Source: Gonapodya prolifera JEL478
Taxonomy: Eukaryota; Monoblepharomycota; Monoblepharidomycetes; Monoblepharidales; Gonapodyaceae
Direction: 5' to 3'
Assembly: GCA_001574975.1 (NCBI GenBank)
Contig: KQ965770.1
Span: 16,960-80,959, forward strand
DNA: 64,000 nt
Shown here piece by piece: positions 1-64,000 of this stretch. Under the pieces are notes generated by a model. It had not been told where the DNA came from. It ran no database searches and was given only the letters and a program-made list of their open reading frames with translations. The stretch's first letter is position 1. Each line of letters opens with the position of its first letter. The position numbers and the translations under genes are program-made.

Positions 1-571
1 ATGATTGTATCTGCTGCCCTTTCTGCGCACCCGACGAGCTGTCCGAGTCTTCCGATTTATCCTTCGGGTTTGATTCAAGAGGAGCACGACTGGGGTACAT
101 GAACTGTCCGAACGGGTTCGCACTGGCAGGGGTGATCGGGGAGTTTGCGAAATCCCAGTTGAAAACTTCTTGCATATCAAACGTGGGTGGAAGGGGGCTC
201 GCGAGGGAAGCGAGAGGTTTTGGTGCTGACAAGGCATGCATCGGGAATCCGACAACAGGGCTCAGAGCTTCTGGGTTCCCCAGCATGCCNCCCAAACGGT
301 CGCTTCCTGAATGTCCGCTGGCAACCATTGTCAAGGTGTCATCCCGATGCGAGGTTGGCATCGAGAAGTTGACTTGNGCCCCATCGTACCGGTGTGAGGT
401 GCTTCCGAACGCGGATGTCCCGAGGGAATATAGGTCACCACCAGATTGCACGCCAGCGTGAAAAGTGGCAGATGTGGGAGTTTGGAGAGTGTCCTGACCA
501 AAGAAGCCCAAAGAGTCGGCCATATCACGCCCAAGATGGGGAGAGAGCGGAGACTGAACCTCTACTGGCAT
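1..571 (-). CDS. Low-complexity Ser/Pro/Gly-rich protein, partial at left edge
   Basis: One reading frame on the minus strand is open without a stop from an ATG at 571 down to base 1, about 190 residues, and runs off the window. An in-frame stop lies just upstream at 581-583, so 571 is either the start or the first Met of an exon. The composition is rich in Ser, Pro, Gly and Thr, with motifs such as MPVEVQSPLSPH near the start and a charged cluster KDKSEDSDSSSG near the edge. This is the composition of a disordered regulatory region, for example of a transcription factor, but no folded domain is visible and no function can be given. Two ambiguous bases (290, 377) lie inside. It is divergently oriented to the clpP gene. 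Confidence 0.55.
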   Translation of the reverse strand, partial: MPVEVQSPLSPHLGRDMADSLGFFGQDTLQTPTSATFHAGVQSGGDLYSLGTSAFGSTSHRYDGXQVNFSMPTSHRDDTLTMVASGHSGSDRLXGMLGNPEALSPVVGFPMHALSAPKPLASLASPLPPTFDMQEVFNWDFANSPITPASANPFGQFMYPSRAPLESNPKDKSEDSDSSSGAQKGQQIQS

Positions 572-1459
572 CCGCGGAAGTCACCAACCAACACTTCCAG
601 AGAGGATGGCGAAAGGTGATGGGCAGTGGTCAAGTTGTTAGTTGGATAGTGGCAGATTTCCCCGGTTGGGCCGAGACTCACTTTGGTTCTTTTCTTCCGC
701 CCGCGAGTCAGCCCACCAAAATTACTAAAATACACTTGTCGAGGGACGTCTGGGACGACGCTGCCGTGACAGGACTTGAGCGTCTGAGAACCGATGGAAG
801 ATGGTTGAGGGTGCAGGGGTTGGTTAGCCCGGCCCATGGTTGTCAGGAGGTATTGGTTTTGGACACGACGGAAGCGTTGGCGTTCGTTCTTCACATGAAA
901 TGTTCCACGACATGTAATGTTGAGACTCACGCCGCAGATCCCGATTGCCTTTGATCCTTGCCGCTTGCGGCTTTCTGATGCGGCGTGTTAGGCAGTGGGA
1001 ACACACCCACACGCCATCTGTGCCACACTTTGCAGCCTCGGTATTGTCTCAGAATCACCATTCGCTCTTCGGGCTTGAGCTCTCGAGTTTGCCATCATTT
1101 TTTAACATCTCCTTCATTGATGTAATAGAGTGGGGCTCGATCAAGTGACGTGTCGCCCCCAATGAAGAGGCGACACATAAGCGTCAAGTTATGACTCTCA
1201 GTCTGGAACAATCGGCGCCTTTCAGCAATACTTGAAACTTCGCCCCCGGCATAACTCAGGCGCTCAGCTCAACATCACGGACTGAGTCCATATGTCCCAT
1301 GCCGGGTACCGCGACGCTCCACCAAGCGAAGTGTACAGAAGATAGATTAGGAGTTAGACACCACCGTGTCCGTAGCATATAATTAGGCTTCATCGAATTT
1401 ATCACTTGCAGGCAGGCAATCATTGACCCTGAAATTGTTGATCCCACTCTCCCTCCAAG
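572..1459. other. Divergent intergenic region
   Basis: Nearly 0.9 kb between the edge gene on the minus strand and clpP on the plus strand. The short open frames here lack family resemblance and overlap each other on opposite strands. It most likely holds the promoters and 5' untranslated exons of both neighbours. No clear element was recognised. Confidence 0.4.
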
Positions 1460-2701
1460 ATGCCTGTTGGGCCAGCAACTATTCTTCGAGGAGTCAAGCG
1501 TCCCATCGCGGATTTAGGAGCGCATTTGTTTGCTCCGACACTGGTGAGCATTTTGCGGGACGTCGTCACCAGAAACCAGATCGACGGCCGAAGCGAACGT
1601 TCATTGCACGATTCACTTTCTGCGGATGCCCACTTAGATTCCCAGTCATAATCCTCCACCGCGATCGATTCATTACTGGTCAGCGAGTCCTGGATTTGGA
1701 TTCAGCACTCCCTCTGCAGCCATCTCATCCCCTTCATCGCAATACTACGTACCGTACGTTCAAGAATCAACGGTAAGCGTACGGAAAATGTGGACTAGGG
1801 ACCGACCTCGCGACAAACGTGGACTTTGTCAAATTAATCTGGCAATTCTGTTGCTACATAACTTCGCTTTTACCATACAAAGTCGCGAGGAGAAAAGATT
1901 TGGGATATATGGTCACGTCTGTTGAAGGAGCGAATCATTATGCTAGTCGGGGAGGTAAGTGAAAATGTAAATGCACCATCGGAGCTAGATTTACCAGAGT
2001 TCGCCCAGGTGAACGACCCAATGTCCTCCATTATTGTGGCTCAGTTACTATTTTTGGAGGCGGAGAATCCTGAAAAGCCTATCTACATGTACATCAACTC
2101 GCCCGGAGGAAGCGTGACTGCAGGACTCGCAATTTATGACACCGTAGGTATTCAAGTGTTTGATGTCGTAACGCTGTCGTGCACCTTATCATGCATTGCT
2201 GCTTGTCGGGTTTAGATGCAGTACATCCAGAGCAAAAGTGAGGAATCGCTCCTTCCCTCATCACCATCCAGTAGAAACTCTCACTCTCTGTCCCAGTTCA
2301 CACCCTTTGTATTGGCCAAGCCTGTTCAATGGGTTCGCTCCTCCTTGCTGCTGGTAGCCCTGGCATGCGTGCGGCTCTGCCCAACGCCCGGATTATGATC
2401 CACCAACCCAGTGGTGGTGCAGCTGGTCAGGCAGCAGACATTGAGATTCAGGCCAGAGAAATTTTGAAAGTGCGGGAACGTCTCAATGGAATTTACTCAT
2501 CACATACGGGCCAGAACAAGGATGTCATCGGTTTGTGTCCGAGTGCTTTCTCGAACTATATCGAACTTACCAACATCGTTCACAGCAAAGCTGGCGGATC
2601 GAGATCACTTCATGTCTCCAGAAGAGGCGAAGGAGCTCGGTATAATAGACAGTGTCATGTTGAAAAGAGAAACACCAGAGTCTGGCACGGCTTCGCCATG
2701 A
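1460..2701 (+). CDS. clpP: ATP-dependent Clp protease proteolytic subunit, mitochondrial
   Basis: ClpP is the serine peptidase that forms a barrel with the ClpX unfoldase in the mitochondrial matrix. Seven exons fit: 1460-1543, 1638-1772, 1883-1954, 2009-2143, 2216-2237, 2297-2530 and 2586-2701, all bounded by GT-AG and phase-consistent, giving 265 residues. The first ~75 residues are non-conserved and should include the mitochondrial presequence. The core follows the family line: [44 protein letters not shown], then [11 protein letters not shown]. The catalytic triad is Ser in ACSMG, His in IMIHQP and Asp in the [11 protein letters not shown] region. The fifth exon is only 22 nt. It ends about 220 bp before the RPGRIP1L-like gene on the same strand. 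Confidence 0.97.
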
Positions 2702-2919
2702 ATGCCTTCAAAAAATCTTCCATTTCATACAAAATAGCAGAGTTTGCATTGGACTGGGGAAGAGGGGGAATTGTGTTATTGCGAGGACACGATGAAACTC
2801 TCACCAATACCCAAAACCAATCGACTCAGGAAAAACATCGCAAATTCCCAACGTAGCCAGTGGAAACTTGAACGGAAGTTTCACGTCGCTAGCCTACATT
2901 GGAGAGGATCAAGCGAGGA

Positions 2920-5900
2920 ATGGCTGTCGCCGCCAAACTAGGTGAATCTCAATTTAATGCTGCGCTTGACCGTTGTTAGGAGCTAACTCGCTATATCCTG
3001 ACCCTCGATGGTATGGGGATGTGCGATCCTGTCAATCTCTCGGGCAATCTCTTGGCAATGTTCGAAAGGACTCTCTCTTAGACCCAGCATCGATGCGGAT
3101 GACACAATCGCGAACTTGCGAAATGAGAACCTGGCTTTGAAGAAGAGGCTCAATGAAAAGATCGATGAAGCGAAAAAGTTCGAAGTCTCGTCGTCATTTT
3201 ACGGATTGACTTTTCATGGACGAAGTCCACATCCTTGCACAGACTCTCAACGAAAGTTCACCGGCTCACGGACGACATAAAGAAAAACCGTGAGACAGAC
3301 CTCGGTATTCCACCGGTGGGCGGCTTTCTGGGGGTTGGACCGGGACCTCCATCGGCGAACGGAGGTGTAAACCAAGTTACGGTTCGCGGACCAGCAGGCG
3401 TTGCAAGGCGGGATGTCGAGATGGAGGAACTGGTTGAGGACTTGAAAGGCCAGGTTCGAGACCTCGTGAAAATCAACGGACAACTTCAGGGCAAGGTTAG
3501 TGCCTGAGCCTCATTTCAACACACACAACTTCGGGACTTATCACCCGCTTATTTCCCCCCAATCCCGACATGCAACTGCTGTTTCTTAAGCTGGACGTCT
3601 TGAAGGCAGCCAATGATGCGTCCTCTAGGAAGCGCTCCCCGTATGATCACGTCGGTTCACGCGTGGGTATTGAGTCCCAAAGGAAGGATGACAGCTTTAG
3701 CTTGAAACTTCCAATATAGGGAGGCTCAAGCCACAGGCGACTCGTTCCTGCAAGTACGAAGCTCAAGTCTCCTCAAGCTTTTGGGGAGTCAAAGGCACGG
3801 GTCGCCTCTTCAAAGCAGTTCACTGGGAGCAGGTGAATAACCTGTGCTTCTAACAGTATGACGTGGTTTTAAACAAACGTTTCATGAGTGATGACTATGA
3901 GAAACTGTGATTATCGCCAGATTTCGATCTTTTTTGAGATTGTGGAACTCATTTTACATCTTCGTTGGAAGGCAACAGCTCGTGAACGTTTTGCACGAAA
4001 AGCTATCCGGTACCGAAGATGAGCTGAATGTTGCCAGAAAGCAGATAGCCGAACTTGAGAGCAACACTCATGGGTAATTTGGCCATGATCACTTTTTTAT
4101 ACTTTGCATATTTATCCGGTCAATGGTGATCGCCCAAGTAACCGCATTCAGGAAGATTTTGATAAGTTAATACTTCAGCGAGACCTTGCAACCAATCTAC
4201 GCAAGCTACGTGAAACGGAAGCAAAATCAAGCCGATTAGAAGAACAATGCACCGAACTCACGACACTTCACAATGACGCACTGGAGGCGGCGGAACTTCT
4301 GAACTCTCAATTGAAAGAAGAAAGAGCCCAGAGGCTTCAAATGGAACAAAACAAAAGAAATCTGGATGTATCCGAGAAGAAGTTGAAAGAAGTGAGTGAT
4401 TCGTCGCGCATCAAACTACCATGGCCTTCCTTCAACGTCGAATGCGCTTCATTAGCTTCAAGAAATTATTGCAGATCTCCGATCAGGTCAGTTTACCATC
4501 ATTGGTGCAAGTTCACTGTAGTAGCTTGATGGACTGTTCTGTCTCGGTTCCCAGAGAAAGCTCTCCTCATTCAAGAGCAATCGCGTTTGATTTCCAACCA
4601 GTTCACAAGGCCTCGTGAGCGTGAACTGGAGCGTGAGGTTGCGAGGTGAGGTGATGTTATTCAGCTCCCACTTTCAAAATCACTTATCCCACTTCAACGC
4701 GGGCGAAAACGAAGCCTCCACGCAACAGTAACCCAATTAGAGTCAAAGATTGGGAATGACACTGGCGATCGTGATCATCTTTTGAACAAAGTAAAGGCCC
4801 TGACGGAAGAGCTGGAGATGTGGAAAGCGGAGCATTCACGACTTCAGGGGCAACACACAGTTCTCCAAGGCCAGCGTGAAGACTTGGAAAGGAAAATTCA
4901 AATGTCATCTGATCGCCCTGTCGTCACCAAGGAAATGGAGGAAGCTCTCTCATTGCTTCGGCTTCGAAAAGAAATGGGCTTGAGTGTGGGACCCGAAATG
5001 AGACTTGAGGCTGAGTCCTTGCACAAGGTGTGTTATTCTATCGCCTGAATGAAGCTATCAAGCTTCCCTCGCAATAAACGTTTGATGGTAGAGTAAAAAG
5101 TTGTTGGACGATATGAGAGTGGCACATGCAGAACTGTGTCAAGAGCTCGACAAGACTCGGGAGATATTGAAATTGCAGGAACAAATAAACAAAGACTACA
5201 AAGATGAACTTCAGCACTTGGGAAGGAAGGTAGTATCAATGAAGAATGAGTACGGTGAGACTCATCAGTGCATGCTTCGTGTCCTCGTTATAATGACAAT
5301 TTTTTTGCAGAACTCAGACTCGAGGAAGACGCAAGGTTGCTCGATGTCAGGGCCAACAAAATAGCAAGCTTGGAAGCGCAGCTACGGAGTATCGCTCGTG
5401 GGACGACCGTTGATTCATCAACCCAAGAGAACTCTCCTGAAGATGGAGTGGATTTGTCCGCCGGTCAGAATTTGATCGAGTTAGGCATAGGCTCAGCGGC
5501 GTTGAACGTGGACTGCTTCAATTACCTGCGATCGTTGAGCGCGGAAACGCCAGAAGAAGCTCCAAATGTCGTGACCTTTGTAGCATTCGACTTTTTCGAT
5601 TTCGGAACTCAGGTTTCCCCTATTGGGATGGTATGCATGTATCCGACCTCGTTTTACGTGGATTTAAAACCCTCTGTCTCAATCCTCAGGGATTGAAAAC
5701 GGTCTTTGCTCAAACCTTCCAGTGAGTGATATGATGCAAAAGTTTTGAATAATAATAATCACCAGGTAGTACTAAATTCAGATTCCGAGTTGCTATTGAC
5801 GATTTTTTCCTGCATTACATACAATCGAAAGCCGTTTGCGTTCAGATTTATCGCTCTATCGGGACGGAGAGCTTTGTAATCGCCACTTGGTGAGTTATCA

Positions 5901-7957
5901 GTATTTAACCTTTTGTAGGCCTGAATTTGATGGGCGGTGTACAGCAACGTTACTTTGAAAGACTTACTTGACACATCCAAGAATGGTACTTTGCATTACT
6001 GTGCAGATCTCATATCTGCAGATGACGGGGTGGGTTCAACGATTCTGAGCGCTTTGATGCCGCTGCTCACAACCATTTCAGAGGACGGTATTTGGGAAGT
6101 TTGAGTACACTCTACGAGCAGGGATTCCGATGGGTTTGTATAACTTTCGATTCCGTGGATGTCGCTCCCGGCTCACATTCTTTTTAGCTCAAGCGATTCG
6201 GGCACACAAAGAGCGTGTAGTCGCGCTGAATCTTGTGACGGACACGGAGCCATCGGTTGCTACTCCGCTCTTTGGATCCACGAAAAAAATAAATGATCTC
6301 CAAGTTGAAATCAGACAATGCACAGGTCTGCGTAAGAGTGGAGCTATACGCTCTCCATGTGCCTTTATTGCCTGCAAGTTTTACAATTACGCAGAAGTTG
6401 TCACGGTTTGTATTGTGATTTGCGATTCATCCCGGGTTGTGGAAAGTGATGGACTTGTATCATTCGCATAGCAAACCATCCGCAATTCCGCAAATCCTTC
6501 CTTTGGTTACGTCACCAAATTGAATGTTTCGATGACGCAAGACTTGGATAGATATCTCCGAACCGGCGCTGTGAGAGTACACCTTCGTTGCAAACGTTTC
6601 CCTTTTTCATCATCGTGGTGCAGCTTCTTCTTGCTGTTATTGAAGATTCGGAGCAGTCGGAACATGTGTACGGGTCCGTTTCGGTACCGTTGCTGAACCT
6701 GGCATTAAATGATGAAGTCGTGGGGACTTTCCAACTCCGAGTGAGAACCACTTCGCTATCACTCTTGCAATTTTGCAATTTTGTTGACAGTGGACGTGTA
6801 GGATACTCTTGGAATGCCGGCAGGTGCCTTGGAGTTGAGGTTGGCCTGGTGCAAAACATACACATTAATGGATGAAACACCAGTAGGTTTTGGGACAAAT
6901 TATGTGGTGACACCATGATCTCATTTGCGTTTCACTCTATGCCAGATAATATCCAAACACGATAAAGTAATGGCAACAGCCGCATCGCCAGATTGGTCTC
7001 CTAGTGACGTGGATGACACGAAAACTGGAGATTCAAACGCTGCGTTTGCAGATTCGGCCTCAATCCACCAAAAATTATCAGACAAGAAGTCGGTCGATGA
7101 ATTGGATTCATCAGGCCTTCATTCAAATCCAGCTTATGGACTCAGACATGAAACCTCGGACCCCACATTAAAAGCTAATGGACCACGAGAAGCATCGACT
7201 GTAGCAGAAGAGAACCTTTCTCATACTTCGCAGGGTGCTGTCATGGGAAGAGCTGGTGGAACTCCTGAAGCCGGCTTAGGTCAAGGCAGCGGGGGTTCTG
7301 CGAAGGAACAAATGGTGAACACTGCATTGATGGAGGACTCTGTTCTTTCTCTCGAAGCAGACAGTAACGTAAGGAAACTGTTTCTGCGTATCATGAGGTG
7401 TCCCACTGCACTCACATTTTCGTAACAGACGTTCGTAACTTTTACCTTGGGCACAGTCACGTTTGACCAATCCAACGCGGAATTTATGGACCGTCTTGAT
7501 AGTGTTAAAGGGATGTTTCTGAGCTACAATTTGACCCATCAAACACCGGCGCTACTGGAATCTGAGAACGCTGAAGTCGGGCCCGATGGCTCGGTCAGGT
7601 TCTCTTTTACTAGCAGTGCGTAGACATTTATCGGTGTAGGGGAAATGGCTTACTGATTTAATGCCGTACCCAGCGTTTGATTTCTCGTCGAGTTCACCTC
7701 CTGGACGAGAAGAGCTGCTTTGGTTGCTTCGTCCTGGTGCACTTTTGGAGGTGCACCTGGTCACTGATCCTGGGAATGACGAGGGGGACTGTCTGGAAAT
7801 AGCCCAAGCTTGTATTGATCTTCGCGCTCTTGTGATTGGTGGGAGAGATTGGACAGGAGATGTGGATGTTGTGGATTTGATTGAGGGCAAGCGGGTAGCG
7901 GTCTTAAAAATTGCTGTAATGGGAGTATCGTCTTTGATGGATCTCGTGGAAGAGTAA
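2920..7957 (+). CDS. RPGRIP1L: RPGRIP1L/NPHP8-like ciliary transition-zone protein
   Basis: RPGRIP1L organises the ciliary transition zone at the base of cilia and flagella. The model starts at ATG 2920 with small exons (2920-2941, 2980-3010, 3088-3184, then 3226 onward) giving a short leader and then the family motif ADDTIANLRNENLALKKRL. Coiled coil spans about 3088-5500 in many exons (for example MEELVEDLKGQVRDL and AELCQELDKTREILKLQEQ). Three C2-like segments follow. The first has FDFFDFGTQVSPI and DDFFLHYIQSKA (about 5570-5890). The second has VYGSVSVPLLNLALNDEVVG (about 6490-6900). The third, C-terminal one has GMFLSYNLTHQTPALL (about 7440-7957). An acidic linker lies at 6925-7370. This order matches animal RPGRIP1/RPGRIP1L. 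The exact exon borders in 3500-6900 are not all resolved. The gene is direct evidence for a flagellate organism. Confidence 0.85.
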
Positions 7958-8054
7958 TTGTAATAAATAAAGTCTAATCCCTCTATCCGGTGCCCAAATG
8001 TGATCTATGATGTACACAACGGCCTTCCTCCTTCTCCACTTTCGAAGGTAGTCT

Positions 8055-8771
8055 TTAGGTTTTCCCGTGTGCAATTTGTTCCACAATGGCATCCAATGGT
8101 TGGGAAGCATCGACGTTGAGGACTTTATAACCTCCTTCAACACCCTCTTCAGAAGTTGGAACCTCGAGAGTATTCATTTGACTCTCCAGCATTCCGGCCT
8201 TCATAAAGTGTCCAGGGCGGGAGGAGATTCGGTGTTCCAGCACTTCTCTGGGTGTGTTTAGAAATGCAAACGTCACGGAGACAGATGCCACGCGAGAAGG
8301 GGTCGCAATGCTAGTCAGACTTGCGATTGTGGAGCGATATGTGGATTCGTCAGCCAAGAACGCTCGATAAGCACGTTTTAGAGAAGAGCAGGTCACAAGA
8401 ACGCGTGCAGTGGACGCTCCTGAGTGCTCTCGAAGTAGCTGGAGGCCTTGCTTTGCTACATCGCTCCGAATTTCCGCGAGCCACGGCCAGCGATCGTCGT
8501 CCGTCAGAGGGATGCCTCGTGCCATTTTGTCAATGTTGGCCTGGGGATGGAGCTTGTCTCCTTCGATCGATGCCACCGGTGCGGAAAGCAGTTCATCAGA
8601 GAGCTTCTGGTGGAGGTGCTCCATGACGGTGCTCTTCCCTGCATGCCGTGAATCGAACAATGATCGTCGGGTTGAATTGAGCCGTCATCCTTGAACAGAA
8701 TTGCAATGAAACAACGCACCACAGCCAGCAACGCCCATCACAAATATCACGCTAATCGTTGCGGATTCCAT
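8055..8771 (-). CDS. Gluconokinase
   Basis: Phosphorylates gluconate to 6-phosphogluconate, feeding the pentose phosphate pathway in the cytosol. Two exons, 8771-8720 and 8638-8055, give 211 residues, close to the usual family size of 170-210. The P-loop is split by the intron: GVAGCG at the end of exon 1 and KSTV at the start of exon 2, with phase preserved. Further family signatures are EGDKLHPQANIDKMARGIPLTDDDRWPWL, here in two halves around the conserved HP.NI..M and DDR.PWL, and SSRPGHFM near the C-terminus. An upstream in-frame ATG at 8867 would add residues with no family match, so 8771 was chosen. It converges on the RPGRIP1L gene with about 100 bp between stops. Confidence 0.95.
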
Positions 8772-8905
8772 CGCAATGGTTCCGGGGTTACACGGAAATG
8801 GAGACTTGGTGAAGGTCCAACTGACAACCCAAAAAATAAACTCGCCGAGTAAATTTACCGGGAGCAAAGCAGGGAACCGAACAGTTTATTGTTGTTTTAA
8901 GTGCT

Positions 8906-11021
8906 TTACTTTATCAGTAGTTTTTTATTGCGACCAGCGCCAGCTTTCTTTTCGTGTGCTTCTTCGTTCGCGACGGCACTTGAAAGTAACGCGGTACGGA
9001 CGAAAACAGCGACAAAAAATCCTGTCGTGCGATCTCCCTCAGGATCCGCACGTACGCAACAATCAGCTGTCCGGGGAAGAAAAGTTGGACGTTCGGCATC
9101 ACCAACTCCATCCACGCCGGTGGCATTTACCTTGTTCGTCTTCCAATCCTTCACTTTGCACTCCGCGCCGCCGCCATTCTGGGATTGCCCGCTGCAATTG
9201 CCAGCCAAGACCATGTTCGCCGGAGTACGTCAAGCATCGGGCGACGACCTGTTCATTCTCAATTGCGTGAATGGAGCAAGTAGAATAGGCAAGTCGAACG
9301 GCAGATGGGACTGATGTGAGTAAAAGATGGCTTGATCGAGCAAACCATAACTACACCATTCAGAAGAAACCGTCAGAACTCACACGTCATTGCATGTGTC
9401 ACCGCCTTGAACTGGAAGTCCGCAAGTCTCCGCAGCCGTTCCTCCCCTACGCCAGCATCCGCTTGCTCATTGTTGCTCCACTCTTCCCTTCCCACAAGCC
9501 CACTTCCAGAACAGCTCGGATCCACCAACACTGCTCGCGCTTCACTCCAAGGTGCCTCGCTCACGTCGGTCCCCAAAAAATCTCCCTCATTAACGCTCAC
9601 AACCGCACTCGCATGTGCTTTCGCGACCATGCGTCGAAGCGTAACCGCCCGCTTGGGATCTCGCTCGACTGCAACCACCCTCCCACCTGCTCCTGCTCCT
9701 GCTGACGACCCTGGGGGAGCGACCAGCGCTGCCAGTTGCGTGGTTTTGTTCCCCGGAGCGGCGCAGGCGTCGACGACGAGCCACCCGGGTTGGGGCTGAA
9801 GGGCGTGAGCGGTGAGTGACGAGGAGAGAGATTGGAGGATACATCGCCCCGACGTGACGAAGGGGTGCGCGTGGAGAGGTGGTGTGGTGGGGGGAAGTCG
9901 GATCATGTATGGTGGGGTGCTGCATTCGAAAGTGGCAGCTGTGGGTGAATACAAAAACCGTTGGAGTGGGTTCTTAGGTTGATGCCTTACCCAGGAGGAG
10001 ACGGCTCGGGCTCCCATCCTTCGCGTTTGAGATCTGCGAGAATTTCCCCCAGGGTTGCGACCAGCGTGTTGATGCGGATATCTCGCGGCATGGCGGTCGC
10101 ACGCGAGCCTGGATGAAACAGTCACGACGGCGGTCTATGACTCTGGCCTGTCGAAGGAGAAGCTTACCTGTCGCGGAATTGTTCAGTCCTTCGGATCTGA
10201 GAAGGTCCACGGGGACCGTTACACCACGATCCCCCATCAAGTCCCCAAGAGACTTCAAAAGCGCCACCTTGNGGGGGGGGGGGGGGAGGCAAAGAACAGT
10301 ACAAGGGTCCCATCCGTGATTTGCCGGGTCGGAAAAAGCCGTTTGAGATGGGAATCTGCCTCGAACATCTTCATTGTGTAGCGCAGCCCACCTTCCACTT
10401 TCCTAGAATTTTCCCAGCATAGCTTCCAACGGCGTTCCCTTTGTTCTTCCCAATGAGTAAGTCGTAAGAGAGCACAACAGCAAAGGAAAGGTGGAGTGGG
10501 TTCGACTCGGATGGTGCGCTCGACATTGTCTGTTCAGAAGCACGGATGGGGTGACTATCAGGAGCAATGGGAACACTGGAAGAGCTGAGCAGCGATTCGA
10601 GGATGTCGTAATCTGCGTGAGAGCACGTTTGGAATCCAACAATACATTCACGCTCGTGACTCTTCCCACCAAATCACTCACATTTGAGTGTTTCCATGAC
10701 TACTGCAAACATTCGTCTCCTTTGGCCATCAGACCATGTTCGAGTCTCTTCGGCACCAAGAACTAGAGAGTGTGGTGTACCCACACGACCGCGACATTTA
10801 GAGACGGTCGATGCGGCGTACGTGTAGAATGCCGGCGTGGATCCCGCTGGTGGCTTTGTTGGCTTTAAGCTGGCAAGTGCAGCTCGTGGAGTTGCTCCTT
10901 TGGATTTCTTGTCCCGAGAAGCCCCAGACGTGATTGTGAGCTGACCGATTGGATTGTTTTTCGTTTTGGGAATCGACGGCGGTCGTTTTATGGAAACGAT
11001 GGGCCGTGGTTTGGACCGCAT
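8906..11021 (-). CDS. NSUN5: 25S/28S rRNA m5C methyltransferase, NSUN5/Rcm1 family
   Basis: Methylates a cytosine in the large-subunit rRNA in the nucleolus. The start at ATG 11021 opens a basic tail (KPRPIVSIKRPPS), followed by FYTYAASTVSK and MFAVVMETLK, the family N-terminal helix region. Next come SYDLLIGK (about 10440), PRDIRINTLVATLGEIL (about 10080), the SAM-binding motif DACAAPGNKT, motif IV DPSCSGSG and motif VI RLAYSTCSIHAIENE, so both catalytic cysteines are present. The last exons give CCVRADPEGDRTTGFFVAVF, the conserved C-terminal strand, and a lysine-rich end at 8906. At least five introns are needed. A poly-G run with an N (10272-10286) falls in an N-terminal intron. The F-box gene starts 330 bp away in the opposite direction. 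Confidence 0.93.
10272..10286. repeat. Homopolymer G tract with ambiguous base
   Basis: A run of about 14 G preceded by one N, in an intron of the NSUN5 gene. The N suggests unstable base calling in the homopolymer, so its length is uncertain. Confidence 0.8.
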
Positions 11022-11353
11022 CGCTCAGAGAAGACAAAGAAGTCGAAGACTTCGGTCGATCGTGTGAGGAACCTCACTCCACTCACAAGTCCAGCCCGAA
11101 TGAAATAATTGCAATTCGACACGAAAGAAAGAAGAGAAAAGAGCGCGCAGCTCTCCTCCTCTGCTTAGGGCAGAGATTTTGCCAATTGATCAGTCGTCCT
11201 AGCCTCTAGTTTATATCATTGCTATATTTTAAAGTGGGCTCGATGGCTAGTTCTTTGATAGGTGATAAATTCACCCAAGGAAGGACGGTGGAAGAGACGC
11301 GAAAGACTCAGTTTAGCCGCAGGAAGAATTCATTCCCATTCCAACTTGGAGTC
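11022..11353. other. Divergent promoter region of NSUN5 and F-box genes
   Basis: About 330 bp between two head-to-head start codons (11021 minus, 11354 plus). It most likely contains both promoters. A purine-rich stretch lies around 11120-11160, but no canonical element was recognised. Confidence 0.4.
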
Positions 11354-13126
11354 ATGCCTCCTGTTACGCGCTCGAAGACTGCCTTGATGAGCAAATCAGC
11401 CACAGAAAACGACGCTCTGCCATCCGCGGACGGCACGTCCGGCAACCCACGAAGAACCACGAGTTGTGACTGGGGATGAGGCACTTCCTCCGGAAGTGAG
11501 TTTTTTTCGGAAATCGAAGCTCTCCCGGGGGGATCGAGACTCTTCGAGGTACGCCAGAAGGACCCACGTCGCCGCCATGTGAAGAAGGCCAAAGGATTCC
11601 CGAACGCGTCATCAACCCATTCACACAAGCGAAAGAAGAGATTAGATGACGAGACAGAGGAGGAATACGCAGATGGCAACTACAGCGACACCGGCTTTAC
11701 TGCAGAAAAGTTGACGAAGCCCAAGCGACAGAGCAAGAAGCGCAAAGGAAAGAGGGTTGTGCCCCAACTCCCATCCGAGTGAATAACCTACTTAGCCTCA
11801 ATCAAACCTTCAATGCCGCTCTGAGCATCGTCTTTTATGACTCCAGAGTGCTTGTGGAAATTTTCAAGATGTGCCACCCCTCGACCTTGCTTCGCCTCGA
11901 CACTGCATGCAAGCGCTTTCATGATATACTCGAAGACGAAGACGAGGGTGAGCCACGTAGTGCAATTAAGCAATGTGCTCTTTTGTGCGGTTCTCGATGT
12001 TTTTCTTTCCGCGACGGACTGGTTGTTCTCTTCAGCATCTGGCTTTTCTCACGCGAGCATACTGAACCACCGGACAACTGGACCGAGCGAGCCTTCTATA
12101 GCCTTCTCACGGGAAAAGGATGCCAGATATGTGGGAAGAACAGGTATATTTGTTCAAGTGATTGGGATCGATCTGTGTCTCTCCTCTTAAATTGAACTCT
12201 TGCCTCTTTCTCACTTACACATCAGAATTCGGAAAATATACTGGACGTACATGGTCCGAGCCTACAAGTCATGCGCAATCTCGAACTCCATCTCTGACTA
12301 TCGGTGAGCACATTACATGTGTCATCCTTTTGCGAAGCGAAGCACAACCAATGTTTTCAACAGAATGAAGGGTCAATATCCCGGAGTTCCCATGGAGGCA
12401 TTCAAAAGTCTACCTTACGAAATTGTAGAACTCTGGAATCGTGCGCATGGATCATACTCCGTGAGTTGGTGCTAGTTACCTTGTGAACAAATCCGACAAC
12501 AAAGACGTTTCTCTCTTGCGACTCCACGTTCAACTCTCCCGCTCCTAGATCAAGTGCTCCTGGACGTCTGCCGCTTCCAAATGTGCGAATTAGTACAGCA
12601 AAGCCTAGGGTATGTACCCGTGCCGTGCGTCACCCCAAGAGGTGCGGGGAATGTTCTCACATGCTCTCGCAGGCAAGGGCCAAACTCACCTCGCGGCGTG
12701 GCTCGTCGCCCAAAAAAACTTGGGGAAAAGGCCTGGAGGGACGTTCAGCGGTTCTGACAGTATGAACTTCATGGCGCCGCTGACCAAAAGGACTCGGGGG
12801 GGGGGGGGAGGCACGGCAGCGAGCAAGCGACATGACACGACTCCCGGCGGTGAGTACTGAGTAACGTGCAGATATTGACTCGATTGCGTGTAACTCACGG
12901 CGTGGCACCTTGCGTGCAGCTCCTCACTCCGCCAATCACCCAAGATCTTCTCGCTGACCTACTGACGTTGAAGTCAGCATCTCGTATCCCGCGTCCGCTG
13001 ACTGACAGGGCATGGAACGTGCTGTCAGTGTGGCTTGAGCAGGAGGCCCAGTCCATGATAGAGAAGAAGAAGAACGCTGCCGGGCCAAGCCGAAGTTGTA
13101 GTGTGAAAGATCACAGACGCGGTTAG
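11354..13126 (+). CDS. F-box protein with C-terminal Cys pair motif
   Basis: F-box proteins recruit substrates to SCF ubiquitin ligases through Skp1. The model starts at ATG 11354 (MPPVTRSKTALMS). It passes through a basic, nuclear-localisation-like segment (KRKKRLDDE, then KPKRQSKKRKGKR, 11590-11780). The F-box is VLVEIFKMCHPSTLLRLDTA plus CKRFHDIL (about 11848-11940). After an intron, WTERAFYSLLTGKGCQICGK (12080-12137) and IYWTYMVRAYKSC (12235-12275) form a four-cysteine arrangement common in fungal F-box proteins. The tail contains LPYEIVELWNRAHGSYS and ends with a Lys-rich stretch at 13126. Several introns are needed and not all borders are certain. The presence of Cdc34 in the same window is consistent with an SCF machinery but does not show a direct link. 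Confidence 0.8.
12796..12809. repeat. Homopolymer G tract
   Basis: A run of about 13 G inside the F-box gene region, probably intronic or at an exon edge. Base count here may be unreliable and affects the local reading frame. Confidence 0.7.
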
Positions 13127-13700
13127 AGCGTAGAGCGGGATAGTCATAGATCGTGAAAAACTGGAAGTTTTAGACTTTTCGAACTGAATAAAGGGACTGA
13201 CCCCTAACTGTCTTCATAAAGCAGTTCGATATTGGAAATGCATTTATAAATGACGTGGAAAGATGGTTCAATAAATTTGCGTCTCATAACTCTCCGAGGC
13301 TCGGATATACAAAATACAGCACTATAATTTGATGAGCAAGATAGAAAAACCACTTCGGTAACTGTATCAGTACATGTTCCCAAACTGAGGAGATCAAGAA
13401 GAGTCGCTGAAACGGGGTTCCCGCACATCCCTACTCCACACAGACGACACCGTGGGTGATTGAGTGACTAGTGCACCTGCTCGTGGTCGTGAACTGCTGT
13501 CCACATTCGCCGACACGATTTGCGGCTCCCCTGCATTGCGAACACTCCGTGGTACCAAACCAAGTGACATCTGCGGTTCAGGCAGAACTGGCCACGAACC
13601 GCTCCCAAAGTCAGTCGGAGCACCAACAGCCAACTCCAAGCGAAGAGCTCGGGAAGCCCCAAATGTTGTAGGCTGGTCAAGCGAGATTCGAAGGCAGTCA
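13127..13700. other. Convergent intergenic region
   Basis: Between the ends of the F-box gene (plus) and LRR protein A (minus). It holds 3' untranslated sequence, and open frames on both strands overlap one another without family resemblance. No gene could be supported. Confidence 0.4.
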
Positions 13701-15612
13701 CTACGTTGAATAACACAGATTTGTTGGAAAGGGTCGAGTGCAGCACTTCACGACGACTTCGTAAAGCCCGCTCTCTTCCGAGTTCACATTCACATCGAAA
13801 CTCCATCCATCCCTGAAAACGGTTCGCAGTTTAACCGCGTCACCATATGAGATGGGCACTTCGTCTGCGTTAGTGGGCAAAAACTACACGGGGTGATTGT
13901 CAAACAAGTGATGACGTAATCAGAACGTGTTTCACAGTATCCAAGCACGCACATCGTTTATAACAGGGAAGACAGGCATTCTCTGCGGCAGGTCGACCCG
14001 TGGAAAATTCTCAAACGCTTGTCCCACAAGAAGAACGAAGGCCCAGTGTGGTGCCTACAGGAGAATCGGTTGAGCATTGCAATTACGTTCCTCACGTTCA
14101 CTGCTCACTTGGCTTCCAGCAGATAGAACTTCTTCAGCGCCACGCTCACCGGTTCCGCCCAGACTAGCAGCAGACCGAGTGCTGGCTGCCGTCTCATTGG
14201 ACCCAACGCCAAATCTATGTCGAGACCTCAGATCAAGAGACCCGTCTCCGCTTCCATATCCAGCGATCCCTGACCCGAACAAATTGACCCGCGGAAGATC
14301 CTCAGCATCCACGGATCGGTAAGCAAGAGTGACACCAGACCCTGTTGTCGAAGACAGGTGGCCAATTGATCCGGCAAGTGTACCTGAGGAGGAGTCGCGA
14401 GGGCTACCGGTACCATTGAAGATCGGCAGCTACGTCATGAAACATGCTGTGAGCACTGATGATGCGGCGCATTTTTGTTTTCTCACTGAGGGGGTCTTTT
14501 GTGAGAGGAGTGTCTATCATTACGACGCAACGAGTCCCCGAATTTTGCTGATAGCGTGTGTTTCTTTCTTTGTGCGATCGAGACACCAACTACAATGAGG
14601 AACAGCATGACCATTCCTCCGGCGACTGACCCTCCCTCAATAGGTCCAATACTAACGCCGGGAGAGGAAGTCGGTGGCACCTCTGAAGGAGCTCCCGTGA
14701 AAGTAACGGATGCAGTGGAGGTAGTTGGTAGTCTAGAGTCCAATGTACTACTTCTGGTCGTGTTCAGCGCACTACACTCCCTGGAATTGGTTGGAAGGAA
14801 TGGTCTACAGGTGTTCGCAAGCTTGGCACCACACGTGAAAGAGGAAAGGGTTGGTGCTCCAATCGCAAATTTGGAGCCCATCACTTGGAATAAGCCCGTC
14901 AACACTTCCAGAGAGCTGGTTTTCGCTAATGCTAAGATACAAGACGGGATTAGTGGATATGTTTGGGATTGGTCCTGTGAGACTGTTTCCAAAAAGAACA
15001 GGACCGGTCAGCTTGGGGTTGTTAGTTATTGATATTGCTTCCAGTTTGGTGAGTTTGCTGAGCGAACTTGGAATCGTTCCACTGAGTTGAGGGCAATTGG
15101 AATTTCCAAGACCAACAGTTGAGGAAAGGGTCCAAGTCAGGTACAGGTCCGGTCCAGTTTGGAAAGGTGTCAATTCCCAGCTCGCGCAGTTGCGTGATGG
15201 ATGAAAAGGCTGGAAGTGCATCTCGACCCTCATTCTGCAGAAATACAAGTGATTGAAGACCACCTGATGGTACCTGCAGCGGCCCAGTCCAGCCGGTGAC
15301 ATTTACGAATGCAAGTCCTTTCAGTTCCGTGAGTGGTGACAAATCCGGAAATGGGCCACGAAGATTAATATTTATAAGAGTGACATTTGTCACTCTCCTG
15401 GCTGCGCACGTGAAGATAACATTGGTGCAGCATGCGCCTATTGTCCAATCAATACTGGCGCCAGCCTGCCTATACAGAGCCTCAAATGGAGCGCAATCCT
15501 GCGCTTGTGACTGTGCGGCAACGTGTGGAGGGACTGCGGCCAGCAGGGCAAACAGAATCGCCAAAACCTCTCGCAAGCGCGGAAACATCAGCGGTCGTCT
15601 TCGGGAGGCCAT
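13701..15612 (-). CDS. LRR single-pass membrane protein A with C-terminal SH3-like domain
   Basis: Probable cell-surface receptor-like protein. The start is ATG 15612. A signal peptide with hydrophobic core EVLAILFALLAAV is followed by a Cys-containing N-cap (DWTIGACCTNV). Leucine-rich repeats resemble plant/chytrid types, with lines such as LSGTIPSSLSKLTKLE, NPKLTGP and ISENQLSGSV. A Ser/Thr-rich stalk (about 14650-14760) leads to one membrane span (GGMVMLFLIVVGVSI, about 14565-14635) and a stop-transfer QRKK. The cytoplasmic part is Ser/Gly-rich (about 14055-14420). The last exon reads DEVPISYGDAVKLRTVFRDG W.FDVN, an SH3-type pattern (acidic start, GD, DGW), ending at 13701. It shares this architecture with protein B at 38345-42178. 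The function is inferred from architecture only. Confidence 0.83.
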
Positions 15613-16003
15613 CGAGATTCCGCTTTCAAAAAGCTGACGCAGATTCGCCAGCACGATTACTTTTCGTTGTTGGAAGGCAGGGATCGAAGCAAACTCGAGC
15701 TGAGGCCGAGTCGGGCCTCAGATTCGTCAAGCCACCTTACGCGGGGTGATACGGACAATGTATAGACTGTGCGTGGCGCCACCTAACTTCTTTTTGCGTC
15801 AGCAGTCGCTATCAGGGCCAAGAAAGCGCAAACTATCACAGCTCCCAGCCGGCCGCAGTGTTCACTCTGTGGAAGCTGCTCATTCATGTCATGGCAGCTT
15901 ATGGCACAGAATGGGGGTGAGTCTGGTGGTTGCCTATATCTGGTTGGTGGAAACAGGTCTTTTCATCCATGCTTGGTCCAACATTTTCCAACCCAAGGGC
16001 CGA
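15613..16003. other. Intergenic, upstream of LRR protein A
   Basis: About 390 bp between the start of LRR protein A and the left end of the hAT relic. It probably contains the promoter of the LRR gene. No coding region was recognised. Confidence 0.4.
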
Positions 16004-16973
16004 GTTAAAGCTGTGAGCGAGCGAGTTACTCGCTCATTTTTTAGCAGCTCGTCACTTGCTCGCTCAGGTATATTTTTCATTCAACTTGTAACCAACTCGC
16101 TCACTTTTTTTCCAACTCGCGAGTTGACTCGTGTCACACAATTTGTACGATTCGAAAATTGAGCTGTGAATCAAAAACCCATTTCAATTCAAATGTTCGA
16201 GTAAGGAACAAATCAATTACACAGTTATACATGTTTTCAACGTCGACTCCCGTTTCCACCTCTTCAACAACATTAGTGTCCTAATCACCTCCGGCTCCAA
16301 GGCCGCCCTCCTATGCCCAATAACATCCCTCGACGCAGAAAAAACGCGCTCCGACTCTGCGCTGGTACCTGGAATCCCCAGGTAGTCCCGCGCCATCCGC
16401 TGCAGTCCTGGGAGGTCATCCCTCCCCTTCCAGTACTCGAGCACGTCCACCTTCCTGGGGCGCCTCGCCTCCTCCAAGTACTGGTCCACCTCATTCACAA
16501 GCTCCTCGTCCTCCTCCCCAAAAGTCGTCCGACGCGGAACCTGCAGGGTCGGGAGTGGGAGTGGGATTAAAATAAATCGTATCATAGGTGTCCCTTAGAA
16601 GTTCCGCAGCTTTGATGTAGTGCGGCTCCCAGCCGTTCTCCCGTATCCAAGCGAGCTTGTACGCGGGGTGGAGGACTGCAGGGGATGGGGATGGCGAGAT
16701 GGGAGCAACAGAGGCAGGAACGTGATCGCGAGAGCGTGCACTCACCTAGGCATAGCATGCACATCTGGGAATCATTCGATTTCCCGTAATACTTCCGTAA
16801 AACCTCCATGCTGGCATCGGCGTTGGAAGCCATGTGGGCAGGGTTGTTGGGTTTGACCGAGTTTGAACGAGTAGCTCGTGAGTTGCACATATTTCAACTC
16901 GCAACTCGCTCAATATAGTTCAACCCAACTCGCCGAGTTGGCGAGTTTCAACTTGCTCACTCATAGCTTTAAC
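16004..16973 (-). mobile_element. hAT DNA transposon relic, internally deleted
   Basis: The ends carry an imperfect terminal inverted repeat: GTTAAAGCTGTGAGCGAGC at 16004 and, inverted at 16973, the same with three A/T-for-G/C changes in 23 bases. Both ends are packed with short ACTCGC/GCGAGT sub-terminal repeats (16015-16135, 16855-16955), a usual hAT feature. The inside (about 16217-16890, minus strand) encodes only the C-terminal part of a hAT transposase: MEVLRKYYGKSNDS, then LHPAYKLAWIRENGWEPHYI, then the dimerisation domain with VLEYWKGR, MARDYLGIPGTSAESERVFS and GHRRAALEPE. The N-terminal zinc finger and most of the catalytic core are missing, so the element is not autonomous. No 8-bp target duplication could be matched with confidence. 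Confidence 0.85.
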
Positions 16974-17373
16974 GAGGGGTGACTGATCCGATACGATCAA
17001 CAATGCTTGACGAGATTCTTCCCGGAGCTGCGGCGCTACCATCGTCATCAGTGGATGCGTACAAACGGAACGAGAGGGGATTGTGCGGTGAATGCAATTG
17101 GGCGAGTGTGGTTTGAGACGATCTTGACGAGCGACAGGAAGAGCGCCGGCATTGGTCGACTTCGGCGATCGAGGGTGGTAGTTAGCCACAGAGTAGCGAG
17201 CGTTATGATCCCACCGCGATTCCAGATAACAGTTGGTGTTCACTTTGATGGTCGAAAGATCGGGAGGGAATGGCCGCAGCCGCCTTGTGAAACACTCGCC
17301 AATTGCTTGTTTGACAACAGGGAAAAGAATTCAAGCTCATTGAGAAAACAGAGAGAGAAAGAGCACCAGAGTG
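16974..17373. other. Intergenic, upstream of the DIS3L2-like gene
   Basis: About 400 bp between the hAT relic and the ATG at 17374. It is likely the promoter and 5' leader of the RNase gene. Open frames on both strands lack any family resemblance. Confidence 0.4.
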
Positions 17374-20300
17374 ATGGAGTGGGGAATTCAGCAGGAAACG
17401 GAGATAGTGGAGGATGTTGGCGGAGCGGAGAACGGGGGACGCGGACGTGGGTTGCGGGGGGGAAGAGGCGGGAGAGGGTTTGGGGGAGGGAGAGGTAGAG
17501 GAAGAGGAGGGGGAGAAGGAGGAGGAGAAGGTGCGGAGAGGGGAGGGAGACGGGGTCGTGGATGGAGGAGGGGACGAGGAGGTGAGAGACCAGAGACAGA
17601 GGCAGACGCGATAGAGAACTCACGCAGACACAGCCACACACGCAGACGTGCAGACGCCTACGGCACCACACGATTCGCGTGAGCCACGCGACGCTCGAGT
17701 CGACGACGACGAGGAAGTCGATTTCGCGGATTTGGAGCGACAAGCGGCAGCCGAACTCCAATCGGCGAACGCGGGCAGAGGTGCTAGGGGTGGAAGCGCG
17801 CGCGGGGCTAGGGGAAGCGGAAGAGGGGACAGTGGAGGACGCGACGGTGGCGACCGTGGTGGCAGGGGGAGAGGATCGAGAGGTGGACGTGGGCGCCCAC
17901 ACTACAACACTCAGTTCACACCACAACACGGATCGTGGGTGGACTCGGTCGAGCCCGGGTCCAGCTGGGGCGACGCCGGGTCTGGGTGGGGCGAAGCCAG
18001 GCCGGGGTGGGGTGACTCTGGATGGGGCCCCGCACCACCCACGAACCGGGTACAAGAGACCATGGCTGATCCATGGGGGGGACTTGACATGCAGATCGGG
18101 TCGGACGGGTGGGTGAATAAGGACGCCGGGGTGGGCAGGGACGGAACTCCCGCCGCAGCGGACAGGAGGGAGGGAGATGGGCAGAGGAAACCCAGATTTT
18201 CTCGAACAGAGAGGTCGGCGAGGGGACAGGGCCGAAGGGGTGCGCATGCGGACGGAGCAGGTGCCGGGGGGAGTACGTCAGCAGTGTCGAACAACGGGTG
18301 GACCGCTGGGAACGCTGGGACCACAGAAACCACTGACTCTGGCGAGCTCCCCACTTTCGAATCCCGAGCCGAGTCTGCCCCCAACAACCACTTATTGAAT
18401 TTTGCTGACGATGGATACCGTGTTGCGCGCGGCAGTCGCGGAGGGCGAGGACGAGGTGGTCGCGGAGGGTCAGGTCGTGATGGTTCTGTGGACGGTGGGG
18501 CCTATCCCGGGGATTCTGCAGGTCGGGGAGGAGCCCACGCTGACCATGGCATGCAAGCCCGTCGCGGACGTGGCGGACACACGCCGCGTCACACAGACTC
18601 GGGATACTCTAACCCGCACGTTGATTCTCCGCCCGCATCCTCAGCGCAGTCGCGTCGTGGCCGTACCCGCGGAACCGCCCAAATCAACTCGGCGATGGCG
18701 CAAGTCCGCGCCGTGCTCGCTCAGGAGCGGGACCGTGCCGAAGCTCAATCGCAGGCAAGGTCTCAAGCGGTGGCTCAAGCACAAGCAGAGGCAGACGCAC
18801 AGGCACAGGCGCAAGCGCAGGCACAGGCGCAAGCGCAGGCACAGGCCCAGCGACGACACGACCACCCCGCCGATGATGATGAAAGCGACCCAGACGCCAC
18901 CATCATCACCGTGGGTGTCGCCAGGCCGCCGCGGGGTTTTCGCAGAGCAAGGGGAGAGCGCGGAGGGCGAGGTCGAGGCGGCAGGCGCGGCGAAACTGCG
19001 GCAGATGACGGCGCACCCCACCGCTCGGTGTCGGCGCCGGCCCACCCACACGCGCACGTCCGACCACCCTTCCACGCGCCCCTCCGCGCAGCCATTGCCC
19101 ACCCGCTTGCATCCGCGCCCGACCGTCCCCAATCGTCGCGTGGGGCATCTGAACCGCGAGGTCGGGGCGGGATGGGTCGTGGCGGTGGAAGAGGGCGTGG
19201 TGGAGCCGAAAGCGGGAAGAGGGGGCCCGGGGATACAATGTACGATCCGTACTGGACCCCGACTCAGGTGGACGAGGGCGTCAAGGCGGGACGGGCTGTC
19301 GTGGGAGTCGTGAGGATTAATAAGCGCAATCGAATGGAGGCTTACATCACGGTGGAGGCAAAGAAGGTCGTGCCGCCCACCAGTACCACAGATGGTAATG
19401 GCACTTCAACCTCATCATCGGCTCCCGCCCCCGCCCGCGCACCCGACATGGACATCCTGATCCCGACCCCCCGGCTTCGAAACCGCGCTTTCGACGGGGA
19501 CACTGTTGTCGTAGCGTTCCTCGCCGGCGAGGAGAAGGAGCGCGAGGACGGGTTCCGTGAGCGCGACAAGAAGCGCAAGGATAGTGAGGGCCGGGAACGC
19601 ACCAAGAAGGCTCGTGGAACAGGCAACGGGAACGGGACGGATGTGGAGTGGGTGGATGTGGACGGAGTGAATGTGGGGAAGGCGGGCGAGGAGGATGGTA
19701 CGTTCAAGTTTTGTTCCTTCGTGTTTGTACTCTAGAGTTGCTCATAACGTTGTGCATGCTTTTCCGTCCCTCACAGATGCGACAGCCCACCCGCTCGGAA
19801 AGGTCGTTGCAGTGCTCGAGCACGGCGAACGGGCGTATGTCGGGACATTGGGCGTAGAAATGCGGACGGGCGGAGATAAAGGCAAGGGTAAAGCGAAGGA
19901 AGGGGATGAGGCCAAGGAAGGAGAAGGTAACGGCGGCGGAACTGGAGATGGCTACGGTACGGACAAGAGAGAGGCGATGAAAAACTTACCGAAACTTTTG
20001 TGGTTCAAGCCGGTGAGTTTTGGTGGTGGATCGAGGGCAAGTATCAAGACGGGATTCATCAACTCTCACAACGATGTGAATTCCAATGCAGGCGGACACC
20101 CGCGTCCCCCTTATTGCCATCCCGGTGGAGCTATGTCCCGCAGACTACCTGCACCCCTTAATGCGCGACCCAGCATCGCTGTCCCAAGTCCTTCTAACAG
20201 CACGTGTGCGGCGGTGGGACGACCGGAGTGCGCACCCGTTCGGCGAGATTGTCGGGGAGGTTGGACAAGTGGGCGAGATTCTGGCGGAGACGGAGGCCAT

Positions 20301-22855
20301 TTGCGTGGAGAACGGAGTGCGGGATATTGAGTTCAGCGAAGGCGTGATTGGATGTCTTCCGGAGACTGTGAGTGTTTGTGCGGGGTGTGACAGGGGAAGT
20401 ATTTCATACCATCTTCTTGTAAACCCAGCCATGGACTATCCCCGCCTCCGAGCTCGCCATTCGGCGCGACTTCCGTACCACACGCATCTTCACCATCGAC
20501 CCCGCCACAGCCAAGGATCTCGACGATGCCGTGTCTGTGNNNNNNNNNNNNNNNNNNNNNNNNNNNNNNNNNNNNNNNNNNNNNNNNNNNNNNCACTTTG
20601 TCCAGCCGGACACGGAGTTGGACGCCGAGGCTGCCCGTCGTGCAACCACGACGTACCTGGTCCAAAGAGCTGTACCAATGCTCCCCCCTCTTCTTTGCGA
20701 GGAGCTTTGCTCTCTCAACCCGGGAGTGGACAGACTGGCATTTTCGGTTGTTTGGATCATGGATGGTCAGGGCATTGTCAAGGACGTGTGGTACGGCAAG
20801 TCGGTGATCCGATCGTGTGCGAAGCTGGCCTATGAGCATGCGCAGGACTTCATCGAGGGACGCGACTGGACTTACAGGCGGCGGGGTGAGATTGACGATC
20901 GCATGGGAACACCCTTCCTGGCTCCGCCGGAGATCACCGGGGGATACAACGAAAAAGATGTCAAGACGGATGTGATGCGACTATATGAGATAAGCTTGGC
21001 CCTACGGAGGAGGCGGTTTGAGGTGGGGGCGCTGCAGATACAGAACATCAAGTTGTGGTTCGCTTTGGACTCCAAGTTGAATCCAGTGGCGTCAGGGGAG
21101 TACGTAGTTAAAGAGGCGAATAGGCTGATTGAAGAGGTAGGTTGTGATTCGTGTTTATCCTGTGGCATGATATGACCGTATCATCCAATACCCACCTCCT
21201 AGTTCATGCTTCTCGCAAACATTTACGTTGCTAAGAAGCTTGCCGCGACGTTCCCCGAAGGGTCGCTACTCCGTAACCACGGGCCGCCCAAGCCGCACGC
21301 GTTGAAAGGATTCCTGGCCTTCGCCAGCCGGTTGGGCTACGAGCTGGACGTGAGCAGTTCAAAGACCCTCGAGGAGTCGTTGAAGAGGATTCCAAACGCC
21401 GAGGTGCAGTATGCGATGAGGTTGTTGGCGATTAAGCCAATGGCGGTGAGTGCATCTGTGAGGTCATTGGGATACAAGTGAGGTATTCATTGGTTCTCCG
21501 CCTATCCGACAACAGAGGGCACTCTACTTCTCCACCGGCGCCGTAGATATCGAGCGATGGTATCACTTCGCCCTTGCGGTCCCCCTCTACACTCACTTCA
21601 CCTCACCCATCCGTCGGTACGCGGACCTAATCGTACATCGCATGCTTCAGGCGTCTCTCGAGAACCGAAGATGCCCGATGGCATCGGAGCTGACGCAGAA
21701 GGTGGCTGAGCATTGCAATAGGAGGAAAGGTGTGTTTACCTGCATGTTGTGAAAAGTGATAGAGTGCTGACGAACGTACAATTTTGTGAATACACCCTGA
21801 CAGACGCGGCGAAGACCGCGGGCGATGCCAGCGCGCATTTGTTCCTGTGTGTGTACCTGCGGGACCTCGAAGCTCGCTTGGGCTCTCCAATCATAGGAGA
21901 AGGTATTGTGGTTGGCGTGCAGGAGCGGAGCTTTGATGTCGTATTGAGACGGTATGGGATTGAAAAGAGGGTGAGTGGCTCGGGTGCGTGCCTTCAGATC
22001 GTGCATTTTGAATGACACGATACACTTGTGCAGGCTTGGGTGGAGGATTTGATCGACGATGGCACGGCTGTTGGGTCTTTCTGGGATCCTGATAAGCTCA
22101 GATTGATGATTTGGTGGAAGAAGATGGTTGAGGGTTCGAACGAACAACCAAAGGAAGGCGGGTCGAGGTCTGGGAACAGCGAGCCTTACAGCGGTTCTCC
22201 AAACGGTGAAAGTAGTCGCAGTGAGCCACTTGCAGCTGTGGTGAACGGGAACAAAGAAGCCGAAACTGCCCCAATAGAGACGGAGGATGTTGAGGATCTT
22301 GTGTTCGACAAGGGTGAGGTGACAGACGACTCAGAGTATTCGGATATATCGGACAGTGAAGATGTGACAGACGGTGCGACAATTCAGGATTCTGAGGAGA
22401 CGGAGCACGAGGAGAAGCATATTCGCCCCCAGCCCAAGAAGAAAAAGCTTTCATTGCTGCAGCGGACAGCCACTCCTGTTGTTGCGGCATCCAATAGGGT
22501 GCGAAATTTTGCGGAAGAGACCGAAGAAGAGAAACGGATCGAGGAAGCGGACTTGCACGCAGTTTCTGAACATGCCCCGAAAATTGCTCCCCAAACCCTT
22601 GTGGAGGTAACCCCGGCACCCCCTCCCGCTCATAAACCGAGCCCACCCAAAGATCTCTCATCGGTGATCTCGCAGCAGATCAACGTTTTTGGACATGTTT
22701 TGGTGCGGGTTAAAGTGAACATGACTCGGTCGCCACCGGAAATCAAGTTGATTCTGGTCTCACCGCAAGCAGCGCGGGCGTTGGACGAGGGGCCGAGAGC
22801 ATTGGGGTCCGGAACGGTTGTTGCGTCGAGGGCTCAGATGGAGAGCGAAGACTGA
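17374..22855 (+). CDS. DIS3L2: DIS3L2/SSD1-family 3'-5' exoribonuclease with RGG/AQ-rich N-terminus
   Basis: A cytoplasmic RNase II-type enzyme that degrades RNA from the 3' end; fungal SSD1/Sts5 relatives bind mRNA without cleavage. Exon 1 (17374-17581) is RGG-rich, and an intron of 45 nt leads to exon 2. The N-terminal 600 residues are disordered, with RGG clusters, GW/WG repeats (17935-18030) and an (AQ)n run. The cold-shock domain follows ([34 protein letters not shown]). The second includes [13 protein letters not shown]. The RNB domain has [14 protein letters not shown], so the four catalytic aspartates of the D-P..A.D.DDA motif are present, unlike in yeast SSD1. Then come [28 protein letters not shown] and a degenerate S1 region. 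The tail (22100-22855) is acidic. An 80% correct read-through is interrupted by a 54-N gap right after the catalytic motif. Confidence 0.93.
18770..18850 (+). repeat. Ala-Gln coding microsatellite
   Basis: A (caggcacaggcgcaagcg)-type array encoding AQAQAQ inside the disordered N-terminus of the RNase gene. Array length is likely to vary between isolates. Confidence 0.85.
20540..20593. other. Assembly gap (54 N) inside RNB domain
   Basis: 54 unknown bases follow LDDAVSV and precede [10 protein letters not shown]. The family has roughly 18-20 residues here, including GVHIADVS, so the gap size is close to right and keeps the frame. No intron is needed across it. Confidence 0.95.
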
Positions 22856-23081
22856 AGGCCCGAATAAGGAGTGTTTGTCGAGGATTCCCACTGTTAATAT
22901 GGACTATAGCCACTACACAGGTTAATCTGAGGAGAGTACTAAAAGGGAAGGAGAATAAAACGGAAAATTGGAGGGAACGTTTGAAGGGGACAATCGTTCG
23001 CGTTCTGTACTTCGTGCTCTGCGGACAAATTAGTTGACTCTACACTTCGGACTTCCAATATTCTGCCCATTATTCTCGGCG

Positions 23082-24223
<1,142 letters not shown>

Positions 24224-24356
24224 GCGATGTTCTTTTGTAATGACAGTGCTTTGAGCGCGAAAGCCAACCTGCCTGGGTCGTTGAGAGTTGCGACCCAAGC
24301 ACTCGAACAGAATCCCATAAAACAAAAGAAGTCCACCATTCCCAAAAGAGATACCA

Positions 24357-26467
24357 ATGGAAGGTATGCCTCGTCGATCACGTTCCAAAGGATGGTCCCG
24401 ATTTCCTTTCATTAAACGTCAATGATTTCGTGCATCGCTCAGTGGACGAATTCGATGACTTCGCAATCCCAGAGGAAGACCTTGCCAAGATGGACCTTCC
24501 GAATCCGGTCGCTACCGTGGTGAAGGATGTACCGGAGAAGAAGCCGGCTCCTCGGTACGTTGTGGGCTTCAAATCAAGTAGTTTTCGTGCAGACCCTCTG
24601 AGCTCGTTTGGATTTGAAACAGACTTGAATTGAGCGACGGGACGTTCCTGGATCATCTACGTATCTACTACTACTCTCTCTTCCCTTTCAAGTTGTTTCA
24701 GCGCTGGCTCCGTTATGATGGAGGTGGGATTGACCTATGGCGAGTCGAGGTTGAACAACCGTTTCAATACTTCCCGCACATACAGTTCAAAAGAATTATT
24801 TCTTGTTTCGCGAGCTCAGTTTTACTCTCGCGTCGGATGCCTACCTGCGCTTCCAATCGTTCAAGGACGAAGAAGAGCTCAAGCAAGAGATTTGGCGTTT
24901 GTGTCCCGTCAAGATCGACATTGGCGCCGTTTACAACAGCAAAGTACGATATTTTGTGCTGATGGGAAGATGATGTCGAGCTCGAGGTTGATTCGTCCGC
25001 ATTGACAGCCCAAAGACAGAAAGAGCGTTAAGCCGGCCGCATTCCAGCCACAGGAACGAGAGCTCGTGTTCGATATTGATATGACCGATTACGACGAGAT
25101 TCGGACGTGCTGCAGGTTCGTCCTTCCGTGCTGGCGACAGCCTCCCGCAGTGTCAGTTATGCGAACTACGTCGCTTTTCAGTGGAGCCAGTATCTGCCTT
25201 AAATGCTGGGACTTCATGACGATCTCCATCAAAGTACTAGACTCTATCCTTCGAGGTGAGAAGCGCGCGTCTCCATCAATGCCACGTACCTCTCTGAACT
25301 GCTGAGCACCGACAGAGGACTTCGGATTCAAGCACCTCCTCTGGGTTTTTAGTGGTCGGCGTGGAGTCCATTGTTGGGTGTGTGACGAAAGTGCCCGCAA
25401 ACTCCCCGCAGAGGCGCGTCGAGCAATCGTGAGCTTTATCGAGGTGGTCAAGGTGAGCTCACACGTCCGTCTTCGAGAGTTTGGTCACGTGGCCTCACAA
25501 AGCAAGGTCGCTGTACCAGGGCGGTGAACAACAATCCCGCAAAGTCAATCTACCGAACCACCTGCATGTATCCCTCCTGTGAGTCAAACGAGTCAAACCA
25601 CAACTTTGGTTTTGGACTGTTCTCACTTTAACATTCCGAAGCCGCTCCCTCCGCATTGTCGACGCCTACTTCAACAAATCTATTCTTGAAAAACAAGCCC
25701 CCCTTGACGATCGGTCTCGGTGGTCCAAGATCCTCCAGCTGATTCCAGACGAGGGAATTCGAAACACGCTGGACGCGCGGTGGGCAAAGGACGGCGGGTG
25801 GAGCTCCAGAGACCGGTGGGGGGACTTGGAGACGGAAATTGCCGAGGCGACGAGTAAAAAGGCGAGTGTGAGGTTATGGGGATCCGAAAAGAGAGGACGT
25901 AGTTCTGACTGATGGCTACTTGCAGAAACGGGGAGGGCTCCACAATGTGGCGAGGGATATCAAGTTCCAGTACACGTATCCACGTTTGGACGATCACGTA
26001 ACGACAGGATTAAATCATTTGCTCAAAGCGCCGTTTTGTATTCATCCGGTGGGTTCAACGCGCTTTCCCTTGTCGGAGGATGGTTCGCTGATTTCCTCTT
26101 GCAAACACCTTCTGTATCCTGTGCCACCTCCAGAAAACAGGTGTGTAGCGTGACATCTCCTCTCCAATTCAAGCCATCTCAAGCCCCGTTGTTGTTCTGA
26201 ACAGGCAACGTCTGTGTTCCCATCGACCCAGCGGACTGTGAAAATTTCAACCCCCTCACGGTGCCGAAACTTGATGACCTGGTCCGTCAAATCGACGAGT
26301 TCAACGCTGCCAACCCAGACAGCGTGGGTGTGCCCGACTACGCCAAAACATCACTCAAGCCGCACGTGGAGCGGTTTGAAAAGTTTGTGAACGCGTTGAG
26401 TGAAGAGCAGAGAGAAAAATTGAGGGCGCAGAGGACAAGGGAGGACAGGATGACGAATGCGCAGTGA
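24357..26467 (+). CDS. PRIM1: DNA primase small (catalytic) subunit
   Basis: Catalytic subunit of the primase-DNA polymerase alpha complex, which makes RNA primers for replication in the nucleus. Exon 1 is likely only 7 nt (24357-24363, ATGGAAG), spliced to 24443 so that the protein starts [16 protein letters not shown]; no other ATG fits this frame. The family order is complete: [19 protein letters not shown], then [14 protein letters not shown], then [15 protein letters not shown] with the catalytic DxD pair, then [16 protein letters not shown]. These are followed by [35 protein letters not shown] and GNVCVPID. The end is a charged helix closing at 26467. About nine short introns are needed. 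It converges on the DUF1003 gene, 275 bp away. Confidence 0.96.
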
Positions 26468-26741
26468 TATGAAGTGCTCACCGTTGAGCGGTTTGGGTTA
26501 TGAGAGCTTTATTAGACAATTATGTACAGTTCATTCACGGTTTGATATCCCAACTAGGTGTTTCAGATGCCTTTTGTGCCCGTTTCAGCTGCTGTCGATA
26601 TGGGCTTGTACCCGACTTGCCGCAGGGAGCAGTAACCATTTTTTCAGAGGATGAACGAAAAGTTAGGGGCTGCCCAGTCATCATATTTTACCTAGCGATA
26701 ATGGTGCCTTAACCTGTCGGTAGCGAAATCCCTTTACCCGT

Positions 26742-28697
26742 TCATCCGACTTGGTTAACGTGGCTCGGTATCCGGCTACGGTATGGTAACATCGTCATTG
26801 TTGCATTCGGGCCTGCAACGATATTAGCTCGTACCTCCGTCAACTTTCTACCGAAGAGCCGAGACTTTGGTATTCTTCCCGCTTTAAGGTGCTCTGGAGG
26901 ATAAAAGTCCCATGTGACGGTGGGAAGGACCTCGCCAACGCCTAGTGTCAAGAGAGCGAAAGGAGGTGGGGGCTGGTACATGATAACTAGACCACTAAGT
27001 GTTCGCTTCCATGTGTCTGTAATTTTGTCCGCACGAGTCAAGGCAAAGGCAGGCTTGTATCGAGGGGGAAGTTCTCCATTAGCCAATGTGACGAGTTCTC
27101 CGTCGGACCATTTAATACCAAGTTTCCGAATCTGGCCCTCCATCTCATGCAAGACACATCGAAGTCATTTCGGATCCAGACGACATTGTCACCAGAAAGG
27201 AGGTCGTCGAGGTTTGCATTTGGATCGGACAGCGACAAGGTGTAACTGACTGTCCTAAGCTTGCCTCTGCGCAGATCAAATTGGATATCCGAAATGGCAC
27301 CAGTAAAGTTGTCGCCATCGTGGAGCTTGATGGGGCACGAATCTGGTGATCAAACCAAACGTGCACCTGACAACGAACCCACCCAATGAGAAAACACTAA
27401 CGTATCATCCGCGTCCAACTTGTCGAAGAAAATTTTTAATTGGAATAATAGGTGACCGTCTGGCTCCACTTCTGCAGACCAAAAGTCGACGAGGCCGGGC
27501 AGAGTGTCTCTGCGCGTCAAGGTTCCTGCAATCCCTCCAAAGGAGAGCTGACGATTCCTGAGAGTTCCCTCAGCTTGCCGCGGTTGGAGGAGATGAGAAG
27601 ATCGCAGTAAATCCAATTACATTTCCTGTTATGCATAAAGTGGTGATTAACTCTGTTCCTGACGCATTGGTAGAACAAAACGAACCTGAATCTCCAATAG
27701 TCGACGCCACTGATTATTCACAAGGAGGTCCATTTTGGCGCTTACTTGGCGAATTTGCTGTTCGGCTTTGACAAGAGCTCTGTTGGTACAGACGTTCGGG
27801 TGGTATAACCACAAGAACCACAAAAGTGCCTACATCTCAAAATTATTGTTGACACATAGTCACTGATCATGTGATCGATCTGTGACTGGCGGTTCTGTCA
27901 CATCATGATAATGGGTGCCTGAAAAGCTAAAGTGATCGTAAACGGAGGTGAATATGAAGATTGACGCGCGCGACAGCGAAACTCACCCGCGGGGGTCGAA
28001 AGAATTAGATTTAGCAACATAAATGGAAACGCGTCCCAGGCATACCCGAAATTGTTCAAAATGGAGTTGAGCCCCATCCAAACGGCGAGGAATCCCATCA
28101 GCCCAATCACGAATCTAGGATCACATAGTACGATTCAACATGGGCGCGTGTGTGCCTCTTGTTAAAATGCACCGTTTACCTCCAAGAACCACCTTGCCTT
28201 GCAACCGCAACCGCAGCTTTTTCTCCGACGGAACGACTCTTGTCGAACTTTTCCTGCCATCTATCTTCCCTCAAGAGGTATTGTCCCATGTTCTTCAGAG
28301 CGAGCTCCTACGAAGGTACGAGGTGATGAATATCGCCCATGGTCGCCAAAACTTGGAAGCGTGCTAACTTGAAAACGACCTCTTTCGACGGCGTCTTCCT
28401 CAAAAAGCTGGTTCGATCTCTCCATGAGCACATCGACAAGGTGCGCTGGACAGACATAAGACTGGTTGCTAAATTCCTTTCCCGCGTACCGTTTGCGGAG
28501 TGCAGCTCCAAGTTTTGTCGCAGAGTTTTGACGTGAACTTGCGGTTCATTCGCGCCGCATACGGCACATTTGACATGGTCGTTGTTATCGAGATGAAGAG
28601 GTGAAATGTTTTCCCCAGACCGATCATTTGGAGCCAATGCCATTTCATATGTGTCTCCCGGGCCTGAGAAACCCCCATTAAGCTTCGGGCTTGACAT
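26742..28697 (-). CDS. DUF1003 membrane protein with long C-terminal extension
   Basis: DUF1003 proteins are two-helix membrane proteins of unknown function, found in bacteria and fungi. The start chosen is ATG 28697 (MSSPKLNGGFSGPGD). A CAVCG motif follows. Next come the conserved block FDKSRSVGEKAAVAVARQGG, the first helix IGLMGFLAVWMGLNSILNN, the second helix in WDAFPFMLLNLILS, and QAPIIMM. The usual coiled tail VKAEQQIRQVSAKMDLL is present at about 27740. Beyond it, further exons (27616-26742) stay open with segments such as QLSFGGIAGTLTRRD, KLHDGDNFTGAISDIQFDLR and SGDNVVWIRNDFDVS, ending at 26742. I treat these as the C-terminus of the same protein because no start or promoter gap separates them, but a second gene is possible. 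An open frame at 29024-28755 may be an upstream exon. Confidence 0.8.
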
Positions 28698-29215
28698 AGT
28701 GATTGAGCTGGCGGTGGAGGGCGGGGATTGACAGAAGGAAGCAATTCTGGAGTTTCATTGCAACAGATGCACGATGGTGTCTTTCTCGTCAGCTCCCGTC
28801 AGCCATCGATAAAGCTTTGATTGAAACTCAGCAGTTTCCAGGTGACCTTCGCCAACATTGTTCATGGACGCCAAGAGCGGGGCTGCGTCTTCAAATGGCC
28901 TTGCGCCCGTAGAGCCGAAATCTTCAGTGGTAGTATCCATCTCGCTGACCATTGTGCTGGGCAGACGAGGGTCGAAGATGGTGTCGGAAAGGAGAAAATG
29001 GATTACAATTGTACCCCTTGGCACGTGGTTGTGAGACCCTGTCGCAGACTTGGCATGTTGACCGATGTTTTAACCAAAAACCTGGCCACAGACAGATACT
29101 GCAATCTCAGAGTTGATTTCAACATAATACAGTGGAAACATAATCAATGCTTTAATTGCTTGAGTGGGTATCTGAGCGTATGTAATTTGAGACCACCGTA
29201 GGCGTTTACTTGTTT
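28698..29215. other. Intergenic between CFAP20 and DUF1003 genes
   Basis: About 520 bp, both flanking genes on the minus strand. A minus-strand open frame at 29024-28755 (containing EDFGSTGARPFEDAAPLL) could be a 5' exon of the DUF1003 gene, but no phase-consistent splice to 28697 was found. Otherwise nothing was recognised. Confidence 0.4.
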
Positions 29216-30325
29216 TGGGATACGGGAAGATATCTGAGAACCAGAAAAAAAAAATTACATTGTGTACTCTGGCGGTTCGGCAACAGCGACTTACAGCTTG
29301 AACTCTGGCGGCAGCTCTTCTTCCGAGTAAAGCCTGTCCGAGAAGTAGATCCGGCGAATCCTGCAGTTGGCGTGGATCTGTACTCGCAGAGTCTCGATAT
29401 AATTTGTACCATAAGCGCGACGGGTGAAATCCGACAGATTGAACTGAATTTGGTTCCAGCCGTCATCAAGGCGCATAGGCATCGTGCAGATGAAGGGCTT
29501 GACACGCGTGGTAGACTATCGAGGAAAACTGTTGAAGATATTCGTTTGGAGAGGAATGGACACGACTCTCACCTGGTAGTTTGACGCACGGAATCGCCGC
29601 CTCACATTCTTATCGTCAAGAACCTGCACCTCGAATGTAAAATATCTGTTTTGCAAAGCTGTGTCAGCGGTGCTTCCTGCAAAAAGCAAGGTGGCACATA
29701 TCCAACTGAGGCTGCCATCGCTCCGAGTCCCAGCCCCCAAAACACATGACAGTACATATTGTCCTTTCTTTTAATTTCTTTGCCGTTGTGGCCGGTGATA
29801 AGACCACAACCGTGTTTCTTTGTTTTCGATACGTGGTATCTCTCCCTGGACATCCGAAACCCACTTCTTCAAATTCTTGATGATCATAACCAAGAAAGGC
29901 AGTTTGATCCCCAAACTCTTTTGTGGCATCGCTGGACACGTGATATAGTTTGTCGAGACGTTCGTGCCGATGATTTCCAAGACCGAAGACTGGATGTCGT
30001 TGTCCGTGATGCGCTTGATGTGACCATTGTGGACTTTCTTATCCCAAATCTGCAGCGGCTTCGAGCTTCGGAGTTGAAGGTGTTAGGATTGACCATCGAA
30101 AGGAACGCGCTCTTGAAGCACTCACCCAATGGAGTACAAGATGGAGAGAAATCCGGACTACCAGCAGGAGTTCCGTACAACAACGTGGAGGTGTTTCGTG
30201 TGCATGGGGGTAATCGGCGTGTCGTCCACATGCAAGAGATGGCGAGCGGCGAGAGTGAACCTTTCGTTCGGAATCGCAGAGCTACACAACCCGCAAATCT
30301 GTACCTGAAACGTGTTCCGGAACAT
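29216..30325 (-). CDS. CFAP20: Cilia- and flagella-associated protein 20 (BUG22/GTL3)
   Basis: CFAP20 binds axonemal doublet microtubules at the inner junction and is among the most conserved ciliary proteins. Exon 1 is 30325-30305 (MFRNTFQ, then GT donor). The next exon gives [11 protein letters not shown], and splicing with preserved phase leads to [19 protein letters not shown]. Then come [71 protein letters not shown] and [20 protein letters not shown]. The last exon supplies LYLPVSQNK and the stop at 29216. Close to the usual 193 residues. Five introns. The protein is near-identical to animal orthologues in the visible blocks. The BTF3 gene starts 780 bp away in the opposite direction. 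Confidence 0.97.
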
Positions 30326-31105
30326 CGTGAAGTTCCGTCAGTCGCTCACTTGAGTATCGTGGAATTGACAAGGGAAAGGGCCGGGATGTGCACAACCCAG
30401 CCTTTCATTCAAGTCAGCAGTCGACTCATCCAGAAACTTTGGAAGCACCAAAAACACCCGAAACGAAATTATCTTTCATGTTTATGGTAGCCTTTTGCAC
30501 TCTGGGATATGAATCAAGCTCATATACGTACAAAACAGTGCAACGACCCTGGTTGTGAAGGTCTCTTTGCTTGCTTTCGGTCACACTGAGGAAAACCCTG
30601 TCGAATGAACTCACTACTGTTCGAACACCGGGAAACTGGACCCGTTGTTTTGTGGCACATCGTGGCACAGTCCAGTTTGTTTCCACCATTCAGACCCACT
30701 TTCTAGTGCATAAAACACCCCACGCGTCAACAGGTGAGGGTCAACAGGAAGCAGCAAACTCTGCGCTTGGAGAATTTCAGTCTCGCCCGTCCGGAAGATC
30801 GCAGGAATCCTGCAAGGTGGAACAGTCTGGTTGGAGCACAACTCTTCTCGATTCTTTCTTCCAACTGGATACAGAGGCGAGAACTCTCAAATGAATATCA
30901 TGGAGGTGGAAATTTCCGGGCGATTCGTGGGGTGGACGTGTCGGAATTCCTTCGAGTGACTCGGCATGCCCACCCAACGATGGGTGCTGTCTCTGACTGG
31001 AAGTCTTGAAAACTGGAGAACACGTTGTCTCCCTGATGCATCTGCGGCGTGGATGGCCTCGGAACCCACTTCTGTGCACTCACCGGACTCGTCCTTCGCA
31101 GAACC
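30326..31105. other. Divergent region between CFAP20 and BTF3
   Basis: 780 bp between head-to-head starts. Several minus-strand open frames exist, but none shows a family motif or a consistent splice chain. Likely contains both promoters. Confidence 0.35.
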
Positions 31106-31806
31106 ATGAACCCCGAGAAGCTCAAAGCTCTCCAAGCCTCCGCCGCTGCCGTGCGAATCGGTGGCAAGGGAACTCCCCGTCGTAAGACCAAGAAGACACA
31201 CAAAACGACTGGAACCGACGACAAGAAGCTGGTCTCCACCTTGAAGAAGCTAGGCGTTCAGCAAATTCAGGGAATCGAGGAAGTCAACATGTTCAAGGTT
31301 GACGGAAACGTGATCCACTTCACAGCGCCGAAAGGTGAGTATGGGACGCAAGGTGCAAGGAAAATGCCTTGGCACAATGGGGCATCTCATTTGCTCACCC
31401 ATTCATACGGGACTGGCTTCACATCGGCAACCTTCCTCTGACGAACTGTCCGCCGCTTACAACTCGCTGTTGACCGCAACACTGACTGAACTCCCAAACC
31501 CTCAGTCCAAGCCTCCATCGCCGCCAACACCTTCGTCGTGACTGGCCCCGGTGAGACCAAAGAGCTCACCGAGCTCGTTCCTGGCATCCTCAACCAGCTG
31601 GGACCCGACTCCCTGTCGTCCCTCCGGAGGCTCGCTGAGAGCTACCAGAACAGTCACGGGGCGGTGGCGGGTGGGGAGGATGGAGAGGACGTGCCGGAGT
31701 TGGTAAACTTGTGAGTCTTGTGGGCCTGTACCTCAGATGTTGGTGATGTGTCTGACCGACTTGTTTGGATTTACAACGTTTCAGCGAGGAGGCCGCAAAG
31801 GAGTGA
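31106..31806 (+). CDS. BTF3: Nascent polypeptide-associated complex subunit beta (BTF3)
   Basis: NAC beta binds ribosomes next to the exit tunnel and pairs with NAC alpha to shield nascent chains. Start ATG 31106 gives [20 protein letters not shown] and the ribosome-binding basic motif RRKTKK. The NAC domain follows with [17 protein letters not shown] and IHFTAPK, then after an intron [37 protein letters not shown]. The third exon adds only FEEAAKE to the stop at 31806. The length, about 155 residues, matches the family. An upstream in-frame start (31049) would add residues with no family counterpart, so 31106 was chosen. Confidence 0.97.
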
Positions 31807-32203
31807 TGCCCGCTTCTTTGTGTCGCAAAGGGCACCCGCGATGTTGGGAAGTGGGAATCGGGTGTTCCGTATCATGTCCGTCGTTCGATTCTGTAGTATT
31901 GAGTGTAATCAATATATGCAGAAAAGCGCCCTCATATGAACTCTTGGTTTTCAATGGCATTTGTAACATGTTGAAGAGCAATATGGCCTCCAATGCACAC
32001 CGGATGGGAAGGTCGTCAATTAGTGTCTGGCGACATGTTTGATGAACCTCGAGGAAATATTTATATCAACAGGGTATACCAAGAAGCAAACATGCAGCAG
32101 AATAGTAATGTAAAATTAAATCGGCAAACTCAATTTGGTATTTTGCTGTAAAAGATGGTGCTGTCGTTCAACCGATTCTCTCGGGTTCAAACCCCAAGCC
32201 TTC
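31807..32203. other. Convergent intergenic region
   Basis: About 400 bp of AT-rich 3' sequence between BTF3 (plus) and the Pol epsilon B gene (minus). No gene recognised. Confidence 0.4.
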
Positions 32204-34964
32204 TTACCTATGTTGCACCCTCCCTGAGCCCGGATAATACACCACAAAGCTCCAACCCGACGTCGGGAATGATCCCGGGTTCACGAAAGTCGACCCGCTC
32301 TCGGCAACGTCATATGGGTCGCACCGATCAGCTAGGATAACCTTGTGCAACATGGAAACAGGTGGTGAGGTTGAAATCAAATCGACAGCAGGGCAAGATC
32401 AGCTTACCGTTTGTGGCAAAGGATAAACGCGCATGGCGGCATCATACGCCCAAGATACAGGTCGAATTTCGAGGGGAAGGGGACACAGATGGGATTGAGC
32501 GACAACGGTTTGCACGAGCTGGGGAGACGGGCAGGAAGAACAGTATGAGTGATCAAAAAGTGAGTCCCGTGCTACGTTAAAAGAGTCACTCACGTGTACG
32601 TGGGCGTCAGGTTCCTCATCCTCGTCTGGCGGGACTACGCAATTGCGCCGGAGCTTAGTGGCGAGGTCCTCGCGGTACAAGACTATTTCGTGTGTGAAAT
32701 ACTTCATCCTGTCATGCAGCCCATTCCGTTGCGATTCTGTGGGACTGCGATACGAACAACAGACGCAACCCATCTCACCTGCACGGATTCGTTGCAAACA
32801 CCGCTCCAGGAACTTTCTGCTCCACCCTTCCCGTCACAGTCTTGGGTACTCTAGCCCTCGGCAGCACCTTTGTATCCCACGGGTCCCCTGGTCCCGGAAT
32901 GAACACAAACTTGGACTCCCTCAGTCTTGGGTATTCGGCGATGATATCCGCTAAGGTATTGAACCCTTCCCGATAGGCGTCAAAATGTGAGGCGCCCAGA
33001 AGATACGGGCGAGAGGAGTAGGGACCGCAGAGGAGGAAGGCGAGAGGGGGCGTGAAATCGGGTGTAGAGTAGGCGGAGAGGAGAGTACGAAAGTGTGAAA
33101 GGACCTTGCAACGCGAAAAAAGAGGGAATAAATGGTGAGGATTGGTCAAGTGGTCGTGTAAACCACAAAGAGCCACCTTCGGTTGATCGAGCCACAAGTC
33201 CGACAAGATGACGAAATGTATCTCGGCAAGGCGTTTCTCCAGGAAAAGGAGGCGCTCCTATGGATCGTGACAGAGCAGTCGTTGAGATCATCAATGCGGG
33301 TTCAGGGTTATCAGCACAACAAAAATGCGATATATCATTTTAAAAGTTACCCACGGGTGACTCAGTGCTTTTGGGACCTCCGAAGAAGTCAATGTTCTTG
33401 TACGATTTACTGTAAATCAACGAGAGCAAATTCGTCACATTACCGCCCCGTCAGTCTTTAAAGCCGCTCAATCTCCAACAACCCCTCATGAACTCACTCG
33501 CTTTCCGCCCTCCCCTCACCCGGAGGCATCCCCACCGTCTCCACTCTCAACACCTCCCCCGTCCAGTACCCCTCCACGAGCACAAATGCAGTCTCCGTGA
33601 ACACGCCCGGCGTGCGAGCAACCTTGTTGGGGAATTCGAGGGGCACACTGGCATGCGGGTCCTCAACGTGGTAGCGCCCGTCTGGCATGCGCGTGAGCAT
33701 ACCGAGCGTGACGTGGTGAGCGGGAGGTGTGGTGGAAATGTGGGGGATAGGGGTGAGCTGGAACAGCAGGGTGAGGTAAGCAGCGATCCATGAAATGGTC
33801 GATGGATGTAACCCCTTGGCAACTCGGAACCCTCGCCGCCTCCGCTTCTGTCTCGCTTTGTGCGTTCGGAAAAATGCCTCATAACACTCAGCTCGCCAAC
33901 TTTCTTGTCCTCAGTGTCTTTCGACCTCCCTCTCCGCACACTCGCCTGCGAACGCCGCATCCTCCCCCCAAAACTTTCTCTGTCGCCCAACCAACCTTGA
34001 AAATCTTTCCCTGATCCTCTCTCACGTTCTCATTCTCAAAACTCGAAGCGTCTCTGAACAAGGGGTTGTTGAGAAGTCGCTGTTTGATGATGTCGTACCG
34101 ATCCCGGAAGAGAGCAGATTTAGCGTCGGCGGAAGCAAACATTGTGGCGGGGATGGTAGAACTGCAACAGGAGAAGGTATTTTGAAAAGGGTGTTGGGGT
34201 GAAGCGGGGAAACATCCGAGAAGCGCGGCTGGATATGTGGACCAAAACACCACTCAGATCCAAAGAATCCCGTACTTCCAGAGACACCATCCTGCGTCAC
34301 CGCTGCGATTCTATTCACAGCAATCCTGGTGATTCTGTCCTGCAAAGCCTCGTCCAAGGGCGCCCCTTCTTTAACTCACGGTTCGAACGTCTTCCTGTTC
34401 CACGAGTACTGCAACCTCGGTATCGAGAATGCGTCCACGACATGGAAGTGCTCAGCAATCTGCGCTCGCGATAGGGCGTCCACCGTAGTTCCAGTGCGTC
34501 CATCGCGGTCCTGATCGCGACGGAAGGCACCATGGTCCATATTGTCCTCGTCGTCCAATTGCATCTCGTCTCGCTGAACCTCATAAGTAACAGGGGCTGC
34601 TTTCGAGAGCTTATAGGTCGTAGAGGCGGTCGAAGTTGGTTTAAAGGAGGCTTGTATGACGTCGATTATGGCAGGTTTGGTAACGATGGTGCCGAGTTCT
34701 GCACGTTTGATTTGAAGCGCGCATTGGTAGAGATGACGGATTGAGGTAGTCATCGAGTAGATATATAGGTGGAGAGCTTCAGAACCCACCTCTCTTTTCG
34801 AAAGACTTTGCGAGAAACTCAAGAACGTCGTCTTGGGGTCTGTCTCTCGTGACCGATGGCAAGAACTCCGCGATCGCGTCAATCGCATCTTTGTGCAGCG
34901 TGAGACCAAACTTTTTTGTGAAAATGGACAGAATGGTCTTGCGTTGTGTTGCAGTCACCGCCAT
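32204..34964 (-). CDS. POLE2: DNA polymerase epsilon subunit B (DPB2/POLE2)
   Basis: Second subunit of the leading-strand polymerase, also bridging to the CMG helicase. The start used is ATG 34964, giving MAVTATQRKTILSIFTKK and DAIDAIAEFLPS, the N-terminal helical domain; an ATG at 35006 would add 14 residues. Next come FRDRYDIIKQRLLNNPLFR, the OB-fold part (DGRYHVEDPHASVPLEF, FTETAFVLVEGYW), then the inactive phosphoesterase domain: SDLWLDQPKV, LLCGPYSSRPYL, LADIIAEYPRLRESKFVFIP and GPGDPW. The C-terminal part has YFTHEIVLYREDLATKLRRN, PVSWAYDAAMRVYPLP and VNPGSFPTSGWSF. The final exon stops at 32204. Eight or so introns. Together with primase this places two replication-fork genes within 11 kb, though not in one transcription unit. 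Confidence 0.95.
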
Positions 34965-35147
34965 CGTCGGGGTGGTTGTGTCCGCAGCAGTCCGTCCAAC
35001 CACCAATCACATCTCTCATTGCCAACGCTTGAAGCGAACGCCAGCCCTCAAAATCTTTACTGTTATCATCGAATCAAATTTGGCTATGGATTCTATTTAA
35101 CGTGGCATCCATGCCCACCATATTGCTACACTATCAAGCTTCGCTCG

Positions 35148-36843
35148 TCAACGCAGTTTGAACCGACTGTGAGAATCCTTCTCAGAAAAATTTGTGAGCG
35201 ATATCAGCACACTCGAATAGCTCATCTTTATGGCCGCAAACTTTCTGATGTCACCAATCAGATCTTCTCCTGTGAAATATGTGTGTTTGTTTCACCATTG
35301 ATAACACAAAATCTGTCCACCGACGTCTCACCCGCCACGCTAAAAAATAGACTATTGAACGAGATTCGGGCACCAATATTCGACCCAGCTTCTGGGAGAA
35401 ACAATGATCTCCTTGGCGAACGCAGCACCACCAACGGGAACGGTGATCTTAGTTGCAGTAAGCAGCTCATGATCAAGCTTGCGATGCATTCGGTAGTGAT
35501 AAAGGCGAAAGGATGAGGTGATCGTGTTGGTGATGGAGTAGATCATGACTGCAAATTATTGCAATTTAAAGGGTCCTCTTGACAATCCAAAAAGCGTGAC
35601 AGCGCCAGACGTAACGTTTGTAAGGAAATGATTGAGTGTCATGGAAGGTGGGAAGTCTCCGTCTCCTCCCTGCAAATGGGTCCCCTCGTACTGTACGGAA
35701 AACGGGTTAAACCAGACACCAGCATGCCGCTTGCGCTTGGGTACCCACAAACTTTTCGCCAATCCACGCCATCAAACCAACAGGACCATCACTGACAGCA
35801 AAGCCCAGCGTCTGCGGTTTCGTCATTTGTATTTGCTGATATCCAGTTCCGTCCTGGTAGAATTTCAGGTGCTGCGCAATCCATGATGCTTCAGCTGGTG
35901 CAAGTGGTGGCAGAGTGGCATCTTCCGGTGGTTTGACAAAAGATAGCAGGTTGAGCTAATCGGGCATTGGGGGACGAAGTGTAAGACTCCACACTTCAAC
36001 AAGATTTCCCATGCGCACTGCGACGTGACTCACATGAATAGCTCCGTAATTAGTAGGGAAGAGTATCGCCAGTGCCTGCAAGTCCGCTGTCAGGAAAGTA
36101 GATGTGAGTGCGGATGATAATGCGGCTTACACTGGTAACTGAGGAGCCCCAATCCCCTCCTTGAGCTACTGTAGATGCAATTTTACATGAATTGAAACCG
36201 TATGGTAGAAGAGGGCACCAAATACTCGCCATATGCAGAATAACCGAGAGTTTTCACCACATTGAAAACTTTTGCCGTTTCTGATACACCAAAGTCACGG
36301 ACCTGTTGCGGCGGACGAGAACCCGTAGCCAATGAGAGATGGAACGACTACGTGAAAGGCAGGATCAGTGGCAGGTGGCGGGTGGGTCAAGGGCCGAAGA
36401 AGGTCCAGGAACTGAGCGAGTTCTCCGGAAACCGCGCATTTCGCAGTCGATTCTTGAGACTGGCGAAAAGATGTGGTGGGCACGTGACAGGAACGGAACA
36501 GGTGAGGCCATCTGGCTTAAGAAAGAGCGTGTGGCAGTTCGTGTTTCATTCCTCACTTGCTGTTGAGGAAATTGGCGGCGAACCCTAAAAGTGATCCGCA
36601 ATATTTTATCGATGGAACTGAGATGCTCGCACAATATGACTGGCCAAGCGGTGCTGTCACAGGGACCGTCAAGCCCGCCACGAACGCCCCAGGGGAAAAG
36701 GGAATCTTGGCTGGACTCAATTTGATCACGTAGAACGTTAGCCAGAGTGCCTGCATTATTTGCATTACATGTACAGGGGTAATTGCGATATTGTACTAAA
36801 ACTGATGAATGCTGTCGTATGTGCTTACAGTGTCCGGCACGCG
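35148..36843 (-). CDS. Epoxide hydrolase-like alpha/beta hydrolase, incomplete or decayed
   Basis: Related to microsomal/juvenile-hormone epoxide hydrolases, which open epoxides using an Asp-His-Asp triad. Visible in order: QFLDLLRPLTHPP and FHVVVPSLIGYGFSS (about 36410-36290), then RDFGVSETAKVFNVVKTLGY, then AQGGDWGSS with the nucleophilic Asp. Then EDATLPPLAPAEASW, QIQMTKPQTLGFAVSDGPVG, LTNV, YSITNTITSSFRLYH, VPVGGAAFAKEIIVSPRSW and EYWCPNL. The tail EDLIGDIRKFAA ends at 35148. The N-terminal third with the oxyanion HGWPG motif could not be found in the 480 bp before QFLDLL, and the catalytic GGHFAA is not readable. Either these exons are lost, or they are spliced in a way I could not resolve. 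The 5' limit is arbitrary, set at the neighbour's stop. Confidence 0.72.
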
Positions 36844-37970
36844 TCATCTCTCGTCCCTGTCATCGCCCTCTTCATCAACCTCCTCCTCATCGCCGCTTCC
36901 TTGATCGAATGCTGGTAGATATATAAAGACATATAAATCCGGCTTCGGCGCTGCAGGACCTCAAGCAAACTCACACATGTCATCTGCTTCATCATCGTAC
37001 CAAAAGTCATCATCCTGCTCCTCCTCTTGAATACGCTTCAGAACGAAGTCCTCGGCTGACCACAATGACAATGAGATTCTCTCTGAGATGTTCTCGCAAG
37101 GAGGTGCAGGGAAAAAAAGCAATCTCACTTTTGGTAGGAATCTTTAAGTCGGCAGGAATGTTCTTCTTTGATTTCTCCACTTGCTCCTTGATCTTTGCGT
37201 CGTACTTTGCTCGGTCCTTGCGGTATAAAACGCCTCAAAAAGCAAAATTTAGCGTTATATCGTTGACTATGAAGTTCTGTCCTCACCAGCATCCACATTT
37301 GCAGGTGATGAGCAGTTCGGGTCGCTTAACAGAGAGATGATAGAGATGAGGACACCTAAGCCACCGACACAGGGTAGTGGAGACAAGGTGTGTGGCATAA
37401 CGGAGAGTCCTCACTCTCGACTGATTGTGTTGGGTTCCATCGCTCCTCCGCTTTCTCTCCAGACATGGGGTCATCGCCAGGTGGGTGAAGAATTGAGATA
37501 CAGATCCGATGATCGGAAGGATATACGTTAGGGTGGAAAAAGTCATCGGAGAAGGCGAATGTTGGAGGATTGAATGGGTAGTCATTGGGAAACTTCATTG
37601 TAGCGGTGAAGTAGCCTCCTTCGTAGATGGTTTGTGGTGGCCCGATGATGCCGACCCTGCACGAAAATCATCACTCGCGAAATGTAGCATCAAAAATGAT
37701 GTTCCGACGTACTCCCACTCGAACACGTTGTCGTCTTTTAGCGAGACCTGTGGCAGGATGGTTGGGTTCGTTCTCAATGAGACAGTGCGACGACTGTCGT
37801 GTTACACTCACTCGAAAGCCCGGGATAGGATTCTTTGTAAGCTCTGAGGAATAGCGCAGTAAGATATTACGAGAACGCTGGGTTAACACGGTGATGGGCT
37901 CCCAAAATGATCGTCTGTTGTGTTCTTCACCTTTGAGCTGACGCTGTAGCGTTTGCGCAGCAGAGCCCAT
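36844..37970 (-). CDS. CDC34: Ubiquitin-conjugating enzyme E2, Cdc34/UBE2R type
   Basis: E2 that works with SCF cullin-RING ligases. Start ATG 37970 gives MGSAAQTLQRQLK, then after an intron ELTKNPIPGFRVSL and FEWEVGIIGPPQTIYEGGYF. The catalytic region has FPNDYPFNPPTFAF, HPNVYPSDHRICISILHPPG with the active-site Cys, and the Cdc34/UBC7-type acidic insertion GDDPMSGEKAEERWNPTQSV. After that come ISIISLLSDPNCSSPANVDA and LYRKDRAKYDAKI. The C-terminal tail is acidic (EEEQDDDFWYDDEADD, then DEEEVDEEGDDRDE), as in Cdc34, where the tail contacts cullin. Six or so introns, stop at 36844. Confidence 0.95.
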
Positions 37971-38344
37971 GATGTTTCGCTTTATTCTGCAATCCTTTCG
38001 CAAGTTCGATCACGCTTGTTTTTTTGGCTTCACGCGTGGACCGGGACGGGGTTGAACGTCGAATAGATATTGTTCAGCGTCGGGTGATCAGTCGCGGAGT
38101 GAAGGCGAATTGAGCGACGCGCTTCTGATGTAGAGGGGTAGGCAGTAAACTTTCGGACCGATTGTCGACGGAGGCAAAGGTCAAGAATTCCAGAAGCTGA
38201 CAATCGTCGAATTTATATCAACCCCATCTCGAAATCTGACCTAATAAGATGCCATCAGCTGATAGAAATAAATTAGATATATACACATTTAGAATCAGCC
38301 ACTCAATTCAGTGGATTAATAAATTAAGATGGATGACATCTCGG
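37971..38344. other. Intergenic between LRR protein B and Cdc34 genes
   Basis: About 370 bp, both neighbours on the minus strand. Probably the Cdc34 promoter plus the 3' end of LRR protein B. A locally AT-rich stretch lies at 38240-38330. Nothing else was recognised. Confidence 0.4.
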
Positions 38345-41300
38345 CTAAAAGGTGGCCATCCGTTGTGGGATGGGGGGTATTCGCTCCTGCTCGTCATCCT
38401 CGTCATCAGAGTTCGTTGGGCTTGGTGGAAAATCTTTCGATATGGGGCTAACGCTTCGAGAACTCTCCTTGACAAAACTGAGTGACTTCTGCACTCGACG
38501 TTGTGTTTCGAGGCTGGCCCTGAACTTTTCGTACTCTCCGCTGTTGACATCCATGGACGACAGCATCGCATCTAAAGTTTCTTCAGCTTTAGATTGTGCA
38601 GTTCGATAAAACGTCAGGAAGTTGACAAAACAGCAGAACACAAAATCCGCACCTTGCTCTAGCTCATCATCATCCTCTTCTCCAGCCTCACTCTCCCCAA
38701 AATCGCTCGCCTTTTCACTCAAGCGTTCGAGCTCATCACCGACATCGTCCAGGGGTTTGAGTATTCCAAGCGGAACAAAACCTTCTGTTCCGGTGTTCAC
38801 ATTGGTCCCCAGCACCCATCCATCGTCATACCATTTCTTTTGTGATAGAGTAGGTACCAATATCAGCATTACCAGGCATCTAATAATTTATGTAGTTTTC
38901 TCACCTTCACGAGAATGTGGTGACCGAGTAGACACGATAGCTCATCCGGTTTGGTGGACTCATACGGGATGGTCGCTGTGTATCCCTTGGGTTCTGGCAT
39001 CGTATCGCCACTTATAGATGATATCGAAGAAAGCGCAGTGATAGGGGGAATACTGATCGAAGGGGTTCGGCGATCAATAGAACTGATGGACGATGACCCA
39101 GTGGCAGAACGAGGAAGCCTCCGTAACTTCGCACGGATACTATCCATCGAGGGTGTCGCAATGTTACTGAGAGTTGATTTCAAATCATCCATCGACGTCG
39201 TGGGGAACGGGAGGGTACCAAACCTCCTCCCATCTGCGGAGCCCTGTCGAGACCCCCGCGACTTCTGTTCCTCCAGTTCCGGGTATGGCAGCGGAAGGCC
39301 CATGACCTTGGCGCGGAAGTTTTCCATGGACGGCGTCCGTTCCAGCACCACCGGGGCACTGCCCGTTCTCTCCGCCGCCTGAGCACCGCCGAGTATAACA
39401 GGGGAGCTTGGAGATCTCCCAGCGATCGCCAATTTATTTCGATTCCGATTCCGCGAACGTCTTCCCCGTTCTCCAGCATCGCTGTCGATCCCGGATGTAT
39501 CCGGAGAGGATATGTCTTCGTGCATTTCCCAGCTTGAAAAAGAAGAAGTGTGGGTGGCACCGCGGTCACCCACTGCTACCCTCTTCCCACGATCAAAGGA
39601 GGGATAGGACGGAACAGCAACACGATGTTGCTCGGTCGGGGATGCCGGTGAGGACCCTCGTCGCAAAGACGAGGACCATGCAATATTTACGGGAGGACTT
39701 GCCGGCCTCGGTCCGAGCGATGGCGATGTCAAAATCGATGGAGGTGTGCTTCGAGTGGGTGTAGAGCTGACAGGTCGGGGAACTGGGGAGAATGACTTGC
39801 TTGTGGATGGGGACATAGCAGGGGGTGGTGTAGGAGGAATCAATAGTGTTGCCGGGGCAAGGGAGTGGGGGCTAAGTACTCGTGAGTATGTTGGTGAAGT
39901 TGGCAAGCCCTGCGGAAACCTTGGTAGTGATGGTGTGGCACGGGGAGAAACTGGAGGAGAGAAGGGGGATTCACTGCGTGCAGGCAAGGATGACATTGAG
40001 CTTGGTGGAGACCCAGGATGTAGCAAAGGCGCGGTGTCGGGACCCAATTTGTTGATTCGAAAACTGTTCAGCGATGGACCGAAATCAACCGGAGGAATCT
40101 TTGGGGAGTTGGGAGGTGGAGACGCCAGTCTTGCGCGAGTCATCTCGACATCCGTGACATTCATCGACTGTGCTGATACTCTGCCAGATGGAATGAGACC
40201 CCAATTTCGCTCTTCCTTGTGAGGGTCAATGGGAGAATTAGCACGACGTCGTCGTATACAGAAACAGAGTGTTCCCATGCCAACCACGATCAGCAAACCT
40301 GCACCGCCGCCTTTTGTTGGGAAAGCGATGGGGTAATTGTTTAACACTGGCGGTCTCAAGCAAACACTGGCACCGAAACAGGTTGAACCCACCGACGCCA
40401 ACCCACAGCCAGTTTATTCCAGAACCATCCGTCTTTTTAAAGATGGGTTAGCACGAATACTTCATTTCTTCAAGCAAGTCATTCTGTTCTTACCTTCTGC
40501 TCAGTGGCAGAGGCCATCGGAATAGTCTGTACGGTGGCAACATCCCACGTCGTGGTGGTAGTTGGCACCGTCCTGGTAGCCGACAAAGTCGTAAACGATG
40601 GAATTGACGGTGAAACACTTGTGACTGCCAAGATCGACGAAGAACATATCGGCAGTGAGCCACCAGACGGGACACAGATAGCAGGGGCCGACTGTCCTCC
40701 ACTGCTGCAGATCCGTGTTCCGGAAACGTCACACTGCGCCAAACCAATGCTCGACCTGTTCCAGGGCGGGTCAGTCCCACTTGCCAACGGAGTCAATGGG
40801 CGAAAACTCACGGGAGCATAAGCGGGCCAGAGATGTTGGTATTCGCAAGCCGCCTGCGGAATCATGGATTTTGGAAAACCACTCTGATTGATCACACAAC
40901 AGTGCACTCACAGCGTTCGAAGGTTAACCAGGTTGGTAAGATCAGGTCTTTGGGGGAAAAAATCAATAAATTGGAGCTCCCACTAAGACGAACGATGTTC
41001 GAGCTCACAATGCACCCCCAAGTTGCGGATTCGTCTGGAGTGCAACCGAGACCAGGCTTCTCTGGTTTGCCAGTTCACCAGGAATGTCTCCGGTGAGCCT
41101 GTTTTGAGACAGGTCGAGTATTTGTAGTGAGGGGAGAGTGAACAAAATGGCCGGTACTGGACCAGCGAGGTTGTTGGACGCTGCAGAGCTGTTGACACAC
41201 ACAGTCGAATCGATGCATGGCCTTTTGCGCTACGTAACAAACTCACAGGGTTGTGAGCTTCTGGTTTGTGGAAAAATTCGGAAGACCTCCACTAAACTGG

Positions 41301-42178
41301 TTGTTCGAGATGTCGCTGAAGTCAGGTTCGCGTCATGTTGTCGTCACGAACACAATATTGCTAGTGAAGTTGCCTACATAATCGTGAGATTCATCAGGCT
41401 TCCGAAATCCGGAACGGTGCTGTTGATTGTGTTCGACGATACGTAAAGTGTGGTGAGTGAAGGAAGCACGGAAATGTCTGGTAGGTCGATCTGGACATAA
41501 ACAGGGGAAAAGATTTTGCGCGATCTTCAGCAGCTTCGGGTCAAGGAGCTCACAAAGGTATTGGAGTGTAAATCCACTTGCTGCAGGAGCGTGTTTTGTC
41601 TCAACCAACTCAAGGATCCACTGAGTTGGTTCTCCGCCAGGTCACTGCACATCCGAAACGATCAGTCATCGAGTCTTGACGTCTCCATGCAGTGGTCCAA
41701 CTCACAGATACTGGAGATTCGTCAGACTTGCAACAATCTCTGCAGTTCCTGTCAACCGATTCGTGCGCAAGCTCAGAGTCCGAAGGGCTCCCAGTTCATT
41801 CAACCATGATGGTAGTGTACCAGTGAGACTCGCGTTGACAAGGGTTCTGTGCAGTGAGGTGAGTTCCCTTCTCCCGATTCAAGGTTTGTCGAATAAAGGG
41901 TCCACTCACAGCTGCAGAAGATCCGTCAGTCCACGAAAATGCTCCAGTGTACTAACAGAAGTTCCGTTAAGGTGCACCGCGGTGACGTTCGGCCCATTGC
42001 AAAACAGATAGCTGTTTGGTCGAACGTCCAAAGGTGCCGAACTGCAGCAAGAAGCTAGCCCGACGGCCGATTGCGTCGGGTCAGACAGGGCCAGAAACAA
42101 GTCTGGACACGCATAGTACGATTGGGCGCAGGCGAGGGGCACCAGGATGGCCAGGAAGAGGAGGATGGTGGGCCTCAT
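38345..42178 (-). CDS. LRR single-pass membrane protein B with C-terminal SH3 domain
   Basis: Receptor-like protein with no kinase. Start ATG 42178 opens a clear signal peptide (MRPTILLFLAILVPLACAQS), then a Cys-rich N-cap (YYACPDLF, ASCCSSAP). Leucine-rich repeats fill 41900-40990, for example LPSLQILDLSQNRLTGDIPG. A Thr/Ser-rich stalk (about 40490-40700) leads to one membrane span, GLLIVVGMGTLCFCI, followed by RRRR (about 40310-40250). The cytoplasmic region, about 400 residues in one long exon (40250-38900), is Ser/Pro-rich with many PxxP stretches. The SH3 domain spans an intron: GYTATIPYESTKPDELSCLL, then KKWYDDGWVLGTNVNTGTEG, FVPLGIL. A coiled, acidic C-terminal segment follows (38340-38770). 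Same plan as protein A, but with an intact SH3 core and much longer tail. Function inferred from architecture. Confidence 0.9.
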
Positions 42179-43189
42179 AAAAAGGAGTGGCGAGGTGTCG
42201 CGGGATGCCCCTCAGCAGGTCCCGCGACGATTGGTGGTGGATACAAGGGATCCTATTGTCTTCGAGGTCTCCCGTCCGTCAAATTTGCGGTGCCAGCTTT
42301 CCCAGTTCACTCCGCGTGTTTTGATCCAAGGGTGGCTTTTGTCCCTCCCAACGGGGAAACCTTGCACAAATATAAAATGCTGTGTTTTCAAAGATAATTG
42401 CTATGAAAGTATGCGTAGCACAGATAGCAAGCCATTGAATTGGAATGCGAAGCAGGGCGGTGCTGGTGGCGTTCACTGGGACAACCCCCGTCGATCGCGT
42501 GGCGATGATCCAGGAAGCATGAAATTGCTCGCCTTGATGTCTGCTAAACGTCGATCCTCTCACGCGCATAAGGTTTGGATACATGTGTTGATGCCCCAAC
42601 TCCCCCACAGTACTGGCGATACCGGGGGCGTTCTCTCCTGAGGGAACTGGGAATGGTGTGAACGAGGGGGAGGCGGCACTACCATTGTTCACCCCAATTT
42701 CCCTCAAGTCCTCGATACATGACAGAAGAAAAGCGTTATGTTTCGATCGACCGAGATCGGTACCGCTTGTAGTGGGTTTCTACATATTGTGTCAGAGCTA
42801 GGCGGAGATACTGCAACTCCTTTGCTTCCCCATCTAAACTCCCAACTTACAGACGCAAATATCATTCAAACTGCTTTGTACTCGAAGGGGATGGGTGTGC
42901 TGGTCGTCGCAGTCATTCGGCCGGTCGACTAGGCGATCGGAGCTTTTACTCTGTTCCCGATTGCACACATTGGATCTGGACTTACAGTCCGCCTGCAAGG
43001 TGACCTTAAATAAGCTCAAAGCATCGCTATCTAGCGGTGTGAGCTGACTCTCTCACAGACTGCGACGTGTAACTTTATGTTGGTACCTGACTTTCAATCA
43101 ATCGATTTCATTTCAGTTCGCTGCCAGTGAATCTCACAGCCATTAAATGCTGATGCGTTGCGTGAGAGGTGCTCTAGAACGAACTCATG
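42179..43189. other. Intergenic, upstream of LRR protein B
   Basis: About 1 kb between the start of LRR protein B and the left arm of the inverted repeat. A minus-strand open frame at 42707-42279 has no family resemblance. Nothing else could be supported. Confidence 0.35.
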
Positions 43190-43290
43190 AACGACAACGA
43201 GGAGTTTCTTGGTAGGATTGTCTGCGTTCAAGAGGCAACGTTCGACCCTACAGCCGCCAACAAACTCGCGATCGTTGCGGGTGACGTGAC

Positions 43291-43578
43291 TTGCAGGGGA
43301 CCCACCATGGCGAGAAAGTGCTCGGGACCACCCACGAAGGTGCTTTGGAGACAGTACCAGATGGGACGAGGGTTGTGCGAGATGAGTTTGGGATGGCGAG
43401 TCGAAAGCGACTAAATTTGGTGAGGGCGAGATCTGAGGGGAAGGTTGGTTGGCTGGCGGAGTCCAGTGCGCCGATGGCAGTCTGGTCATTTTGGTCGTTC
43501 GACAAACCGCGTGCGGAATTTGCCAAATCGTACTGGGAAAGAAATAGGCAACAGACGATCACTGCTGGCATAGGCTGA
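43291..43578 (+). CDS. Unknown protein, C-terminal exon in left repeat arm
   Basis: Plus-strand frame ending AVWSFWSFDKPRAEFAKSYW and then TITAGIG and a stop at 43578. The diverged copy in the right arm keeps the same frame and the same stop on the minus strand (around 61055-60933: AVWSIRSFEKARVEVATSY, then IITVGIG). Preservation of frame and stop in two diverged copies suggests real coding sequence, though substitutions are often non-synonymous. No family was recognised and upstream exons are not resolved. Confidence 0.4.
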   Translation: MQGTHHGEKVLGTTHEGALETVPDGTRVVRDEFGMASRKRLNLVRARSEGKVGWLAESSAPMAVWSFWSFDKPRAEFAKSYWERNRQQTITAGIG

Positions 43579-43942
43579 TCCATTATTCCACGTGTTGTGC
43601 ATCGCTTTATGATGGTCGTTGTCGAAGTTGAGCTTTGTGACAGGATGTCTTGGAATCCAAAGAGAGTCGTCGGGAGCAAGCTGACCTTCGAAAACGGCAA
43701 CAGCAACGGCCTAAACATCGTCTGGCCCGCTTCATTCACGCTTTCATTTTATTTGGGCTCACTGTTATCTATGTGGCAGTGTAGAAGGCTCGCTCGGTGT
43801 CCGAGTCCAACATATTTGGCAACATAGGCTACAGTCACCAGTGCGTTACCTCCATCGACATTCATCGTATCGGTGATGTCTGCCCAGTTGTGTTGTCAAG
43901 GAGCAAAAAAGAGGGAGAATCGCCACGAGTATCGATTGAAAC

Positions 43943-44137
43943 ATGAACAAATCGAAGTGCAATTGGCGTTCGACTTGCAACATAATCGGCGTCCAGTTAG
44001 AGCCCACGCGCGCCGAGCACATAGTTCTTGAGTATCCGAGCGAAGGGCGTATTACTCGCATGGTCAATATGGCGAGGAAAGTGGAAGAAAGGGGAGAGTT
44101 TGAAGACGGTTTGGTCACCATCTGTGCCACATTTTGA
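43943..44137 (+). CDS. Unknown open frame at edge of identical core (left copy)
   Basis: Contains IIGVQLEPTRAEHIVLEYPS and RMVNMARKVEERGEFEDGL, a protein-like composition, ending in a stop at 44137. It starts in the diverged flank and runs into the identical core; the right copy is at 60546-60361 on the minus strand. It could be an exon of a longer gene. No family recognised. Confidence 0.35.
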   Translation: MNKSKCNWRSTCNIIGVQLEPTRAEHIVLEYPSEGRITRMVNMARKVEERGEFEDGLVTICATF

Positions 44138-44287
44138 AGCAGTTGCNCGGTGTCAAGTTCCCACTTCATCTAAACAGTTGATTTATGAGCTGCAGGAGAG
44201 CGCGTATGTTTTACATCAGCTCGAATTCAAAAAGAGACAAAGTGGCGCAGCAGTGCATAAAAGGGGTGGGTGCCTGTGCGGTAAAAG

Positions 44288-44367
44288 NNNNNNNNNNNNN
44301 NNNNNNNNNNNNNNNNNNNNNNNNNNNNNNNNNNNNNNNNNNNNNNNNNNNNNNNNNNNNNNNNNNN
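44288..44367. other. Assembly gap of 80 N (left copy)
   Basis: 80 unknown bases. The mirrored position in the right arm (60131-60210) has a gap of exactly the same size with the same flanking bases. Confidence 0.98.
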
Positions 44368-45010
44368 GGCAGGATTTTCGTGCGTTTGACGGGGTGGCAG
44401 CGTCCCATCGACGGTGTAGCGAGCGTTCGCGGCTAAACGGCACTTANTTGCACCGCCAGACAAGAACTGACTCTCCTTACAACCAGGTTCTGACAGAATC
44501 AATCCATCGTACACGGGAATCGGAGCGCTTTTCATATCCTTGCGGCTTCTGAGGAGAATTCGGTGAGTTACGCGACCGGCGTAACGTTGTTGCTGNCTCC
44601 GTGGTTTTAAACATGTTTTCGAATCAGCGCAGCGTCACGTCGCATCCATCATGCAATCAAGCAACCTAACCAAACATTTGGAGACATGGTGACTGTGGGT
44701 GAGAATGAGGAGATAATTTGGACCTCAGACACATGAAGGNCGCGGACACGAGCACCACGGAGCCTTCGTGCCAGACTGCACGCTCAAGAGCATCAGCAAG
44801 CAACCCAGTGGCCACTTGCTGGCGGATGGTTGTTCTCGTACGGGATCCCGGACCTCCTGGTTCCGTTGCGGGTTGTTAAGGATTGCCAGAACAGGTACAT
44901 CCCGAACCCACAGACCACCGAGAAAGCATCCGCTTCGCGCCTGAATGGAACGCGACCTGCGGACGCGTGGATTGAAGGCTTCCGTGGTGCATTGGGGTGG
45001 CGTGGTGCAT

Positions 45011-45136
45011 TGTTGTGGTGGAGAAGGACTTTGTGAATTCAGACGATTGCATTGTCGTGGTGGAGAAGGACTTTGTGAATTCAGACGATTGTATTGTTGT
45101 GGTAGAGAAGGACTTTGTGAATTCAGACGATTGCGA
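45011..45136 (+). repeat. Three tandem copies of a 42-bp unit (left copy)
   Basis: Three head-to-tail 42-bp copies. In the plus frame starting 45015 each unit reads VVEKDFVNSDDCIV, the last ending DDCDV and a stop at 45141. The differences between units (TGC/TGT, GTC/GTT, GTG/GTA) are all synonymous in this frame apart from the final codons, which suggests that this is, or was, the coding frame. Mirrored at 59362-59487. Confidence 0.85.
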
Positions 45137-46450
45137 TGTTTAAACGAGGCACGTCTTCACTTTGGTGGGCCCCATGGGCAACAATCGCCGAGGAGACCTT
45201 CGCACTCGATTCATGCTTCCTTTGCGGAGTGTCAATCCACCTCGGTGGAATTTCCTCGGATGTCTAATGTGGAGTGCAAGCGGGCATTTGCTCCGGCTGC
45301 TTAGGTTGCGTGACAGTGGCAGTTGCTCTCCTGACGAGACTGGGGCGCCGTCGTTGTCACTCGTGACTTCGTGGTGCCATCCTACGTCAGGGCCACTCGA
45401 AGAAGAACGTCGGCGTCGTGTATCGTGGCGTGAAATACCGACCTGCGGGCGTGAGGAAAGAAGGTCTCCGAGGTGTGGATCGCCGAACATTGGCGAAGAG
45501 GAATCATGGAGGAGCATCGTGTTCGATTGCGCCTTTATGTGTCGCTCACCCCACGCTCAGTTTCTCGAACAGGTCTTCTCGTTTCCCTCTCCACCCAACG
45601 CCCCCCGTCTTCGCCTCCAGTCTTTGAGCTCGGCATCAATGAACGGCACTGGTGAGAGTCTTGCGATTTTGTGCAATGGACTATAGTTTTCGGGTATACC
45701 AGCTTGAATTATTTTCACAACAGGTATTTGAGGACGGGATCCATCATGTTCCGAGATTTCTTGATGTGTTGCTGACCCCACCCACTCTTTTAGGCCTTCG
45801 ATTCTCACTCGCACGGTGTGACGCAACAAACTTCACCTTCGTCTTCCGCCTCAAGCTCGCCATCATTCATGGAATGGCACCGGTGACGAACTCAGCGTGT
45901 TGCGTTACCCTTGGACCTTCTTGGGTTTCAACAGCACTCCGGAACGTCATCGGTTGACATCAATGTCGAGTTCTAGGCACAGGTCAATTCGTCCTCCCAA
46001 GTCGAACATCAACGTTCTGCCCATGAGCGTCCACTTTCCTAGTCTCACAGTCAAGTACTGGGCTGTGAACTTTTCGCCTACAGATCGAAGTACAAGTAAA
46101 CACAAGCGAACGCGTTCAAAATGCGTAGTGTCGCAGTTTCCTACCTTTTATATGGTGTTCTTTTGTATTCTGAATAAATGATGATAATCACAGTATAAAT
46201 TGAGAGCAAAATCGACACTGACTCGAATAAGCACCATGCTCATCCAGCGACCCGCCCACGGAAGAGCTCGTCGCCCAAGGAAAGCTAAAAAAAAGCACAT
46301 GCACCGGCACTGTTCACCTTCTTCACAGTCACGCTCCTCGACCATCGGGTCCCATGATCTTTTACAACTCTGGTGCATCGATATCAACCTCAAAAATACC
46401 GATAGTCAATCAAGATTGTATATATTACCAGAAGCATGTAAAGAAACAAC

Positions 46451-49400
46451 TCAAAATATGTAAAAGCTTTGTGACATTGGCACAGTCTTTGCCGCCGGAC
46501 ACTGCAGAAGTTCACCATCCGCCCAGACCTGATACGTTTCCGGATCGACTTTGATCTTTGGCAAGGCTGAATTCAATTTCATGTCTGCTTTCCGAACTGT
46601 GCTGCAATTCTTGACCGCCTCGACTCGTTTTCGAAGACCATACTTTGTTGCAACGCCTGCGGACAATGCAGCGCTGCTAACAAACGCGATGGACGACAGT
46701 CCAGCACCAAGTGGGAGACCGCCAAACATAGGGCGGGCAATAAGTGGCTGAGTTGTCGGGATGGAAGCGTTTGCATCACCCATCTGGGCGTATGCGACCT
46801 GTCGTGAAGTTGTTAGAAAGTAAAGGATGTAACGAGCATGACGCCACCTCACCAAGCCGCCTTTAATGACCCGCTCTGGCTTCGTACCAAAGAATGCTGG
46901 TTTGTACATGACGAGATCGGCCCACTTTCCAACTTCCACGGAACCGATGACGTGCGACATCCCCGCCACAATCGCACTTGTGGACATAAAGAGCATGTCA
47001 ATGACAAGACACACAAGCGACACAGAAGTCACCAACTCACGGATTAATCGTGTACTTCGCGACGTATCTCTTGATTCTGAAATTATCGTTTCTCTCCAAC
47101 GAATCCACAGGAGTCGCGCCGCCCTTGAGCCATCCCCGCTGGTCCTTCATCTTGGACGCCGTATGCCACGTTCTCGAAATGACCTCTCCCACACGGCCCA
47201 TTGCCTGCGAGTCAGAACTGATGATACTGATGGCCCCAACGTCATGCAGGATGTCCTCGGCCTGGATTGTCTCGGCCCGAATGCGCGATTCGGCGAAGGC
47301 GATGTCTTCGGGGATCGACCGCGACAAGTGGTGACATACCTGAATAAAGTATCGTCAGGATGAGGTCTGCATGGAACGTTGCAAGCCCTGAAAACGTACC
47401 ATCAGCATGTCTACGTGCTCGTCTAGTGTGTTAACTGTGTACGCCCGAGTAGGATTGGTAGACGATGGGATGACGTTGGCTTCCCCCTGAGAACAGCAGT
47501 GCCAAGAGTTACAGCATCATCAGGTGACCAACTGACGTGCAGTGTATGTCCACCCCTACTCACCACGACACGAATGATGTCGGGAGCGTGACCACCTCCC
47601 GCGCCTTCAGTGTGGTACGCGTGTATGGTCCGGTTTTTGAATGCAGCGATGGAGCTCTCCACGAACCCAGACTCGTTCAACGTGTCTGTGTGAATACTCG
47701 TCTGCCAAAACCCCAACGGCGTTACCACCAAACTCCTCCCATTCGTCTGCGCGAGCCTCCTCTCACCTGCACATCGAACCTCTCGCACACCTCCAAACAC
47801 GCATCAATGGCGCTCGGCGTGGTACCCCAATCCTCGTGCAGTTTCATCCCGACGGCTCCCGCGCGGATCTGGTCCTCCAGACCTTCCTTGGACGCTGCGT
47901 TGCCCTTGCCCGTGAACCCGACGTTGAGCGGAATGTCATCCGTCGCCGTGAGCATGAACTGCATGTGGTGGATCCCCGGTGTGCATGTAGTCGCGTTTGT
48001 GCCCGTGTTGGGACCCGTTCCGCCGCCTGTCGTGGATCAGAGGGGAGTTGGAAAGCCCAGGGAATGTGCGTTCGACCAACGAGGGAAAGACATCAATGGG
48101 ACAACGTACCAAGCACCGTTGTGACACCCGACGCGATCGCCTCGGTGCAGATTTGCGGACAAATAAAGTGAACGTGGGCGTCCATCGCGCCCGCAGTGAA
48201 GATGTGGCCCTCCCCAGCCAGTGCCTCCGTGGTAGGTCCCACAACCATTCCGGGAGTAACGCCAGCCATGACGTCCGGGTTTCCTGCCTTTCCAATCCCC
48301 ACAATGAACCCTTTTGCGGCGGAAGGGGCACCTGTCGGGCACGAACTCACGCAAACCTGTCCACACAACACACACCTTTCTTAATCCCAATATCCGCCTT
48401 GAAAATCCCCGTCCAGTCGACCACGAGCGCGTTCGTGATGACCAAATCGAGTGCCTCGGCGTCCGTCACGCCGGCCGCCTGACCCATCCCGTCGCGCAAC
48501 ACCTTGCCGCCGCCGAACTTGCATTCGTCGCCGTAGACCGTGTAGTCGTGCTCCACTTCGAGGTGTAGCGAGGTGTCAGCGAGGCGGACCCTGTCGCCGG
48601 TCTGAGGTGGTTGAGGAAGTGAGCGGGTGTTGGTGCTGTGGAGGGACGAAGAGAGGAGACACTCACTGTGGGGCCGTAGAAGTCGGCGTATGTTTTCCGA
48701 TCCATTTCGGCCGGCTTGGGCACAACTTCTTCTTCCTGAACTTTGAACCCAAACCCAAGCTCCGCCAGCCGGTTCCTGAGCTCGACTTTTTTGGACTCCT
48801 CGACTTTGCCCGTGGCCAGATTGTTGCCGCCCTTGATGACCTGGTTGCCCGCGATCTCGACAAGCGTGACCGTCTTGGTCTCGCCGGGCTCAAAGCGGAC
48901 GGCTGTACCCGCCGCGATGTCGAGGCGTTTGCCGTAGGAGAGGATCCGGTCGAAGACTAGGAGAGGGTTGGTCTCGATGAAGTGGTAGTGGGATCCGACC
49001 TGGAATGCGGTGTCAGCAAGGGTGGATACACATTGAGCGGGGGAGAGGCGTGAGCGTGAGCGTTGAGCGTACCTGCACAGGCCTGTCCCCGTTGTTAGTC
49101 ACTTTCAGTCCCACCCGCTTGCGCCCCGCGTTGAGTTGGATTTTGCCAGACTGAACGACAACGCCTCCCGGGGGCACGACTGTCATGTCCAGTATTTCCC
49201 GGGGGAAGAGGTCGGCAGACGGAATGGGCAGGAAGGAGCCGTACAGCGCGAGTTCGAGGTTGCCGTCGTCGGTGCTGATGGGGTCGTGCACCGTAACGAG
49301 TTTCGTTCCGTCCTGGAACGTGCCTTCCACCTGGACTTCATGCAGCTGCGCAAGAACGCTCGAGAGAACGTGTCGTCGTCCCAGGAGCTTGGAAGGAGAT

Positions 49401-49713
49401 CTGGTGAGCACAACGGGGGAACGTTGAGGGGCGTCGGAGCGAGGGAACTCACCCGTCGCCCGACGTCCATGAGCTGAGCAACGGAGTGCTTCCCATCGCG
49501 AATGAATTCGAGAAGCTGGCTCGCGATCAGAGCTGTCGCTTCCGCAAAGTTCAGCTTTAGACCCCTTGCGAGGCGTTTCTGGGCCAGGAAACCGACCTAG
49601 CAGGCGATTGCAGCGTTTTTGTGATCGTCAGTGAACATCACGGGGCTACGCCGTGCTGGAACCCACCTGGTGCAGAACGAGTTTGTCCAACTCCTTTGGG
49701 CTCAAATGCATTG
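46451..49713 (-). CDS. URE1: Urease, single-chain fungal/plant type
   Basis: Nickel metalloenzyme hydrolysing urea to ammonia and carbamate in the cytosol. Start ATG 49713 gives [15 protein letters not shown], then [16 protein letters not shown] (gamma part), then the beta part with [13 protein letters not shown] and TAVRFEPGE. The alpha part has [17 protein letters not shown], then MDAHVHF with the first nickel ligands (about 48170). Next are [10 protein letters not shown] with the carbamylated Lys (about 47844), [16 protein letters not shown] (about 47620), the flap [20 protein letters not shown], and [12 protein letters not shown]. The end is MSQSFYIF at 46451, the family's C-terminus. All active-site residues looked for are present. 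About nine short introns. No urease accessory gene lies in the window. Confidence 0.98.
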
Positions 49714-50489
49714 TGTTCGACGTGCGATAAGGGATTCGACACGCGGATCAGGCTGCACACGCTGTTGTGCGGGAGTTTCGAGCGAGAGAAGTCCGTAAAT
49801 CGGAGACTGGAGAACGGAGTCAGTGGGTGGTAGTTGAAGGCTGCGGCCCACCTCCTCCGTGACTTGACTTCCGTGGTCATCATGAAAGGACCTCAAACGG
49901 AACGTAAAACAACAACAACACATTCGCTCATGTCGAGCTCGAGGATCGCATGCTCAGAAGCAAACGGGTGCCTCGACCGCTCTTCATGGTGCCCGGGTGA
50001 TGGGGATGGAAGCTGGGAACTCCACAGTCGAGCGCGCACCTGATGTGTGGACGTGCGGATGCAGGGCGGCTCACAGGAGATGGAAGGAGTGCCGCCGGTG
50101 GTGGACGCAGATTGGGGTGAGTCTGGAATGTTTTCTAAGTTGGAAGAATCCATGCCAGGGTAACACCTAATAAATGCCCTTCCGGGAATTACCTTCAAGC
50201 CTGGGCAACCCTGGCGTCACACTAAGGTTCCATCTCCACTCCAGAAAACTGTCCAAGTTTCTTCGCGTGACGCGATCTCGCTCCCGCGTGTCTCCGCTCA
50301 CCGTCCATCGGCAACCGTCGCAACTCATTACACGCCGCTCTCATCAAAGTGCGCTCCCTGCTTTTCTCCCTTCCCTGCTTCCTCGCCTCAACCATTCGTC
50401 ATCCCAATCCCGCTAGCCTCGCATTGGTCCATCCTCCAGCGGTTGACATAACATAACCCTGTCAACGTTGACGCCAGCATCTCCGCTGC
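49714..50489. other. Divergent intergenic region
   Basis: About 780 bp between the urease start (minus) and the cysteine-rich surface protein (plus). Likely holds both promoters. The short frames here lack family features. Confidence 0.4.
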
Positions 50490-53421
50490 CATGAAAAGCA
50501 ACACGCCACCAAGACCCTCTGCTGGGCTCTTTTTCTGCTCGTACTCCTGCTTGCCTTTACAGCAGACGCTGCCACTGGTGAACTTTTCATGCACCGCGCA
50601 GTTTACAAACCCGACGCAGCCTCACACCGCCTAATGCCTTCCCCAGCATGCCAAGCTGGCTCTTTTCCAGCTGGATCCAAGTGCAGCCCATGTCCGGGAA
50701 GTTCTCTGCTGCTGGTGACGCCCAATGCTCAAACTGTCCAGCTGGGACCTATTCCGGATCCGGCGCAGCCTCGTGCAAATCCTGCTCGGCCGGATCCTTC
50801 TCCACCACCGGCAGCGCCGCGTGTACTCTCTGCGCAATAGGCACATTTGTGGCTACGACGCGGGCGACAGCTTGCTCCAATTGCGCCGCCGGCACGTTTG
50901 CGAACTCCACTGGGTCCTCCTCCTGCACTTCGTGCGCCGCAGGGTCGTACTCTGCCTCCGGTGTTGCGTCTTGCACGGCATGTTTAGGTGGCACATCGTC
51001 ACCGGTCGGGGCCTCGTCTTGCACCGCCTGCACGGCCGGATCTTTTGCATCCTCTGGCAGCGTGACTTGTACATGCCCAGTTGGCACCTTCTCATCCACA
51101 ACGGGGGCAGGGTCTTGCACCGACTGCCCTATCGGCACGTCCGCGGACACGACTGGGTCTACCTCGTGCACCGTCTGCCCTTTGGGTTCATTTTCCTCCA
51201 CTTCCATCGTCCTCATGCACACAATGTTCGGCTGGATACTTCTCCAGCACCACGGGCTCGTCGAACTGCACGGCATGTAATGCGGGGACGGTCTCCACCT
51301 TGGGTGCCGCATCTTGCACTACCTGTCTCCCTGGATCTTTTTCAACTGCTGGCAACGCCATGTGTACCACCTGTCCAGTCGGCACCTTTGCATCCACTGC
51401 AGGCACAGGCACTTGCAGCGACTGCCCCATCGGCACGTTTGCGGACATGACCGGGTCAATCTTCTGCACATGGTGTCCCGTTGTCACGTTCTCCTCAGCC
51501 ACCAAGTCGACCTCATGCACGTCTTGCCCGTCTGGGACGTTCGCCGCCTCTGTCGGATCGGTGAGCTGTTCCGCTTGTCCCGTAAATACGTGGGCAAAGG
51601 TTGACGGCACGGGATGCACCAATTGCCCCGCAGGGGGGTCGTCAGCTGTTGGTAGCACGACGTGCACGTGTTCGGGAGGAGCCACGTTTGTGGCGAACAG
51701 TAATACGTGTACCTGCTCGACGAGCGATCAAGATTACGTGCTCGTGCAAGGTGTATACAAATGCGCTGCTCGAACGTGAGTTTAAATGTTTTCCGCTCTT
51801 TCTCCACATTGCTTATCAGATTTTGTCTCTCAATTCCATTCATTTCTCTCATAAAGAACAACCATCACCACGCAGTCAGTTTTAGGTCTACCTGGTCATT
51901 GTTCGTGGTGATAATGTGCTGACGTCAACAATCCGTTCCGACAGAACCACAGTGACACAAACCACAACTTTGACGACCTCGGAAACTCCCTCCTCAACGA
52001 TTACCACCTCTGAAACTCTCAGCACGACTATCACGACCTCCGAAACTCCCTCCACAACGATTACCACCTCTGAAACTCCCAACACGAATATCACCTCCTC
52101 AGAAACGACGCCAGAAACAGCCATTACCTCCGCTACTACTTCAGAATCGGCCACGACCTCTGAAACTGCAACGGCTACGCTCACGACTCTACGGCATCAG
52201 AGTCTGCGACGTGAGTGCTTCAGAAGCTTGGGAAAATAATAATTCGGCTCGTTATTGATGCCACCTCGCCACAAGCGAAAGTCCCACGACAGTGGCCACT
52301 ACAAGGTAAATCTTTACCTTTATGGGCTTCGCGATTTAGGTGACTTACGTTTTGTCTCCACCGTGCAACGGTCTTGGCGGAGACGACGTAAGTTTTGTCT
52401 CCACCTAACTTTTCAGTTCTCATCTCAAGAAATAATAGTCGTTGTTGGTTTTATTATTCGAATATAAAAGATCTATAACTACCGTAACCACGTAAGTTCG
52501 TGATATAATATGGAACAAGCCATCGCTTGAACACACTCTCTTCACTTTAGAGATATATCTACCACCACCTCCCCCATCACGTCTACAAACACTGCGACTA
52601 ACACACAGACGATTTCGGAAACTCCCACCGCATCGATCGCGACCTCTAAAACCTCAACCACATCAATTACGACCTCTGCAACACCCGCATCGACGGCGAC
52701 ATCCACTGAGACTCTAACATCGACGGCAACGTCCTCAGAGACTCTGACATCGACTGCAACTCCCATGGAGACTCTGACATCGACTTTAACGTCCTCGGAG
52801 ACTCGCACGTCGACCACAACGTCTACGGGGACTCGCACAACAACGGAGACCAGCACGGGACTCCCACGTCGACGGTTACTGTTGGACCGATGATCACATC
52901 CACAACGTCTCAGACGGAAGCAGCAACGTCTACCACGTAAGTTTATTCTGTGTGTAGTTGAGCACATTGAGCGTCAGATGCAACATGTTTCTGATGAGCA
53001 AAATTGTTTTGGCGACAGAAAATTCACCACCACCACCACCAATACTTGAGTTCTTTTTGGGCTCTGTTTTCTCAAATGTATTCCAATCTCACCTCGGGTT
53101 GCTTTTTTTGCAAGTACTCGACCGGTCAAGACCTCCACCACTCGGACGACCGCAACGACCAATACAACGACCATGACCACCACGAAAAGTAAAACTCGAC
53201 CAACAGCACCACGACCAAAACAAAAACCATGACCACCACAAAAAGTATGACTACAACCAATAGCACAACGACCAAAACAAAGTCGACGACTTCCGCGACA
53301 CAAACTAGGACCAAAACATCCACAACTACGTGAGAATGGAGCTCTCGTCATCGCGAACTTGGTCACAAGGCTCATTCACACTTGTCTTCTCCAACCTTCG
53401 CAGCAAAACCCGGACCAAATG
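50490..53421 (+). pseudogene. Cysteine-rich (growth-factor-receptor/TNFR-like) surface protein with Thr-rich stalk, frame interrupted
   Basis: A secreted or wall-bound protein. The signal peptide reads TLCWALFLLVLLLAFTADAA (about 50515-50575). After an intron, 17 or so repeats of the type CxxCPAGTYSGSGAASCxxC run from 50645 to 51700, the pattern of growth-factor-receptor Cys-rich domains. A Thr/Ser stalk with TTSETPSTTITTSETP repeats follows in several exons (51951-53335). Tail ends near 53421, and no membrane span was found. The reading frame slips by one base at least four times outside plausible introns: near 50697, 51215, 52190, 52860 and probably 53190. Each would be restored by one extra base, so undercalled bases are as likely as true decay. 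The start codon is also out of frame with the signal peptide. Marked pseudogene only on present sequence. Confidence 0.7.
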
Positions 53422-54149
53422 AATGGAGCAGGTCGTGCGTGACATTATGCTGAGGGTACGTTAATCGCTGCAGCTCAGAGTGTATCCAAGCGGAGTTGGG
53501 AGATGATGGTAGCAGGCTGATGGAGGACATACGACTGGAGCCGTACACCTAATTATTGTGAAGGGACGGCGTACTTGGGCGACTCATATGGATGATGTAC
53601 ATGGACAACTTACCCAGACGGTTCACACGGACGATTTACTCTTACATAAGAGCATGCACAAGTTACAAGTACCGCGCTTTCAACGAAGTAATTAATATTG
53701 TTGTACGTTCAACTAAAGATTTCACGCTGAGTATCCTGATCGGGGGAGCAAAAGACATCGTGCAGCTGATATTCGAGTCAGCTTCGGACATGGTGATGAA
53801 GCCGCGAGCTAGTTTTCGGACAAGAGTAACGGCATTGATGGTCACGGGGGGATGCTCTCGTCCGCGGTCTTGCAAGAGTGGATAGAAGATTCGTTTGAAA
53901 CGAGGTGGTGCAGGCCACAGTGGAACAGAAGGTTGGTGGTGCGATCGGCCACAGCAACAATGAAGCACAGCTCTTGTCTCGGTTGGAGCCATTGATGCGA
54001 AGAGGGGTTGGGAAAATATGCGCATAGAGGAGTAACACGGTTGGCTCGGGAACTAGCGTTGAGGTGTTCGCCAGCCAGGCAGCATGTGGAAGAGAAGCAT
54101 CGTTCGCTCGCTCCGATCATCACATAAAACCTTTCCCATCCCACAAGAA
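53422..54149. other. Intergenic with unassigned open frames
   Basis: About 730 bp. A plus frame at 53592-53885 (containing KDIVQLIFESASDMVMK) and an overlapping minus frame at 54025-53663 are open, but neither has a recognisable motif. No gene supported. Confidence 0.35.
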
Positions 54150-55204
54150 AATGGCTCGCCAATCACTTACAGAAACGAGACCAGCGATTGTGGCTCGTCA
54201 ACACAGTCTCCCCCAGATGCGGCTGCAGATCCATCTCCGCAAACAATATAGCCGCCACGCGAGCCTCGCAACCAGAACAAGGATATTCCGCCATCCACGC
54301 CGTGGGGTATACTCAGCGCTACGCTGGGTAGTCTCTTTGGTGAGGGGAAGAACATCAAGCTCAGCAAGGACTTCCACGAAAAGAGGAAACTTGGGAGCAA
54401 AGTTGCATCCGCTAAAGCCATATATTCTTTGGTGAGTGTTCCCACCTTAGTGAATGTGCACGAGTGACGAGACTCATTCTTTTGCCAGACTGTTGGCACA
54501 GAGTTCATCGGGATGCTCATTAGCTGGCCATACGTGAGTGATGGTTCCGGAATCTCCCATACTTCACGTTCACTTGCCTCATTTTAGGCCCTCATGTACG
54601 GCTGGGGATCCTTTACTGTGAGCATTCCCTTCAAATGGCTTCTATTGGTGAATGAATATCAAATGAAGGATTCGACATACGTCAGATAGCCTTTTTCGTG
54701 GGCAGCATTATGGTCTGGCTTCAGGCACTTGCAAATGCAGAAATGACGGCGGCATTCCCATTAACTGGAGGACAGACGGTATGTGGACTCCATCCCCTTT
54801 TTATTGCTAACAGCTTATGTATGCTTTTGCGTTTAGACATGGGGAACAGCGGCGTTTGGATCAATCGGAGGCACAATCATAGGTGGGTACATAACCTTAC
54901 CTTTCATTCGAGGGAGTGGGTGCTGATGTCGTCATGCTCTTTAATAGGACAGCTGGTGCGTAACACCTCCTTCGTCATTTGGAAACCTTCAAGGCAGCCT
55001 CTAAACTCATTTGATCAATATCTATTCCCCAATCGCCTTCAGGACATCGTTCACTAGCTTCTCAACATAGCTGCTTTCACAGGTGATGCTGGGCGACAAA
55101 CAGCACGCCTATTCGACTTTTCACCGGAAGCCAAGTACACGCCAGTCATTTACGCGTTATACCTTGTGCTGGTTACCGTTGCAATGGGCCTTGCTGTAAA
55201 ATGG
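54150..55204 (+). pseudogene. APC-family amino acid/ethanolamine permease, N-terminal half
   Basis: Covers the N-tail and about five membrane spans of an APC transporter. Visible: IKLSKDFHEKRKLGSKVASA, then YSLTVGTEFIGMLISWPYAL, IAFFVGSIMVWLQALANAEM, TAAFPLTGGQT, WGTAAFGSIGGTI and a last span YALYLVLVTVAMGLAV. The LANAEM..AFP..GGQ segment is the family's third-helix signature. The reading ends at 55204 with a good donor (TG|GTAAAG); in the unspliced frame a stop follows at once. No further permease exon exists downstream on this strand. A stop also lies in frame in the N-tail near 54250, so the start is unresolved. The missing half is found on the opposite strand at 55211-56322. Confidence 0.8.
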
Positions 55205-55210
55205 TAAAGG

Positions 55211-56322
55211 GCTCCGGCAACTGCAAAAGGAGCCTGAAGGCGAATTAGTAGTCACCCTAAGATTTTCAGTTGAGCCAAAAAGAGAATCGTCCCATCTCAC
55301 CTTGTGTGGCCGAGGCAGCGTCGGCATGATGTAATGAAGGCGAATGTGAATAATCTGCTTCGTTAGGTTTGCGCAGTACTCGTAAACGAGAATCAAGAAT
55401 ACTGTGAGCTATAATTACGGCAGCTTTACCGTGAAAGATGCTTTGGTTGAACGGGCAGACTGCAACCTACCGCTAGAGCCATTTCGTCGTCACCCAAGTA
55501 GCTATAGCCAACGCATACTAGGAAAGCAAGCACCGAGATGAAGATTGTCGCAGCATATGGTGCACCCGATTTCGAGGTGAGCGAAAGAGACGTCGGCAGG
55601 TAACCAGCACTTGAGTTTGCATACACCTGAATGACATCGTAGTTCAACACGGGATGGACTCACAGAACGACTGCATGCATAGAGCGAACCCATGAGACCA
55701 AGGATGTCGATCGGTATCATGAGAACGGGCAGAATCCGCATCTTTGGGTCCGCGGCATCCATGATACGCCAAGCTTGTGCCATGTTACCCCAAATCGGGT
55801 GTGAAGGGCCCGAGATCGCGACCAATCCTGGCGCCGAGGCTGTCGAGCTGTCAAGGAGGTGGTAAGAATCACTCTTCGATACGAGCTCATCTTGCTTGTC
55901 TGAAGATCACTAGCATCACAATCGACAGCAACGCCCCCGCACCTAATGTTGCGACAGTCCCACACGTCACCTTTGGAATCGCTCTTCGAATATCCACGGC
56001 TTCTTCTGCAGCCAGTGGAGCAGCTTCGTATCCTCCGTAGAACCACCATGCACATGGGAGGGCTCGTATAATACCAATCAGCGACACGCTTGTGAGTGAT
56101 TGCAGGTGCGATTGGGTGTCAGGATCGAGGAGCTCAGTTGCGCTGAGACCTCCATTGGCAATATTTGCGGAGAAGTTTGTGGATGGAACCGCCTGCAACG
56201 AAGGTCCAACCGGTTGAACGAAGAGGCAAACTGTGCACGTTTCTCACGTTTGGTAACTCACCGAACAGAACCACGTCACGTAAAACATGACGTCCCAAGC
56301 CAGGAACAACCTATTCGATTTG
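55211..56322 (-). pseudogene. APC-family permease, C-terminal part in opposite orientation
   Basis: Starts with an acceptor (CTACAG) at 56323-56328, then SNRLFLAWDVMFYVTWFC, and after an intron AVPSTNFSANIANGG, IIRALPCAWWFYGGYEAAPL, AAEEAVDIRRAIPK, LGAGALLSIVMLVIF, RILPVLMIPIDILGLMGSLY, AGYLPTSLSLTSKSGAPYAA and MPTLPRPHK. These are spans 5b to 10 of the family. No N-terminal spans lie upstream: the next gene on the other side begins at 56546. The last partial exon starts at 55221 and runs straight into the end of the N-terminal half at about 55205, so spans 11-12 are absent. It cannot be a working transporter alone. Confidence 0.8.
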
Positions 56323-56545
56323 CTGTAGTCTAGAAGGAAACGCGAGAAATGAGAGACATAAAGGGTCGTGTTTTGCGGAGGAACCGCCCCACTCTTGGTG
56401 CCTCAGGTGCCTGCCACGGTCACCGCATCTGCCTGTTGAGCCTCCAAAACCCAAGCACCTCACGATTCGGAAAATCAACGCTGGACTTCGTTGAATTCGC
56501 GTAGCGTTTTCGTTTCGAGGAATCTGTGCGCTCGCTTGATGGCAG

Positions 56546-58066
56546 ATGGGGCTGCGAAAGACACTCGCATTGGCCCTGCTGCTAGCGATCTCCGCGGCGT
56601 GGACGTGGGTGCGTTGCGCGGCAGCAGACAATCAAATTAGTGCATTAGGAAAGAGCGATCCCGTCATCGAAAGCTCGACGATAGATGCGAATTCAGGGGG
56701 GGCGAGCGGCCAACGCCCTTCCAAGAGACAGGAACCGTCCGGTAGTAATTTCGGGTACGGCGGAACTGGAGGATATGGTGGAAACGGAGGATTTGGTGGG
56801 AATGGTGGCTTTGAGGGTTCTGGAGGATTCGGTGGATACCATCCATCGTATCCCCCGTTTCCACCCCCGAGGCCACCACCACCACCTCCACCACCTCCAC
56901 CACCACCTCCACCACCACCTCCACCACCACCNCCTCCACCTCCACCTCCGCCTCCACCTTCACCTGCGCCTCTTCCCCCTCCTCCACCTCCACCTGCAGA
57001 CCCACCGGCACCTCCTCCCACCCCCCCTTCATCACCACCACCATCCGTGGACGCAGCCCCAGCACCGACATATTCCCCTCCACCACCTCCACCGCCCCCT
57101 GTGAATCCCCCTACACCACCGCCCACTCCACCTCCCTCCCCGTCCTACCCCGCTCCTGCACCGTCTCCACCCTGGGGCGCCGGGACCCCCACTGCAGCTG
57201 TACCCTGGATCCCTCACACAGCGTTGTGGCCAAGCGCGAGCACGTCGCACTCATGGACACCCTCTGTGCTACCCGCACACACGGCGCCGGCCTCGTCTAC
57301 AGTCCGGGGCGCGGCGCCCCCGCAGTGGACTCCACCTGCGGGCCAACCTCCCACCCCGGCTCTCGCCCCGCCCATTCCCGTCCCTTTCGACTCTACGATC
57401 CCCACCTCGTCACCCACACCTCTCGCCCCCTCTGACGCTACCATCCCTGGCGTCGTCGTTGGTAGTCCCGAGCAGTACCTCGCCATGGCCGGCCCGGCGC
57501 CCATCATGTCGCCCGCGATGATCGGGGGCGTGGTCGCCGCCGGGGTGGTCCTCGTGGTGGCGGCTGTAGGGCTCGTAGCGTGGAAGCGGGCAAGGAAGCC
57601 GACAAAGCGGACAGAACGTAACGTTGTGGATGGGTTCAACGGTACGTTTTGTCTCGCGCGTTCAACGTGTGTGCTGGTCACATCCTTGAACTCATGCACT
57701 GAACTCCTACGTCACGCAGAAAACCTCCCTTACGCGCCCGTGGCGAAATACTTCCAACGCATTCCAAGTCCTGCACCAAGCATGCCACAAACACCTGTCG
57801 ACGCCAATCCGTCGCCAGGTTCCCCACGTACCACGTTCCCCTACTTTGGCCACTCGGGCTCCTCTCGCGACCGCGACCGGCCCGTCTCCACTGCCCTTTC
57901 TGACACGACGCGGCGCACGTCCATCTCGTCCGACGGCGCGCCATTCGTGTTCCCGGGAAGCCCCGTGCTGAGCGCCCAGCCTACTCCTCGGCGGATCGTG
58001 CCCGAGATGAGCGAGGTAGGGAAGGGAAGGACGAAGCGGCCGTGGGAGATGTGGCGGAAGTCGTGA
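56546..58066 (+). CDS. Proline-rich single-pass surface protein
   Basis: Probably a wall-associated membrane protein. ATG 56546 opens a signal peptide ([20 protein letters not shown]). A Gly-rich block of GGFGGNGGF-like repeats (56750-56845) is followed by a polyproline region (56855-57170), extensin-like, with one ambiguous base at 56932. After a Ser/Thr/Pro stalk comes one membrane span ([20 protein letters not shown], about 57517-57580) with stop-transfer [10 protein letters not shown] 79-nt in-frame intron (about 57641-57719, GTACGT to CGCAG) is likely; leaving it in would insert a Cys-rich segment. The cytoplasmic tail (about 110 residues) is Ser/Pro-rich and ends RPWEMWRKS at 58066. No enzymatic domain. 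It lies next to the inner end of the right repeat arm. Confidence 0.83.
56855..56995 (+). repeat. Polyproline-coding CCACCT/CCTCCA microsatellite
   Basis: Nearly pure proline-coding short tandem repeats with one N. Array length is unreliable. Confidence 0.85.
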
Positions 58067-59361
58067 GTCGTGAGCGCCGCAACGCACTTGAGGTGTCATT
58101 GCATTGGGCTCGTGATAGCGGCGGCTCGCGGCTTGTGGAGGTGAACAGTGCGAGTGCGAGTGCTTTTTCTCGGGTAATAGTTTTCCTTGGGCGACGTGGT
58201 GGAGCTCTTCCGTGCGCGGGTCGCTGGATGAGCATTGCGCTTATTCGAGTCAATGTCGATTTTGCTCTCAATGTATAGTATGATTGATCATTTATTCAGA
58301 ATCAAAAAAACATCATATTAAAATTACTAAACTGCGACATTACCCACTTCATACTTGCTAGGATGCAGTGAAGTGACTAAGGGTACTTGTAATTTGGATG
58401 AGGAGGCTAAAACTCCATGCCCACTCGAACCCCAGCGCTTGAGTGTGTAACTTGAGTACGAAACTTGTCGCTTGAAGGAAGAGTGTCGATGTGGGACTTG
58501 GGAGGACGAATTGGACATGTGCCTTGAAGTCGACATCGATGTCAACGATGACGTTCCGGAGTGCTGTTGAAACCCAAGAAGGTCCAAGGGTAACGCAACA
58601 CGCTGAGTTCGTCACCGGTGCCATTCCATGAATGATGGCGAGCTTGAGGCGGAAGACGAAGGTGAAGTTTGTTGCGTCACACCGTGCGAGTGAGAATCGA
58701 AGGCCTAAAAGAGTGGGTGGGGTCAGCAACACATCAAGAAATCTCGGAACATGATGGATCCCGTCCTCAAATACCTGTTGTGAAAATAATTCAAGCTGGT
58801 ATACCCGAAAACTATAGTCCATTGCACAAAATCGCAAGACTCTCACCAGTGCCGTTCATTGATGCCGAGCTCAAAGACTGGAGGCGAAGACGGGGGGCGT
58901 TGGGTGGAGAGGGAAACGAGAAGACCTGTTCGAGAAACTGAGCGTGGGGTGAGCGACACATAAAGGCGCAATCGAACACGATGCTCCTCCATGATTCCTC
59001 TTCGCCAATGTTCGGCGATCCACACCTCGGAGACCTTCTTTCCTCACGCCCGCAGGTCGGTATTTCACGCCACGATACACGACGCCGACGTTCTTCTTCG
59101 AGTGGCCCTGACGTAGGATGGCACCACGAAGTCACGAGTGACAACGACGGCGCCCCAGTCTCGTCAGGAGAGCAACTGCCACTGTCACGCAACCTAAGCA
59201 GCCGGAGCAAATGCCCGCTTGCACTCCACATTAGACATCCGAGGAAATTCCACCGAGGTGGATTGACACTCCGCAAAGGAAGCATGAATCGAGTGCGAAG
59301 GTCTCCTCGGCGATTGTTGCCCATGGGGCCCACCAAAGTGAAGACGTGCCTCGTTTAAACA

Positions 59362-59487
59362 TCGCAATCGTCTGAATTCACAAAGTCCTTCTCTACCACA
59401 ACAATACAATCGTCTGAATTCACAAAGTCCTTCTCCACCACGACAATGCAATCGTCTGAATTCACAAAGTCCTTCTCCACCACAACA
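59362..59487 (-). repeat. Three tandem copies of a 42-bp unit (right copy)
   Basis: Mirror image of the array at 45011-45136, identical in sequence. Confidence 0.85.
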
Positions 59488-60130
59488 ATGCACCACGCCA
59501 CCCCAATGCACCACGGAAGCCTTCAATCCACGCGTCCGCAGGTCGCGTTCCATTCAGGCGCGAAGCGGATGCTTTCTCGGTGGTCTGTGGGTTCGGGATG
59601 TACCTGTTCTGGCAATCCTTAACAACCCGCAACGGAACCAGGAGGTCCGGGATCCCGTACGAGAACAACCATCCGCCAGCAAGTGGCCACTGGGTTGCTT
59701 GCTGATGCTCTTGAGCGTGCAGTCTGGCACGAAGGCTCCGTGGTGCTCGTGTCCGCGNCCTTCATGTGTCTGAGGTCCAAATTATCTCCTCATTCTCACC
59801 CACAGTCACCATGTCTCCAAATGTTTGGTTAGGTTGCTTGATTGCATGATGGATGCGACGTGACGCTGCGCTGATTCGAAAACATGTTTAAAACCACGGA
59901 GNCAGCAACAACGTTACGCCGGTCGCGTAACTCACCGAATTCTCCTCAGAAGCCGCAAGGATATGAAAAGCGCTCCGATTCCCGTGTACGATGGATTGAT
60001 TCTGTCAGAACCTGGTTGTAAGGAGAGTCAGTTCTTGTCTGGCGGTGCAANTAAGTGCCGTTTAGCCGCGAACGCTCGCTACACCGTCGATGGGACGCTG
60101 CCACCCCGTCAAACGCACGAAAATCCTGCC

Positions 60131-60210
60131 NNNNNNNNNNNNNNNNNNNNNNNNNNNNNNNNNNNNNNNNNNNNNNNNNNNNNNNNNNNNNNNNNNNNNN
60201 NNNNNNNNNN
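60131..60210. other. Assembly gap of 80 N (right copy)
   Basis: Same size and same flanks as the gap at 44288-44367, in mirrored orientation. Confidence 0.98.
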
Positions 60211-61270
60211 CTTTTACCGCACAGGCACCCACCCCTTTTATGCACTGCTGCGCCACTTTGTCTCTTTTTGAATTCGAGCTGATGTAAAACATACGCGCTC
60301 TCCTGCAGCTCATAAATCAACTGTTTAGATGAAGTGGGAACTTGACACCGNGCAACTGCTTCAAAATGTGGCACAGATGGTGACCAAACCGTCTTCAAAC
60401 TCTCCCCTTTCTTCCACTTTCCTCGCCATATTGACCATGCGAGTAATACGCCCTTCGCTCGGATACTCAAGAACTATGTGCTCGGCGCGCGTGGGCTCTA
60501 ACTGGACGCCGATTATGTTGCAAGTCGACCACCAATTGAACTTCAATTTGTTGCTGTTTCAATCGATCCTTTGCGGCAATCCTCCCTTGTTTTTGCTCCT
60601 TTACGATTTAGTTGGAGAGACTTCATCCGTACTGTGAATGTCGGTGGAGGTGGAAGTACTTGTGACTCTTTTGAAGGCCAATGTTGCCAATGACAATGGA
60701 TTCGGGCACGGAGCGAGCCCTCTATACTGCCCAGAGACCAGACCGAGCCTGAAGGAAAATGAAGGCATGAATAAAAGGGTGCCAGACGCTTGTTTAGGTG
60801 GTTACTCGTGACGTTCTCAGAGGTCAACTTTCATTGCGAGTCTCTGCTGGATTCCAAGACATGTCGTCACAAACCTCAAGTTCGACAGTTACTATCGCCT
60901 CACGATGCGCAATATAAGGAATACGCGATCAGCCTATGCCAACAGTAATAATCTGTGGCGTATTTCTTTCCGAATACGATGTGGCGACTTCCACACGGGC
61001 TTTTTCGAACGACCGAATTGACCAGACTGCCGTGGGGCCAATGGATTCCGCCGGTCGCTTCCCTTGCACCTCCGCTCGCTGTTACCAAACCGAGCTCCAT
61101 ATCTTCGGCCTTCGTCATCCCGAACTCACCTCACACATCTCCCGCCGTCACAGTACCTATCTCCCGGCACCGTCGTGGGTTGCCCCAAGATCAGCCTCGC
61201 CCAACAGCGCAGGTTATGCCGTCTACTATGATTGAGGTGTGGTCGCCCTCAGGTTTGCGGTGGTGTCTTG

Positions 61271-62071
61271 GAAGCCGGATGACGTTGTAGAGAGTTCGCG
61301 GCTCGCTCACGTGGAGGCACCACGTCGCGGCGCGTGTGCTTCTTGTTGGGTAATTTCATTCTGGACGACATAGAGTAGCTTTTGCGTGCGTGCGTTGCTG
61401 GAAAGCACGGTTGTTTCAGAGTTTCATTGCAACCCTACCCCCCCTGTGTATTTCCACTATTACTATACAGACACTAAAATAACATCCCATAACATATAGT
61501 GAACGGCTTTTCCAACCACATCTCATTCTATCGTAGTCCAGAGACTAATATGGACGTCCCCGTCGAGGCCAGTAATCGTCGAGGACGGCCACGCACAGGG
61601 CCGACGCCGCGCACGTCTTGCTCTCTCTTGTTGATATCCTCGTCCCAGCATACAAGTATGAATCTCGGGCCCTCTTGCAGGGAACTTGGTTGCTATACAT
61701 GCCCCATTAGTACAATTCCACGCGAATCTCCCCTGCGTCAGCTCCACCGCTTTCCTTCTTAAAGTCCGAGGTGAAGGTTGTGGAAATGTGACCAAATCGA
61801 GCACGAGATCTTTACAATCATGGCACTTCAAAGATTTGTAAATGCTTCGCCGGGCCGAAAAGCTAATGAGTGATGACTGCTTTGAAATTGTACGAAAAAG
61901 AGCATTGCGATGTATCATGTAATGCAAACGTTAGTAGTTGACCCTCAAAAGCAATAAATGATCATCGGATAAGTACTTTGAAATGAGCTTGTACTGACGG
62001 GGGTTCAGTTCATGTGGTCACCTTTCATTTGTGCATCTGCTCTCTCGGTGTTTGAAAGCCGTTATACAAGG
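61271..62071. other. Intergenic with a weak third copy of a repeat end
   Basis: About 800 bp before the coiled-coil gene. The first 150 bp (61290-61420) resemble 58115-58230 in the same orientation (shared CGGCTCGC, GTGGAGG and CTTTTGCGTGCG-like segments), suggesting a further copy of the inner repeat end. A minus frame at 61927-61523 with CHDC and NCTNGAC is unassigned. Confidence 0.4.
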
Positions 62072-64000
62072 ATGATTCAAGCCGCCGCTCTGCATCGGAA
62101 TCGAACTGGACTGGGATTGATGCGTGATAACAGTTTCCATTCAGACTGGGATGGATATGAAAGAAAGTGGAATTCATCGATCGACGACTTGGATGGGATT
62201 GAGCACACCGTAAGCTGGCAAAAGCGTTCAATTTTAGTGTTGGAGAGTCTTACCATCGTCACCTTTGATGAATCAGCACGCGATTGGTCGCGGTTCAGGA
62301 GGGGATGGAGGATACGGTAGGGACGGTGACTCCAACATGGTGGACTTCTTGCCAGCCGAAGCCGGGCTTCGCTTCTCCAACATGGTGCTACAGAACACAG
62401 ATCCCGTCATGGTCGAGGCTCGCGGGCTCATCTCGTCGTGGCTGGAAGATGCCATCGCCGCACCAAACTCCCCCTCACCCATCACCACGCGGGGCAATCC
62501 CCGCAAGCCGGCGAGCTTTTCTGGAATGGTTTTGCGACTCAAGGAAGAAGTGGAAAGGGAGTTTGATATCGGGAAAGGAGACGCTCGTCGGATACACGAC
62601 GTGGTTGAAGCGGCGGTTGGGGACGGTGTGAAGACGCTCTCGACCACACAGGGTAGGGCACCGTGTCCAACCCAAGATTTACGCGTCTCAATTGAAGCGC
62701 GCCAGAAGCTGGCTGCAGAGCGACGGCGTCGGCTCGCTCTAGAACGACAGGTCGAGGTGGAATCAAGAATGCGCGCACGGGAAGATAGGATGAGGCAAGA
62801 GCGTTACACAATGGAATTAGAAGTAGCGCGGATCCGGTGAGAGACGTTGTGAGGAGACGTCATGCCGCTTTTGATGTGACCGTCCCAAACTCCACAGAGA
62901 GGAGACCAGACTCGCCGAGCAGACTCGGCAAGAAGCGGCTCAGAGAGCTGCCGAAGCAGATGTCAATTTGGCAATTCGTCGCGTCAACGAGCTTCAAACT
63001 GCTAAGAGGCCTCTGCGGCCGCCTGTTACAGCCAAGAAGGGAACACATGTTCGAGACCCTGGACACCGTACGCTGCGCAAAGATGTTCTTGTTCAGAAGG
63101 AAGGAAGTGACAACTTGCCCCGGAACCCTCTGCCAGAGAGTCAAGATCCCGGAAGTTATCCAGAATCTCTGGAACGAAATCGGAAACTTGAGAAGAGCAG
63201 GGCGAAGGCTGAGGAGCTGTTCGCCGTTCACAACCTTCGACGACTGCGGGTGAGTGCTCCGTAAAGCCTGAACTATCTTGCGTGATTTCAGTGATGATGT
63301 TGAGTCAGGTCGCTCTACATGGCTGGCTTGATCTCATCCAAAGCCGAGAACTCTTGACACAACGCTTCACGGTACGTACGTCATCCGATAGCGCCAAAAG
63401 CGACCTTAACAGACGGCTTGTGCCACGTGTACAGGCTATCTCATCCTTCCGCCGTTTGTCCTCTGCGTTTCACACCTGGAGTCGAAGTCGCAAGAGTCGA
63501 GTGGGCGAGCGGGATGCTCTGAACGCCGCTCGCATTGCACGAGAAGAAGCCGAGAAGGAGGTTCGAGCGCTTAGGGCGTGGCGATTCAGTGCTCTGGGGA
63601 AATCGTTTTCAGGATGGCGTGAATGGTTAAGAGTGGAAAGTAAGTGTGCAGGCCCCATTCAACATCTTTTTTGAGATTGACAACCTTGCTTTAGAGGAAG
63701 AACGTGAACTGCGAAGACAGCATTCTGAGCGTGCAGCTAGGATTCAAGCGTTCTTGCGACAAGTCCAAAAAACCGCTGCGTTGTCGACCGAAAACCTTGC
63801 GGATCGAGTCGTACATTCTAGTGCGAGCACGAAAGTGGTCCAAGATGAACAGAATGTCGACAAGGGATCCTCGACGACCGTATCGGAATTAGTTGCCTTG
63901 CCGGTGCCTTGTGGGGCAGGAGAAGATGCTTCCCTCAAAGATGGAGGACAAACTATGAACAGTCTTGGTACTGGTGAATCGAAGGTGTTAGAGGAAGCCC
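62072..64000 (+). CDS. Coiled-coil protein with SFI1-like Trp/Phe repeats, partial at right edge
   Basis: Start ATG 62072 gives MIQAAALHRNRTGLGLMRDN. Exon 1 ends at 62209 with GTAAGC and exon 2 starts at 62277, phase 0. Exon 2 has VDFLPAEAGLRFSNMVLQ and a long charged coiled coil (EARQKLAAERRRRLALER), spliced near 62838 to EETRLAEQTRQEAAQRAAEA. Then follow segments of the type LHGWLDLIQSRELLTQRF, FRRLSSAFHTWSRSRK and LGKSFSGWREWLRVE, spaced like the Phe/Trp repeats of SFI1 and of the centriolar protein CCDC191. The gene continues beyond base 64000. By analogy it would sit at the basal body or centrosome, but the repeats are too few to be certain. Confidence 0.6.

Follow-up and report, generated by a model that had tools for sequence, protein, structure and literature searches.

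Inverted repeats in draft genomes can look alike for more than one reason. In a short-read draft assembly, a repeat may be collapsed, such that one consensus with undecided bases stands for two loci. Repeat arms can also exchange sequence in the chromosome. The human Y palindrome P6 undergoes arm-to-arm gene conversion, with a reported mean tract of 2,068 bp (PMC3723533), and among the long inverted repeats of Caenorhabditis, old duplications are reported whose arms can be closer to each other than would be expected from their age (PMC1803023). The output of one assembler, ALLPATHS-LG, is reported to contain ambiguity lists (PMC6434015). Here we describe a locus of the fungus Gonapodya prolifera JEL478, analysed in a window of 64,000 nucleotides (contig C40 16960-80959, strand +; all positions below are those of the window unless C57 is named), which is most likely explained by ordinary ectopic gene conversion between old inverted repeats together with an assembly shortcut.

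Results

The window contains an inverted duplication, whose arm A (43321-46319, plus strand) and arm B (58139-61189, minus strand) were delimited by blastn of the window against itself and, for arm A, also by an identity profile and by colinearity with an arm, A′, on a second contig. Both pieces of the pair have blastn E = 0, so the similarity is not due to chance. Within each arm is a core, 43970-45952 on the plus strand in arm A and 58546-60528 on the minus strand in arm B; exact string comparison finds one to be the reverse complement of the other over 1,983 columns, N included, with 0 mismatches and 0 indels. The single N of the arm A core (44147, 44447, 44596 and 44740) mirror those of the arm B core (60351, 60051, 59902 and 59758), and the 80-N gap at 44288-44367 mirrors the 80-N gap at 60131-60210. 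A sequence-only reading of this DNA had paired the cores base for base without an indel and had placed four N and the gap at mirrored positions, all of which proves exact; its proposal that one consensus was placed twice is borne out by the identical N and gap in both cores. The 100% identity of the cores is a property of that one consensus and no measure of how alike the real arms are, and at least some of the core N probably mark differences between arm A and arm B.

On both sides of the core the arms show the diverged homology that the same reading had described, with 72.8% identity in the outer flank (644 compared columns) and 81.0% in the inner flank (364 columns). The A-B homology ends near 43321/61189 and 46319/58139, and the edges at the core are sharp.

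We searched the assembly (47,557,447 bases, 207 contigs) with the arms as queries; among the best candidates scored, matches were found on C40, where they are the two arms, and on contig C57 only. On C57 lies another copy of the locus, colinear for the most part and mostly 83-92% alike: C57 209089-150602 matches 23789-58981 and 71211-93979, the latter match extending beyond the window up to the end of the C40 sequence that was compared. The longer blocks are 83-91% alike, except for 169 bases at 94% and 3.7 kb at 77.6%. Two segments, 26765-36415 (9.7 kb) and 55206-56303 (1.1 kb), are inverted between the two contigs.

The same inverted pair lies at the corresponding place of C57, where arm A′ occupies about 185.7-188.6 kb and arm B′ is represented at 172680-173656 by its inner part, colinear with the inner part of arm B; this agrees with the earlier proposal that a genuine old inverted duplication underlies the cores. 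Because arm B′ is cut at C57 172680 and adjoins, within about 25 bases, sequence matching 71211, about 12.2 kb (58982-71210) is missing from C57. A search of the assembly for a second copy of 61000-64000 found none beyond the arm itself. This difference is probably a loss in C57 rather than an insertion in C40, since the outer flank of arm B is as distant from arm A as an old duplicate should be.

The 80 N of the arm A core correspond to 78 sequenced bases in A′, and as these look unremarkable by eye, we rejected the idea that both gaps stem from a motif that is hard to sequence. The core also holds a 42-bp tandem repeat of 3.1 copies (45006-45134, plus strand; mirror 59364-59492), at the place of which A′ is without about 102 bases. 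A protein encoded by the arms was likewise considered and rejected: six frames of 43151-46450 (6 translations) contain 0 Pfam families at E up to 0.1, codon periodicity is not marked among the substitutions that separate A from A′, and small indels are many. The arms may nevertheless contain a small gene; a 138-codon frame on the minus strand (45143-45556) is uninterrupted in A as well as in A′, and this region is the best conserved part of the arm (94.2% between A and A′ over 381 columns, no indel).

Comparison of the four arms identifies which one was overwritten. In the flanks of the core the closer pairs are A with A′ and B with B′, which makes the inverted duplication older than the split between C40 and C57. 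From the outer flank through the core to the inner flank, the identity of A with A′ is 90.7%, 90.0% and 82.6%, and that of B with A′ is 72.1%, 90.0% and 74.2%; because B resembles A′ closely in the core only, it is arm A that replaced arm B there, in the chromosome or in the assembly. The whole core differs from A′ at 176 of 1,764 columns, the same for A and B, and its identity to A′ per 100-base window runs from 75.8% to 96%, not counting the window of the tandem repeat (15 columns). The other pairs in the inner flank give 89.4% for B-B′, 82.1% for A-B′ and 81.0% for A-B. That A and A′ are only 82.6% alike in this flank reflects faster evolution of A′, which is the odd one out in 33 of the 336 inner-flank columns (A in 15, B in 17, B′ in 12).

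The columns that group the arms in pairs point the same way. In the inner flank, 26 of the 336 columns group A with A′ and B with B′, 3 group A with B and A′ with B′, and 2 group A with B′ and B with A′. In the part of the core where B′ survives, the first grouping occurs in 0 of 398 columns, against the 26 of 336 (Fisher p = 9e-10). B′ is the odd one in 52 columns of that part, where 45 would be expected of an A-type core and 14 of a B-type core; for A′ the count is 26, with 39 expected if A-type and 70 if B-type. Thus arm B carries an A-type core. The paralogous repeats are diverged outside the tract, where A-A′ (90.7%) and B-B′ (89.4%) are closer than A-B, and arm B is A-type inside the tract and of its own type again on both sides, as gene conversion predicts. 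The core of arm B is evidently a copy of arm A, made after C40 and C57 parted, whether in the chromosome or in the assembly.

Whether two real cores exist was approached through the ambiguous bases. With one core copy counted, the core has 4 single N in 1,899 bases versus 5 in 209,695 called bases elsewhere, taken from the remainder of the window plus 18 stretches (12 beside the two loci, 6 scattered), giving p = 8e-7. We discarded this value as proof of two copies, because it ignores the clustering of N near gaps. None of the four core N is more than 373 bases away from the 80-N gap, and there is no N in the 1,185 core bases at distances above 400; elsewhere, 3 of the 5 are at most 400 bases from a gap, and the other 2 are in simple repeats (10272 and 56932). 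When bases within 400 of a gap edge are compared, the core has 4 in 718 and the rest 3 in 3,364 (p = 0.02), and at distances of 200, 300, 400 and 500 bases the matched p is 0.10, 0.06, 0.02 and 0.01. With gap proximity allowed for, the excess of N in the core is at most suggestive of two real cores. If the four N are differences between the arms, A and B have diverged by 0.21%, which is about 2% of the distance from A to A′, and the conversion would be recent. The start of the window directly abuts a 6,035-N gap of C40, with single N at 290 and 377 near that edge.

The junctions are a second source of evidence. All four junctions of core and flank have 0 gaps and 0 N, an observation whose weight depends on the assembler, as the meaning given here to the single N presumably does too. 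The sequencing of G. prolifera JEL 478 is reported to have been done with JGI, with assembly details given in a supplement (PMC4494064); a literature search found no paper naming both Gonapodya prolifera and AllPathsLG. The best placed of the competing explanations is that the arms were altered in the assembly only: the true core of arm B would be as diverged as its flanks, and the assembler would have filled its place with the consensus of arm A. This explanation accounts for the same N and the same 80-N gap at both cores, it predicts an A-type core at both places, as found, and it fits N that lie near the gap and are absent from the other 1,185 core bases. However, it would require reads or overlaps that link the flank of arm B to an A-type core, as the junctions are ungapped. 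It also predicts an orphan B-type core, for a sequence that is 20-28% different should assemble apart, and queries made from A, B and B′ found none among the best candidates scored in the assembly, which may lack small contigs. We therefore consider an assembly-only origin unlikely and favour a replacement that took place in the chromosome.

The arms might instead have been homogenised repeatedly by conversion, like the palindromes of sex chromosomes, with the core under continuous exchange. A near-identical core within diverged arms is what such a process could produce, but the core is cleanly A-type over the compared length, with no mosaic of A and B, and the arms on C57 are without homogenisation. 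Where both survive there, they are only 72-78% alike: 71.8% over 861 columns by blastn, and 78.4% in the core part and 76.2% in the flank part of the four-way alignment. Repeated homogenisation is thus very improbable. These values also bear on the sequence-only reading, which held that gene conversion had kept two near-identical arms alike; nothing observed here shows maintenance over time, and the A-type core points instead to a recent, one-way replacement of B by A, probably chromosomal. Inverted arms around a gene-bearing spacer of about 12 kb might also suggest a large mobile element that bears the spacer genes and has the arms as its terminal repeats. We rejected this as highly improbable, because the homology of C40 and C57 runs far past the arms (23789 to 93979), so that they are not the borders of a copied unit, the arm sequence was found at C40 and C57 only, among the best candidates, with no instance of arms limiting a unit at unrelated places, and arm A has no Pfam family in six frames at E up to 0.1.

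The spacer between the arms (46320-58138) contains, by Pfam matches on open frames, pieces of urease on the minus strand (Urease_beta, Urease_gamma and Amidohydro_1) and ephrin-receptor-like cysteine-rich pieces on the plus strand, along with a proline-rich open frame on the plus strand. Between C40 and C57, the urease and ephrin-like pieces have dS of about 0.21-0.29 and dN of about 0-0.10, values that are approximate since they come from stop-to-stop pieces that may include some intron (46560-47100 and 49016-49400 were left out). By this measure, the copies on both contigs look constrained. At 48142-48499, in the fungal urease gene, Rfam reports a match to the bacterial 5_ureB_sRNA at 47 bits; this is probably urease coding sequence rather than an RNA gene. 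Elsewhere in the window, an open frame at 38872-40413 matched one protein, at 43%, from Gonapodya sp. JEL0774 (scored were the 7,986 candidates sharing most words), and a dispersed repeat family at 16006-16975 matches many contigs at 70-100%, dozens of times or more, a lower bound from 39 of 48 candidates scored.

Discussion

Any explanation of this locus has to accommodate a consensus shared by both cores, an older inverted pair and an A-type core in arm B. We give a probability of about 0.72 to a recent, one-way gene conversion of about 2 kb from A to B, with one merged consensus then used twice. We propose that an inverted duplication first gave two copies of a segment of about 3 kb, about 12 kb apart, when C40 and C57 had not yet diverged. 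In the lineage that leads to the window, the arms would later have recombined, and about 2 kb of A would have been copied onto B in a non-reciprocal conversion, leaving the two cores nearly identical. The assembler, unable to separate them, would then have merged them into one consensus, in which a few bases stayed undecided (N) and one break remained (the 80 N), and placed this consensus at both cores.

Several points reach beyond this locus. Two sequences of a draft genome may be perfectly identical because they are one merged consensus, and shared N are a poor guide to copy number because they cluster near gaps. A diverged sister locus, by comparison, can reveal which arm was overwritten without any reads. 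The larger point is that about 70 kb of the locus exists in a second copy, a hint of large-scale duplication in a fungal lineage that diverged early. A long second copy was also found for two of six 6-kb stretches scattered over the assembly, one from C23 on C22 (82-84% over about 3.2 kb) and one from C17 on C98 (87% over 5.2 kb); the other four have short matches or none, and six stretches are too few for a genome-wide claim. A literature search found no paper on duplicated blocks in Gonapodya among the matches listed, and PMC4494064 has a single mention of 'genome duplication', in a reference on Rhizopus. Tentatively, C40 and C57 could be one of many homeologous blocks from a large-scale duplication or hybridisation, in which repeats within a block convert each other and the two blocks remain separate, undergoing inversions and deletions, a scenario that we regard as possible at best.

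The locus shares traits with each of the known systems and is identical to none. As in a collapsed short-read repeat, one consensus with undecided bases stands for two loci, the N here presumably having that meaning. As in the long inverted repeats of Caenorhabditis, old arms are in part more alike than their age suggests; there, the inverted structure is reported to be often conserved across species, whereas here one sister locus has lost most of one arm. The exchange itself most resembles that of P6, being non-reciprocal and between inverted arms, with a length of 1,983 here that is close to the P6 mean. However, the arms of P6 are reported to be more than 99.9% alike through frequent exchange, and here about 2 kb of 3-kb arms are identical, apparently through one event, with none at the sister locus.
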